A stretch of DNA of 64,000 nt from Atriophallophorus winterbourni (taxonomy: Eukaryota; Platyhelminthes; Trematoda; Plagiorchiida; Microphallidae), in contig JACCGJ010020011.1 in NCBI GenBank assembly GCA_013407085.1, positions 1-64,000 of the forward strand, written 5' to 3'. Below the pieces are notes generated by a model. The model was given only the letters and a program-made list of their open reading frames with translations. It was not told where the DNA came from and made no database searches. Below are positions 1-64,000 of the stretch, piece after piece; the first letter of the stretch is position 1, and each line of letters opens with the position of its first letter. Both the position numbers and the translations under genes were made by a program.

Positions 1-304
1 ACTCTGTTTGTGAGTTTGAAAGTAGCAGTTTACTCAGTAGCACATACGTTGAAGTCTAACAAAATGTTAATGGATCCACATTTTCCATGATTATATGTAA
101 AAAACCTCTGAATCTTTGTCAACTTATTGGTTTCAAACCGCAAGGAACCTTAAGTTTCACATCGCGTTCCCAAACAATATCAGAACAAATTCCAGTTTTA
201 TACATTTTTTACCTTGTCTATTATTTTGAATTCAAAACCACAATAAATCACAAAAATATATAAAATAACTAGTAGAGAACAACCAACCAATCAACATGAC
301 TTTT

Positions 305-1272
305 TTCAACAACTAATGGGTTTAGGAATATGTGATCCACTTCTCTCATGGTTGTGCGACTATCTCTCAGATCGCGACGCCCAAGTTTAATTTAACAGAG
401 CGCTATCCCAGACGTTCAAAACCACCAGTTGAGTCCCACACTGGTCTGTGCTAGGCCCGCTCCTCTTTCTGTTGTAAATGATTTACCCTCCCCTCTCTTA
501 TCTTCTAAAATCGTCCTGTTCGCGGATGATATGAAAATTAGGACGCCAATAAGTTCTGCAGAGGATTGTGAGAAACTGCAAATGGATTTGGACAGCGTGT
601 CGAATTGTGCGGCCATGAATGACATGTCATTCAACAAATAGAAATGTGAAATGCTCCATCTTGACAATAATGTTCCTTGGACATATCGAGTGTGAACTGA
701 AAACCTAGCATGGAGCTCGTTAGAAAAAGATCTTGGAGTGTAAGTTAGCGGGAACCTGAAGAGCATAGCGCACTGTCAGAACATATATCTACGGGAAAAC
801 AGATTGTTAGGTATCTTTCGAAGTATATTTGAAAGATTGCGAAAAATTGCGACGTCTGGGTCTATGCGACTTTACCCAAAGGAGGGTACGACGCAATATT
901 ATTCTGACTTACAGAATAGTGTCTACCGAATGACATCCACTAAAACACTTGCTTGATGTGTGTAATGGGAAAGTGACACGCGGACCTACCTTATCCCTTT
1001 ACGTCCCCAAGTTCACGTATTGATTGTCGGCGCCATCTTTTCGCCGTACGGGCTATATTTCTTTGGAATTCCCTACCGCAACATATGGCGGACTCTCCTT
1101 ACCTGGGCGTTTAAGGCGAAATTGGACTTACGTATGCAAAACAATAATATTCGTGAGTCTTACATTTGATATTATCTATTGCTTTTATACTATTGTATTT
1201 TCATGTTTTTATTAATACAGCAATCCTATGGTGTGGTAAAGTATTAAGAATTTTAACCATAGATCATTGAAT
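305..1272 (+). pseudogene. CR1-A RT fragment, 3' part only (plus-strand copy)
   Basis: The sense frame begins with residues like LMGLGICDPFLSWL and continues through the catalytic LFADDMK motif at about 525-545, then thumb-like sequence (MRLYPKEG, KVTRGPTLSLY) to about 1215. Internal stops and shifts interrupt it. It lacks the endonuclease and the first RT motifs. The 3' end, near 1272, is an AT-rich tail. The same fragment recurs on the minus strand in every unit, so it amplified with the array and not by separate retrotransposition. Confidence 0.8.
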
Positions 1273-3997
1273 CCTCAAATCATACCCGATGTGTGCAAAC
1301 AGCACGAAGCTGGTGTTGATCTGTAGGTGATATTTTTCAGTCACAAATATGGAATGGCTTGGCCTAAGCCAAACGATATTTGGATAAAAGAGTCATTATG
1401 TGTTATTGCACCAACATATTGTACGTTAAATTAGTACAAATTTACAGTGGTCAGAAATAAGTGTATGTCAGATGCCACAATTGGTTTAGAAGTGGAATAA
1501 AACTCCTGTAATTTTAGAGCATCTCATCAATAGTTGGGAATCTTTTACATTTATTCTACAAAACTGGCAAACGTTGTTGATTGAATCACAAAAAATCCAT
1601 TTTAACGTTTTATTTAAATGTGAAAGCTTTTACGATCTATATTAACAACATCTGATTAAAAATAAAATCTTTTATTGATATCTTATATTAGTCAAGGTGC
1701 AGCTATATGTTTTTCGTCTGTGACTCTTCATTCGAAATCGATTTTAAAATCTGAAAGTTCACCGTTTCTGTTTCGTGTTTTGCAAAGCGAATGCAGTGCA
1801 TATATTGTCTACGTGGCGGTGCGACATAGAGTGATAATATCATAATAAGATTAATAATTCACTTTTGTTTAACGGAGAACATTTTTAACACTAAGATCAA
1901 ACTCATATTGGAACCATCGTATGCAATAGAGGCGGTTATTTATGTATCTACGCTGTTAATAGTGATCAATTCGCTCAAAATCTTTCAAAATAGACAAACC
2001 GTGAGAGCGCATTTGAGCTTAATCGTCAAGCGCGTACAGACGTTTAACACATTCAAACACGTTTTTGGTAACTTTTAGCTTCTGAACACAGAAGCTTCGT
2101 CAGAAAACGTTTGTCAGAACGGACAAGGTTCACAGTGTTGTGTTGCTCACACCACCGAAATTACACTTCAGTACCGGTTTATGGCTGTTTGCCGTCATCA
2201 GGTGGCAACAGTAATATTATTTTCAGTGAGCCTCGTAATAGTGGATAAATGGTAAACAAGGTTATACGTAAATGAATACCTTGTATTCGGTTCGTACAAT
2301 GGACCACAATTTTTGAAACAGTGATTCACATAGTGATTCGTGGTCAAGCACTCTATGAGCTTATGGATGACCAAAGTGATTTTTTGCTCACAACCACCGA
2401 AATTATACTTCACTACTTGTTTCTGGCTGTTTGCCGTCATCATGTGGAGAAAGTAAGATTATTTTCATGTCAGATATACACACGAACCGTTTGGTTAGGC
2501 CATCACAATGATGTTACGATGACCATTATTCATTTTTGACAAAGAAATCCAATCTCATGCTACGTACTGGCCTACAGTTCACTTGGTATTCATAAATGAT
2601 ATAAACAATTCATCATAATCTAGCTATGCATTCCAGTTTGAAATATAATTCAAGAAAGAAAATTGTTGCGGGAAATAAATTAGAAAATTATATACCGATA
2701 TATATATGCATCATTATATTTTTAAATATAACGCGTAAAACGAAAATGAACGTATATGAAAGAAATAGAAGAAAGTATCCCCATACTTAGGTGTACTCAA
2801 GTTTAGAAAAATAGAATGGGATGAAAATAATCTTACTGTCTCCATACGATGACGGCAAACAGAGAGAAACAAGTAGTGAAGTGTATTTTCGTGGTTGTGA
2901 GCATTGAGTGCTTGACCACGAATCACTATGTGAATCACTGTTTCAAACATTGTGGTCCATTGTACGATCCGAATACAAGGGTTTCATTTAAGTATAACCT
3001 TGTTTACCATTTATCCACTATTACGAGGCTCACTGAAAATAATATTACTGTTGCCACCTGATGACGGCAAACAGCCATAAACCGGTACTGAAGTGTAATT
3101 TCGGTGGTGTGAGCAACACACCACTGTGAACCTTGTCCGTTCTGACAAACGTTTTCTGACGAAGCTTCTGTGTTCAGAAGCTAAACGTTACCAAAAACGT
3201 GTTTGAATGTGTTAAACGTCTGTACGCGCTTGACGATTAAGCTCAAATGCGCTCTCACGGTTTGTCTATTTTGAAAGATTTTGAGCGAATTGATCACTAT
3301 TAACAGCGTAGATACATACATAAATATCCGCCTCTATTGCATAAGATGGTTCCAATATGAGTTTGATCTTAATGTTAAAAATGTTCTTCGTTAAACAGAA
3401 GTGAATTATTAATCTTATTATGATTTTATCACTCTATGTCGCACCGCCACGTAGACAATATATGCACTGCATTCGCTTTGCAAAACACGAAGCAGAAACG
3501 GTGAACTTTCAGATTTTAAAATCGATTTCGAGTGAAGAGTCACAGACGAAAAACATATAGTTGCACCTTGACTAGTATAAGATATCAATAAAAGATTTTA
3601 TTTTTAATCAGATGTTGTTAATATAGATCGTAAAAGCTTTTACATTTAAATAAAACGTTAAAATGGATTTTTTGTGATTCCATCAACAACGTTTGCCAGT
3701 TTTGTAGAATAAATGTAAAAAATTCCCAACTATTGATGAGATGCTCTAAAATTACAGGAGTTTTATTCCACTTCTAAACCAATTGTGGCATCTGACATAC
3801 ACTTATTTCTGACCACTGTAAAGTTGTACTAATTTAACGGACAATATGATGGTGCAATAACACATAATGACTCTTTTATTCAAATATCGTTTGGCTTAGG
3901 CCAAGCCATCCCATATTTGTGACTGAAAAATATCACCCACAGATCAACACCAGCTTCGTGCTGTTTGCACACATTGGGTATGATTTAAGGATTCAAA

Positions 3998-4966
3998 GAT
4001 TTATGGTTAAAATTCTTAATACTTTACAACACCACAGGATTACTGTATTATTAAAAACATGAAAATACAATAGTATAAAAGCAATAGATAATATCAAATG
4101 TAAGACTCACGAATATTATTGTTTTGCATACGTAAGTCCAATTTCGCCTTAAACGCCCTGGTAAGGAGAGTCCACCATATGTTGCGGTAGGGAATTCCAA
4201 AGAAATATAGCCCGTACGGCGAAAAGATGGCGCCGAAAATCAATACGTGAACTTGGGGACGTAAAGGGATAAGGTAGGTCCGCGTGTCACTTTCCCATCA
4301 CACACATCAAGCAAGTGTTTTAATAGATGTCCTTCGGTAGACACTATTCTGTAAGTCAGAATAATATTGCGTCGTACCCTCCTTTGGGTAAAGTCGCATA
4401 GACCCAGACGTCGCAATTTTTCGCAATCTTCCAAATATACTTCGAAAGATACCTAACAATCTGTTTTCCCGTAGATATATGTTCTGACAGTGCGCTATGC
4501 TCTTCAGGTTCCCGCTAACTTACACTCCAAGATCTTTTTCTAACGAGCTCCATGCTAGGTTTTCAGTTCACACTCGATATGTCCAAGGAACATTATTGTC
4601 AAGATGGAGCATTTTACATTTCTATTTGTTGAATGACATGTCATTCATGGCCGCACAATTCGACACGCTCTCCAAATCCATTTGCAGTTTCTCACACTCC
4701 TCTGCAGAACTTATTGGCGTTCAAATTTTCATATCATCCGAGAACAGGACCTTTTTAGAAGATAAAAGAGGGGGATAAATCATTTACAACAGAAAGAGGA
4801 GCGGGCCTAGCACAGACCAGTGTGGGACTCAACTGGTGGTTTTGAACGTTTGGGTTAGCGCTCTGTTAAATTAAACTTGGGCGTCGCGATCTGACAGATA
4901 GTCGCACAACCATGAGAGAAGTGGATCACATATTCCTAAACACATTAGTTTTTGAAGAAGTACATG
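3998..4966 (-). pseudogene. CR1-A RT fragment (array copy, minus strand)
   Basis: This is the inverted partner of the copy at 305-1272, with the same truncation points. It reads the thumb-region frame at 4240-4434. The RT catalytic region is degraded by indels, including an altered FADD-containing stretch near 4725-4745. It does not carry the 235-bp insertion found in three other copies. No functional product is expected. Confidence 0.75.
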
Positions 4967-7900
4967 TTGATTGGTAGGTAGTTCTCTACTAGTTATTTTA
5001 TATATTGTTGTGTTTTATTGTGGTTTTGAATTCAAAATAATAGACAAGGTAAAAAAATGTATAAAACTGGAATTTGTTCTGATATTGTTTGGGAACGCGA
5101 TGTGAAACATAAGGTTCCTTGCGGTTTAAAACCAATAAGTTGACAAAGATTCAGAGGATTTAACATATAATCATGGAAAATGTGGATCCATTAACATTTT
5201 GTTAAACTTCAACGTATGTGCTACTGAGTAAACTGCTACTTTCAAACTCACAAACAGAGTTCTTTGATTTAGATTTAAGATGCCAGTTCATCCCATTCTA
5301 TTTTTCTAAGCGTGAGTACACCTAAGTATGGGGATACTTTCTTCTATTTCTTTCATATACGTTCATTTTCGTTATATTTAAAAATATAATGATCCATGTA
5401 TATCGGTATATAATTTTCTAATTTATTTCCCGCAACAATTTTCTTTCTTGAATTATATTTCTAACTGGAATGCATAGCTAGATTATGATGAATTGGATAT
5501 ATTATTTATGAATACCAAGTGAACTGTAGGCCAGTACGTAGCACGAGATTGGATTTCTTTGTCAAAAAAATCTTTGAATCCCTAAATCATACCCGATGTG
5601 TGCAAACAGCACGAAGCTGGTGTTGATCTGTGTGTGATATTTTTCAGTCACAAATATGGGAGGGCTTGGCCTCAGCCAAACGATATTTGAATAAAAGAGT
5701 CATTATGTGTTATTGCACCATCATATTGTACGTTAAATTAGTACAACTTTACAGTGGTCAGAAATAAGTGTATGTCAGATGCCACAATTGGTTTATAATT
5801 GGAATAAAACTCCTGTAATTTTAGAGCATCTCATCAATAGTTGGGAATCTTTTACATTTATTCTACAAAACTGGCAAACGTTGTTGATGGAATCACAAAA
5901 AATCCATTTTAACGTTTTATTTAAATGTAAAAGCTTTTACGATCTATATTAACAACATCTGATTAAAAATAAAATCTTTTATTGATATCTTATATTAGTC
6001 AAGGTGCAGCTATGTTTTTCGTCCGTGACTCTTCACTCGAAATCGATTTTAAAATCTGAAAGTTCACCGTTTCTGTTTCGTGTTTTGCAAAGCGAATGCA
6101 GTGCATATATTGTCTACGTGGCGGTGCGACATGGAGTGATAATATCATAATAAGATTAATAATTCACTTTTGTTTAACGGAGAACATTTTTAACACTAAG
6201 ATCAAACTCATATTGGAACCATCTTATGCAATAGAGGCGGATGTTTATGTATGTATCTACGCTGTTAATAGTGATCAATTCGCTCAAAATCTTTCAAAAT
6301 AGACAAACCGTGAGAGCGCATTTGAGCTTAATCGTCAAGCGCGTACAGACGTTTAACACATTCAAACACGTATTTGGTAACTTTTAGCTTCTGAACACAG
6401 AAGCTTCGTCAGAAAACGTTTGTCAGAACGGACAAGGTTCACAGCGTTGTGTTGCTCACACCACCGAAATTACACTTCAGTACCGGTTTATGGCTGTTTG
6501 CCGTCATCAGGTGGCAACAGTAATATTATTTTCAGTGAGCCTCGTAATAGTGGATAAATGGTAAACAAGGTTATACGTAAATGAATACCTTGTATTCGGT
6601 TCGTACAATGGACCACAATTTTTGAAACAGTGATTCACATAGTGATTCGTGGTCAAGCACTCTATGAGCTTATGGATGACCAAAGTGATTTTTTGCTCAC
6701 AACCACCGAAATTATACTTCACTACTTGTTTCTGGCTGTTTGCCGTCATCATGTGGAGAAAGTAAGATTATTTTCATGTCAGATATACACACGAACCGTT
6801 TGGTTAGGCCATCACAATGATGTTACGATGACCATTATTCATTTTTGACAAAGAAATCCAATCTCATGCTACGTACTGGCCTACAGTTCACTTGGTATTC
6901 ATAAATGATATAAACAATTCATCATAATCTAGCTATGCATTCCAGTTTGAAATATAATTCAAGAAAGAAAATTGTTGCGGGAAATAAATTAGAAAATTAT
7001 ATACCGATATATATATGCATCATTATATTTTTAAATATAACGCGTAAAACGAAAATGAACGTATATGAAAGAAATAGAAGAAAGTATCCCCATACTTAGG
7101 TGTACTCAAGTTTAGAAAAATAGAATGGGATGAAAATAATCTTACTGTCTCCATACGATGACGGCAAACAGAGAGAAACAAGTAGTGAAGTGTATTTTCG
7201 TGGTTGTGAGCATTGAGTGCTTGACCACGAATCACTATGTGAATCACTGTTTCAAACATTGTGGTCCATTGTACGATCCGAATACAAGGGTTTCATTTAA
7301 GTATAACCTTGTTTACCATTTATCCACTATTACGAGGCTCACTGAAAATAATATTACTGTTGCCACCTGATGACGGCAAACAGCCATAAACCGGTACTGA
7401 AGTGTAATTTCGGTGGTGTGAGCAACACAACACTGTGAACCTTGTCCGTTCTGAGAAACGTTTTCTGACGAAGCTTCTGTGTTCAGAAGCTAAAAGTTAC
7501 CAAAAACGTGTTTGAATGTGTTAAACGTCTGTACGCGCTTGACGATTAAGCTCAAATGCGCTCTCACGGTTTGTCTATTTTGAAAGATTTTGAGCGAATT
7601 GATCACTATTAACAGCGTAGATACATACATAAATATCCGCCTCTATTGCATAAGATGGCTCCAATATGAGTTTGATCTTAATGTTAAAAATGTTCTCGTT
7701 AAACAGAAGTAAATTATTAATCTTATTATGATATTATCACTCTATGTCGCACCGCCACGTAGACAATATATGCACTGCATTCGCTTTGCAAAACACGAAA
7801 CAGAAACGGTGAACTTTCAGATTTTAAAATCGATTTCGAGTGAAGAGTCACAGACGAAAAACATATAGTTGCACCTTGACTAGTATAATATATCAATAAA

Positions 7901-8360
7901 AGATTTTATTTTCAATCAGATGTTGTTAATATAGATCGTAAAAGCTTTTACATTTAAATAAAACGTTAAAATGGATTTTTTGTGATTCCATCAACAACGT
8001 TTGCCAGTTTTGTAGAATAAATGTAAAAAATTCCCAACTATTGATGAGATGCTCTAAAATTACAGGAGTTTTATTCCACTTCTAAACCAATTGTGGCATC
8101 TGACATACACTTATTTCTGACCACTGTAAAGGTGTACTAATTTAACGGACAATATGATGGTGCAATAACACATAATGACTCTTTTATTCAAATATCGTTT
8201 GGCTTAGGCCAAGCCATCCCATATTTGTGACTGAAAAATATCACCCACAGATCAACACCAGCTTCATGCTGTTTGCACACATCGGGTATGATTTAAGGAT
8301 TCAAAGCTTTTTGGTAAAATTCTTAATACTTTAAAATACCACAGGATTACTGTATTATTA

Positions 8361-10003
8361 CTTGACTTACTTGACTTATTCCTGTGAACTCCTGTTGGAG
8401 CATAGGGCTGCAACAACGCCACGCCAGCGAACTCTGTCCTGGGCTGCTATCCTCAGCTGAGTCCATGTCATTCCGGCATCCTTCGCTTCACTCACGACTG
8501 ATCTTCTCCACGACTGCTTGGGTCGTCCCACTTTCATTTTACCTTGTGGATTCCAGTCTAGTGCTTGCCTAGTGACGTTATCAGCTGGTTTGCGGAGTGT
8601 GTGACCTATCCACCCCCATTTTCTTTTCTTGATGTCCTGATTAACGGGGTTCTGGTTGGTTCTACGCCATAGGTCTGTGTTTGAGATCTTCTCAGGCCAC
8701 CTGATGTTAAGAATGTGGCGCAAGCACTTGTTGACAAATGTTTGTATCTTGTTGGTGATGTTGTGGGTAACCCGCCATGTTTTGGACCCGTAGAGGAGGA
8801 CTGCTTTTACGTTGGTGTTAAAGATGCGGACTTTGCTGCGCTGGGACAAGGCCTTAGATTTCCAGATGGGGCGCAGGGTGTTGAACGCTACCCTTGCCTT
8901 GCTGATTCGGCTCTTGACGTCGTCTTCTGTGCCACCATCAATGTTGACCACGCTTCCAAGGTAAACAAAGCGGTAAGTCTCCACCACGTCTTTCCCCTGT
9001 AGATGCAGTGGCTGCTGTAGTTGGTTGTTCAATCGCATCACCTCGGTTTTCTTTATGTTGATTTTCAGGCCCGTCTTCTCTGCCTCTTCTGCTACGCGCG
9101 TTGGCTTAGACTGTGCATGCTGTTGCTTGTGAGACAGGAGGCCGATGTCATCCGCAAAATCAAGGTCTTCGAGATGTTTGGTGGGGGTCCACTGGATGCC
9201 GGTGTTGCTGCCCTCTGTGGTTCTTCTCATAATCCAGTCTATGACGATCAAGAAAATTATCGGCGAGAGCATGAAACCTTGCCTCACTCCAGTCTTCAAT
9301 GGGAAGGGGTCTGTCAGCTTTCCGTTGTGGATGATCTGGCATGATGAGTCCTCATAGAGCTGTTGGATGATGTTAATCAGCTTTTGCGGGATTCCGTAGT
9401 GTTGCATTAGCTTCCATATTGTCTTCCTGTCGACGCTGTCAAACGCTTTTTCGAAGTCGACGAAGATCGCGTACAAAGGAGACTGCCATTCGATGGATTG
9501 CTCGATGATAATACGCAGAGTGGCGATATGATCTATGCATGACCTTTCTTGTCTAAACCCCGCCTGTTATGTTCTAAGTTTCTTGTCTAACGCCTCTTTC
9601 AATCTCTCCAAGATGATTCTGGTCAGTACTTTGCTGGGGATGGACAGCAACATGATTCCTCGCCAGTTGCCGCATTGGGAAAGGTCGCCTTTCTTGGGGA
9701 GCTTTACCAAATGTCCGAGCTTCCAGTCAGCCGGAACTCTCTCCTGTTCCCATAACTTCACCAGGAAGGGGTGTAACATCTCCGCTGCCGCTGTCGCGTC
9801 TGCCTTTAGAGCTTCTGAGGGGATGCCGTCAGGGCCTATGGCCTTACCATTCTTCAGGGACTTGATGGCATTGATGATTTCTGCAATTGTTGGGGGGTTG
9901 ATGTTAATGCATAGGGATTCTTTTGCTGGTGATATATCAGGAGATGTTTGCGGAGGTGGTCTGTTTAGAATTTCTTCAAAATGTTCCACCCATCTTTTCC
10001 TTC
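8361..10003 (-). mobile_element. RTE-clade non-LTR retrotransposon, 5'-truncated
   Basis: A 1643-bp insertion interrupts CR1-A and is flanked by TTATTA direct repeats (8355-8360 and 10004-10009), which uninterrupted copies carry once. On the minus strand the element starts mid-ORF (RKRWVEHFEEILN) and ends with a short repeat tail in AAGTC/AAGTA steps, the tail style of RTE elements. The length, target duplication and tail agree with 5'-truncated target-primed insertion. It sits in unit 2 only, so it postdates array formation. Confidence 0.9.
8376..10003 (-). pseudogene. RTE reverse transcriptase, C-terminal two thirds, one nonsense codon
   Basis: The frame reads from LNRPPPQTSPD through ADWKLGHLVKLPKKGDLS, AIFVDFEKAFDSVDR (motif A), TGVRQGFMLSP (motif B region), DLDFADDIGLL (catalytic motif C) and YRFVYLGSVV to the GWIGHTLRKP region and a natural stop at 8376. 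A single in-frame TAA at 9567-9569 separates the fingers from the palm. The frame is otherwise continuous, so the copy is fairly young. The endonuclease domain and N-terminus are missing. The family resembles schistosome RTE elements such as SR2; that comparison is from general knowledge, not an alignment. Confidence 0.9.
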
Positions 10004-10918
10004 TTATTAAAAACATGAAAAATACAATAGTATAAAACCAATAGATAATATCAAATGTAAGACTCACGAATATTATTGTTTTGCATATGTAAGTCCAATT
10101 TCGCCTCAAACGCCCAGGTAAGGAGAGTCCACCATATGTTGCGGTAGTGAATTCCGAAGAAATATAGCCCGTACGGCGAAAAGATGGCGCCGACAATCAA
10201 TACGTGAACTTGGGGACGTAAAGGGATAAGGTAGGTCCGCGTGTCACTTTCCCATCACACACATCAAGCAAGTGTTTTAGTGGATGTCCTTCGGTAGACA
10301 CTATTCTGTAAGTCAGAATAATATTGCGTCGTACCCTCCTTTGGGTAAAGTCGCATAGACCCAGACGTCGCAATTTTTCGCAATCTTTCAAATATACTTC
10401 GAAAGATACCTAACAATCTGTTTTCCCGTAGATATATGTTCTGACAGTGCGCTATGCTCTTCAGGTTCCCGCTAACTTACACTCCAAGATCTTTTTCTAA
10501 CGAGCTCCATGCTAGGTTTTCAGTTCACACTCGATATGTCCAAGGAACATTATTGTCAAGATGGAGCATTTTACATTTCTATTTGTTGAATGACATGTCA
10601 TTCATGGCCGCACAATTCGACACGCTGTCCAAATCCATTTGCAGTTTCTCACAATCCTCTGCAGAACTTATTGGCGTCCAAATTTTCATATCATCCGCGA
10701 ACAGGACGATTTTAGAAGATAAGAGAGGGGAGGGTAAATCATTTACAACAGAAAGAGGAGCGGGCCTAGCACAGACCAGTGTGGGACTCAACTGGTGGTT
10801 TTGAACGTCTGGGATAGCGCTCTGTTAAATTAAACTTGGGCGTCGCGATCTGAGAGATAGTCGCACAACCATGAGAGAAGTGGATCACATATTCCTAAAC
10901 CCATTAGTTGTTGAAAAA
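10004..10918 (-). pseudogene. CR1-A RT fragment (array copy, upstream of the RTE insertion)
   Basis: This continues the CR1-A fragment whose 3' tail lies at 8304-8354, split by the RTE insertion. It contains the thumb frame (10197-10391) and the LFADDMKIW catalytic stretch (10579-10791 frame). It ends at the same truncation point as the other array copies. Its junction variants match the inverted fragment at the window start more closely than those at 4-5 kb or 21-23 kb. Confidence 0.75.
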
Positions 10919-13900
10919 AGTCATGTTGATTGGTTGGTTGTTCTCTACTAGTTATTTTATATATTTTTGTCATTTATTGTGGTTTTGAATTCAAAATAAT
11001 AGACAAGGTAAAAAATGTATAAAACTGGAATTTGTTCTGATATTGTTTGGGAACGCGATGTGAAACTTAAGGTTCCTTGCGGTTTGAAACCAATAAGTTG
11101 ACAAAGATTCAGAGGTTTTTTACATATAATCATGGAAAATGTGGATCCATTAACATTTTGTTAGACTTCAACGTATGTGCTACTGAGTAAACTGCTACTT
11201 TCAAACTCACAAACAGAGTTGTTTGATTCAGATTTAAGATGCCAGTTCATCCCATTCTATTTTTCTGAACTTGAGTACACCTAAGTATGGGGATACTTTC
11301 TCCTATTTCTTCCATATACGTTCATTTTCGTTCGTTATATTTAAAAATATAATGATCCATGTATATCGGTATATAATTTTCTAATTTATTTCCCGCAACA
11401 ATTTTCTTTCTTGAATTATATTTCTAACTGGAATGCATAGCTAGATTATGATGAATTGGATATATTATTTATGAATACCAAGTGAACTGTAGGCCAGTAC
11501 GTAGCACGAGATTGGATTTCTTTGTCAAAAAAATCTTTGAATCCCTAAATCATACCCGATGTGTGCAAACAGCACGAAGCTGGTGTTGATCTGTGTGTGA
11601 TATTTTTCAGTCACAAATATGGGAGGGCTTGGCCTCAGCCAAACGATATTTGAATAAAAGAGTCATTATGTGTTATTGCACCATCATATTGTACGTTAAA
11701 TTAGTACAACTTTACAGTGGTCAGAAATAAGTGTATGTCAGATGCCACAATTGGTTTATAATTGGAATAAAACTCCTGTAATTTTAGAGCATCTCATCAA
11801 TAGTTGGGAATCTTTTACATTTATTCTACAAAACTGGCAAACGTTGTTGATGGAATCACAAAAAATCCATTTTAACGTTTTATTTAAATGTAAAAGCTTT
11901 TACGATCTATATTAACAACATCTGATTAAAAATAAAATCTTTTATTGATATCTTATATTAGTCAAGGTGCAGCTATATGTTTTTCGTCTGTGACTCTTCA
12001 TTCAAATCGATTTTAAAATCTGAAAGTTCACCGTTTCTGTTTCGTGTTTTGCAAAGCGAATGCAGTGCATATATTTTCTACGTGGCGGTGCGACATAGAG
12101 TGATAATATCATAATAAGATTAATAATTCACTTTTGTTTAACGGAGAACATTTTTAACACTAAGATCAAACTCATATTGGAACCATCTTATGCAATAGAG
12201 GCGGATATTTATGTATGTATCTACGCTGTTAATAGTGATCAATTCGCTCAAAATCTTTCAAACTAGACAAACCGTGAGAGCGCATTTGAACTTAATCGTC
12301 TAGCGCGTACAGACGTTTAACACATTCAAACACGTATTTGGTAACTTTTAGCTTCTGAACACAGAAGCTTCGTCAGAAAACGTTTGTCAGAACGGACAAG
12401 GTTCACAGTGTTGTGTTGCTCACACCACCGAAATTACACTTCAGTACCGGTTTATGGCTGTTTACCGTTATCAGGTGGCAACAGTAATATTATTTTCAGT
12501 GAGCCTCGTAATAGTGGATAAATGGTAAACAAGGTTATACTTAAATGAATCCCTTGTATTCGGTTCGTACAATGAACCACAATTTTTGAAACAGTGATTC
12601 ACATAGTGATTCGTGGTCAAGCACTCTATGAGCTTATGGATGACCAAAGTGATTTTTTGCTCACAACCACCGAAATTATACTTCACTACTTGTTTCTGGC
12701 TGTTTGCCGTCATCATGTGGAGAAAGTAAGATTATTTTCATGTCAGATATACACACGAACCGTTTGGTTAGGCCATCACAATGATGTTACGATGACCATT
12801 ATTCATTTTTGACAAAGAAATCCAATCTCATGCTACGTACTGGCCTACAGTTCACTTGGTATTCATAAATGATATAACCAATTCATCATAATCTAGCTAT
12901 GCATTCCAGTTTGAAATATAATTCAAGAAAAAAAAATTGTTGCGGGAAATAAATTAGAAAATTATATACCGATATATATATGCATCATTATATTTTTAAA
13001 TATAACGCGTAAAACGAAAATGAACGTATATGAAAGAAATAGAAGAAAGTATCCCCATACTTAGGTGTACTCAAGTTTAGAAAAATAGAATGGGATGAAA
13101 ATAATCTTACTGTCTCCATACGATGACGGCAAACAGAGAGAAACAAGTAGTGAAGTGTATTTTCGTGGTTGTGAGCATTGAGTGCTTGACCACGAATCAC
13201 TATGTGAATCACTGTTTCAAACATTGTGGTCCATTGTACGATCCGAATACAAGGGTTTCATTTAAGTATAACCTTGTTTACCATTTATCCACTATTACGA
13301 GGCTCACTGAAAATAATATTACTGTTGCCACCTGATGACGGCAAACAGCCATAAACCGGTACTGAAGTGTAATTTCGGTGGTGTGAGCAACACACCACTG
13401 TGAACCTTGTCCGTTCTGACAAACGTTTTCTAACGAAGCTTCTGTGTTCAGAAGCTAAAAGTTACCAAAAACGTGTTTGAATGTGTTGAACGTCTGTACG
13501 CGCTTGACGATTAAGCTCAAATGCGCTCTCACGGTTTGTCTATTTTGAAAGATTTTGAGCGAATTGATCACTATTAACAGCGTAGATACATAAATAACCG
13601 CCTCTATTGCATACGATGGTTCCAATATGAGTTTGATCTTAGTGTTAAAAATGTTCTCCGTTAAACAAAAGTGAATTATTAATCTTATTATGATATTATC
13701 ACTCTATGTCGCACCGCCACGTAGACAATATATGCACTGCATTCGCTTTGCAAAACACGAAGCAGAAACGGTGAACTTTCAGATTTTAAAATCGATTTCG
13801 AGTGAAGAGTCACAGACGAAAAACATATAGTTGCACCTTGACTAGTATAAGATATCAATAAAAGATTTTATTTTTAATCAGATGTTGTTAATATAGATCG

Positions 13901-14261
13901 TAAAAGCTTTTACATTTAAATAAAACGTTAAAATGGATTTTTTGTGATTCCATCAACAACGTTTGCCAGTTTTGTAGAATAAATGTAAAAAATTCCCAAC
14001 TATTGATGAGATGCTCTAAAATTACAGGAGTTTTATTCCACTTCTAAACCAATTGTGGCATCTGACATACACTTATTTCTGACCACTGTAAATTTGTACT
14101 AATTTAACGTACAATATGTTGGTGCAATAACACATAATGACTCTTTTATTCAAATATCGTTTGGCTTAGGCCAAGCCATTCCATATTTGTGACTGAAAAA
14201 TATCACCTACAGATCAACACCAGCTTCGTGCTGTTTGCACACATCGGGTATGATTTAAGGA

Positions 14262-15475
14262 TTCAAAGATTTATTGTTAAAATTCTTAATACTTTACCAC
14301 ACCACAGGATTGCTGTATTAATAAAAACATGAAAATACAATATTATAAAGCAATAGATAATATCAAATGTAAGACTCACGAATATTATTGTTTTGCATAC
14401 GTAAGTCCAATTTCGCCTTAAACGCCCTGGTAAGGAGAGTCCACCATATGTTGCGGTAGGGAATTCCAAAGAAATATAGCCCGTACGGCGAAAAGATGGC
14501 GCCGACAATCAATACGTGAACTTGGGGACGTAAAGGGATAAGGTAGGTCCGCGTGTCACTTTCCCATCACACACATCAAGCAAGTGTTTTAATGGATGTC
14601 CTTCGGTAGACACTATTCTGTAAGTCAGAATAATATTGCGTCGTACCCTCCTTTGGGTAAAGTCGCATAGACCCAGACGTCGCAATTTTTCGCAATCTTC
14701 CAAATATACTTCGAAAGATACCTAACAATCTGTTTTCCCGTAGATATAGAAGAAGAAGAAGTAGAAAAATGGCTTTATTCGAGTACACGAATTTTCAGCG
14801 ATACAATTAATTCGACCACACGTAATAAAATGTACATTTTCAAAAAAATACATATCAAATAAAGATGATCCCACTTCAGTTATTATACTGTCAGTTTCTT
14901 CCTCAAATCGAGGATAACTTTTGTACGATCAACCAAATATCGAGCCAGGTAAGGAATGGAAGAATTTTTGAATTTCTCAGTTCTATATGTTCTGACAGTG
15001 CGCTATGCTCTTCAGGTTCCCGCTAACTTACACTCCAAGATCTTTTTCTAACGAGCTCCATGCTAGGTTTTCAGTTCACACTTGATATGTCCAAGGAACA
15101 TTATTGTCAAGATGGAGCATTTTACATTTCTATTTGTTGAATGACATGTCATTCATGGCCGCACAATTCGACACGCTGTCCAAATCCATTTGCAGTTTCT
15201 CACAATCCTCTGCAGAACTTATTGGCGTCCTAATTTTCATATCATCCGCGAACAGGACGATTTTAGAAGATAAGAGAGGGGAGGGTAAATCATTTACAAC
15301 AGAAAGAGGAGCGGGCCTAGCACAGACCAGTGTGGGACTCAACTGGTGGTTTTGAACGTTTGGGATAGCGCTCTGTTAAATTAAACTTGGGCGTCGCGAT
15401 CTGACAGATAGTCGCACAACCAGGAGAGCAAGGGTTCACATATTCCTAAACCCATTAGTTTTTGGAGAAGTACAT
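14262..15475 (-). pseudogene. CR1-A RT fragment with 235-bp LINE-tail insertion
   Basis: Same truncated RT segment as the other array copies. The thumb frame is at 14509-14703 and the LFADDMKI stretch at 15130-15342. A 235-bp foreign insertion lies at 14749-14983 between them. Inactive. Confidence 0.75.
14749..14983 (-). mobile_element. 235-bp 3' end of an unrelated LINE
   Basis: It is absent from the copies at 4460 and 10430. TATA flanks both sides (14745-14748 and 14984-14987), consistent with a 4-bp target duplication. Read on the minus strand it has a short protein-like frame (LARYLVDRTKVILDLRKKL, then a stop), about 150 bp of untranslated sequence, an AATAAA, and a CTTCTTCTTC tail. This looks like the last codons and 3' UTR of a 5'-truncated non-LTR element; the family is not identified. 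Confidence 0.7.
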
Positions 15476-17267
15476 GTTGATTGGTTGGTAGTTCTCTACT
15501 AGTTATTTTATATATTGTTGTGATTTATTGTGGTTTTGAATTCAAAATAATAGACAAGGTAAAAAATGTATAAAACTGGAATTTGTTGTGATATTGTTTG
15601 GGAACGCGATGTGAAACATAAGGTTCCTTGCGGTTTAAAACCAATAAGTTGACAAAGATTCAGAGGATTTAACATATAATCATGGAAAATGTGGATCCAT
15701 TAACATTTTGTTAAACTTCAACGTATGTGCTACTGAGTAAACTGCTACTTTCAAACTCACAAACAGAGTTCTTTGATTCAGATTTAAGATGCCAGTTCAT
15801 CCTATTCATCTTTCATTCATTCATCCTTGAGTACACCTAAGTATGGGGATACTTTCTTCTATTTCTTTCATATACGTTCATTTTCGTTTCACGCGTTATA
15901 TTTGAAAATATAATGATCCATATATATCGGCATATAATTTTCTAATTTATTTCCCGCAACAATTCTCTTTCTTGAATGCATAGCTAGATTATGATGAATT
16001 GGTTATATTATTTATGAATACCAAGTGAACTGTAGGCCAGTACGTAGCACGAGATTGGATTTCTTTGTCAAAAATGAATAACGGTCATCGTAACATCATT
16101 GTGATGGCCCAAACAAACGGTTGAAGTGTATATATGACATGAAAATAATCTTACTGTCTCTACATGATGACAGCAAACAGCCAGAAACAAGTAGTGAAGT
16201 GTAATTTCGGTGGTTGTGAGCAAAAAATCACTTTGGTCATCCATAAGCGCATTGAGTGCTTGACACCATTCATCCTAAAGCAATGCGCCCATGCTCTATT
16301 CTCACCACTCTCTGACCTCTTCAACCTGTCCTTGAGTTGTAGCACGGTTGCTAATGACTGGAAATGTGGAATAATCACTACGATATACAAAGGAGGGAAC
16401 CGATCTGATGCGTCTAACTACAGACCAGTCACGTTGTTGCCAGTGGTCTCTAAAGTTCTCGAACGACTTGTGGCCGACGAACTTATCAAACACTTGGAAC
16501 AAAATAAGCTTCTTTCCATCGCACAGCACGGATTCAGGACAAGACACTCCTGTCTCACCAATCTTCTCATAACTCTTGATAATTGGACTCGAGCCGTGGA
16601 CGATGGATGCCCTATCCATGCGTGTTACTTGGACATGTCTAAAGCTTTTGATCGTGTTAACCACAGCATACTGCTACAAAAATTGGATCAGCTCGGGGTA
16701 TGCGGCAGATTATTGGCCTGGATAAAGGACTACTTGACTTGTAGAGTTATAAGGGTTAGAGTTGATGGGGCACTATCAAGCCCAGTAGAAGTTACAAGTG
16801 GCGTACCTCAAGGCTCAGTCTTGGGGCCAATACTCTTCCTCGTGTACGCGAATGATATACCTGAAATCGTACGCAGAAAAATCATTTTATTTGCGGATGA
16901 CATCAAAGTCTGGACTAGCATACGCACCATAGAAGATTGCGAAATTCTCCAAAAAGATCTCGAAGCACTTCATAATTGGTCCTTGCGGAACTGCTTACCA
17001 TTCAACATCCAAAAATGTAAAATGTTGAACGTCGGTAAATCATTCGAATTCACATACTCTCTGGGATCTCAGCAACTTTCATGGGTTACTGAAGAGAAAG
17101 ACCTGGGCGTGTGGATTAGCAGTAACCTGGAGTCTTCACGGCACTGTTCTGTTGTATACAAAAAGTCCTGCCAAATCATAGCATTGCTCAGAAGGATCTT
17201 CGGTCGTTTCTCAAAACAGATACTCCCACGTATATAATTAACACCTATATCAGACCAACAATGGAGT

Positions 17268-17356
17268 TGTAGCAGACTATTGTCTCTACACGTTCACCAT
17301 CGTACACGTCCACCTATTCAACCTTTGGCAATCCCACAATTCAAAGGCCAACCAAC
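17268..17356 (+). repeat. Left 89-bp terminal inverted repeat (outer edge of a 5' LTR)
   Basis: It starts with TGT, like Ty3/Gypsy LTRs. The sequence between here and the primer-binding-like site at 17663 is presumably the rest of a 5' LTR, giving about 390 bp in total, close to the 406-bp LTRs of the Gypsy element at 55.5-60.4 kb. Confidence 0.9.
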
Positions 17357-17751
17357 GTCACGTGTACAATTATCGATCTTCGCGCCACGGTCAGCCATAT
17401 CGACCACCTTTCAAATACACATTCAAATGGTGCGAAGCAACGGGCAAGCAGATCAGATATAATAACACGGCCAGGCATCGAACAACACACACTGCCTCTC
17501 CATCCCGATCCATTCCTTCTGTTTTGTTTCAACGCTTTCGTTCTACAAAGATAAGATTCGGCGTACCCGTGTTGTTCTTTGAGCCAAGACGTGGGGGTTC
17601 GAAAGCGGAACCGACGCTAGAAGCCACTATCAGCAAAAACCGCTAAGGGCCATAACCCAAACTGGTGAGCCCGAAAACGAACACACGGTGAGTCTGTTCC
17701 TGAACTTTTGACGATTCTTTTTGCATTTACATTTTCGTGCCATCCTCCTCC

Positions 17752-18498
17752 ATGAGTGAGCCTCAGAGAGATTCTAGTCCGGTAACTATTAACACTGTCG
17801 CCTTCACCATTCCCCAGTTCTGGACTCAAAACCCAGAGCTGTGGTTCCTTCAGGCAGAATCTTTCTTTGAGATCAAACGCGTAACGCAAGATAAACTTAA
17901 GATCCATTACGTAATAAGCTCACTCACTTGCGAGTCACTGTCCTTAGTCCAAGATATTTTGCTGAAGAAGCCATGTACTTATGAGGATTTGAAAGCAGCC
18001 CTGATCACCCGACTAACAGAGTCCGAACGCCTTCGTGTTCAGCGGCTTTTAACGCAGGAAGAGCTTGGGGATCGGACACCGACCCAATTACTCAGAAGCA
18101 TGCAATCGTTGATCGGCAACATAACGATCGATGAACGCTTCTTGAAGCAACTCTTCCTTCAACGCCTCCCAGTACACGTTCAGCAAATAATGGCTAATTT
18201 TGTGGACATGGTTGGCATCGCACAGCTTGCGGAGATGGCAGACAAGATCGTCGAGATTAAGCAGCCCACCGTAAGCACAGTTGTCAAGGCGGATCCAATT
18301 GACGACCACCACGGTCGTGCAATCCGCAGTTTGGAAAGTCGGCTAAACAGGCTTATGAGGGATAAGAGTACTAAGAGGAGTCGCAGTCCAAATAAGCGAG
18401 GTTTTTGCTGGTACCACGCGCGCTTCGGAAGTAGAGCCCGTAAGTGTTATAAACCATGCTCCTTCCACAAATCGGGAAACTCGAATGCCAGTTCGTGA
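17752..18498 (+). CDS. gag: Gag-like protein of the Ty3/Gypsy-derived element (248 aa)
   Basis: This ORF is intact from its ATG (MSEPQRDSSP). Residues about 25-150 show a retrotransposon Gag architecture (FTIPQFWTQNPELWFLQAE, then helical segments with TRLTESERLRVQRLL). A basic stretch (RDKSTKRSRSPNKRG) comes before a terminal cysteine/histidine cluster, FCWYHARFGSRARKCYKPC, which resembles the end of Gag in the Gypsy element at 59.2-59.9 kb ([14 protein letters not shown]). It would form the particle that packages the RNA. It overlaps pol by 43 nt in the -1 frame. The ORF is open although the element lacks most of pol, so it could still supply Gag if transcribed. Confidence 0.8.
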   Translation: MSEPQRDSSPVTINTVAFTIPQFWTQNPELWFLQAESFFEIKRVTQDKLKIHYVISSLTCESLSLVQDILLKKPCTYEDLKAALITRLTESERLRVQRLLTQEELGDRTPTQLLRSMQSLIGNITIDERFLKQLFLQRLPVHVQQIMANFVDMVGIAQLAEMADKIVEIKQPTVSTVVKADPIDDHHGRAIRSLESRLNRLMRDKSTKRSRSPNKRGFCWYHARFGSRARKCYKPCSFHKSGNSNASS

Positions 18499-19181
18499 TG
18501 GCGACCGCGAAGACTGGCATTTGTCAAAAGGGTCGCCTGTTTTATGTACGAGACGTCACAACTAACATGAAGTTTCTCGTCGATACTGGAGCTCAAATAA
18601 GTGTGATACCTCCACGCCCACAAGATAGAAACAAACTATCCAGTATCGTATTGCGCGCAGTAAATGGTACAGCAATACGCACATACGGCAAAAGATTCCT
18701 CACCCTCAATTTAGGCCTGCGAAGACCTATAAATTGGGTTTTTACCATAGCCGACGTTCCTAATCCTATATTAGGGTTAGACATATTCCAACATCACGGA
18801 ATAGTAGTCGACCCTAAAAGGTGCAAGCTGATAGACGGCGTAACGAACCTTACCATTAACGGCTCGCACACTACATGCACGTCTCCCACCGTAAAAAGCG
18901 ATATCCAGCATTTTAGTCAACCATACAAGAAGCTCATAGAATCTTTCATGGATATCACATCCCCTAGCTATCAGACGGCAGACATAAAGCACGATGTTAA
19001 ACATCGAATCATAACTACAGGGAACCCATGCTTCAGTAGACCACGAAGGTTAGCTCCAGATAAGCTCAAAATTGCTAAAAGCGAATTCCAGCACATGTTG
19101 CAATTGGGAATTATTCGCCCTTCCAGCAGCACTTGGGCAAGTCCACTACATATGGTCCCTAAGAAGTTGGTTGGCCTTTGA
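18456..19181 (+). CDS. pol: Truncated Pol: aspartic protease plus first RT residues
   Basis: The frame overlaps gag by 43 nt in the -1 register, so expression would need ribosomal frameshifting, as is common for gag-pol; the first in-frame ATG is within the overlap. The protease motif FLVDTGAQISVIPP (about residues 41-54) carries the catalytic DTG. Further on, KLKIAKSEFQHMLQLGIIRP and SPLHMVPKK match the start of Ty3/Gypsy RT. The frame then runs into the right inverted repeat and stops. RT palm, RNase H and integrase are absent, so mobility would need help in trans. Confidence 0.85.
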   Translation: MLLPQIGKLECQFVMATAKTGICQKGRLFYVRDVTTNMKFLVDTGAQISVIPPRPQDRNKLSSIVLRAVNGTAIRTYGKRFLTLNLGLRRPINWVFTIADVPNPILGLDIFQHHGIVVDPKRCKLIDGVTNLTINGSHTTCTSPTVKSDIQHFSQPYKKLIESFMDITSPSYQTADIKHDVKHRIITTGNPCFSRPRRLAPDKLKIAKSEFQHMLQLGIIRPSSSTWASPLHMVPKKLVGL

Positions 19182-19254
19182 ATTGTGGGATTGCCAAAGG
19201 TTGAATAGGTGGACGTGTACGATGGTGAACGTGTAGAGACAATAGTCTGCTACA
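19166..19254 (-). repeat. Right 89-bp terminal inverted repeat
   Basis: Exact reverse complement of 17268-17356. It replaces the 3' LTR and joins pol directly after the RT residues VPKK, with no spacer. Confidence 0.9.
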
Positions 19255-19777
19255 GAGTATGCTGTTCAAGCATGGTCCCCATGGTTACAAAAGGACATGA
19301 CCTTGCTGCAACGGGTATACCACCGCGCTACAAAACTGGTGACCGGGCTATACAACAGGCCATGCGAGGAGCGGATCGCAACACTTAACCTCTTTGACTT
19401 TTCGTACCGTCGTCTCAGGGGTGACTTGATCCTGCGTTTCAATATTCTGCATACAGTGGATCACCCACTCGAACACCTGTTTCATCGGCAAGAAGCACGC
19501 GGTAGCAGATCGCATGGATACAAGTTAATTAATCCACACTCCAGATCAAATTGTCGAAGGTTTTTCTTTGCTGTCAGAGACTGTTTTCTATGGAACTCAC
19601 TGCCCCCACATATCATTTGCGCAACAAGCCTGAACATGTTCAAGGCTGAACTTGACAAGTATATGTTGACTAAACCCAACCTTGCACCTGAATACACGTG
19701 CTGACTTTCCTTGTGTATAAAACATTTGTGTTGTTTTTATGAATTCCCTATATTTTTAATCTGTGGTTACTGTAAAG

Positions 19778-20565
19778 TATTTACTTTTTGGACCATTAAA
19801 ACTTTGAATAACTTTGAATAACTTTGACCACGAATCACTATGTGAATCACTGTTTCAAAAATTGTGGTCCATTGTACGAACCGAATACAAGGGTTTCATT
19901 TAAGCATAACCTTGTTTACCATTTATCCACTATTACGAGGCTCACTGAAACTAATATTACTGTTACCACCTGATAACGGTAAACAGCCATAAACCGGTAC
20001 TGAAGTGTAATTTCGGTGGTGTGAGCAACACAACACTGTGAACTTTGTCCGTTCTGAGAAACGTTTTCTGACGAAGCTTCTGTGTTCGGAAGCTAAAGTT
20101 ACCAAAAACGTGTTTGAATGTGTTAAACGTCTGTACGGGCTTGACGATTAAGCTCAATTGCGCTCTCACGGTATTTACTTTTTGGACCATTAAAACTTTG
20201 AATAACTTTGAATAACTTTGACCACGAATCACTATGTGAATCACTGTTTCAAAAATTGTGGTCCATTGTACGAACCGAATACAAGGGTTTCATTTAAGCA
20301 TAACCTTGTTTACCATTTATCCACTATTACGAGGCTCACTGAAACTAATATTACTGTTACCACCTGATAACGGTAAACAGCCATAAACCGGTACTGAAGT
20401 GTAATTTCGGTGGTGTGAGCAACACAACACTGTGAACCTTGTCCGTTCTGAGAAACGTTTTCTGACGAAGCTTCTGTGTTCAGAAGCTAAAAGTTACCAA
20501 AAACGTGTTTGAATGTGTTAAACGTCTGTACGCGCTTGACGATTAAGCTCAAATGCGCTCTCACG
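19778..20565 (+). repeat. 394-bp tandem duplication (two copies)
   Basis: Copy 1 is 19778-20171 and copy 2 is 20172-20565. The unit starts in the CR1-B 3' UTR (TATTTACTTTTTGG), spans the AACTTTGAAT tail and runs into array arm sequence, ending at CTCACGG. Because it crosses the element-target junction it arose after CR1-B inserted. The copies differ at a few positions (for example CGCGCTTGAC against CGGGCTTGAC), so it is not brand-new. Confidence 0.85.
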
Positions 20566-21289
20566 GTTTGTCTATTTTGAAAGATTTTGAGCGAATTGAT
20601 CACTATTAACAGCGTAGATACATACATAAATATCCGCCTCTATTGCATAAGATGGTTCCAATATGAGTTTGATCTTAATGTTAAAAATGTTCTCGTTAAA
20701 CAAAAGTGAATTATTAATCTTATTATGATATTATCACTCTATGTCGCACCGCCACGTAGACAATATATGCACTGCATTCGCTTTGCAAAACACGAAACAG
20801 AAACGGTGAACTTTCAGATTTTAAAATCGATTTCGAGTGAAGAGTCACAGACGAAAAACATATAGTTGCACCTTGACTAATATAAGATATCAATAAAAGA
20901 TTTTATTTTTCAATCAGATGTTGTTAATATAGATCGTAAAAGCTTTTACATTTAAATAAAACGTTAAAATGGATTTTTTGTGATTCCATCAACAACGTTT
21001 GCCAGTTTTGTAGAATAAATGTAAAAAATTCCCAACTATTGATGAGATGCTCTGAAATTACAGGAGTTTTATTCCACTTCTAAACCAATTGTGGCATCTG
21101 ACATACACTTATTTCTGACCACTGTAAAGGTGTACTAATTTAACGGACAATATGATGGTGCAATAACACATAATGACTCTTTTATTCAAATATCGTTTGG
21201 CTTAGGCCAAGCCATCCCATATTTGTGACTGAAAAATATCACCCACAGATCAACACCAGCTTCGTGCTGTTTGCACACATTGGGTATGA

Positions 21290-22512
21290 TTTAAGGATTC
21301 AAAGATTTATGGTTAAAATTCTTAATACTTTACAACACCACAGGATTACTGTATTATTAAAAACATGAAAATACAATAGTATAAAAGCAATAGATAATAT
21401 CAAATGTAAGACTCACGAATATTATTGTTTTGCATACGTAAGTCCAATTTCGCCTTAAACGCCCTGGTAAGGAGTGTCCACCATATGTTGCGGTAGGGAA
21501 TTCCAAAGAAATATAGCCCGTACGGCGAAAAGATGGCGCCGACAATCAATACGTGAACTTAAGGACGTAAAAGGATAAGGTAGGTCCGCGTGTCACTTTC
21601 CCATCACACACATCAAGCAAGTGTTTTAATGGATGTCCTTCGGTAGACACTATTCTGTAAGTCAGAATAATATTGCGTCGTACCCTCCTTTGGGTAAAGT
21701 CGCATAGACCCAGACGTCGCAATTTTTCGCAATCTTCCAAATATACTTTGAAAGATACCTAACAATCTGTTTTCCCGTAGATATAGAAGAAGAAGAAGTA
21801 GAAAAATGGCTTTATTCGAGTACACGAATTTTCAGCGATACAATTAATTCGACCACACGTAATAAAATGTACATTTTCAGAAAAATACATGTCAAATAAA
21901 GATGATCCCACTTCAGTTATTATACTGTCAGTTTCTTCCTCAAATCGAGGATAACTTTTGTACGATCAACCAAATATCGAGCCAGGTAAGGAATGGAAGA
22001 ATTTTTGAATTTCTCAGTTCTATATGTTCTGACAGTGCGCTATGCTCTTCAGGTTCCCGCTAACTTACACTCCAAGATCTTTTTCTAACGAGCTCCATGC
22101 TAGGTTTTCAGTTCACACTTGATATGTCCAAGGAACATTATTGTCAAGATGGAGCATTTTACATTTCTATTTGTTGAATGACATGTCATTCATGGCCGCA
22201 CAATTCGACACGCTGTCCAAATCCATTTGCAGTTTCTCACAATCCTCTGCAGAACTTATTGGCGTCCAAATTTTCATATCATCCGCGAACAGGACGATTT
22301 TAGAAGATAAGAGAGGGGGGTAAATCATTTACAACAGAAAGAGGAGCGGGCCTAGCACAGACCAGTGTGGGACTCAACTGGTGGTTTTGAACGTTTGGGT
22401 TAGCGCTCTGTTAAATTAAACTTGGGCGTCGCGATCTGACAGATAGTCGCACAACCATGAGAGAAGTGGATCACATATTCCTAAACACATTAGTTTTTGA
22501 AGAAGTACATGT
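21290..22512 (-). pseudogene. CR1-A RT fragment with 235-bp LINE-tail insertion
   Basis: Same truncated RT segment as elsewhere in the array; thumb frame at 21546-21740. A shortened G-run region near 22315 disrupts the frame after the FADD stretch. The insertion at 21786-22020 is at the base position used in units 3 and 5. Confidence 0.75.
21786..22020 (-). mobile_element. 235-bp LINE 3' end, second array copy
   Basis: Same sequence, junctions and length as 14749-14983, so it was copied with the array unit and is not an independent insertion. Confidence 0.7.
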
Positions 22513-23110
22513 TGATTGGTAGGTAGTTCTCTACTAGTTATTTTATATATTGTTGTGTTTTATTGTGGTTTTGAATTCAAAATAATAGACAAGGTAAAAA
22601 AATGTATAAAACTGGAATTTGTTCTGATATTGTTTGGGAACGCGATGTGAAACATAAGGTTCCTTGCGGTTTAAAACCAATAAGTTGACAAAGATTCAGA
22701 GGATTTAACATATAATCATGGAAAATGTGGATCCATTAACATTTTGTTAAACTTCAACGTATGTGCTACTGAGTAAACTGCTACTTTCAAACTCACAAAC
22801 AGAGTTCTTTGATTTAGATTTAAGATGCCAGTTCATCCCATTCTATTTTTCTAAGCGTGAGTACACCTAAGTATGGGGATACTTTCTTCTATTTCTTTCA
22901 TATACGTTCATTTTCGTTATATTTAAAAATATAATGATCCATGTATATCGGTATATAATTTTCTAATTTATTTCCCGCAACAATTTTCTTTCTTGAATTA
23001 TATTTCTAACTGGAATGCATAGCTAGATTATGATGAATTGGATATATTATTTATGAATACCAAGTGAACTGTAGGCCAGTACGTAGCACGAGATTGGATT
23101 TCTTTGTCAA

Positions 23111-26100
23111 AAAAATCTTTGAATCCCTAAATCATACCCGATGTGTGCAAACAGCACGAAGCTGGTGTTGATCTGTGTGTGATATTTTTCAGTCACAAAT
23201 ATGGGAGGGCTTGGCCTCAGCCAAACGATATTTGAATAAAAGAGTCATTATGTGTTATTGCACCATCATATTGTACGTTAAATTAGTACAACTTTACAGT
23301 GGTCAGAAATAAGTGTATGTCAGATGCCACAATTGGTTTATAATTGGAATAAAACTCCTGTAATTTTAGAGCATCTCATCAATAGTTGGGAATCTTTTAC
23401 ATTTATTCTACAAAACTGGCAAACGTTGTTGATGGAATCACAAAAAATCCATTTTAACGTTTTATTTAAATGTAAAAGCTTTTACGATCTATATTAACAA
23501 CATCTGATTAAAAATAAAATCTTTTATTGATATCTTATATTAGTCAAGGTGCAGCTATATGTTTTTCGTCTGTGACTCTTCATTCAAATCGATTTTAAAA
23601 TCTGAAAGTTCACCGTTTCTGTTTCGTGTTTTGCAAAGCGAATGCAGTGCATATATTTTCTACGTGGCGGTGCGACATAGAGTGATAATATCATAATAAG
23701 ATTAATAATTCACTTTTGTTTAACGGAGAACATTTTTAACACTAAGATCAAACTCATATTGGAACCATCTTATGCAATAGAGGCGGATATTTATGTATGT
23801 ATCTACGCTGTTAATAGTGATCAATTCGCTCAAAATCTTTCAAACTAGACAAACCGTGAGAGCGCATTTGAACTTAATCGTCTAGCGCGTACAGACGTTT
23901 AACACATTCAAACACGTATTTGGTAACTTTTAGCTTCTGAACACAGAAGCTTCGTCAGAAAACGTTTGTCAGAACGGACAAGGTTCACAGTGGTGTGTTG
24001 CTCACACCACCGAAATTACAGTTCAGGACCGGTTTATGGCTGTTTGCCGTCATCAGGTGGCAACAGTAATATTATTTTCAGTGAGCCTCGTAATAGTGGA
24101 TAAATGGTAAACAAGGTTATACGTAAATGAATACCTTGTATTCGGTTCGTACAATGGACCACAATTTTTGAAACAGTGATTCACATAGTGATTCGTGGTC
24201 AAGCACTCTATGAGCTTATGGATGACCAAAGTGATTTTTTGCTCACAACCACCGAAATTATACTTCACTACTTGTTTCTGGCTGTTTGCCGTCATCATGT
24301 GGAGAAAGTAAGATTATTTTCATGTCAGATATACACACGAACCGTTTGGTTAGGCCATCACAATGATGTTACGATGACCATTATTCATTTTTGACAAAGA
24401 AATCCAATCTCATGCTACGTACTGGCCTACAGTTCACTTGGTATTCATAAATGATATAACCAATTCATCATAATCTAGCTATGCATTCCAGTTTGAAATA
24501 TAATTCAAGAAAAAAAAATTGTTGCGGGAAATAAATTAGAAAATTATATACCGATATATATATGCATCATTATATTTTTAAATATAACGCGTAAAACGAA
24601 AATGAACGTATATGAAAGAAATAGAAGAAAGTATCCCCATACTTAGGTGTACTCAAGTTTAGAAAAATAGAATGGGATGAAAATAATCTTACTGTCTCCA
24701 TACGATGACGGCAAACAGAGAGAAACAAGTAGTGAAGTGTATTTTCGTGGTTGTGAGCATTGAGTGCTTGACCACGAATCACTATGTGAATCACTGTTTC
24801 AAACATTGTGGTCCATTGTACGATCCGAATACAAGGGTTTCATTTAAGTATAACCTTGTTTACCATTTATCCACTATTACGAGGCTCACTGAAAATAATA
24901 TTACTGTTGCCACCTGATGACGGCAAACAGCCATAAACCGGTACTGAAGTGTAATTTCGGTGGTGTGAGCAACACACCACTGTGAACCTTGTCCGTTCTG
25001 ACAAACGTTTTCTGACGAAGCTTCTGTGTTCAGAAGCTAAAAGTTACCAAAAACGTGTTTGAATGTGTTGAACGTCTGTACGCGCTTGACGATTAAGCTC
25101 AAATGCGCTCTCACGGTTTGTCTATTTTGAAAGATTTTGAGCGAATTGATCACTATTAACAGCGTAGATACATAAATAACCGCCTCTATTGCATACGATG
25201 GTTCCAATATGAGTTTGATCTTAGTGTTAAAAATGTTCTCCGTTAAACAAAAGTGAATTATTAATCTTATTATGATATTATCACTCTATGTCGCACCGCC
25301 ACGTAGACAATATATGCACTGCATTCGCTTTGCAAAACACGAAACAGAAACGGTGAACTTTCAGATTTTAAAATCGATTTCGAATGAAGAGTCACAGACG
25401 AAAAACATATAGCTGCACCTTGATTAATATAAGATATCAATAAAAGATTTTATTTTTAATCAGATGTTGTTAATATAGATCGTAAAAGCTTTCACATTCA
25501 AATAAAACGTTAAAATGGATTTTTTGTGATTCAATCAACAACGTTTGCCAGTTTTGTAGAATAAATGTAAAAGATTCCCAACTATTGATGAGATGCTCTA
25601 AAATTACAGGAGTTTTATTCCACTTCTAAACCAATTGTGGCATCTGACATACACTTATTTCTGACCACTGTAAATTTGTACTAATTTAACGTACAATATG
25701 TTGGTGCAATAACACATAATGACTCTTTTATTCAAATATCGTTTGGCTTAGGCCAAGCCATTCCATATTTGTGACTGAAAAATATCACCTACAGATCAAC
25801 ACCAGCTTCGTGCTGTTTGCACACATCGGGTATGATTTAAGGATTCAAAGATTTATTGTTAAAATTCTTAATACTTTACCACACCACAGGATTGCTGTAT
25901 TAATAAAAACATGAAAATACAATAGTATAAAAGCAATAGATAATATCAAATGTAAGACTCACGAATATTATTGTTTTGCATACGTAAGTCCAATTTCGCC
26001 TTAAACGCCCTGGTAAGGAGAGTCCACCATATGTTGCGGTAGGGAATTCCAAAGAAATATAGCCCGTACGGCGAAAAGATGGCGCCGAAAATCAATACGT

Positions 26101-27055
26101 GAACTTGGGGACGTAAAGGGATAAGGTAGGTCCGCGTGTCACTTTCCCATCACACACATCAAGCAAGTGTTTTAATGGATGTCCTTCGGTAGACACTATT
26201 CTGTAAGTCAGAATAATATTGCGTCGTACCCTCCTTTGGGTAAAGTCGCATAGACCCAGACGTCGCAATTTTTCGCAATCTTCCAAATATACTTCGAAAG
26301 ATACCTAACAATCTGTTTTCCCGTAGATATAGAAGAAGAAGAAGTAGAAAAATGGCTTTATTCGAGTACACGAATTTTCAGCGATACAATTAATTCGACC
26401 ACACGTAATAAAATGTACATTTTCAAAAAAATACATATCAAATAAAGATGATCCCACTTCAGTTATTATACTGTCAGTTTCTTCCTCAAATCGAGGATAA
26501 CTTTTGTACGATCAACCAAATATCGAGCCAGGTAAGGAATGGAAGAATTTTTGAATTTCTCAGTTCTATATGTTCTGACAGTGCGCTATGCTCTTCAGGT
26601 TCCCGCTAACTTACACTCCAAGATCTTTTTCTAACGAGCTCCATGCTAGGTTTTCAGTTCACACTCGATATGTCCAAGGAACATTATTGTCAAGATGGAG
26701 CATTTTACATTTCTATTTGTTGAATGACATGTCATTCATGGCCGCACAATTCGACACGCTGTCCAAATCCATTTGCAGTTTTTCACAATCCTCTGCAGAA
26801 CTTATTGGCGTCCAAATTTTCATATCATCCGCGAACAGGACGATTATAGAAGATAAGAGAGGGGAGGGTAAATAATTTACAACAGAAAGAGGAGCGGGCC
26901 TAGCACAGACCAGTGTGGGACTCAACTGGTGGTTTTGAACGTTTGGGTTAGCGCTCTGTTAAATTAAACTTGGGCGTCGCGATCTGACAGATAGTCGCAC
27001 AACCATGAGAGAAAGGGATCACATATTCCTAAACCCATTAGTTTTTGGAGAAGTA
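23111..27055. repeat. Array unit 5, right end of the array
   Basis: Forward arm from 23118, centre near 24400-24560, reverse arm to about 25840, then CR1-A on the minus strand with the 235-bp insertion. In this unit CR1-A does not stop at the junction used by the other units near the ATGT of its coding frame. It continues upstream into intact RT and endonuclease sequence, so this is where the array passes into a less rearranged copy. Confidence 0.75.
26332..26566 (-). mobile_element. 235-bp LINE 3' end, third array copy
   Basis: Same junctions and length as the other two. It lies inside the long CR1-A copy, so the insertion occurred in an ancestor shared by this copy and units 3 and 4. Confidence 0.7.
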
Positions 27056-27926
27056 CATGTTTATTGTCTATGTCAAAACCTTTCGAAATGTCTAGGTAAC
27101 AGACGTGGATGCAAGAACCTTTATCCAACTGCTTTGTCCAGTCGTCTAACGCGAGGAGAAATTTTGTGAGACAAAATTGGTGAGATCGAAATCCATGCTG
27201 CGCTGGCGAAAACAATTTCTGCGATTCAAAGTGTGCAACCATTCTTTTCGAGACTATACGTTCTATGAGCTTAGCAATAACAGGTGAAACTGTGACAGGA
27301 CGATAATTTGCAGCGTCAGATCGGTAGCTGCCTTTGAAGATCTGTGTTATCACGCCGAACTTCCAATCTTTCGGAACAACTCCCTTAAGCAACGAATAGT
27401 TAAACAGGTTGGAGAGCGGTTCACAAAGCTGACGGTGACAGAACCTGAGCACATCCGGTGTGATGTAATCCGCTCCTGGGGATTTTCTTACATTTAGTTT
27501 GAGCAAATGACTTGTAACAATCATTGGATTTATTGAAATATCGCACAACGTTTCGATTCCTGTTTCGATTAAATACTCAGAACGTTCCACTAAAACATTT
27601 GGCACGTACAAATTAGAGTAGTAAATTGCCAGAGGACTTGCGGTTTCCAATGCTGTTTCAGTGAGGTTTTTGCCATTCTGGATGGGAAAAATACCTGGTT
27701 TGACTTTTGCTTTCGCGTTCATGATTTTGTATAATAAATTAGGGTTGCGTTCCATTTTCGACAGGAGCGTCAATTGGTGCGCTTCATTATCTTCTAGAAT
27801 ATGTGCAGTCACTTTGTTGCGTAACATACGAAAATGTTGCCAAGGAGTGGAGGTATTGTTGTCTTTATGCTGCACCCACGCTGCTCGCTTCAGTGCTATC
27901 CTCTTTTTTGTACTGCTGCGGACCAC
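26640..27926 (-). pseudogene. CR1-A reverse transcriptase with damaged catalytic core
   Basis: A long open segment (26964-27926) contains LLSKMERNPNLLYKIMNAKA, LNVRKSPGADYITPDVL, NYRPVTVSPVIAKLIERIV and HVCYLDISKGFD (motif A, with G for the usual A). The motif-B equivalent reads VPHWSVLGPLLFLL, with PQG lost and a stop after it; LFADDMKIW is still present further on. The mutated motif B and stops make it inactive. The array fragments start inside this ORF at LMGLGICDPF. Confidence 0.85.
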
Positions 27927-27959
27927 AAAACGATTTTCATGGACGCACCTTTTCTGAAC

Positions 27960-28894
27960 GATCTACGAGTTCTCGTCTATCTTCATTTTCAGTAAACCTA
28001 CAAGTTCGTTCTATTGCGAGTCATGGCTTATGTTGTCCGTCTGAAAATGCGGAATCTGCACGAAAGATTTACTCAGGGTCAATTTATCTACGCGTCGAAC
28101 CACCCCATTCGGAGCAAGCGATTTCTGAGTACTGCGGACATAGTCGAACACAAGCACTGAATGGTCGCTAAGACCCAGGAGAGCCTGGAATTCGATCGCT
28201 TCGATAGATTGTTCCTCAGATGTTAACAGCAAATCCAAGACAGAGGGGCAGTCAGAACGTCTCCTACGTGTGCATTCGTGAACATGGTTGTATAACAGGA
28301 TTGAATTTGATAATTCTCTAAATCGGTATTCTAGCGTTTGTGGGGACTGATCGTCCCTGATATAAAGGTGGACAGATTAAAATCACCCATAATAAGTGTC
28401 GTTGCTTGCTGTGTGCGAGTCAAGCGCTGGAGCACTTGGATAAACCTTTCGTTGTACGATTTCATAGATGAAGGGGACCGGCAGACCACATCAATAATGC
28501 AAACTTCACCAGACATCAGTGTTAATGTGCATCAACTTGTATCCTCGAACGTGAATTCTGTCTGGTCTACTGGATAGCACTGGAGTCTATTATGGTAATA
28601 AAGAGCAACACCACCACCAATTCTCTCTCGACCGTTCCTTATAAAATTCATATTTGGAATTGATATCTCCGTCTCAATAAATTGGGAAGAATACCATGTT
28701 TCTGTACTGGCGATAATGTCACTTGAGTGGCGCGAACATATCTCGGTTAGCTCAGCTAACTTGTTCGGAAGGCTTTGTGCATTTGTATATAAACATCTTA
28801 TAAAGATTGTGGTGTTCAAATCATGAAAAGTTATCAGAGGGGCGACTCGGTTAGAGTCAGAATGCTTACGTTTTTTGAAGCTATCGCATGACAT
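27960..28894 (-). pseudogene. CR1-A endonuclease domain
   Basis: Endonuclease/exonuclease/phosphatase-family motifs are visible on the minus strand: CLYTNAQSLPNKLAEL, ASTETWYSSQ, GGGVALYYHNRL, LIMGDFNLS and LLGLSDHSVLVFDY. The catalytic E, the D/N pair and the final SDH are recognisable. At least two frame changes split it into 28532-28894, 28331-28516 and 28011-28238. It would nick target DNA if intact. Confidence 0.8.
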
Positions 28895-28899
28895 TGAGG

Positions 28900-29570
28900 T
28901 CGAACCTCATCACTAGGCGTTTGTGGATCGGATCTATTTGTTTGCTTGCTTCCGGCTATTACCTTGGGAAAGCTCAACTTAACGTTTTGTGGTAGGTTTT
29001 TTCAATTAGCTTTCCATTCACGTTTGATAGTATCCGTCATTTCGGCTGTGAAGAAGGTTAGCTTTAAAGGGCTAGGACCTTGCCCTTTATAGTTGGCAGA
29101 CCGCGATATCCTAAAATCATCCACAAGTATGACATTTTTAATACTAATTGTTTCGGCTAGATATGTCCACTGTTTGTGGTCGTGCTCAGACTTTTATTTA
29201 GAAGGTTCGTCAGCAGCATCTTCCCGAACGCCTAAAATTACAATACTTCTTGGATTACATTCTTCACGAGATTTCTGCGACGACTTTCGCTCCCACCATG
29301 GCAAGTCTGCATGGATACGACATGTAGTCTCTGGAACACCTCTAAGAATGTAAGCATTTAAGAGTACGTTTTCCATGTCCTCCGCAGATTGCAGCGTTAA
29401 TCTAAAAAGGCGAGGATCACCCTTGTGAGGAGATTTCAGGTGGCGGTTTAATCGAACTATTTATGAGGGAGTAACCGCATTCAATCTCATCTGACTGCAG
29501 AGTTTATACCACTCAGCTAACTCATGTTTTTGTTGAGCTTCAAATAGCGTTTCCTGCGACTCGGTCATGT
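28900..29570 (-). pseudogene. CR1-A ORF1 C-terminal remnant
   Basis: The sense strand reads SQETLFEAQQKHELAEWYKL, LFRLTLQSAEDMENVLLNAY and CNPRSIVILGVREDAA, matching the middle and end of the CR1-B ORF1 product at 39118-40233 (ETLFSNRHQNDSAEWSKL, KRTLILLNVPEDATGS). This is the nucleic-acid-binding protein region of CR1 elements. Stops interrupt it (for example after SK near 29194) and the N-terminal zinc finger is absent. Confidence 0.7.
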
Positions 29571-29576
29571 TAGATG

Positions 29577-32022
29577 ATCCGTGTGATCTGGATCGTGCTT
29601 TAAATCTGTGGATGTATAATGAACAAGTTTAACTTGTTTGTTAATGCTTATTAGGGTTGGTGAGTTCTCTAATAGTTATTTTATATATTTCTGTGATTTA
29701 GTGTGGTATTGAATTTAAAATTATAGACAAGGTAAAAGAAGCTGTATAAAACCGGAATTTGTGCTGATATTGTTTGGGAACGCGATGTGAATCCTAAGGT
29801 TCCTTGATAGATTTTGCGGTTTAATACCAATAGGTTAACAAAAATTGCAGATGTTTTCAACATAAAATCATGGAACATTTGGTTCCATTAACATTCTGTT
29901 AAACTACAACGGATGTGCTACTGCGTAAACTGCTACTTTCAAACTCACAAACAGAGTTCTTTGAATCAGATTCAAGATGCAAGTTCATCCCCTTCTAAAT
30001 TTTAACCTTGAGTAAACCTACGTATTGGGATACATTCTTCTATTTCTTTGATATACGTTCATTTTCGTTTCATACATTATATTTATACGTAAAATGATCC
30101 ATATATATCTGTATATAATATTCTAATTTATTTCCCGCAACATTTCTATATCGTGAATTATATTTCTTACTAAAATGCATAGATAGATTATGATGTCTTG
30201 GTTATATTAATTATGAATACGAAACTATAATTGTCAGAACTACAAAGTTTCTTCTCAATTTTCTGACACTCATCATCGAAGAAGATGCAACGAAAAAAGC
30301 ATTTGAGTTAAAGCAATTGATTTGAACGGCGCGAAGTAGTAAAAACACTTTGAAGAAAATTCAATTGAAAAAATTGTGTAGCACGTGTGAAGCACGGAGT
30401 CTTAACAATTATTAATATTTGCGTTATTTCCGGTTGCGAGCAAATTGTTTCGCAAACATTTGCTTCACTCAAGAGAAATGTCATTTACCTATGTGTATGA
30501 GATCCTATATTATTTTTAATTCTTATTAGGTTTCATACCGGTGCTCTTAGTGTCCGTCGATCAAACGTTTTATTATGATGAAAAAGAACAAAGGTAGAAT
30601 GTAAAAATTGAGCAGAAATCCGATGTCAAATGCGCAACGTTTTTTAGCCATGCATATAGTTTTATTCATAGCACAAAAACAAAATACAAAGTACAGATTA
30701 GCCCAGAAATCAACCGGGATGCTAAGTCCGAAAAAGCAATCTTAAACAAGTGATCAGTAGGCCAGTGCGTAGCAAGAGATTGGCTTTCTTTGTCAAAGTT
30801 GAATGAAGGTCATCGTAAGATCGTTATGGTGGTCCAACCAAATAATTGAAGTGTATATATGATCTGAAACTAAACTTACTGTCTCCAACTGATGACGGCA
30901 AACAGCCCGAATTCGGTAGTGGAGTGTAATTTCGTTAAATGTGAGCAACACATCACTTTGGTCATCTATAAGCGTCTTGATTGCTTGACCACGAATCACT
31001 ATGTGATAATGTGTTTCAAAACCTTGTCCGGTGTATGAACCCTATGCATCAGTGGCATTCAAGTATAACCTTGTTTACAATTTATCCACTGTTTCAATGC
31101 TCACTGTACCTAATGTTACTGTCTCCACCTGATGCCGGCAAACAGCCAGAAACCTTTAACGGAGTGTAATTTCGTTAAATGTGAGCACTCTGAACACTGT
31201 TCTTTGTGACAAACTTTGTCAGACGAAGCTTCTGTGTTCAGAAGCGAAACGTTACCAATAACGTGTTGTCGGTGTTAAACTTCTGGACCCACGCGCTTGA
31301 CGGTTTCTCGAAAATGCGCTCTCACGCTTTGTCTATTTTGAAAGATTTTGAGCGAATTGATCACTATTAACAGCGTAGATACATAAATATCCGCTTCTAT
31401 TGCATAAGATGGTTCCAATATGACTTTGATCTTAAAGTTAAAAATGTTCTGCGTTAAACAGAAGCGAATTATTAATCGCAGCATGATATTATCACTCTAT
31501 GTCGCACCGCCACGTAGACAATATATGCACTGCATTCGCTTTGCAAAACACGAAACAGAAACGGTGAACTTTCAGATTTTAAAATCGATTTCGAGTGAAG
31601 AGTCACAGACGAAAAACATATAGTTGCACCTTGACTAAAATAAGATATCAATAAAAGATTTTATTCTCAATCAGATGTTGTTAATATAGATCGTAAAAGA
31701 TTTTACATTTAAATAAAACGTTAAAATGGATTTTTTGCGATTCCATCAACAACGTTTGCTAGTTTTATAGAATAAATGTAAAAAATTCCCAACTATTGAT
31801 GAGATGCTCTAAAATTACAGGAGTTTCATTCTACTTCTAAACACTAATTTCGGTCCATAGTATTGTATCACTATTTAAACTGAGATTATTACGATGCAAA
31901 TAAGCATAATGTCTACTCAATTCAAATATCGTTCTGCTTAGGCCAAGCCATCCCATGGTTGAAACTGAAAAATATCTCAGACACCTCGCAACCAGATTCG
32001 TGCAGTTTGCACTCATCTGGTA
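29577..32022 (+). repeat. Diverged, non-palindromic relative of the array unit
   Basis: 29655-30230 aligns with the segment plus spacer at about 4975-5560, and 30750-31990 aligns with the reverse-arm sequence (for example 16020-16260 followed by 2900-4000). The order is the same, but no inverted forward arm is present. Divergence is clearly higher than between array units. A stretch at about 30243-30745 has no counterpart. A near-identical repeat of about 32 bp starting TGATCCGTGTGATC lies at both ends (29575 and 32023). No gene is seen; the short frames here are not credible. Confidence 0.65.
30243..30745. other. Unassigned insertion of about 500 bp in the diverged unit
   Basis: Array units read GAATACCAAGTGAACTG across this point; here GAATAC and CAAGTGAT are separated by about 500 bp of unrelated AT-rich sequence. 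I found no long ORF, terminal repeats or recognisable family signature. Confidence 0.5.
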
Positions 32023-33009
32023 TGATCCGTGTGATCTGGATCGTGCTTTGAATCAGTTTATGAATAATGTAAATAGTACTGTATGCTATCAGAATCGTTG
32101 TTTTGAATTGTCGAGATAAGAAACTGGTGGTCTACGCGTTAACCAACGACTTTAGTCTTGGGGCCAATAATCTTCCTCGTGTACGCGAATGATATACCTG
32201 AAATCGTACGCAGCAAAATCAATTTATTTGCGAATGACATCAAAGTCTGGACTAGCATACACACCACAGAAGATTTCTAAATTCTCCAAAAAGATCTCGA
32301 AGCACTTCATAATTGGTCCTCGCGGAACTGCTTATCATTCAACATCCAAAAATGTAAAATGTTGAACGTCGGTAAATCATTCGTATTCGCATACTCTCTG
32401 GGATATCAACAACTTTCATGGGTTACTGAAGAGAAAGACCTAGGCGTGTGGATTAGCAGTAACCTGAAGTCTTCACGGCACTGTTCTGTTGTATACAAAA
32501 AGTCCTGCCAAAACTTAGCATTGCTCAGAAGGATCTTTGGTCGTTTCTAAGAGCAGATACTCCCGCGTATAATTAACACCCATATCAGACCAACAATGGA
32601 GTATGCTGTTCAAGCATGGTCCCCATGGTTACAAAAGGACATGACCTTGCTGCAACGGGTATACCACCGCGCTACAAAGCTGGTGACCTGGCTATACAAC
32701 AGGTCATACGAGGAGCGGATTGCAAGGCTAAACCTCCTTGACTTTTCGCACCGTCGTCTCAGGAGTGACTTGATCCTGCTGTTCAACATTCTGCATACAG
32801 TGGATCACTCACTTGAACACCTGTTTCATCGGCAAGAAGCACGTGGTAGCAGATCGCATGGATACAAGTTAATTAATCCACACTACAGATCAAATAGTCG
32901 AATGTTTTTCTTTGCCATCAGAGTTTGTTTTCTATGGAACTCCCTGCCCCCACATATCACTTGCGCAACAAGCCTGAACATGTTAAAGGCTGAACTTGAC
33001 AAGTATATG

Positions 33010-33312
33010 AAAATAGAGTTTGCAATGAATCGGTTATAGTAAGTTAATAAACAATTAAGGATGAACACAGCAATTAGGAGGTGTGATCAATTATCTTGTT
33101 CTCCCCTGTGTAGCTTGGTGAACTCAGGATTGGTCAAGAGAATGCCATTTATACCTGAACACTGTTCCTACCGACACCCGTGGTCTGACGAAGCTTCTGT
33201 GTTCAGAAGCGAAACGTTACCAAAAACTTACTATAACCGATTCATTTCAAACTCTATTTTCATGATTATGGACTCCCGATCCATCTCGAATATATTCGAA
33301 TACTTTGTTGAT
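33010..33312 (+). mobile_element. 303-bp Penelope-like terminal-repeat insertion with 36-bp inverted repeats
   Basis: Flanked by AAGTATATG direct repeats (33001-33009 and 33313-33321), a 9-bp target duplication. The first 36 bp (33010-33045) are the reverse complement of 33225-33260 with one mismatch. The body (TGTGATCAATTATCTTG, CAGGATTGGTCAAGA) matches the minus-strand sequence at 35010-35290, which directly follows the Penelope-like ORF remnant, so this is a non-autonomous piece of a Penelope-type terminal repeat. It carries a hammerhead-like motif at 33183-33218. Confidence 0.8.
33183..33218 (+). ncRNA. Hammerhead-ribozyme-like motif in a Penelope terminal repeat
   Basis: CTGACGA is followed by one A, a 7-bp hairpin (GCTTCTG, TGTT, CAGAAGC) and GAAACG, the order of hammerhead core, stem II and GAAA. 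Hammerhead motifs have been described in Penelope-like terminal repeats. The extra A and the lack of a clear stem I/III and permitted cleavage base leave activity doubtful. The same motif lies at 31223-31250 (CAGACGA), 35082-35115 on the minus strand, and in degraded form (GAAA to TAAA) in the array. Confidence 0.45.
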
Positions 33313-33480
33313 AAGTATATGTTGACGAAACCCAACCTTGCACCTGAATACACGTGCTAACTTTCCATAAGTATAAAACATTTGTGTTGTTTTTATGAAT
33401 TCTTAATATTTTTAATCTGTGGTTACTGTAAAGTATTTGCTTTTTAACCCACTAAAACTTTGAGTTACTTTGAATTACTT

Positions 33481-34254
33481 TGAATCACTTGGAACCTGAT
33501 AACATGTATTTAATAAATATAAAACTGTTTTAAATTTAGCTAGACCGATTGCTCCATGATCCCTTCTGACAAGCAATGAAAACTTTCAGTGACCGCAGCT
33601 TTTAGGATGTCGATGCTATTGCCCGATAATGACTGACTCAACGTCTGGCAGTGTATTGGATTTTGTTTCTAGCTACCATAACAATGTCTAAAATTTTATG
33701 TGTTGACAATAATTTAAATACAACGAATGCTAACCGCCAACAGTGTATGACCACAATAAACAAAGAATCTTCAGCTTCGAAACAGTCGATCACTCATGCA
33801 TGAATTAGAATATATGTAGATTTATTGTCTCTGTTTTGGCTTCTTTATAATGAAAATGAGATTGCTTTGGTCGGAGTGCTCATTTTGTGTTAGGCTTCAA
33901 AGATGTATGCAGCACTCCGCGGGTATGTGAGTCCGTGAATCTGTTCATGGGGATTGACTACCCGAGTGTACGTGAAGCGCTTGGTTTAGTAAGTTGGCGT
34001 GTGCTTGACTATCACAACACCGACACTTATCTAAACGCAATCGCCGAAAGTGTCTAGTCAAATATATATGAAAATTCGCGATTTGTTGATGTAGAATGGG
34101 CAAGCGACTTTCGCTTTAAGCTTGCTAGTCTCACGAAAAAGGGATCGGTAATGGCACTCTGGTTGCATTCAACACAGAAATACTATGTATGATGCGTCAT
34201 GGTAACAATTTGGCAAAACGAGTTCAACGCTCGCATTAAAAATGACAGCCACTT
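33481..34254. other. No gene recognised
   Basis: About 770 bp with no ORF, repeat or element signature I can support. Confidence 0.5.
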
Positions 34255-34860
34255 TCTTTCTTGAAAATGGAAATTAATCCTAACTTGTTATATCGTATTG
34301 TCAATGCTGAATCAAGCGTGAAACTGGCTTGCTCGCTGTGCATATGGAGGATGGAATAAGAGCCTAAGCTAAGGTAAAAGTGATACTCGAACAAATTTTT
34401 GCAAAAGAATCAAGTTCGTTAACAATCACATTCTCAGGAGAATTACCAACATCAACAGTGACGCAACAACTGAATAACATCGAGCGACTGCAGCGCTTGG
34501 CTAGAAATCACTTTGTAATTCTGTATTTAAACATCGTGGTTCTTGGTAAGAATCCTATATAACTGTGGCATACAAGTTTAAATTTGTTTACCTCTTTTCC
34601 GCTGTTTCAAGGCTCACTGAAACTGATCTTACTGTCTCCACCTGATGATGTCAAACAGCCAGAAACCGGTAGTAGTGTGTAAAGGCTGGTGATGTGAGCA
34701 CCACATGACATTGACATCGATATCAATTCAGCGATTATACAAAGGCTTTTGCGTCGAATAAACCAAAGAAAATCGCCTAGAGCGGACGGAATCACACTAG
34801 TCGTACTACTATTATGTGACCAGCAGATGTGTGCACAATTAATTGAATTGCTTCGACATT
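34255..34860 (+). pseudogene. Degenerate CR1-type ORF2 fragments
   Basis: Two short matches in ORF2 order: FLKMEINPNLLYRIVNAESS (34258-34315; compare LSKMERNPNLLYKIMNAKA in CR1-A), and LRRINQRKSPRADGITLVVL with CDQQMCAQLIELL (about 34745-34855; compare LNVRKSPGADYITPDVL). Between them, 34600-34735 is a diverged piece of array-arm sequence (CTCACTGAAACTGATCTTACTG, with a CTGATGATGTC step). The intervening coding sequence is not recognisable. Old and inactive. Confidence 0.6.
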
Positions 34861-35009
34861 CTGATGTTGCAGACGTTCAAATCCTGCAACATATTTTCAG
34901 TTCACCTGTGAAGTCAAAAATCGCAAAATACACTATATGTAAGTCATCATGGTTTTCGCAAATCTCGCTCATGAATAACAAGACCTGTTGTCAAGTTATT
35001 CTAAAAAAT

Positions 35010-35290
35010 TCGAGAGCGTTCGGGAGTCCATAATCATGCAAATATTGTTTGCAATGAATCGGTTATTGAGAGTTTATGGCAACGTTTCGGTTCTGAACAC
35101 AGAAGCTTCGTCAGAGCAAGGATGTCGGTACAAACAGTGTTCAGGTTAAATGGCATTTTCTTGACCAATCCTGAGTTCTCTAAGCTAGACAGGGCAGATC
35201 AAGACAATTGATCACACTGCCTAAATGCTGTGTTCACCCCTAGATTGTTTATTAATTTTACAGGTGTGAACAGTGTTTGCTGACACACTG
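35010..35290 (-). repeat. Penelope-like terminal repeat (pLTR-like) after the ORF remnant
   Basis: On the minus strand it directly follows the C-terminal coding remnant at 35340-35640. It shares GTGATCAATTGTCTTG, CAGGATTGGTCAAGA, the hammerhead-like CTGACGAAGCTTCTG...GAAACG block and ATAACCGATTCATT with the insertion at 33010-33312. This adjacency links that short insertion to the Penelope-like element. Confidence 0.75.
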
Positions 35291-35339
35291 CTTACGTAAT
35301 CATGTGCATATTAGGTGTAATGTTCGGTAATCCTTTCAT

Positions 35340-36530
35340 GCTGCAGAACCGAACGCATGATTGTTGACATATCCGCCCATCCACCTTGTTCATCGCATTC
35401 TCCCCAGCCTTTGTTATTTCCACAGAGCTTATCTTGAAGTCTTTCCATTTAAGAATTTCACACCCAGTCTTATCACTTCCACGTTATGAAGATGTACGCT
35501 GTGTTCAGTTCCTAACATTTGTTCAGCAAGTGCAAAAGTTCGATTCAAAGATTGATATTCAGTGGGATTGCAGTGGTTGCCTTCTCGCTAGTTTCCTGTT
35601 GTTGTTTACACTAGTGCAAAGTTTTCTAGACGTTTGCCCAGTGTAAACACCAGCGCAACCCTTGCATTTGATTTTGTATATGCAGTTTGTCGCACATCCT
35701 AAAGGAGTCTGATCTTTGTCGTGCATAAATACGCAGTGGAGAGATCTATTTCCCTTATGTGTTAAACTAATACCTGCTTAATCAAGATTCGACTTATTCC
35801 TTCGGATGCGCTTTTGGCATAAGGTAGAGATAGCAAGACCAAATTTTTCCGTCTTCGGTTGCGCATGTTTAACTCAGTTCAATTGGCGCATAATTATGCT
35901 CTTTGGGTAACCATGTGTTGCATGTCGGCGACTGACATCTTCATGAGCTCGTCTCTTATCTGCATCATCGCCGCAGAGGCGGTCAACCTTGTAGAAGAGC
36001 GATTTTTGCTATGGATTGAAATACACTTTTAGTTAGCGCAGATGTGAATCTCAAATGGCATCCGTTTTCATTGGCTTACGATATACCGTTGTCCTTATAC
36101 ATCCATTGTCTTTTTTCGCGAGACAGTCTAATAACAAATTGTCTATTCCGACGACTCGGTTTCTTTTGTGACCTGAATTTTCGGATTTAAATTATTGAGA
36201 TAACTATGAAATGCTTCTAGTCTGTTTCGCATTATAATGTCGAATGTATCGTCGACAGAGCGTTAACTTATATTTGGTTTGAAAGCTTCGCTTCTTAAAG
36301 CTATCTCTTCGAAGTGATCCATGTACATATTCGCCAGCAGTGGGGATATGTGTGAGCCCATCGCTAAACCATCGTTTTGCTTGTATAGCTCTCATTCAAA
36401 TAAGATGTGGTTCATATTTAGACAAATTGCTACACCGTTGATGATTTGTTGTAAACTCAATTTGGTACTATCATTCAAGGTCATATCAGATTTGAGTGAT
36501 ATCCTCGCTAACTCTAAAGCGCTGTAGCGT
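35340..36530 (-). pseudogene. Penelope-like element: RT and GIY-YIG endonuclease remnant
   Basis: The minus strand reads LYKQNDGLAMGSHISPLLAN, NMYMDHFEEIALRSEAFKP and a VDDTFDI catalytic stretch (about 36410-36230), typical of Penelope-like RT. After an interrupted linker it reads CATNCIYKIKCKGCAGVYTG and QTSRKL (about 35700-35620), the GIY-YIG endonuclease core with its cysteine cluster, then a C-terminus with HSVHLHNVEVIRLGVK. Stops and shifts are frequent. Penelope-like RTs are related to telomerase, and the GIY-YIG domain would nick the target. Confidence 0.75.
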
Positions 36531-37150
36531 CAACAATCGTGTAGAAGCACCCTACGACAAACCTAACCATCATCTAATCCTCCAAAATTGTTACGGTAAT
36601 CAAGAGACAAAAAAATCAAACTTGCTCTTAATTAAAGAATTCGTGTTACAAACCAATGGTTTCGAAAGCTGGGCGAGGTGCTTAGGCAATTCGCGTGTTG
36701 CTATCTCTACCTTATGTCAAAAGCACCATCGAAGGAATAAGCTGAATCTTGAATAAGGCAGGTATTAGAGTGACATAAGGGAGCTAGATTTCTCCGCTGC
36801 GTATTAATGCATGACAAAAATCATACTTCATTAGATTGTGCGACAAACTGCTTCTGCAAAATTGAATGCAAGGTTTGCGCGGGTGTTTATGTTTGGCAAA
36901 CGTCTAGAGAACTTTGCACTATGATAACACTAACACAGAAAAAAGGTGAAATTGCAAACACGTAATTCAAGTGAAAATCAATCACAGATGCGTAATTTTG
37001 CCCTTGCTGAACACTTGCTAGAAACTGGATACAGCGTAGATCTTGAAAACGTGGAAGTGATAAGACCGGGTGTGAAATCATAAAGAGAAAGACTTCACGC
37101 CGAGGCTGTTGAAATAACAAAGCCCGGGCCCAATGCGGTGAACATGGTGG
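36531..37150 (+). pseudogene. Second Penelope-like remnant, opposite orientation
   Basis: The plus strand carries the same downstream part of the element. A linker (ISTLCQKHHRRNK) precedes CATNCFCKIECKVCAGVYVW with QTSREL (about 36838-36910, GIY-YIG core) and ALAEHLLETGYSVDLENVEV with IRPGVK. 36700-36900 is an inverted match to 35630-35830. The two remnants diverge from a shared midpoint near 36530. The right end abuts truncated CR1-B coding sequence at about 37166. Inactive. Confidence 0.7.
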
Positions 37151-37165
37151 ATGGGGTGGGTGCGA

Positions 37166-38028
37166 GTCCAATTATCAAGAGTTATGAGAAGATTGGTGAG
37201 ACAGGAGTGTCTTGTCCTGAATCCGTGCTGTGCGATGGAAAGAAGCTTATTCTGTTCGAAATGTTTAATGAGTTCGTCAGCCACAAGTCGTTCGAGAACT
37301 TTAAAGACCACTGGCAACAACGTGACTGGTCTGTGGTTAGACACATCAGATCGGTTCCCTCCTTTGTATATCGGAGTGATTAGTCCACATTTCCAGTCGT
37401 TAGCAACCGTGCTACAACTCAAGGACAGTTTAAAAAGGTCAGAGAGTGGTGAGAATAGAGCATGGGCGCATTGCTTTAGGATGAATGGTGTTATTTCATC
37501 AGCACTCGGGAATTTTTTGTATTTAACCCGCGTAGCTTTACCAGGACACTCTTGGGTTTCACATCGATTTCGTGTATTGTATTCTGCGATCTGAATGCAG
37601 GTATATCGTAGGATACGCGCTCGTTAGGGTACAACCCTCTAAAGTAAAATTGAGCGAGTTCGTTAGCGGTTTGGAGAGCTGTGGATGTAGTTCCAGTCAC
37701 AGTAAGTAAAGCGGAAACCCCTGGCTTGACCCTGGCCTTTCTGTTCACGATCTGGAAGAGGAGCTTCGTATTTCGTTCAATTTTATCCATCAGATTCATT
37801 TGATACTTTTTTATCCTCCTGGACAAGTTTAGTAACTTTGTTTCTCAAAAAACGGTAAGATTCCCAATATTCAGGTGTTGAATGAAGTATGTGGCTTCTC
37901 CACGCACAGTTTCTTACCTTCATCAATTTCCGTGTTCGACTCCGGATCACGAATTTGAATCCTTTTTTTAGTTGTTTTGAAACATATTTTGAGTGGAGTT
38001 CTATTTTTCGGTTGATTTTCTGAAGCAT
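37166..38028 (-). pseudogene. CR1-B RT N-terminal half, truncated
   Basis: Minus-strand frames: NRKIELHSKYVSKQLKKGFK, WESYRFLRNKVTKLVQEDKK, MDKIERNTKLLFQIVNRKAR, then NDWKCGLITPIYKGGNRSDV and HRPVTLLPVVFKVLERLV, up to NLLITLDNWTR. Several frameshifts are present. Motifs A to C are missing because the sequence ends at the Penelope-like junction. Confidence 0.8.
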
Positions 38029-38034
38029 CGATTA

Positions 38035-38939
38035 TCAGCATTGTTGGACATCAGTGCTAATCGGTGCCCAGTCGGTGACTTCTTGAAGAGACATCAATAA
38101 TGCAACCGTATCGATTTTTCTTATCAACTTCTGAGCATCACTTGCTCTTTTCGCTTCAGATATATAGTCGAAAACAATGACTACATGATCACTCTTTCCA
38201 AGAGGTGCTTCATAGCGGATATCCTCGATGACATTTTCCTCGCTCGTCAGAACAAGATCGAGAATGGACGGTGTGTTTGTGCCTCTAAAGCGAGTGGTGC
38301 TTGAGATGTGGTTGAATAAAGGAAGTTCGTTAAACATTTTGTAGAATAGATGATCAAGAGAGTTCACCGGTGGAATCTCGCTTCTTAGTAAATTCGGGAG
38401 ATTAAAGTCACCCATGATCAGGACGTTGTTTTGATATCTGGAAACAACCAGCTGAGTTTTCTCAATTAAACTGGCATTGTATGCTTCGTCTGCTGACGGT
38501 GGTCGGTAAATCACACCAACAACACAGTTCAAAGTGAACACCAAAGTGTATCTTCCAGTATCAAATCATTATCCGTGATTTCTCTGAACGTGAGGTTTTG
38601 ATCATAGTAAATGGTAACACCTCCTCTTCCACGATCCATTCGAGTACGATGGAGAAGAAACATGTTTGGAATGGAAATTTCCTCCTCAACTAATTGCTGA
38701 TTGAACCAAGTTTCCGTTACGGATATCAGGAGTGGTGCATATTTTTGACGAAGCTCGATTAGTTCGGGTAACTTATTTATCAAGAATTGTGCGTTGGTGT
38801 GTAAACATTTGATGGTAGATCTTGATAAAAGTGTTGGATGATGAGTATTTGAGCAGGTAATTTGAGTACGTGTCAAAGATGGTGGGCCTCGTGTTAATGG
38901 GTATATTACATCACCGACTCCAATAGAGCCGGTCGACAT
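38035..38939 (-). pseudogene. CR1-B endonuclease domain, one frameshift
   Basis: The first part (38529-38939) reads IKCLHTNAQFLINKLPELIE, SVTETWFNQQLVEEEISIPN and GRGGVTIYYDQNL. The second (38035-38544) reads VVGVIYRPPSADEAYN, VLIMGDFNLPNLL, DLVLTSEENVIEDI and LGKSDHVVIVFDY. All landmark residues of the endonuclease/exonuclease/phosphatase fold (N, E, GDFN, SDH) are present. The two frames overlap near 38535, so a single small indel breaks an otherwise complete domain. Confidence 0.85.
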
Positions 38940-39117
38940 CCATTTTTTGGATCAAGAGTCCCGGCATCACTGTGCTCAGTACCAACGGGTCAGGCAACTT
39001 GCACGATAGAGCAGGTTTTCAGGTGTTTACTGACAATTTTGATCTCTCGTGGAACTTTGTATCGATACTGTTTCCAGTTGTTAAGCACGGTGTTCAACAT
39101 AGTGGTGGTCAAAAGTG

Positions 39118-40185
39118 TCAGTTATGGGGTCGTGGACCATTACCTTCGTAATTCGATGACTTAGGGATTCGGAACGTATCGATAACCGTTACATTGGTGG
39201 TTTGGATAGCATTACTGATAAATCTCCATTGTTGTAGGTCGTGGTTGGATTTACACTTTTTATATGAACCGGTGGCATCTTCTGGGACATTTAAAAGAAT
39301 AAGGGTGCGCTTGTTGCGATCGTTTGCTTTATTTAGATTACCTTTCGGTGGCGATTTTGCCCGTTCCGACCAGGGCACATCAACAAATACACGAGATGTA
39401 TTTTCCATGCCGTCCCGTAGCAAGTATGTCGACAGAAGTACATCTTCTAAATCCTTCTCATTTTGCACTACTACCTTGAGCAACCGCGGGTTATCTTGGT
39501 GTAGCGCTTTGGGAGGACGACTCAAGCGAATCAACGAAACCGGGTGGATCGCTTTGAGATTCATGCGAGTGCACAGTTTCGACCATTCAGCCGAATCATT
39601 CTGATGTCTATTCGAAAATAACGTCTCAGTCGACTCTGACACGTTGGTGCAGATAACACTAAGAGAAATTCCTTTCGAGGCAACTTTCGCAAATGGGGCC
39701 TTCGATGTGAACGTTTTCGGCTTTAAGACGCTTTTAACACTCTGTAGGGTGCTGTGCTGCAACAATTCAACCTTTTCAATAGATTGGTTTGATGGTAAAG
39801 TTGAGTATGATGGATTATCTACCGGCTCTTCGGCAGTAACGACGGGTAACGACGGTGTCTTTATGACGTTTATTATCAGTTCATCTAGTTTTTGTATACT
39901 GGATTCCATTCCATTTAGACGCGTCTCAATATCATATTCAGGGGTTTTCGTCGCCGAGGCTGACGGTGTTGATTTGGCCTTGCAAACCAGACAAACATAC
40001 CAAACACCAGGGGATTTATCTCCATTAATAATCGATACTAAATCCGAGGTCAGTGATTTGTCGCATTTAGCATGAACTTTCGACAAACAATCGTAACACG
40101 TGACAGACTTTGCCTTAGGACTTACCGACTTTCGGCAAACCGCACACATGCAGCCCGGTGCGCTTTGTTTTCGTTTCGGGGTCAT
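39118..40185 (-). CDS. CR1-B ORF1 protein with PHD-type zinc finger (about 355 aa)
   Basis: Long open frame; the ATG giving MTPKRKQSAPGCMC is a better start than upstream in-frame codons. Residues about 13-65 form a PHD/RING-like cluster (CMCAVCRKS, CYDCLSKVHAKC, WYVCLVC) seen at the N-terminus of CR1 ORF1 proteins. A coiled-coil-like segment follows (DIETRLNGMESSIQKLDELI), then a domain with ETLFSNRHQNDSAEWSKLC and a basic C-terminus. It probably binds the element RNA with ORF2. The frame ends at 39118 (GNGPRPHN); CR1-A shows further sequence after this point, so a late shift may have shortened it. Confidence 0.75.
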   Translation of the reverse strand: MTPKRKQSAPGCMCAVCRKSVSPKAKSVTCYDCLSKVHAKCDKSLTSDLVSIINGDKSPGVWYVCLVCKAKSTPSASATKTPEYDIETRLNGMESSIQKLDELIINVIKTPSLPVVTAEEPVDNPSYSTLPSNQSIEKVELLQHSTLQSVKSVLKPKTFTSKAPFAKVASKGISLSVICTNVSESTETLFSNRHQNDSAEWSKLCTRMNLKAIHPVSLIRLSRPPKALHQDNPRLLKVVVQNEKDLEDVLLSTYLLRDGMENTSRVFVDVPWSERAKSPPKGNLNKANDRNKRTLILLNVPEDATGSYKKCKSNHDLQQWRFISNAIQTTNVTVIDTFRIPKSSNYEGNGPRPHN

Positions 40186-40782
40186 CCGGTCAGGGTTATG
40201 AGGATCACTATTCAGTGGTTTGTGCACAAGCATAGGCTCTGTCGAGCGATCGATGATGAATATAGTGTGCGCGACAAAAATTCAGTGTTTACGAAAAAGA
40301 GCAAAATCAGAATTTAATCCGGTGATACTCTTCGGTAGTTGATCGCATGATGTTGAAAGTATGACCAGTCGACGGCGAAGAATAAGATCTTTCCGATGAC
40401 GTTAATCCCTTTGAGGACTTGAAGAGTATTAACAGAGTTGCACGCGTAGATCCAATATGTGCTCGTATTATGGAATACCGCTACGAGAGTGGTATATCTA
40501 TCATCGACGTGTCGGGATATTTAATCAAAAATTAGAACTAAATTGAAGATAACAACGTTTATGCTCGAGAAATACTAACAAATATATCGGTTAAATGTCG
40601 AATTTAATCTAATTTGATTTAGACTCTGAGAAATATGTTCATTTTCATTGAAATATGAATCTCAAATATGAAGTTACATTCATCGTTTCACTCTAAACCA
40701 TGTTTTACTATTGCTTATCAATAATTGTACAAAGTTAGTTGAAACATGTTGTAGAAAACCTCAAAATTTCCACTGATATATT

Positions 40783-40900
40783 GACCAATCAAGGTATCAT
40801 TGCGCATGCGACAGAACGAACCAATCAGATGAGATAAGCGCTTTGCGAACGATATAAATTTGTTTTCTTTCGGAAACAACACTAGTTCTGCAAACTGAAG
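40783..40900 (+). promoter_or_regulatory. MEG promoter and 5' UTR
   Basis: Upstream of the signal-peptide exon are two CCAAT boxes (near 40784 and 40820), a TGCGCATGCG palindrome (40801-40810, NRF1-like) and a TATAAAT box (40853-40859). Transcription would start about 25-30 bp later, giving a 5' UTR of about 20 nt. The compact spacing supports a genuine promoter. The start site itself is inferred. Confidence 0.6.
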
Positions 40901-40946
40901 ATGACCATGTTAAGATTGTTCACACTATTGGTAATTCTTTGTGCGC
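40901..40946 (+). CDS. MEG exon 1: signal peptide
   Basis: ATG at 40901 gives MTMLRLFTLLVILCA plus one base (phase 1), followed by GTAAGT. The hydrophobic core LFTLLVILCA is typical of a secretory signal. The second in-frame ATG (codon 3) would also leave a signal. Confidence 0.85.
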
Positions 40947-43341
40947 GTAAGTTTTGAATATGATTGCTTATTTTCTAGTTTAGAACACATAGTATACTAT
41001 ACGCATATATATTAATTAATAATATGTTTAATATGTTACAGATGCTGATTCATTTGATATCATATTTCGTAAGTTGAACTGAAATTCACATTTCTTTAAT
41101 TGACTGGGTTATTCTGAGCAAAATATACATTTAAGCTTGTTAACCGAAATGAAGTATCATCTCTTTTCTTAAATTTTTATTACGAACTCTGTACCATTAT
41201 GCGAAATCTCATACAATCTTCTGGTATTTTATCGATTTCCTATTACAAGAAAAACAGTGAAAATAAAAATTCCACTAATTTAATATGGAGTTTATTATCC
41301 ATCGTTATCAAATTACCAAGAATACGCAATGTCCAATTTTACTTTTGTAATATGTAATATAATTTTGAAAGGCTACCAAAAAGATACATGTATAGCTGAT
41401 TTGTAATGAGATGGATTCATTTGGACACGATCAAACAAAAATATATCGGCTAATATATGTTTATAATGTTTGTAGGAATATGCTTCACTTTTATCTATAT
41501 TAATATGTACATTTGATAATATAATTTATTTTGTAATCACTATTTTTATTAGGCACGTGGGAGAACAAATTTCATTGTGAGTTTACTAATTGCACACAAG
41601 GAAATACTACTCCAGATTTTCAGCAGAGATCTCAGCGATATGCTGACAAATCTATTTCACAAATAATAATGATCTATTCATTTGAATATCGCATAGAATA
41701 AACAAATGATTAAAGTGGTGTATGTGATATATTATGATACATTTAAAGTAAACAACTTTTACGAATTTATAGTATGCATGTAAATTGAGTGGTAAACTAT
41801 TTTTTTAGTGAAAAAAGTGAAAAGTTTAACAAAAGACTACGAGACATTGCAAATGAAATGACTGCGTATTTTATGTAGAAGAAATATTGCCTTTGTATTT
41901 CTAAAATACATCTATCATAGCTTGACTTCATTGTACCATTATATTTATCAGAAGCGATGAGTGTTTTATAACACAAAAATAGCTTGGAATTCATAAATAA
42001 CATATTTCCCCAGATAATACTTTAACCTCTAATCCTGGAGTTATTCGAATATAAGAGCCAGATAAAAGGAATATATAAAAAATGCAATATAGGTAATTGT
42101 CTTTCATATATCCGTGTATTTCTTGAATAGTTTTCGTGAAATGTATCTTTTCCAATTATCGTGTATTATGTACTATCACAGTGATTAAAAACGAGAATGG
42201 GCAAAGTATGTTCCTCTCATTGAATTAAAACTTATTTCTACTATTGAATCAAAATTCATTAATAACGAAATAAAGAAATCTAGAAATTAATAAATTAATA
42301 TCAAAATTAAGATAGATAATATTGTTGAAACATATTGCAATCTAAATTCACAGCAAATACGTCAAAGTATTAAGAGAGAACTATGAACAATGAATGAGCA
42401 AAATGAATGGAATGTTGTTGACGCTGTCATACGTTGATTAATATAGTTGTTTTATGCTACACAAATTATCAAATCGGCGTTGAGTAGATTTTCGGAAATA
42501 AGGCCATTTTCTGTTTTGCACATACGACACTGCGAGGGGAGACAGCCCTTAAATTCTCTGTAGCAATCGTCAGTTTTCATTCAATGAGCACGTTATTCTG
42601 TTCAGCATAATGTTGGAAATATATCATTTCTCAGAATCTGTCAGCATATATTGTTACTTAAATATTTAATTGAAAAAATATAATCGATCGTACATTTGCA
42701 ACAGTGGAACTAATGAACATTGATGGTGAGTTATGGAATCGTTATAATTCTTTTGTTGTTTGTTTGTTTCATTTGGTTGATGACGACCATTGATGTACAT
42801 CACATCCTCATTATGGATTCATGATCTGTAGCATTTTGAATGATTATGCAGTCCGATTCAGGTGTAGCAATCTCTCCTGCAGCGCTCAAAGCGATAGACT
42901 GCGTGTTCTGCGTTCTGCAGCCAATATCTGTAAACGCTTGTGATGTACGCTGTACACTGGGCCTCCAAATTGAGCAAGTTATCCCTAACCCATAAAGTCA
43001 ATGTGGAGAGCTTTAGTATATTTTTTACAAATGTCTTCGTACCGCAAATGCGATCTGCCGAATGCTCGGGTTCTTGATTTCAAATCACCATTGAGTAGAT
43101 TTTTTTTGAAATTCGACAAAACATCAAAATAATAGAGATTTATAAGTACATTTCATAAAAAATATTGAGTAAATATCTCGATTTAATTTGATCCGATCGA
43201 TTGCCTTCATATTAAATGTTTAAAAAATTATTCCAGGTAAACAAATAACGCTTGAAAGCAGCAAGCCGTTTGATCTTAGTAAGTTTATTGAATCAAGTTG
43301 AACTCAGTATTTATACGATACTACTACTACTACTACTACTT

Positions 43342-43372
<31 letters not shown>

Positions 43373-46300
43373 TAATCTATAGTAAATGAGGCAACACATC
43401 CTCAAGCATCACCAATTTATAAACTAAATGGAAATTTCAACGAGAATAATAATCTTCGTGTACGATATCCTAAATTCGGTGTACATTTTAAAGGATAGAA
43501 AATTGAATTGAATTTCCTTATTCGATAATATATTTACCATTTCAGCTGCCCTTCAAGTCTTAATGTAAAAATATGCCACACAATCGCAAAATAATATTAC
43601 TTGCAAACAGTATCGTCAAAACAGTGCATTCCGCAGCGAAATAAAAATCCAATAAATTCGGAACAAGTTATAATTGTGACATCATCCTTTGTTATTTTTG
43701 AGGAGAAAAACTTTTAATTTATCTATTTGATGCCTACAGCGATTTTTAATTTTGGCTGGGAAAATATCAAGTTTATCAATAAGTAGCATAATGTCAGAAC
43801 TGCCATTGATCGACACCTTTTTTATCCACAAATATTTCTATTTTTAGTTAAGCTCTCAGACACGCACTTTGCGAAAGGTAATTGAATATGTCAATGTTGG
43901 ATTTTGGTTAATTTATTAGTTTCAATGTTGTTCATCGATAATATGTCATAATTCAGTTAATATCATATTTATGAGCAGATCCTCTATAAAATGTATTCGG
44001 ATGTATGTCGGATATCATAGAAAAGTATGGTTTTGGAATTGATGCGATGATTGCTTAAGAAATCGTAAATATATATTCTATTATCAATCACTTTGATTAT
44101 TATTTTGCATTAACCAACAAATAATCATAATAAAATTCCTGAAATAGCATTTGCTACGAAAACCATTGATGTGTGGCAAATGAAAACAAATTGTTAGTAG
44201 GTCTAAAATAACCAAATTTTTACTAGTAATAAGAGTAAAGGCAAAGAATATTTGTGCTCTATTCAAAAAGTGATTGAACTTTCAGATGCCGCGCATAATT
44301 GATGGCCATTATAATATCTTTATAACTAACTTTTCAGTTGAAAATCAAGAAACAAATTGTGAGTTCCATTTGTGTAAAAATGTTCCCGAAATGCTTAAAG
44401 GGTATATTTGAATTTATTATCGCAAATTGACTGAATAATATATCAAATCACGTTCATCCCAATGAATTATGTTATATGACAGCTGATACCCCTGATTTTT
44501 ATGGAAAGTTTTTCGGGTATTTAATCAAAAATTGTTACTTTTAGTGTATCAAACAAACATAACAAACTATAAAATTCTGATCACCAAATTAAACTCTATT
44601 TTTGATGTATTATGGTGCTATTATACCACACACTTACATGCCGCAACAGATTTCTGGCTAATTGACGACATCACATGCAGTGCATACGGCCAGATTCAGA
44701 AACCAGTGAAATAGTAATAATGTGGAAAACAAAGGTATACTCATTGAAATGTTCTTAAAAAACGATGTTCATATATAGCATTTTCAAGCGAATCTCAGCA
44801 AAGCCCTCAATTGACGCTTCATTAAACTGTAAATTGTTTGAAATGTTTTTATGACTGTCAAAACAATGAAAAACATTAGCTTGCTTGAACTTGAACGAAA
44901 AATCACTCCCTTTTACAAAACATATATGACGTCATCATGTATAGATAGTAGGACGACGTTTGCATTACCAAAGTAATGTGTTGCTCACATCCCCATCCAT
45001 TATGTATTCTTTTGAACAGTGGATAAGTGGTAAACAAAGTTAAATAGGGTTAATACAACGAACCACGGTGTTTGGGTACATAATTACATAGGAATTGCTT
45101 ATCGACAGCTGAAAACGCTAATAAAAGACCAAAATAGAGTTTATCTCACATCCCACCACTTACACATATCAACCGGTTTTTGGTTGCTTTTGAAATGTTC
45201 ATCAGCTTTCTAATGCGCTTATGTATAAGTACATGGCTCGGAATATTGTATTAAAACGAATATTTTAATTAAATAGCTTACTGTGGTGATTGTTCGATTA
45301 ACGATCAATAATAATCGATCATTCATCACCACTCATTCAAAGATAATCAATAGTACTATCATTCAAGTTCTGATTGTCATTCATTCATTCATTCTGATTC
45401 TGGTTGTTATTCAATACATACTGTGATTCGAGTGAGCGCGGTTGTTCTCACTTACATTCTTGGGCTGATTATTCAATTCAATACAATACAATTCATTACA
45501 ATTACATCCACTAATACCTTCCTAGTTTAACCATATAATGATGATTGAATTTTTTACTCAGCGTAGTAATGAAAACCACAATTAAAGATTCTTTTGTGTA
45601 AACATTAAGATGAAAATTACGTCAGTCTAAGTGAAATGATGTAGCTTAATTTGTACTTTTTCATCTTAGTTTTCTAAAACTTGATAGGGATAAAAGTTAA
45701 TTGACCATCTAATGACAAAACATTTAGGTCATTTGGACTAATATGTGTATGCTTGGAACAATAAGAATTTCAAATATAACGAGGGTAAATTGTTAAATTG
45801 AATAATGCAAATTCCTGCTCAGCAATGATCAAATTTTGGAATTTATTTCAGCAAGAGTGGTTGATAAACGTAGGTCATTACTCAATACACGCTATTATCC
45901 TTTTTTAATTTTTAAAAAAATATAAAAGTAATATTTATGACGTTTGAGAACCAACACTACTTTGAGTGGAAATTCCGTTTCTGACTATCAACCCATGTAA
46001 GGTTATTACAAGGTTATTACACAGATAATGGCCATTCATATTTCGTTAAATACTTTAAACGGATGGACCCAGAAACCGGTTTACGGTGCACGTGCTCTTA
46101 AATGTGTAGGCTTTCAATCACAACCGTAGAATGATCTTGTATAATTCGAACACAAATAATGTCAAATTGTCAACGGTTGAGCAGCCACAGAATAAATTAA
46201 ATACGTTTAGGTTAATGAATATTAAACACTGGAAACGGAAATACAAGAAGAAGCTATCCAATCCTAGGAAATGATGAGCAGTACATTAAAACCAACACTA

Positions 46301-49300
46301 GAATTTAAGCCAAAATTTCATAGAAAATGAATTTGACCGTTATTATTTTCCTGTGATTGATTGATAATGGAATTTGAAATGCTGAGCATGACCGGTTGCG
46401 ATGCACGCCTGAAAATGTTAGTGAATGCAACGCGCATTTTATCTACGATACAAAATATTAGTAAAAATGCTATAGTAACAAAATGTTACAGCATAAAAGA
46501 TGAATCAGATATAACGTGTATAATTAGAGTTATCACAAAAGTATTAACTTTTTAAATATCTGGTGCATAAATTAGGTCAAAAATATATATGGTGATATTA
46601 ACCGAAATTTGTCTCATGTTATGTTTGTCAACGTATTTAAATTCCGACCAAATAAAAGACGATAGAATAAGATTGCGTGTACCTGGTAGTCAGAGTTTAC
46701 GGTGTAAAATAGTGTTTTTTTTGTACCCAGTAATTTAGTGCCGTGACAATTCTACCTTCACGTGTGCTACGTGACTCTTATGCTGTAACATTGAACAGAA
46801 GAGCTAATACTTTGAGGTGCGCGTGCGAAGGAAGCAAGTTTTTAGGTTTTTATTCTAAGCAACATATTATTCGACACTTTCCTAATAAATATGATATCAA
46901 TGAATATGTTAAAAAATTCTGAAACTTGGCGATTATCAATTGATAAAATCGAAAAGTAGAAATTCATTTTCTAATTTGAATTGCTTAACGAAATGATATT
47001 ATACCCATTGAATTTGTCATATTTAGTGTTTCCTGTTGCATTTGGTATGTTTCTCTTTTGCGATAAATAATTTTCGAAATCGCGAAATATTAACTACGAT
47101 TTTCACTAATACTTTAATTTTATGCCTTAAGCTGATTTTGGACCGATGGAATATAATTGGAGTAGGTTGTTTGTTGAAGTATTTCCAATAATTTATAAAT
47201 TCTCCGAATTGTACAAAAGAAAAATTCAAGTGAAATCTGTTAATTGTTTTCAGAATAATTAGATCAGCATTCTACATTAGATATTTTTACCACAGAAAAT
47301 AAAAAAATTATTATCATTAATAATGAGCTTCGTTTTAACAATCTATGCATAAAATTTAGATGTTGATGTGAAAGAGACAAGACTCGGTAAGTGCTATGTT
47401 ATCCATTTTGGTGGATTACATAAAATGGAGATGTTATTTACCTCAATAAATTTTCTATTGAATCTTCTTCTATCGGAGAAAAACATACATTTTTTGTTCA
47501 GCTGGCGTCCTATAAGTTTTTAAAATATGTACCATTTCGTTATGTGGAAATTTTATAGATTTTATGCCATCAAGAAGTAAGATGTCTTTTTGGAGCCATG
47601 GTGTCCAGGCTTGTGCGGCATAATCTAGAACCGGGTGTATATATGTGTTCATCATGAGTGGAAAACACCCCGGGGAAAACGTCCAAATATCCGCCGTAGC
47701 ATGCCAAACAGCCGAGACGCGCTATTGTAAACGGTTTCGCATTGTAGACCATTTTTCAAACTGCCGCACATCCAGACACCCAGGTCTTTTTCTTCTTCGG
47801 TGTACTCCAGGTTTTTAATCGCCGAGCTTGTATTGATAGGAAAGTCCACGGTCACTTCTGACCTCAATCATCTTCGACTTTTGCATATTCAATGACAGTT
47901 TATTTTGGGACGACCAGTGATACAAAGCATTCAAATAATTTTGCAGCAAAATACAATCGTCAGCATTTCTGATTCGCCTCCATACTTTTATATCGTCAGC
48001 AAACAAAACAATCTTATTACCATTTGGTATCGGTATATCATTCATATAGACTAGAAACAGTATTGGTTTAAGCACTGAGCCTTGTGGAACACCGCTAGAG
48101 ACATCGATGTGCTTCGATAATAGGCCGTCCACACGAACTCGGGTGTGTCTGTTGCTGAGATAATCTCTGATCAATTCGTATAGTCTTCCAACAATACCGT
48201 GTTTCTTTAGCTTGTTCAAGAGTAAATTATGATTAACTCAGTCGAAGGCTTTAGAAATGTCCAGGTAGCACACATGAATACAGCCCCCCGCACCTACAAT
48301 CCTCGTCTGATCGTCTAACCTCAAGGTCGGTCGGTCAAGTCAAACGATTGCTTCCTGATCAGGCTCCATGGATTTCCTCGCAAAAACTCCTGCATAAAAT
48401 TCTGCTAACAGGTCAGCGGTCTGATTTATGGATTCTGTGAAGCCGGAAGAAGATTTTAGGGCAAAGACTTCTGGTTTAATATTTGTTCTATCGTTCACAA
48501 GTCTATACAAGTGTTTCATATTCCGTTGCATCTGAGAAATCAATTGCGATTGGAACGCTTTTTTATCATCTCGAATTAAGCTGATAACTTTGTTTCACAG
48601 TCGTGTAAATTGTGCCCAAGAATCAGCTGTGTTGGTAGCCTTGAGAAACACCCACATTACTGCCCTTTGTTTCATCCGCTTTTTAGTCTCGCTTCGTAGT
48701 AAAATTTTATTTCGTTGAGACGATTTCTTCGAAGAAAACATTAAATGTTCCTCCAATATAGATTTCAGGTGCTGTAAGAGAGATCGACAATGACTATCCG
48801 GATCGGATTAATCCAGTTGTGCGAAACTAGTGCTTTGTAACTAGGCACGCAATGCATGGTAGTTCACTCTTCTGACGCATTTTGTCCCGTCACTATTGCG
48901 CCCAGTGCTACAAACGTACTCGAATTCTAGGACAACGTGATTGTTTATAAACGATATTCTCTGCAGCTGTAAGGTCTGATGTAAGTATAAGTTTTAAGGT
49001 AGACGGCTGGTCTGATCCTCCCATACGAGTAAATCCAAAAGCGTGGTTATAAAGGGGTGCCTAAACCAAAACTGCTCGAAGTTCATTTTTAAATGTCTCT
49101 GATGGATGATCCTGCCGGCTATAGAGCTGCGGAAAGTTGAAATCCCCCATTATTAATATTTGAGTATTTTATTGCGTTGTTACATAGCGCAAAGCATTAA
49201 TCAGTTTATTGTTTAGGTCGAGAGTTGCTGTTGGAGAACGATAGATCACTCCAATAATGCATTGGTCTCCTGAAGTAAGAGTCAGAGAGCACCAACGTGT

Positions 49301-52300
49301 GTCAGTGATATCAAGGGTCAGGTCGTCCATAGCTTTACAGATAAACGATTGCTTGAAGTTGAGTGCTACTCCTCCGCCATCGCCTAAACTGTCACGCCGG
49401 AATAGAGACATTTTGGGCAAAAAGAGTTAATTATCAGACAATGAGGCATGGAACCATGTTTCTGTTACTGCATCTATTTCTCGCGCCTTTTCATTACAAA
49501 TCTCGGACAATTCGATTAATTTGTTGAAAAGACTGTTCGCGTTTGTATACATGCACTTAATCGTATTTTTCGTGAGTAATGGCCCGGTGTATACCGAAGT
49601 TATTGGTCCGGCCTCTTTGGATGGTAAAACATGTGTGCGTCTTATTGGTCGCCGACGGCTTGAATCGACAATTAGTTTTCGGTGTGAATTGCTGAGTCCG
49701 ACTCGATTTTAGCCGCACCTACGACGTTTTTTGATGCATTGATTTTTTCCATTTGAATGGAAACGCTGCTATCCGCTATCTCCAAACGGGAAAGTGTTCG
49801 ACTTGGTTTGTGTGGGCTAAGTCTAACATCCTTAGGAAGTGTTCGTTTCCCTTTTGTCCATTCCGACCTTACTATTTCTGACTTAGCGCTGCTTAAGAAC
49901 GTAATCTTTAAAGTTTCGGTTTACCCTTTTTTGGCCAAAAAGGAACTCGAAAAGTGCCCACAACGACGGCATTATAAATATCGAGAGGACACGCAATGTA
50001 GCGCCATTGTTTTAGTGCTCTACGGTTCCCTGATGCGGTTCGATGCTCTAGAAGTATTTTCTGGTACACCAAGTAGAGCTATACTTCATGATACGGTTTT
50101 TCATTCCGTTCATGTTACGCTTCCTTTCCCAACATGGTAGGTTGTGTCGGGATCTCTCTTGAGTAGGTATGCATTCAGCAATATGTTCTCGAAATTAGCT
50201 TCGCATTTTAGTGTTACCTTGAGCAATCGACGTTGACCAATATGATCTGAAGTTGAATGGCGAGTTAGACGAGTCACTTTATCTGCGATTACATGTTCAA
50301 TTTGCATTAGGTGGCAAAGTTCAGACCATTTCTCAACATCGTGTTTCTGTTTGCTATCAAACAGGCTTTCTCGGGACTCGCTAACGCTAATTCTTTGGTC
50401 GTTTTAACTGGTTCCCAAACTGGATTAACTCTGTTTTTTTCTTTTTTGGGACACGAATAGCCTTAGCCTCAGATTCCTTCAATGGTGGTTCTGAAAACGT
50501 TGTATTGATATGAAGGTTTACATCAGTGATCGCTTGCGTACTCACATGATTTATCAATATTTTTTCCGCACGTCGAAGGCCCAACTCCAAACCGGCCATT
50601 CTATTTTCTAATTGCGCTTCAAAAGTATCGGCATCGTGCAAAGATGTAGCTCTGCAACGAACACAGACATAGCATGCACCTGGAACCTTTTCGTTATTTA
50701 ATAATGCTATCGAATCAGGGGCTAAATTACGGTAGCATTTACCATGGATTTTACCCATACACAGAAAACACGTTATTACTTTACCGCCATGGGACTCACC
50801 GGTTGTTCGCATGCTTTGCACGTGACTTCGGGACAATTCTGTGTGTCGAGTTTCGTCCTATCAGCTGGGCCGGCCGTAACCATAGTTGCGTTCGCCGGGT
50901 CCAGGCGCTTGGCAATGAGGTCAAGTTGGTTCGATGTCGCTGTCACAGTTTGATCGATCGATTTTTTAGGCTCTATGTTATATCTCGTGATGCGGTCAAA
51001 CATGTTAGTAGCCTGAATGGGTTGTTCAGCTGTGTGACGGGTTTTTGTTCGTCGGGTCGAGGTGGCTGTTTTGAAACACGTGATTTCGTCATGTTGCAAA
51101 TAATCCAATATAACTCGTTAACTACACAAGCTAGAACACAGAAACAAGTATCAAAATCCGTAGATCGAGGCGATCTTTGCAATGATAGCAAAAACCGTAG
51201 AATAGTTAACGACCGTAAAAAGTTTGCGCGCGTGAGCAAACTGTGATATTTACGCCGATTTAGTAACTTTGCTGCTAATCCGTTGACAAGAACAAAAATA
51301 ATAAATTCCGATAGATATGATTGAAAGTAGCACAAAATTTTTGGAATGAGTGCAAGTTCGGTTGATATGAGCGACACCGCACTTTATAATATGAGCGCGG
51401 TAAATAAGCGCAATTGCATAAGTTGACTTTGTTGATATAATTGAAGTCTACTTATCAAAATTTGAAATATGTTAAGCATTTATGTATCCTCACTTAGTTC
51501 ACCATGGAAATTGATTCTGCATGCATTAAATTATTCATTTGCATTTTTTTATTTTCACATTTCAAATCCCGTAATTCATTTTCCAAATATAGGTCCTAGT
51601 GAGGAAAGGACAAGTATGTCAACTTTTAACGAACATCCAATTCTTATTCCTTTAATTAATTCTAAAGACATTTGTCAAGATATCCTCAGAACAATGATAC
51701 TGTTTTCTGCAAATACGTCGATTTCAATTCATTTAAAAATGTAGAGTATATTGATTAATTAACATTGATCGGAGGTGAATGATCAACTGATGTTTGCAAA
51801 AAAAGATTAAACTATTTTGCATTTCCAAAAAGTCCACACTGTAATCAGTATGATGTGGTTTAGTAACATAAATTCATTATAACCATTAAACTGGATCCGA
51901 ATCACAGCAGAATAATCTTACTCCAATTTGATATGCTATAATTTCATTATAATTGAGAAAATTTCAATATGATTTAGTTGGAACTACACTATAAAGATAT
52001 TCCATGGTAATTGAATACAACCGATGACTTAAAATTTGCAGATTGCTTATTTCCATATGCCACCAACAGTATATATTCATATTGATGTCAATCTGTGACT
52101 TAATACAAATATTTATTAATATCTTCAGGTCTAACATGTTTGGGGTTGCATAATAATCGGCAGTTTAATAATTTCTATACAGGATTTGATTTACATTTAT
52201 GTTTCATAATCTTACTAGGATATTTTCTATTCTCAATGAAGAGAACAAATTTCCTTGGTTTTACAGCTAAAAATCAATTAGAATTTTTATGATATACATT

Positions 52301-55300
52301 GAACGTATTGATTTCTCGGATATTACTTAGATATTGCTTGAAATTTTTAAAACCATTTTAAAATTTGCAGTTGATGTTGTGTTGAGCGGAGAAAAATGTA
52401 AGAACATAATAAAGTTTGGTTAAAGTTTGGTTCACAATTAATTGAAATATGTTCATGGACTGATCGCACAGTCACAATGGAAATGTGCGCAATGGATTCT
52501 AGCAGATTCTAGATAATATTTTGTTTTTGAAATTGGAGCTAAGTCAAACCAAGTTTCATAGTCTTGACTAAATTATGGCTCAAGAATTTCATCCACATCA
52601 CCTGCTTCACTCCACCTCTGAACAGACTATGCTAGAACAAAGTTTGTGAAATAATTTTGCGTTTGTACATTCATGCCAAAATGATATGTGTGAACCTTTT
52701 CAAAGTCAGAGTTAATTCTACCTCGCCTTGTAGTCAGAAAAATTAATGCTTTTCAGACTAAACATGTATTACACTGAGGGATATCGAACAAAAAATAATA
52801 TTTATATTAGAAATATTTGCACACACCCGATCACACAAGCACATATGCTATGCAATTGGAAAACAGTCTATTCGTCATCCGATCAGCGCAGGACTTCCTG
52901 CCATAATTCGCAAACAATTTATATCCACGTTTGGGTAATCGTGTGACTTTTGACAATTTGATCACTTTCCTTTTCCCGCTCTGGACTCTTCTAATAGTAA
53001 TTGACCTGGTGATGGTGATCACTATTTATTACTTCGTTCACTTCCAAAGCTATTAGCATTGCATTTTGAAATATGGTAATTTTCAAAAAGATACTAATAA
53101 CACAATGAGTATTAAGGAGATGTAAACTGTGATAGATTATATATATCATCCGTGATTATCTGCATTGTCAAATTCGATGATGTGACAAGTTTCTAAAAAG
53201 TGCTCGATGAATTATAATGACGTGTAATGGATCGATATTCCTTCAATTCTAAGAGGGGCAATGCTCCCCCTTTTGTTTGTAATCCATGTTGGTCTACTAT
53301 CAAAGAAAACATAATATCAGATCTATCTGCATTTGAGTGAAAGATTGGGCAATTTCACTTCAATAAAGCTGCATGACCGACGATTCATTTGGATTTTAAC
53401 GATGAAGTTGTTTGGAAATTACGGTGTCTGGTGATTAAAAAAATCAACTTGAAACCTCGAGTCAAATAAATTTCTGACGGCTGGTCCAACACTGATTTTT
53501 CAGTGGCGCTTAAAAAGACATGACTTTTTATTGAAAAGAGTGTTATCGTCCGAAATCTTTTACCATTTCGAAAACGCAACCCTGGACTAGTTTACCCCAA
53601 ATATATGGAGATTCATCTAAATCAAAGTCATTTGTAGTAAGCTAGTGGTCGATTAATTTGAAAGTAGACAACTTTGATTGGGAGGGACAGAATTACATGA
53701 CCTGCTTGACTATCAAATTTGCAAGATTCTCAACAGTAGACATATATTCGGGCGAAACCTTAAAAATTTTCTGATAGCATGACTTTACAAAAGTATATAG
53801 TGATAGTTATAAACAGCACCATTTGAGAGTTGAACGCCGCCAAAGTATAATTATACTGAAATATGATTAGCACAATTTTCTGCCAATCATCTTTGCTAAA
53901 CTGGCTATTCCAACTTTCAAAAAGCTCAGCAATTTGCTTTTATTAATGATTCCAAAGCTTAACGTAGTAAATTCTAATTTCATTAAGAATTTTCATTCTT
54001 TATTTGAGAATTCTAGAAACAAGATTTTGGAGATCATGTCTGTGTTAAATGTATATATTACTTGTAACAAAAGTACATTGATTCCGTTGCAACACACTGA
54101 CAGCGCGTGCAGTTTAGAATATGATAAATCAAATTCTTTTCCTGTGTCAATTATTACACCGTGTCACTATGTAGTTCTTAGCGTGCAACAATTCGGTCTT
54201 GTCATCACCTACAATGTTTTAGGAAGAAAATTCAATAAGCGTTCCCCCTTTTAACGGCGCCTAGCTGCGATTACTCTGTCCAGGTTTTGGTTTGTTGCAG
54301 CATCTAGAGACACAAACATGCATTACAACCGAAAGCTTCGAGTACTATTTAATACCATATAACAGAAATATCAACTAAATAAATGGGGAAAAAATTATTG
54401 ACATTTGATCGGTGCACATATTTGTCAATTACACTAAAACAGTGGCTATATTTCAAGGATATGTCCATCTACGGAAAACAGTAATTTTCAACCTTGTTAC
54501 GTAATGAGACTGCTTACATTTTGTGGTGTATTACTGCTACCGTTATTTCTAGTTAAACAGCTCTACCATCGGTGTTGCTATGGATAAATTTATGATTAGG
54601 TCAGAGAATCACTATGTGTAGCATTTGGCCATTCTTCCCTGATAGGAGTGAAAAAAGGAAAAAAGCTTACACTGACTCACGCAACCTTAATTTAATTATT
54701 TAAGGATTTTGCGCATTATAAAAAATAAACACTATCTTGACAATAGGAATAATTATATTCAACTTTTAATTATGGTTTATGAGTCAATTAATGCAAATCC
54801 TCGTTGATAATAATCTTTTTCCAGTTACATTTGTGATAGGTTTGTTTGCAAATTTTCATTAACAGCTACGCAACATGTTTTTTCATTATGATAATTTCTG
54901 AGTTACCAATTACCTTAATAAATATCTCTATTCTAAATTAAATGTCATAAATAATTTAACTAAAGTATATGTTGTAATATTAAATTTGCCAATTTTATAA
55001 AATTAAACTTCTAATAAATACAATTAAAATCACATTGTTTGAGAAATCCCTCCACATTATTATCCCAAGTTTATTTTTATATTTAAACATGAACAGTATT
55101 GTGTAGTTAGTATTTTAAACCAATCATTTGAAGCGGTTTTTTAAATTATAACTTCGGAACGAAACTTTTTGTCAGGCCATACACAAATCAATATTGGGAA
55201 ATATGGTTATTTTACTTCAAAAATCTTTAATCATTCTGTTCATTAATTCAACTGTAAATATTGATTTTGTGTGTAGACCGGGCAAGACGAGTGAAAACGT

Positions 55301-55359
55301 TTACAATGTGCTTGAAGATCATGAGAGGCATGATTATAACCGCCCACAGGATGGATTAG
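40901..55359 (+). CDS. Micro-exon gene (MEG), predicted secreted protein, about 14 kb long
   Basis: Exon 1 encodes a signal peptide (MTMLRLFTLLVILCA), with cleavage likely after CAHA at the exon 1/2 boundary. It is followed by at least ten tiny exons of 27, 24, 24, 21, 42, 30, 21, 18, 21 and 27 nt. All are multiples of three, start and end in phase 1, have AG/GT borders, and join into one frame without a stop. This symmetrical micro-exon design is known from schistosome MEGs, whose secreted, splice-variable products come mainly from intra-mammalian stages and glands; that role is inferred. Each exon adds 6-14 residues. The mature product would be about 100-130 residues, mixed polar and acidic, with almost no cysteine. 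No named MEG family is assigned, and the 3' end is uncertain. The coordinates span exon 1 to the phase-1 stop in the last exon candidate. Confidence 0.8.
41042..41068 (+). CDS. MEG exon 2 (27 nt)
   Basis: Acceptor ATGTTACAG, donor GTAAGT. With the carried base it encodes HADSFDIIF, completing a likely signal-peptidase site (CAHA/DS). Confidence 0.85.
41553..41576 (+). CDS. MEG exon 3 (24 nt)
   Basis: Acceptor TTTTTATTAG, donor GTGAGT. It encodes RTWENKFH in phase 1. A further 18-nt candidate lies upstream (41372-41389, RYQKDT) with weaker sites. Confidence 0.8.
42182..42205 (+). CDS. MEG exon 4 (24 nt)
   Basis: Acceptor TACTATCACAG, donor GTATGT. It encodes LIKNENGQ in phase 1. Confidence 0.7.
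42705..42725 (+). CDS. MEG exon 5 (21 nt)
   Basis: Acceptor TTTGCAACAG, donor GTGAGT. It encodes MELMNID in phase 1. Confidence 0.7.
42760..43110 (-). pseudogene. Old LINE 3' fragment in a MEG intron
   Basis: Diverged match to the 3' end of the element at 61680-62090 (shared GATGTACAT, GCAGTCCGATTC, AATCTCTCC, CTTCGTACCGCAA). It covers the final C2H2-like coding region. No frame survives. Confidence 0.7.
43237..43278 (+). CDS. MEG exon 6 (42 nt)
   Basis: Acceptor AATTATTCCAG, donor GTAAGT. It encodes GKQITLESSKPFDL in phase 1. Longest of the internal exons. Confidence 0.8.
43321..43375 (+). repeat. Microsatellite (CTA)n then (TAA)n
   Basis: Trinucleotide runs of about seven CTA units and about ten TAA/ATA units in the intron after MEG exon 6. 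Confidence 0.9.
43848..43877 (+). CDS. MEG exon 7 (30 nt)
   Basis: Acceptor CTATTTTTAG, donor GTAATT. It encodes IKLSDTHFAK in phase 1. Confidence 0.75.
44338..44358 (+). CDS. MEG exon 8 (21 nt)
   Basis: Acceptor CTAACTTTTCAG, donor GTGAGT. It encodes VENQETN in phase 1. Confidence 0.8.
44965..45225 (+). repeat. Diverged array-arm fragment in a MEG intron
   Basis: The order of landmarks (GTGTTGCTCACA, GTGGATAAGTGGTAAACAAAG, a GATGACC-like block, ACCGGTTTTTGG) parallels 2140-2440 of the array arm, with many substitutions. The arm sequence is therefore a dispersed repeat that existed before the array. No gene. Confidence 0.6.
45370..45520 (+). repeat. Low-complexity ATTC/ATTCAATAC stretch
   Basis: Imperfect runs of CATT and CAATA steps within a MEG intron. 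Confidence 0.7.
45852..45869 (+). CDS. MEG exon 9 (18 nt)
   Basis: Acceptor TTTATTTCAG, donor GTAGGT. It encodes SRVVDK in phase 1. A 30-nt in-frame candidate follows at 45967-45996 (LEIPFLTINP, donor GTAAGG), but its acceptor ends GAG, which is uncommon. Confidence 0.65.
45997..47465. other. MEG intron sequence, no other gene seen
   Basis: AT-rich, with no credible ORF or recognised repeat. Two exon-like windows here contain stops in the MEG phase. Confidence 0.5.
47570..48780 (-). pseudogene. CR1-C reverse transcriptase, broken
   Basis: Frames include MISQMQRNMKHLYRLVNDRT (48340-48543), then HGIVGRLYELIRDYLSNRHT, SSGVPQGSVLKPILFLVY (motif B) and NKIVLFADDIKVW (motif C) in 47815-48219, and EEKDLGVWMCGSLKNGLQC. 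Motif A (CYLDISKAFD, near 48260) is followed by a stop. The stretch between about 48240 and 48340 is shortened, deleting part of the RT fingers. Inactive. Confidence 0.8.
48800..49720 (-). pseudogene. CR1-C endonuclease remnant
   Basis: Visible motifs: KCMYTNANSLFNKLIELSEI, AVTETWFHASL, GDGGGVALNFKQS, QCIIGVIYRSPTA and, near 49145, LIMGDFNFP-like sequence. Stops separate them. The region 48800-49080 has degenerated further. Confidence 0.7.
49740..51110 (-). pseudogene. CR1-C ORF1 with PHD-type finger
   Basis: The minus-strand N-terminal frame (50776-51108) ends with CPEVTCKACEQPVSPMAVK. After a shift the next frame (50387-50836) continues the finger (VITCFLCMGKIHGKC, CYVCVRC) and a coiled-coil-like segment (ENRMAGLELGLRRAEKILIN). 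So the PHD finger is present but split by an indel near 50780. Further remnants (ENILLNAYLLKRDPDTTYHV) match CR1-A and CR1-B ORF1. Confidence 0.75.
51593..51613 (+). CDS. MEG exon 10 (21 nt)
   Basis: Acceptor CCAAATATAG, donor GTATGT. It encodes RPSEERT in phase 1. It lies about 5.7 kb after exon 9 because a CR1-C element occupies the intron. Confidence 0.7.
52042..52068 (+). CDS. Possible MEG exon (27 nt)
   Basis: Acceptor AAAATTTGCAG, the same as exon 11; donor GTATAT. In phase 1 it encodes NCLFPYATN. It fits in size, phase and openness, but the donor is weaker. It could be an alternatively spliced exon. Confidence 0.45.
52371..52397 (+). CDS. MEG exon 11 (27 nt)
   Basis: Acceptor AAAATTTGCAG, donor GTAAGA. 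It encodes IDVVLSGEK in phase 1. Confidence 0.75.
52398..54824. other. MEG intron sequence, no other gene seen
   Basis: AT-rich, with no recognised repeat family. A 106-codon open frame near 53934-54254 lacks any family signature and is probably chance. Confidence 0.5.
54825..54839 (+). CDS. Possible MEG exon (15 nt)
   Basis: A strong acceptor (CTTTTTCCAG) is followed by 15 nt that stay in phase 1 (FTFVI), but the donor GTTTGT is poor. Confidence 0.35.
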
Positions 55360-55406
55360 GATCATACGATGTTCAAGCCCTCAAATTAGCGGAAAATTCT
55401 TTGTAA
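55277..55406 (+). CDS. Candidate terminal MEG exon
   Basis: It follows a good acceptor (GATTTTGTGTGTAG). In the phase kept by the other exons (phase 1) it encodes about 27 residues and stops at 55357-55359. In phase 2 it is open to a TAA at 55404-55406 and encodes a more protein-like tail (PGKTSENVYNVLEDHE, GLGSYDVQALKLAENSL) with tyrosines in YNVL and SYDV contexts. Which frame is used cannot be told from DNA alone. The Gypsy LTR starts 90 bp later, so any poly(A) site must lie in between or in the LTR. Confidence 0.4.
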
Positions 55407-55495
55407 AATATTCAAAGTATTTGCATTTGGTTCGATACACAATCATTTTACATAATAGTTGGGTATGAAATCTCTGTGATATGGCATTGAGCAGT

Positions 55496-55902
55496 TGTAG
55501 TGGACTAAGGAAAAATAGTCTAGCACTACACACAAAATGGCAATAATGGAAAGAACTCACTGAAAGACCAAGAGAGCAAATGTCCAAATAAAGATCCGTA
55601 ACGTCCAACGATAGCGAAGTAATCCACACAGGAAAATCCAAGAAATGTAATCCAAGGTGCAGAATGCGCTAAAATGTTGGAGATTCCGTTAATCACAGTT
55701 ACAGCACAACGTGGCGCACACAGACTTCGCAACCACGGAAGAAGACAGAATCCGAGTTCGAAATTGTATTGACCGCCAAAAAAGTATATTGTACATGCAT
55801 TGATACAGATGAAGTGTACATATCCAAAAAATGAATAATCATACAAGGCCAAAAATCGTATGTACAAAATACGAAGTTACGAAGTGGAAGCAGTTCACTA
55901 CA
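55496..55902 (-). repeat. 3' LTR of the Gypsy element
   Basis: 407 bp; direct copy at 59970-60375. It begins 90 bp after the candidate last MEG exon and could supply a poly(A) site or antisense promoter (inference). Confidence 0.95.
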
Positions 55903-56142
55903 ATACTCCCCCACCAGAGCGTTAGTTAGGCTTGAATGAAGGTTAACATACGCTCGAAATGTTCATAAGGTCACGTAGTCAGCAAGGCGTTTGGGCCAAT
56001 GCACATGTCTACCGGTTCGGGTTTGAACGGAGGTAGGAGGGACCGGGGAATTAGGATGAACATGGTTCCTGGTTGGCGCATGAGGATTATCAGGGAGTTG
56101 TGTATGAGGCGTAGTGATGCTTGGTGGAGATTGCGGCTTAAG

Positions 56143-57090
56143 CTAGACAAAAGCGGGTTTTAAGCGGTCAATAGAAACTGTGTCACGTCGACCATTCATA
56201 TCCAAAACGAAGAACTTGTGTTTACGGTCGATAACTCTGTGAGGTCCATGATATGATGGCTGAGGATGTTTACAAACAGAGTCGCGTCGCACAAAAACAA
56301 AATCACACGTATCAAGATGAGGTGATTTCTGTTGGTGGATAATGCGCTGACGAGGAGGCGTGAAGTCCAACTTGAACATGAACGTGCGCAAGCGAGAAAT
56401 GTAATCTGACGACGGAAGTGGTGACTGGCTAGGCACAACGAGTTCACCGGGAAGACACAAGGCGGTACCAAAAACTAACTCTGCGGCTGAGCATTGCATG
56501 TCTTCTTTGATAGCGGAACGTATTCCAAGAAGAACAAGTAGCAAATTCTCAGTCCATTTATTAGGATCAGGCTGGCAGGCTAAAGAGGTTTCAAGCTGCC
56601 GATGGAAGCGTTCAACCAATCCGTTCGAGTTAGGGTGGTAGGCGGTGGTTCGGATGTGCTGGCAGCCAAGGAGTCGCGTCAAATCTCGGAACAAAGTCGA
56701 TTGAAACTGAGCGCCACGGTCGGTTGTGATGACAGATGGTGTGCGAAAATTGGCAATCCAATGTTCGACGAAGGCGCGTGCTACAGTCTCTGAACATGTG
56801 TCTTTGATTGGAACAGCAATCGGCCATCGAGTAAAGCGATCAATCGCCGTTCGGATGAATGAGTATCCGTTCGATGATGGCGTAGGACCGACGAGATAAA
56901 GATGCACATGAGAGAATCGACAGTTGGGATGCCTGAATGGAACGTGAGGTGTGAAGGTATGTCGAGATATCTTGTTCTTTTGACAAGGAATACAATGCTG
57001 GACCCAATTTCGTATATCCTTATTCACGGACGGCCAAACAAAACGATCTGCGATTAGCCTCACGGTGGCACGCTTTCCATGATGAGACAT
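56143..57090 (-). pseudogene. Gypsy integrase with first catalytic Asp changed to Tyr
   Basis: Open frame of 315 codons. The HHCC zinc region is partial (MSHHGKRATVRLIADRF, WVQHCIPCQKNK); its N-terminal part lies in another frame upstream of a GA-repeat near 57122-57136. The catalytic core normally has a DLVGP-like start, but here it reads HVHLYLVGPTPSS (TAT codon near 56899-56901), removing the first acidic residue. VITTDRGAQFQS and NSNGLVERFHRQLE keep the other two. The C-terminal domain (YHGPHRVIDRKHKFFVLDMN, VSIDRLKPAFV) is intact. It cannot integrate as it stands. Confidence 0.9.
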
Positions 57091-57197
57091 CGAATGAAAA
57101 TGATCGAAAATGGCACGTCGCAGAGAGAGAGAGAGACATAAGGTCTAGGTTTCCCTGTCGAGATATCGTACATCAACGAGGCATCGGCGTTTGGTAA

Positions 57198-57580
57198 CTA
57201 AATTTGCTGCAAATCCAGGGATCGACACTTCGCGAGTTCGGTTTTATCAATCCCGGCTTGATGGATATTCATAAGGGAGAGATCAAATGGTGTGCCTGTA
57301 GACAAAACAGAAATGTCAGGTCTTGATAAAGCATCGGCAACCAAGTTAGCATCTCCTTTGACGTAACGAATATCGGTAGAGAACTGAGAGATGTAATCTA
57401 AGTGTCGAATCTCGCGTGGAGAATGACGATCGAGTTTAGACTGCAGAGCAAAAGTTAATGGTTTGTGATCCGTAAAGATAATGAAGTCACGACCTTCCAG
57501 TAAATGACGGAAATGCCGTATGGCCAAATATATCGCAAGTAATTCACGGCCAAATGTGCTCTAGCGAGTTTGTGCCTGAT
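57198..57580 (-). pseudogene. Gypsy RNase H region
   Basis: After the shift and an in-frame TAG (QTR, stop, STFGRELLAIY) the frame reads AIRHFRHLLEGRDFIIFTDH with KPL, LDYISQFSTDIRYVKGDANL and VADALSRPD, typical of Ty3/Gypsy RNase H. It ends with LDLQQI and a stop. Confidence 0.85.
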
Positions 57581-59190
57581 TAAGCTTTTGCGAGAAAAAA
57601 TGCCAGTGGACGGACTGTGTTCTTGTGGTGTTGTTGTAAAACAGCTCCCACAGCCGAATTGGAGGCATCGGTCGTCAATGACAAAGGAAAGGTCGGTTCG
57701 GGATCAATGCAAGAAAGTCCGGTGGCACTGCATAGAGCTTTTTTGGATGCGACAAAAGCTTCAAGTGCCTCAGGCGAAAGCTGAACAGATTTTGATTTAG
57801 AGTCGAGCAAATCGGTCAGCGGTGCAATGATCTTTGCGCAGTTTGGAATAAAGTGACGGTAAAAGTTGATCATGCCGATAAAGCGGCGCAACTGTGTTAC
57901 CGTTGTGAAGACAGGAAAGTCGGAAATCGCCTGGCATTTCTCGGGAAGAGGTGTGATACCAGATCGAGTAAGGCGATGACCGAGGAAGTCCAGTAAATCT
58001 GTGCCGAAAACGCATTTACTTGTGTTGATCTTTATCCCGTAGTTAACGAAACGCTCTAAAACGAGACGGATGTGCTCGACATGCTCTTCTGGTGAGTTGC
58101 TGTCAATCAAGACGTCGTCGATGTATGCGTAGGCGAACGGCAAGCCTCGCAGGACTTCGTCGATGAAACGTTGGAAGGTTTGTGCAGCGTTTCTCAGGCC
58201 AAAGGTCATCCGAGTGAATTCGTATAAGTCGAAAGGAGTTGTGACTGCCGTTTTGGGTATGTCTTCCTCGGCTACGGTGATGTGATAATAAGCACGGACG
58301 AGATCAAGTTTAGTAAGGATCGTTGTGGCGCAAAGATTCAAAGAAAAATCGTGAATGTGTGGCACCGGACATCTGTCTGGGACCGTTCGATTGTTAAGAG
58401 CACGATAGTCGCCACATGGCCTCCAGTCATCTGAGGTCTTCTTGGGGACAATATGAAGTGGTGACGACCAGGAGCTGGAAGAGGGACGAATGATCCCAAG
58501 CTCTAGCATGTGCTCAAATTCGGCTCTTGCGATCTTGAGTTTTGACGGGTGAAATTGCCTAGGTCTGAAGGAAACTGGTGGTCCGCTAGTGACAATGTGT
58601 TGCTTCACGTAGTGGGTCACTTTGTCTGTCGGTCTTGGGGGCTGCATGACGGATGGAAATTCATGCAGTACAGCACTAAAAATCGAAGCTTCTGGAGTAA
58701 CAGCTTTGATGCCGGAGAAAATGGCTTTAGTAGTGATACCTGAGACCTGTAAAGAGGTTTTCGTATCTACTAATCTTCGCTGTTTAACTTCGACGGTTAG
58801 ACCAAAGTGAGACAGAAAGTCGATGCCGATTATTGGGCAATTTACCTCCGCGATGAGAAACACCCAGGGAAAACTGCGTCTTAGTCCTAAGTTAAGGGTT
58901 AGCAGGCGTTGGCCGTAAGTGTTAATACGAGTGCCATTTGCCGCTTGAAGAGTATAGGACGACGGTTTGGAGGTGCTGGATGTTGGAGGTATGACGCTAA
59001 TTTCAGCGCCAGTATCGACTAGAAAACGCAGACCACTCGATTTGTCTGTAACATAGAATAGGCGACTCGGGTTTGGTTGGCCGGGAACAGTAGTCGCCGT
59101 AACGGATTGACCATTGTTTTTGACTGTTTTTGAACACGGAGAGATGCATTTTGAGTCTTTATCCCCATATCTCTTGTGGTACCAACATAT
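57580..59190 (-). pseudogene. pol: Gypsy Pol: protease and reverse transcriptase (open)
   Basis: A single open frame of about 535 codons runs from the Gag cysteine cluster through [14 protein letters not shown] (protease DTG) to RT. RT motifs: [52 protein letters not shown] (catalytic D), [31 protein letters not shown] (YIDD) and [17 protein letters not shown] catalytic residues are intact. The connection ([20 protein letters not shown]) leads to the RNase H start. One extra T in a T-run (PLAFFLAKA, expected [11 protein letters not shown]) shifts the frame at 57590. Confidence 0.9.
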
Positions 59191-59299
59191 GCGCTAAGGG
59201 GAGTTTTCGATGATCGAGATTCAGATTTTGAGCGAGGTGGGTTGGGAGATTTTGACGAAAGAGAGTTCGCCGCAAGAGTTAGTTCAGCGACTTGTCCTT

Positions 59300-59866
59300 T
59301 TAATTCCGAACATGGACAGGGCGAATTGATGTGTGCGGGTTCAACCGTAATCTGGTCGGCTTGTCAGCCGCTTGTGCTAGTTCGTCTAATGATACGTAAG
59401 TAATCAAACCAGCAAGCAATTGGCAAATGTCAGTTGGGAGGTTTTTAAACCACAACTGTGTTAAAATGCTCTCCTCAATCCTTTTGTCTTCAAGTAGCTC
59501 TTTCATCTGGCGAAGAAGCTGAGATTGCTTTTTATTACCAAGAGCCATTTTAGAAAAGAGGACGTCGAGATGCTCTTGCTCAGAAAAAATAATTCGGTCT
59601 ATTAGTGCGGATTTGAGCTTTTCGTATGGCTTGACCTCAGGCATAGCATAAATAAGATCACTGACTTGTTCAGCTACGTCGAGAGGGAGCATGGTCACCA
59701 CATGAGAATACATAATAGATTCATCGGTGATGCCATAAATACGAAAGATAGCTTCAATTCGGCCGAACCGAAGAGGGAGATTAGAAACGTCTAAAGCCGG
59801 TAAAGTGCATGGAATATGTTGTGATTGTAGGATTGTAGAAACTTTACTTATGGAAAAATCGCTCAT
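59300..59866 (-). pseudogene. gag: Gypsy Gag (broken before the cysteine cluster)
   Basis: The ORF from MSDFSISKVS gives 188 codons of capsid-like sequence (LPLRFGRIEAIFRIYGITDE, DRIIFSEQEHLDVLFSKMAL, LTQLWFKNLPTDICQLLAGL). It aligns in layout with the Gag at 17752-18498 (LITRLTESERLRVQRLLTQE, LFLQRLPVHVQQIMANFVDM). It stops at 59300, and the terminal [18 protein letters not shown] cluster (near 59180) is in another frame after a stop. Confidence 0.8.
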
Positions 59867-59969
59867 GGTGGGGTGTTAAGTGAGTATTCCGAAATATAAG
59901 CCAAAAGTTTACAAATACGAATTTAACGTAAATGAAAAAAATTGCGGTAGTAGACGGGCTCACCAATTA

Positions 59970-60375
59970 TGAAGTGGACTAAGGAAAAATAGTCTAGCAC
60001 TACACACAAAATGGCAATAATGGAAAGAACTCACTGAAAGACCAAGAGAGCAAATGTCCAAATAAAGATCCGTAACGTCCAACGATAGCGAAGTAATCCA
60101 CACAGGAAAATCCAAGAAATGGAATCCAAGGTGCAGAATGCGCTAAATGTTGGTGATTCCGTTAATCACAGTTCCAGCACAAAGTGGCGCACACAGACTT
60201 CGCAACCACGGAAGAAGACAGAGTCCGAGTTCGAAATTGTATTGACCGCCAAAAAAGTATTTTGTACACGCATTGATACAGATGAAGTGTATATGGCCGA
60301 AAAATGAATAATCATACAAGGCCAAAAATCGTATGTACAAAATACGAAGTTACGAAGTGGAAGCAGTTCACTACA
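59970..60375 (-). repeat. 5' LTR of the Gypsy element
   Basis: 406 bp. Compared with the other LTR its inner end reads TGAAGTGG instead of TGTAGTGG, and scattered substitutions and a 1-bp indel occur around 60130-60300. Confidence 0.95.
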
Positions 60376-61640
60376 CAGTGAGCTAGGTTAATACCGATTA
60401 AGTTAGGATTTCGGCACAATTGTTAATCACGCTTCTAAATTTAATTTGGAAATTTAAGAAAGCATGCTTGTGAATAACACATCCGGTTTCTTAACGTTTT
60501 TGCTTCATGATATGAAATCAAAAGATAACGTTTAGTGATGTTTGGAACCTTTAAAATTTAGTACACGAACTTGGCACAGCCAAACTTTGTTTAACTAATC
60601 TGGGTTACCCTAATGTTATTTTCCGACGTGTTTGATTGCATCGGCAAACCAATTAATTGATAACAATCTGCGTGGAACGCGTAAAAACTGTTCAAATGGA
60701 GGATATATTTTTATGATTTTCAAATTTCGCAATGTTATATTATTTACTTTATTTCTATCAAATTAATTAAAAACAATTATGAATGTTTGATCAAAACGAC
60801 TATTTTAAGCACATAATGATAATCCAAACCATTTTAAAAATGATTAACTTACAGTATATATGAATAAAATACAATGTAAGTTAAAACAAAACAATATACG
60901 TGCAAAACACTTAAACAATTTTATCAGAAAATGCTAATTTGTGTGCATCTTCATGACACAAATCCGACGACGGGTTCCCTGCTCTCTGCCCTGAACAATT
61001 AGGGAGAGTACGATACGAATCCTCAAGCCGTTTAGAATTTTTAAAACTTATTAAAAAGAAATCGAATATTTAATTAAATTGCACGATTTAAAATTGTGTT
61101 TAATACCAAAACCTTCAAATCTTATTAATTTGTACATTAAAAAAACATTTAATCAAATAAAAAATTACATTCGGATGAAAGCGTGAGAGTGAATTGTATT
61201 AAGATTAACTAAATTTCTACAGAAATTTTTTTTAAATTTGTCTAGTTAATTTTTTGAATTGCTCGCCGCTTCTCTATCTTGTCATACTCGAAAACAACGC
61301 AGATAAATGGGATATTTATATTAGCGCACTAAATTTCACATCTTTCGCGATCATTTTGCTTTTTGTTTGTTATCATCATATACAGAAACTATAGTTAATC
61401 TAAATACAATTTAATTGAGTGATTGGAGATATAAGTGAAAAAAACATGATACGAAATTTGAAAGAGCACACTCGAGCGAAAATTAACCATTCATGTTTGC
61501 AAATTTGTCAAACCATAGTCAAAAAAACCATATTACATTGGAGTGAATAACATAAGATGTTTTAGTTTTTTTAGAACCGGATAAAATTGAAAAGTTGAAA
61601 ATCTCATTTAGCATTTAAACGAAAACGAATATAGTCTCCA
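60376..61640. other. AT-rich intergenic stretch, no gene seen
   Basis: About 1.26 kb with no ORF or repeat family I can name. Its last 40 bases (GTCTCCAGTAGATGACGG) resemble the GATGACGGCAAACAG motif of the array arm. Confidence 0.5.
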
Positions 61641-61658
61641 GTAGATGACGGTAAACAG

Positions 61659-62399
61659 TCAACCTATTGTCATTTGAAAGTGAATGGGATGTGTTGTTGG
61701 CCTCCGTCGGTCGGTGGCGACCATGGATGTACATAACATCGCATGAATTTCATGTTTTACAACGTTTGAATGATTAAACAGTCCGATTCGGAAGGAACAA
61801 TCTCTCCCGCAGTGCTTGCAACGATAGTCAGAACTCTGTTGTATTGCATCAGTTGCACGCCGGCGGCGTGATCTGCGTTCAGCAGCCAGGAGCTGTATTT
61901 GCTCCTCCCCGGCTTGCAGTCGACGCTTTACACAATGCCTCCAAAGTGAGCGGTCAAGCGCAAGTTCTTCCCAGCTTGCGGGGTCAATGTCAAGAGCTTT
62001 CATATCTCTTTTGCAAACATCTTTGTACCGCAAGTGCGGTCTGCCCAATGGTCGACTTCCTAATTGCAACTCACCGTAGAGTAGATCTTTCGGAATACGA
62101 CCATTTTCCATTCTATAGACATGACCAAGCCACCGCAGGCGGCGCTGACGTAATAGGGTAAACATGCTCTGTAGACCAGCTTTTGAAAGCACTTCAGCGT
62201 TAGTCACTCTGTCCATCCACGATATGTTCAAGATACGACGGATGCTTCGCAGATGGAAAGCATTCAGCTTCCGTTCGTGTATTGCGTGGGTGGTCCAGGT
62301 TTCACTGCCGTATAGTAAAGCATATAGTACGCACGCGCTGTATACCATAATCTTTGTCTTTACAGTCAGCTTGCGGTTACCCCAAACACGAGAGTTCAA
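61659..62399 (-). CDS. LINE ORF2 C-terminal part with zinc knuckle
   Basis: An open frame of 246 codons, just out of frame with the upstream RT (shift near 62398), continues RVWGNRKLTVKTKIMVYSAC, LLYGSETWTTHAIHERKLNA and LRQRRLRWLGHVYRMENGRI. It ends with the zinc-finger-like YRCKHCGRDCSFRIGLFNHS. This segment would belong to the RT thumb and a nucleic-acid-binding tail. Confidence 0.75.
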   Translation of the reverse strand: MNSRVWGNRKLTVKTKIMVYSACVLYALLYGSETWTTHAIHERKLNAFHLRSIRRILNISWMDRVTNAEVLSKAGLQSMFTLLRQRRLRWLGHVYRMENGRIPKDLLYGELQLGSRPLGRPHLRYKDVCKRDMKALDIDPASWEELALDRSLWRHCVKRRLQAGEEQIQLLAAERRSRRRRATDAIQQSSDYRCKHCGRDCSFRIGLFNHSNVVKHEIHAMLCTSMVATDRRRPTTHPIHFQMTIG

Positions 62400-63969
62400 T
62401 CGGACAAAATGACAGCTGCTCTGCCAATCCGCTTATCAATCTCCGTGTCTAGCGAGAGGTTATCCGCAATGGTTGAACCAAGATATGTGAAATGATGTAC
62501 TGGTTCGAGCTGACAGTTTACAACAGTGATGATTGGTGGCGATACAGTCCCTTGACCAAGGACTTTGGTCCTGCTCATGCTGATTGTTAGACCAAAGTCT
62601 TTGCATGCCGAAGAAAAACAGTCCAATAGCGACTGTAGGTTCTCTTGGGAGTGAGCAATAAAGGCTGCATCGTCGGCAAACAACAGGTCACGGATTATCA
62701 CATCCCGTACTTCGGTTTGTGCTCTCAACCGGTTCAGGTTAAAAAGCTTGCCATCACTTCGCGTGCGTATGTAAATGCCTTCTGTTCTCGTTTTAAAAGC
62801 GTGCCTCAGAAGCAGAGCAAAGAAAATGCCGAACAGCGTGGGAGCAAGAACACAACCTTGTTTACCGCCTCGGCGAATTTCAAATGCTTCTGAACTGCAA
62901 CCGTTAAAATGGACTGAGCCTTTCATGCCTGAGTGGAACGAAATAACGAGTCTCAGCAGCCTTGGGAGACAGCCTATCAGATCAAGCATTTTGAAAAGAC
63001 CATCCCTGCTGACTTAGTCGAATGACTTATTTAATAAAAACAGCGTATAATGGCATACGCTGTTCCCGACACTTTTCTTGAAGTTGTCTCAGTGAGAAGA
63101 TCATGTCAACGGTTGATCTTCCCTTGCGGAAGCCACATTGAGATCCGGAGTAAATTCTATCAGCTAAAACTTGCAGCCGGATCTGTAAGACTTTAGCAAA
63201 CAATTTGTCTACAACATTCAGAAGGGAGATTCCTCTGTAATTGTTTCATTCGCCTCTGTCACCCTTATTCCTAAATAGCGTGATGATCTTTGTGTCTCGC
63301 ATTTCTTGCGGGACACCCCCCTCCTGAGAGCACTGAAGAAGCAAATGGTGAAGAGGCTGTAATAATGCTGCTCTACCGCATTTGATGAGCTCAGGTGAAA
63401 TTCTGTCGTCACCAGTGGGCCTTCCCATTCGCTAAGCGGTCGATTGCCTTATTGAGCTCATCAAGATTAGGAGGGGTATCTAGATATTCAATGGTCGGCA
63501 ACCATTCGACATTTTCAAGTGCATGCGTTAGAACCGTACTGTCTCTAGAGTAGAGGGCGGAGAAGTGCTCTAGCCATCTTTCCATCTGTTGAGTTTTGTC
63601 GACAATCGGCTCACCAGATAAAGACTTAACTGGAGGTGTTTTAAGTTTGTTTGGGTCAATGGCTCTCTTGATCCCATCATACATACCGTAAAAATTGCCG
63701 GTATCCGCAGCTTCTTGGATATTGAGGCTAACTTCAGTCCAATAGTCTTTTGCACAACGCCTTGCAGTCTGTTGGACCTTATTTCTAGCTGCTCTTAGAA
63801 GACGTAGGTTTTCATCTGTTGGCATACCTTTGAACCTCAAGATTGCTGAGCGTTTCTCATCCAGCACAGCAGTCATCTGAGAAGCGTTTGCTTCAACCCA
63901 GTCGCTCGTTCGAGCTTTCTTCGGACCGAAAGTGGAAAGTGCGACTCGGCATATGCAGCTTTTTATCAA
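62396..63969 (-). pseudogene. LINE RT with damaged motif A
   Basis: The fingers are open in 63409-63969 (RRCAKDYWTEVSLNIQEAAD, MERWLEHFSALYSRDSTVLT). A frameshift near 63415 follows, then DDRISPELIKCG, YRGISLLNVVDKLFAKVLQI and QCGFRKGRSTVDMIFSLRQL. Motif A, expected as FIDLTKAFDSV, reads FIK, stop, VIRLS (near 63035) with bases missing, so the first catalytic Asp is lost. From 62989 the palm is open again: GGKQGCVLAPTLFGIFFALL, LLFADDAAFIAHS (motif C) and HHFTYLGSTIADNLSLD. Not active. Confidence 0.85.
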
Positions 63970-64000
63970 TTCCCAGTTTTCTGAAGCAGATTCAAGTGGG

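Follow-up and report, generated by a model that had tools for sequence, protein, structure and literature searches.

A likely overlooked micro-exon gene for a secreted protein, with pieces predicted to be mixed by splicing

The window considered here is the whole stretch of DNA that was analysed, 64 kb in length, and a short segment of its + strand at 40901..40946 (46 nt; start codon, MTMLRLFTLLVILCA plus one base, GTAAGT donor, ending in phase 1) is the predicted exon 1 of the gene that we describe. Hydropathy and reading by eye indicate that it encodes a signal-peptide-like hydrophobic core, and the codon split at the junction with exon 2 is CAT, which yields ...LCAHA/DS and a predicted AHA/DS cleavage motif. 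A sequence-only reading of this DNA had already placed an exon with a signal peptide at these positions, and its proposal agrees with the AG/GT border logic and with the hydrophobic core, the signal peptide being a prediction made by eye. Upstream on the same strand there is a promoter-like cluster at 40785..40859, which begins 116 bp before the ATG and consists of CCAATCA at 40785 and 40821, TGCGCATGCG at 40801, AGATAAG at 40832 and TATAAA at 40853, the last of these 48 bp from the ATG. Two of the five + strand copies of CCAATCA in the 64 kb window fall within the cluster, and TGCGCATGCG occurs just once in the window; we take CCAATCA to represent CCAAT-type boxes, TGCGCATGCG an NRF1-like site and TATAAA a TATA box.

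Downstream of exon 1 and also on the + strand, a chain of symmetric phase-1 micro-exons extends from 41042 to 52397. It begins with 41042..41068 (27 nt, ADSFDIIF with split codons, 15.6 bits), which completes AHA/DS with exon 1, and continues through 41553..41576 (24 nt, TWENKFH, 13.2 bits) and the candidates at 42182..42205 (24 nt, IKNENGQ, 13.4 bits) and 42705..42725 (21 nt, ELMNID, 15.0 bits) to 43237..43278 (42 nt, KQITLESSKPFDL, 12.5 bits with an acceptor of only 2.6), the last two being missed by the crude rule described below. Then come 43848..43877 (30 nt, KLSDTHFAK, 13.7 bits), 44338..44358 (21 nt, ENQETN, 15.5 bits) and 45852..45869 (18 nt, RVVDK, 15.2 bits), followed by three candidates, namely 47027..47044 (18 nt, FPVAF, 12.6 bits), the weak 47132..47161 (30 nt, DFGPMEYNW, 11.9 bits, slightly below the 12-bit line) and 47360..47386 (27 nt, VDVKETRL), whose donor is strong at 8.8 bits and whose acceptor, at a poor 0.4 bits, falls short of the threshold used in the chain search; this exon therefore stands outside the chain. 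The series closes with 51593..51613 (21 nt, PSEERT, 13.3 bits) and 52371..52397 (27 nt, DVVLSGEK), which at 16.2 bits is the chain maximum. The four junctions singled out in the earlier reading (40946/41042, 41068/41553, 43278/43848 and 44358/45852) do show AG/GT borders, and each internal exon that adjoins them has a length divisible by three and an open phase-1 frame, as had been claimed; the chain search demanded an open frame and a length divisible by three, and neither property is therefore independent evidence for any single exon. The GC content of 11 of the 13 micro-exons measured exceeds that of their own flanks, those at 41042 and 44338 lying below theirs, and the 97 residues that the 13 encode, doubtful exons included, are 33% charged and 65% polar or breaker, with no Cys. 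Left out of this parts list were three weak exons of the chain, at 44694, 44799 and 52706 (7.1-8.0 bits), a 9-nt candidate at 45277 from the crude rule, splice pairs at 42832 and 42921 that lie within a LINE fragment and have phase-1 stops, and a pair at 46799 with a stop; the remaining pairs mostly overlap, are in other phases or fall within a large LINE.

Transposon sequence lies within introns of the locus and next to it. A degraded LINE fragment (42775..43104, 64% identity to 61709-62090) and a larger LINE retrotransposon on the - strand, with approximate borders at 47560..51430 and a reverse-transcriptase-like ORF at 47815-48237 read by eye, are both intronic, and positions 47979-48096 of the latter have ~70% DNA identity to a LINE at 16797-16914. 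Directly downstream of the locus is an LTR element, 55496-60375, with repeats that are 97% identical. The LTR integrase in the window is 50-55% identical to Schistosoma copies among 120 matches listed of 2311, and for one LINE of the window the nearest named relatives belong to Paragonimus, at 69-77% identity. The source is likely a flatworm, though no obvious Schistosoma. DNA self-comparison of 40401-55420 against the window detected no duplicated exons or second gene copy, its matches elsewhere in the window being transposon pieces and one 27-bp match, and Rfam gave nothing at gathering score over the whole window.

Scored with generic splice-site and codon weights that are not specific to this organism, the phase-1 chain reaches 60.0 bits, as compared to 27.8 and 22.9 for phases 0 and 2 of the same strand and 22.8, 10.4 and 18.3 for the three phases of the reverse strand. 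Block-Markov shuffles average 12.8 (SD 7.0) with a maximum of 37.4, and 0/150 attain the observed score. Among 324 real combinations of window segment, strand and phase, the best nine are all + strand, in phase 1 and overlapping the gene. Eleven phase-1 exons attain at least 12 bits, where 300 shuffles yield a mean of 1.7 and a maximum of 5, and such exons number 4 and 4 in the other forward phases and 4, 1 and 3 on the reverse strand. A crude unweighted rule finds 10 phase-1 exons, where shuffles average 2.7 and 0/500 of them reach 10; in phase 0 it finds 8. The coding term contributes -0.6 to 3.0 bits per exon, and with splice-site terms alone phase 1 scores 42.0 and phase 0, the second-best phase, 31.8. 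At loose thresholds (acceptor 2, donor 4) there is no excess: 13 open phase-1 pairs are observed, and the remainder of the window predicts ~13. At acceptor 4 and donor 5 there are 9 against 3.4-5.3 expected. The earlier assertion of a same-phase series of exons beyond chance is sustained for the chain as a whole; about two (by the shuffles) to four (by the other phases) of the eleven exons of at least 12 bits may be chance. Because as many as 4 exons reach 12 bits in the other phases and strand, the real micro-exons in the chain probably number seven or more.

The same reading had ended the gene with a terminal exon at 55406, which does not agree with the chain: the best frame there is phase 2, the chain is in phase 1, and a search for single-step phase changes found no convincing phase-switching exon before 55277. 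A possible phase-1 terminal exon lies at 54301..54362 (+ strand, stop at 54360-54362, AATAAA at 54378), and its acceptor of 8.9 bits is the strongest within 52400-55496; its phase-1 coding score is -1.6, that is, no coding signal. Another phase-1 end, at 54825, was rejected in view of low GC and no coding signal, despite an acceptor of 8.5. The stretch 55277-55406, which needs phase-2 entry, is contained in a 67-aa ATG-to-stop ORF at 55203..55406 (+ strand), for which Pfam returned a single weak match below the cut-off and no solved structure was matched. We consider it unlikely that the gene truly ends in 55277-55406, with an unseen phase-switching exon before it and phase-2 entry like that of MEG-8 and MEG-9 (terminal exons of that kind are described in PMC5825161), even though this stretch has an acceptor of 6.4 bits, an open phase-2 frame and the top coding score among the end candidates (9.8 as against -1.6 and 0.6 in the other frames; with the background taken more locally, 22.4 against 11.0 and 13.2). 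This reading also draws on the first part of the ORF, 55203-55276, which has no coding signal in the ORF frame (-3.9). Yet after 52397 the switch candidates that score best, at 11.3-11.9 and 8.6-9.6 bits, are respectively 13 nt long with a GTGCGC donor and 43 nt long, while the three at 45020, 45567 and 46731 (10.7-13.0 bits) would throw later phase-1 exons out of phase. Moreover, the encoded peptide is hydrophilic where the MEG-8 terminal domain is hydrophobic, and the frame extends upstream to the ATG at 55203, an open-frame ATG at least 20 codons upstream being found for 18/201 acceptor/frame combinations. The 55203..55406 stretch may instead be a separate 67-aa ORF.

Two broader alternatives concern the locus as a whole. 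The chain could consist mostly of chance splice-like pairs in AT-rich DNA, intronic or intergenic, behind a signal-peptide-like ORF fragment, and the background-level counts at loose thresholds, the two to four top exons that may be chance, the closeness of phase 0 by splice sites alone and the failure of a limited protein search to find a homologue all lean that way. We nonetheless regard it as very improbable, given that neither set of shuffles attains the observed values, that the full score is specific to one phase and strand, that the top score among 186 combinations not touching the gene is 43.5, and that a promoter-like cluster is present. A former micro-exon gene now in decay, with transposon-invaded introns, a lost acceptor at exon 47360 and a vanished 3' end, would account for the two LINE sequences within introns, the 0.4-bit acceptor, the want of a clear terminal exon and the adjoining LTR element with its nearly identical repeats. 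Against it, in eleven exons the splice sites are still good and the frame still open (openness being required by the search), and S. mansoni MEGs are reported to have transposable elements near their 5' ends (PMC10526429); decay appears quite unlikely.

On the letters of the DNA, then, the locus is likely to be a parasitic flatworm's micro-exon gene with a predicted secreted product, and likely one that has been overlooked and whose parts splicing is predicted to mix. RNA polymerase II would start just downstream of the TATA box, splicing would remove introns of ~95 bp to more than 4 kb, one of them LINE-bearing, and signal peptidase would cut after AHA to release a short, charged, cysteine-free and probably disordered secreted peptide. 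Each internal exon contributes whole codons and leaves phase 1 unchanged, so any of them could be skipped without a frameshift, and the gene would therefore give a range of related peptides at the interface with the host. The earlier assignment to the schistosome MEG class is supported as regards a secreted micro-exon gene, by the statistics, the signal-peptide-like exon 1 and the promoter-like elements; the word "schistosome" is not borne out by the integrase and LINE identities given above.

Micro-exon genes of Schistosoma, Trichobilharzia and tapeworms, as described in PMC10526429, PMC7653826, PMC5825161 and PMC4350168, share with the gene predicted here a signal peptide at the start, series of exons shorter than 70 nt whose lengths are multiples of three, long introns and nearby transposons. 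Set against the published structural definition of at least seven exons (PMC7653826), the locus has exon 1 and 11 predicted internal exons of at least 12 bits, and would still have at least seven if four were chance; its listed internal exons are all 18-42 nt and divisible by three, the excess over chance being what tests this feature. As to the N-terminal signal peptide of MEG proteins (PMC4350168), it has the hydrophobic exon 1 and AHA/DS, judged by eye, and on its predicted exons the gene is a MEG by the published structural definition. It differs from known MEGs in that no candidate with three words in common came out of a protein search that used exon 1, a 42-aa stretch and nine of the 13 micro-exon peptides; with X at every junction and pieces of 5-15 residues, the sensitivity of this search is low. 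With MEG-8 and MEG-9 it would share a phase-2 terminal exon if 55277-55406 belongs to the gene (PMC5825161), but without the hydrophobic domain, a MEG-8 feature known by description. In a tandem MEG family of Hymenolepis microstoma (PMC7653826) the hydrophobic N-terminus is likewise short and has an R-L-F-x-L-L core, of a composition that many signal peptides have, whereas the exon peptides here lack Cys and DNA comparison shows no second gene copy in the window. In clades of S. mansoni MEG proteins the signal peptide is followed by F-L-hydrophobic-hydrophobic-F-x6-W-polar-(K/H/R) (PMC10526429); the corresponding FDIIF-R-T-W-E-N-K of this locus has no L in second place, and its W follows after two residues, not six. 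Esophageal gland genes driven by FoxA are described in PMC12998952 as having a forkhead motif that lies ~130 bp before the start of transcription, and neither of the two patterns sought, TRTTTAY and TGTTTAC, occurs on either strand of 40700-40900.

MEGs have been termed widespread in parasitic trematodes (PMC10399815), and no MEG in a non-schistosome fluke appears in titles or abstracts among the matches listed; the Opisthorchis felineus genome paper treats micro-introns, and a term search of its main text matched none of micro-exon, microexon, MEG or short exons (PMC6530080). Standard gene finders have difficulty with such genes (PMC7653826, PMC10526429), and a locus found by sequence alone together with statistical controls offers a route to listing MEGs in genomes without RNA. 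An origin of MEGs with blood feeding has been suggested (PMC5825161), and tapeworm MEGs have already been reported (PMC7653826); should the host prove to be something other than a blood fluke, the present locus joins those cases in bearing on whether MEGs arose with blood feeding or are an older flatworm device. More tentatively, and with some doubt, it could be a new sequence family of MEG from a fluke lineage outside the blood flukes, and with the tapeworm genes would then make frame-neutral exon mixing general to parasitic flatworms and not to blood feeders alone.

The predicted micro-exon gene (plus strand, from exon 1 at 40901-40946 onward) contains an excess of symmetric phase-1 micro-exons that follow one another in order on a single strand, and we refer to this series, from 41042 to 52397, as the chain. 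Simple counting of acceptor/donor pairs is unpersuasive, with 13 open phase-1 pairs in the gene region at loose thresholds as compared to about 13 predicted from the rest of the window, and 9 as compared to 3.4-5.3 expected at stricter ones, whereas a weighted chain search that considers site strength, frame and codon make-up, with transposon pieces masked, is persuasive. The full forward chain scores 60.0 bits in phase 1, against 27.8 and 22.9 in phases 0 and 2 and 22.8, 10.4 and 18.3 on the reverse strand, and none of 150 shuffles matched to local composition reached 60.0 (mean 12.8, SD 7.0, maximum 37.4). When the codon term is dropped and splice sites alone are scored, phase 1 reaches 42.0 (shuffles 13.9 +/- 6.2; 0/150 attain 42.0), with phases 0 and 2 at 31.8 and 17.8. 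As a control on real DNA, 10.1-kb segments were scored by strand and by phase; of the 324 resulting combinations, the top nine (45.6-69.0) are all plus strand, phase 1 and overlapping the gene; the best of the 186 that do not touch it scores 43.5.

Non-overlapping exons of at least 12 bits number 11 in phase 1 (300 shuffles: mean 1.7, maximum 5); in the real sequence phases 0 and 2 each have 4, and the three reverse-strand phases 4, 1 and 3. When exons are picked by a rule without weights, phase 1 yields 10, phase 0 yields 8 and phase 2 yields 4, and none of 500 shuffles attains 10 (mean 2.7). From these counts, some seven to nine of the 11 exons at 12 bits or more are likely to be genuine; no weaker exon should be relied on by itself, and the candidate at 47360 pairs a good donor with a poor acceptor. 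The sequence-only reading had proposed ten or more symmetric phase-1 exons, each 18-42 nt long, spread across 11.5 kb; its four named junctions (40946/41042, 41068/41553, 43278/43848 and 44358/45852) were all recovered by sequence reading and by the pair scan.

Exon 1, proposed at 40901 as a signal-peptide exon, has the predicted product MTMLRLFTLLVILCA, which reads as a signal peptide. The last base of exon 1 and the first two of exon 2 (41042-41068) form the codon CAT, giving LCAHA|DS, which we take to be an A-x-A cleavage site, and the motif at AHA|DS exists only when this junction is used. The sequence upstream of the ATG carries two CCAATCA boxes at a spacing of 36 bp, TGCGCATGCG (its sole occurrence in the window), AGATAAG, and a TATAAA 48 bp before the ATG. 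Forkhead motifs matching TRTTTAY are absent from 40700-40900, so this sequence shows no sign of the esophageal-gland programme under FoxA that PMC12998952 describes.

Where the gene ends is a choice between two candidates. The exon ending at 55406, earlier taken as the last of the chain, does not fit it as read: the phase-1 frame of 55277-55406 is open for 26 codons, but the coding score of this stretch is best in phase 2 (9.8 vs 0.6 and -1.6 in the other frames; 22.4 vs 13.2 and 11.0 with more local background), whereas the chain delivers phase 1. Beyond 52397 no convincing phase-switching exon was found, the best being a 13-nt exon whose donor is GTGCGC and another of 43 nt that scores near 9 bits. 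The phase-2 frame extends upstream to an ATG at 55203, yielding a 67-aa ORF with a hydrophobic start that could be a separate gene for a small secreted peptide; this is suggestive only, because 18 of the 201 acceptor/frame combinations in this region are open upstream to a comparable extent, and the opening part of the ORF scores -3.9, with no coding signal of its own. The ORF (55203-55406), coding-like in its second half, is located just ahead of an LTR element. The other candidate, 54301-54362, has an acceptor stronger than any other in the 3' part, a phase that fits the chain and an AATAAA 16 nt past its stop; coding signal is absent from it by coding score.

Transposons lie both within the predicted gene and elsewhere in the window. 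Its introns hold a degraded piece of a LINE at 42775-43104 and, on the minus strand, a larger LINE at about 47560-51430, and the LTR element (55496-60375, minus strand) carries repeats 97% identical, a CAGT target duplication, and integrase and reverse-transcriptase domains. Among the 120 integrase matches listed of 2311, the best is 58%, with up to 56% to Spirometra and 50-55% to Schistosoma. The reverse transcriptase of another LINE (16149-17234) matches four Paragonimus westermani proteins at 69-77% identity among 120 matches listed of 6083, none of them labelled Schistosoma, organism labels being on a minority only. These matches make a flatworm the likely host, and probably one other than a sequenced Schistosoma, although transposons are imperfect markers of host lineage. 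A LINE reverse transcriptase followed by DUF6451 occupies 8376-9566 (minus strand). Repeats in direct and inverted orientation are nested in the stretch 1-27066, most of them 93-99% identical, reaching 5 kb in length and with inverted arms of ~1.2 kb; the stretch includes a near-identical 119-aa ORF in opposite orientations (416-775 and 10445-10804) and, at 19777-20567, a direct pair of ~395 bp copies, 98.7% identical, each with an array of the 10-bp AACTTTGAAT.

We propose that RNA would be transcribed from the promoter-like cluster upstream of exon 1, that the micro-exons would be spliced together and the product secreted, and that frame-neutral exon skipping could yield a set of related peptides. 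Across the 97 residues contributed by 13 candidate exons, 33% are charged, 65% are polar or helix-breaking and none is cysteine, a composition consistent with a secreted peptide that is disordered; by analogy only, the peptide may act at the host interface. Because skipping was rare in one cloned case, MEG-8.2 (1/10 clones, PMC12998952), splice variation of the gene should not be assumed.

According to PMC5825161, the last exons of MEG-8/9 genes are entered in phase 2, as 55277-55406 is best read, but they code a hydrophobic domain, which 55277-55406 does not. A protein search with nine exon peptides found no protein sharing three words. The likeness to schistosome micro-exon genes claimed by the sequence-only reading is one of structure: the predicted peptide lacks the motif that PMC10526429 proposes for the N-terminal part of S. 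mansoni MEG proteins, but the predicted exons have the architecture by which PMC7653826 defines MEGs (seven or more exons, at least half of them micro-exons, and a run of four). We place the putative gene in the structural class of MEGs as a new member, outside any numbered MEG family.
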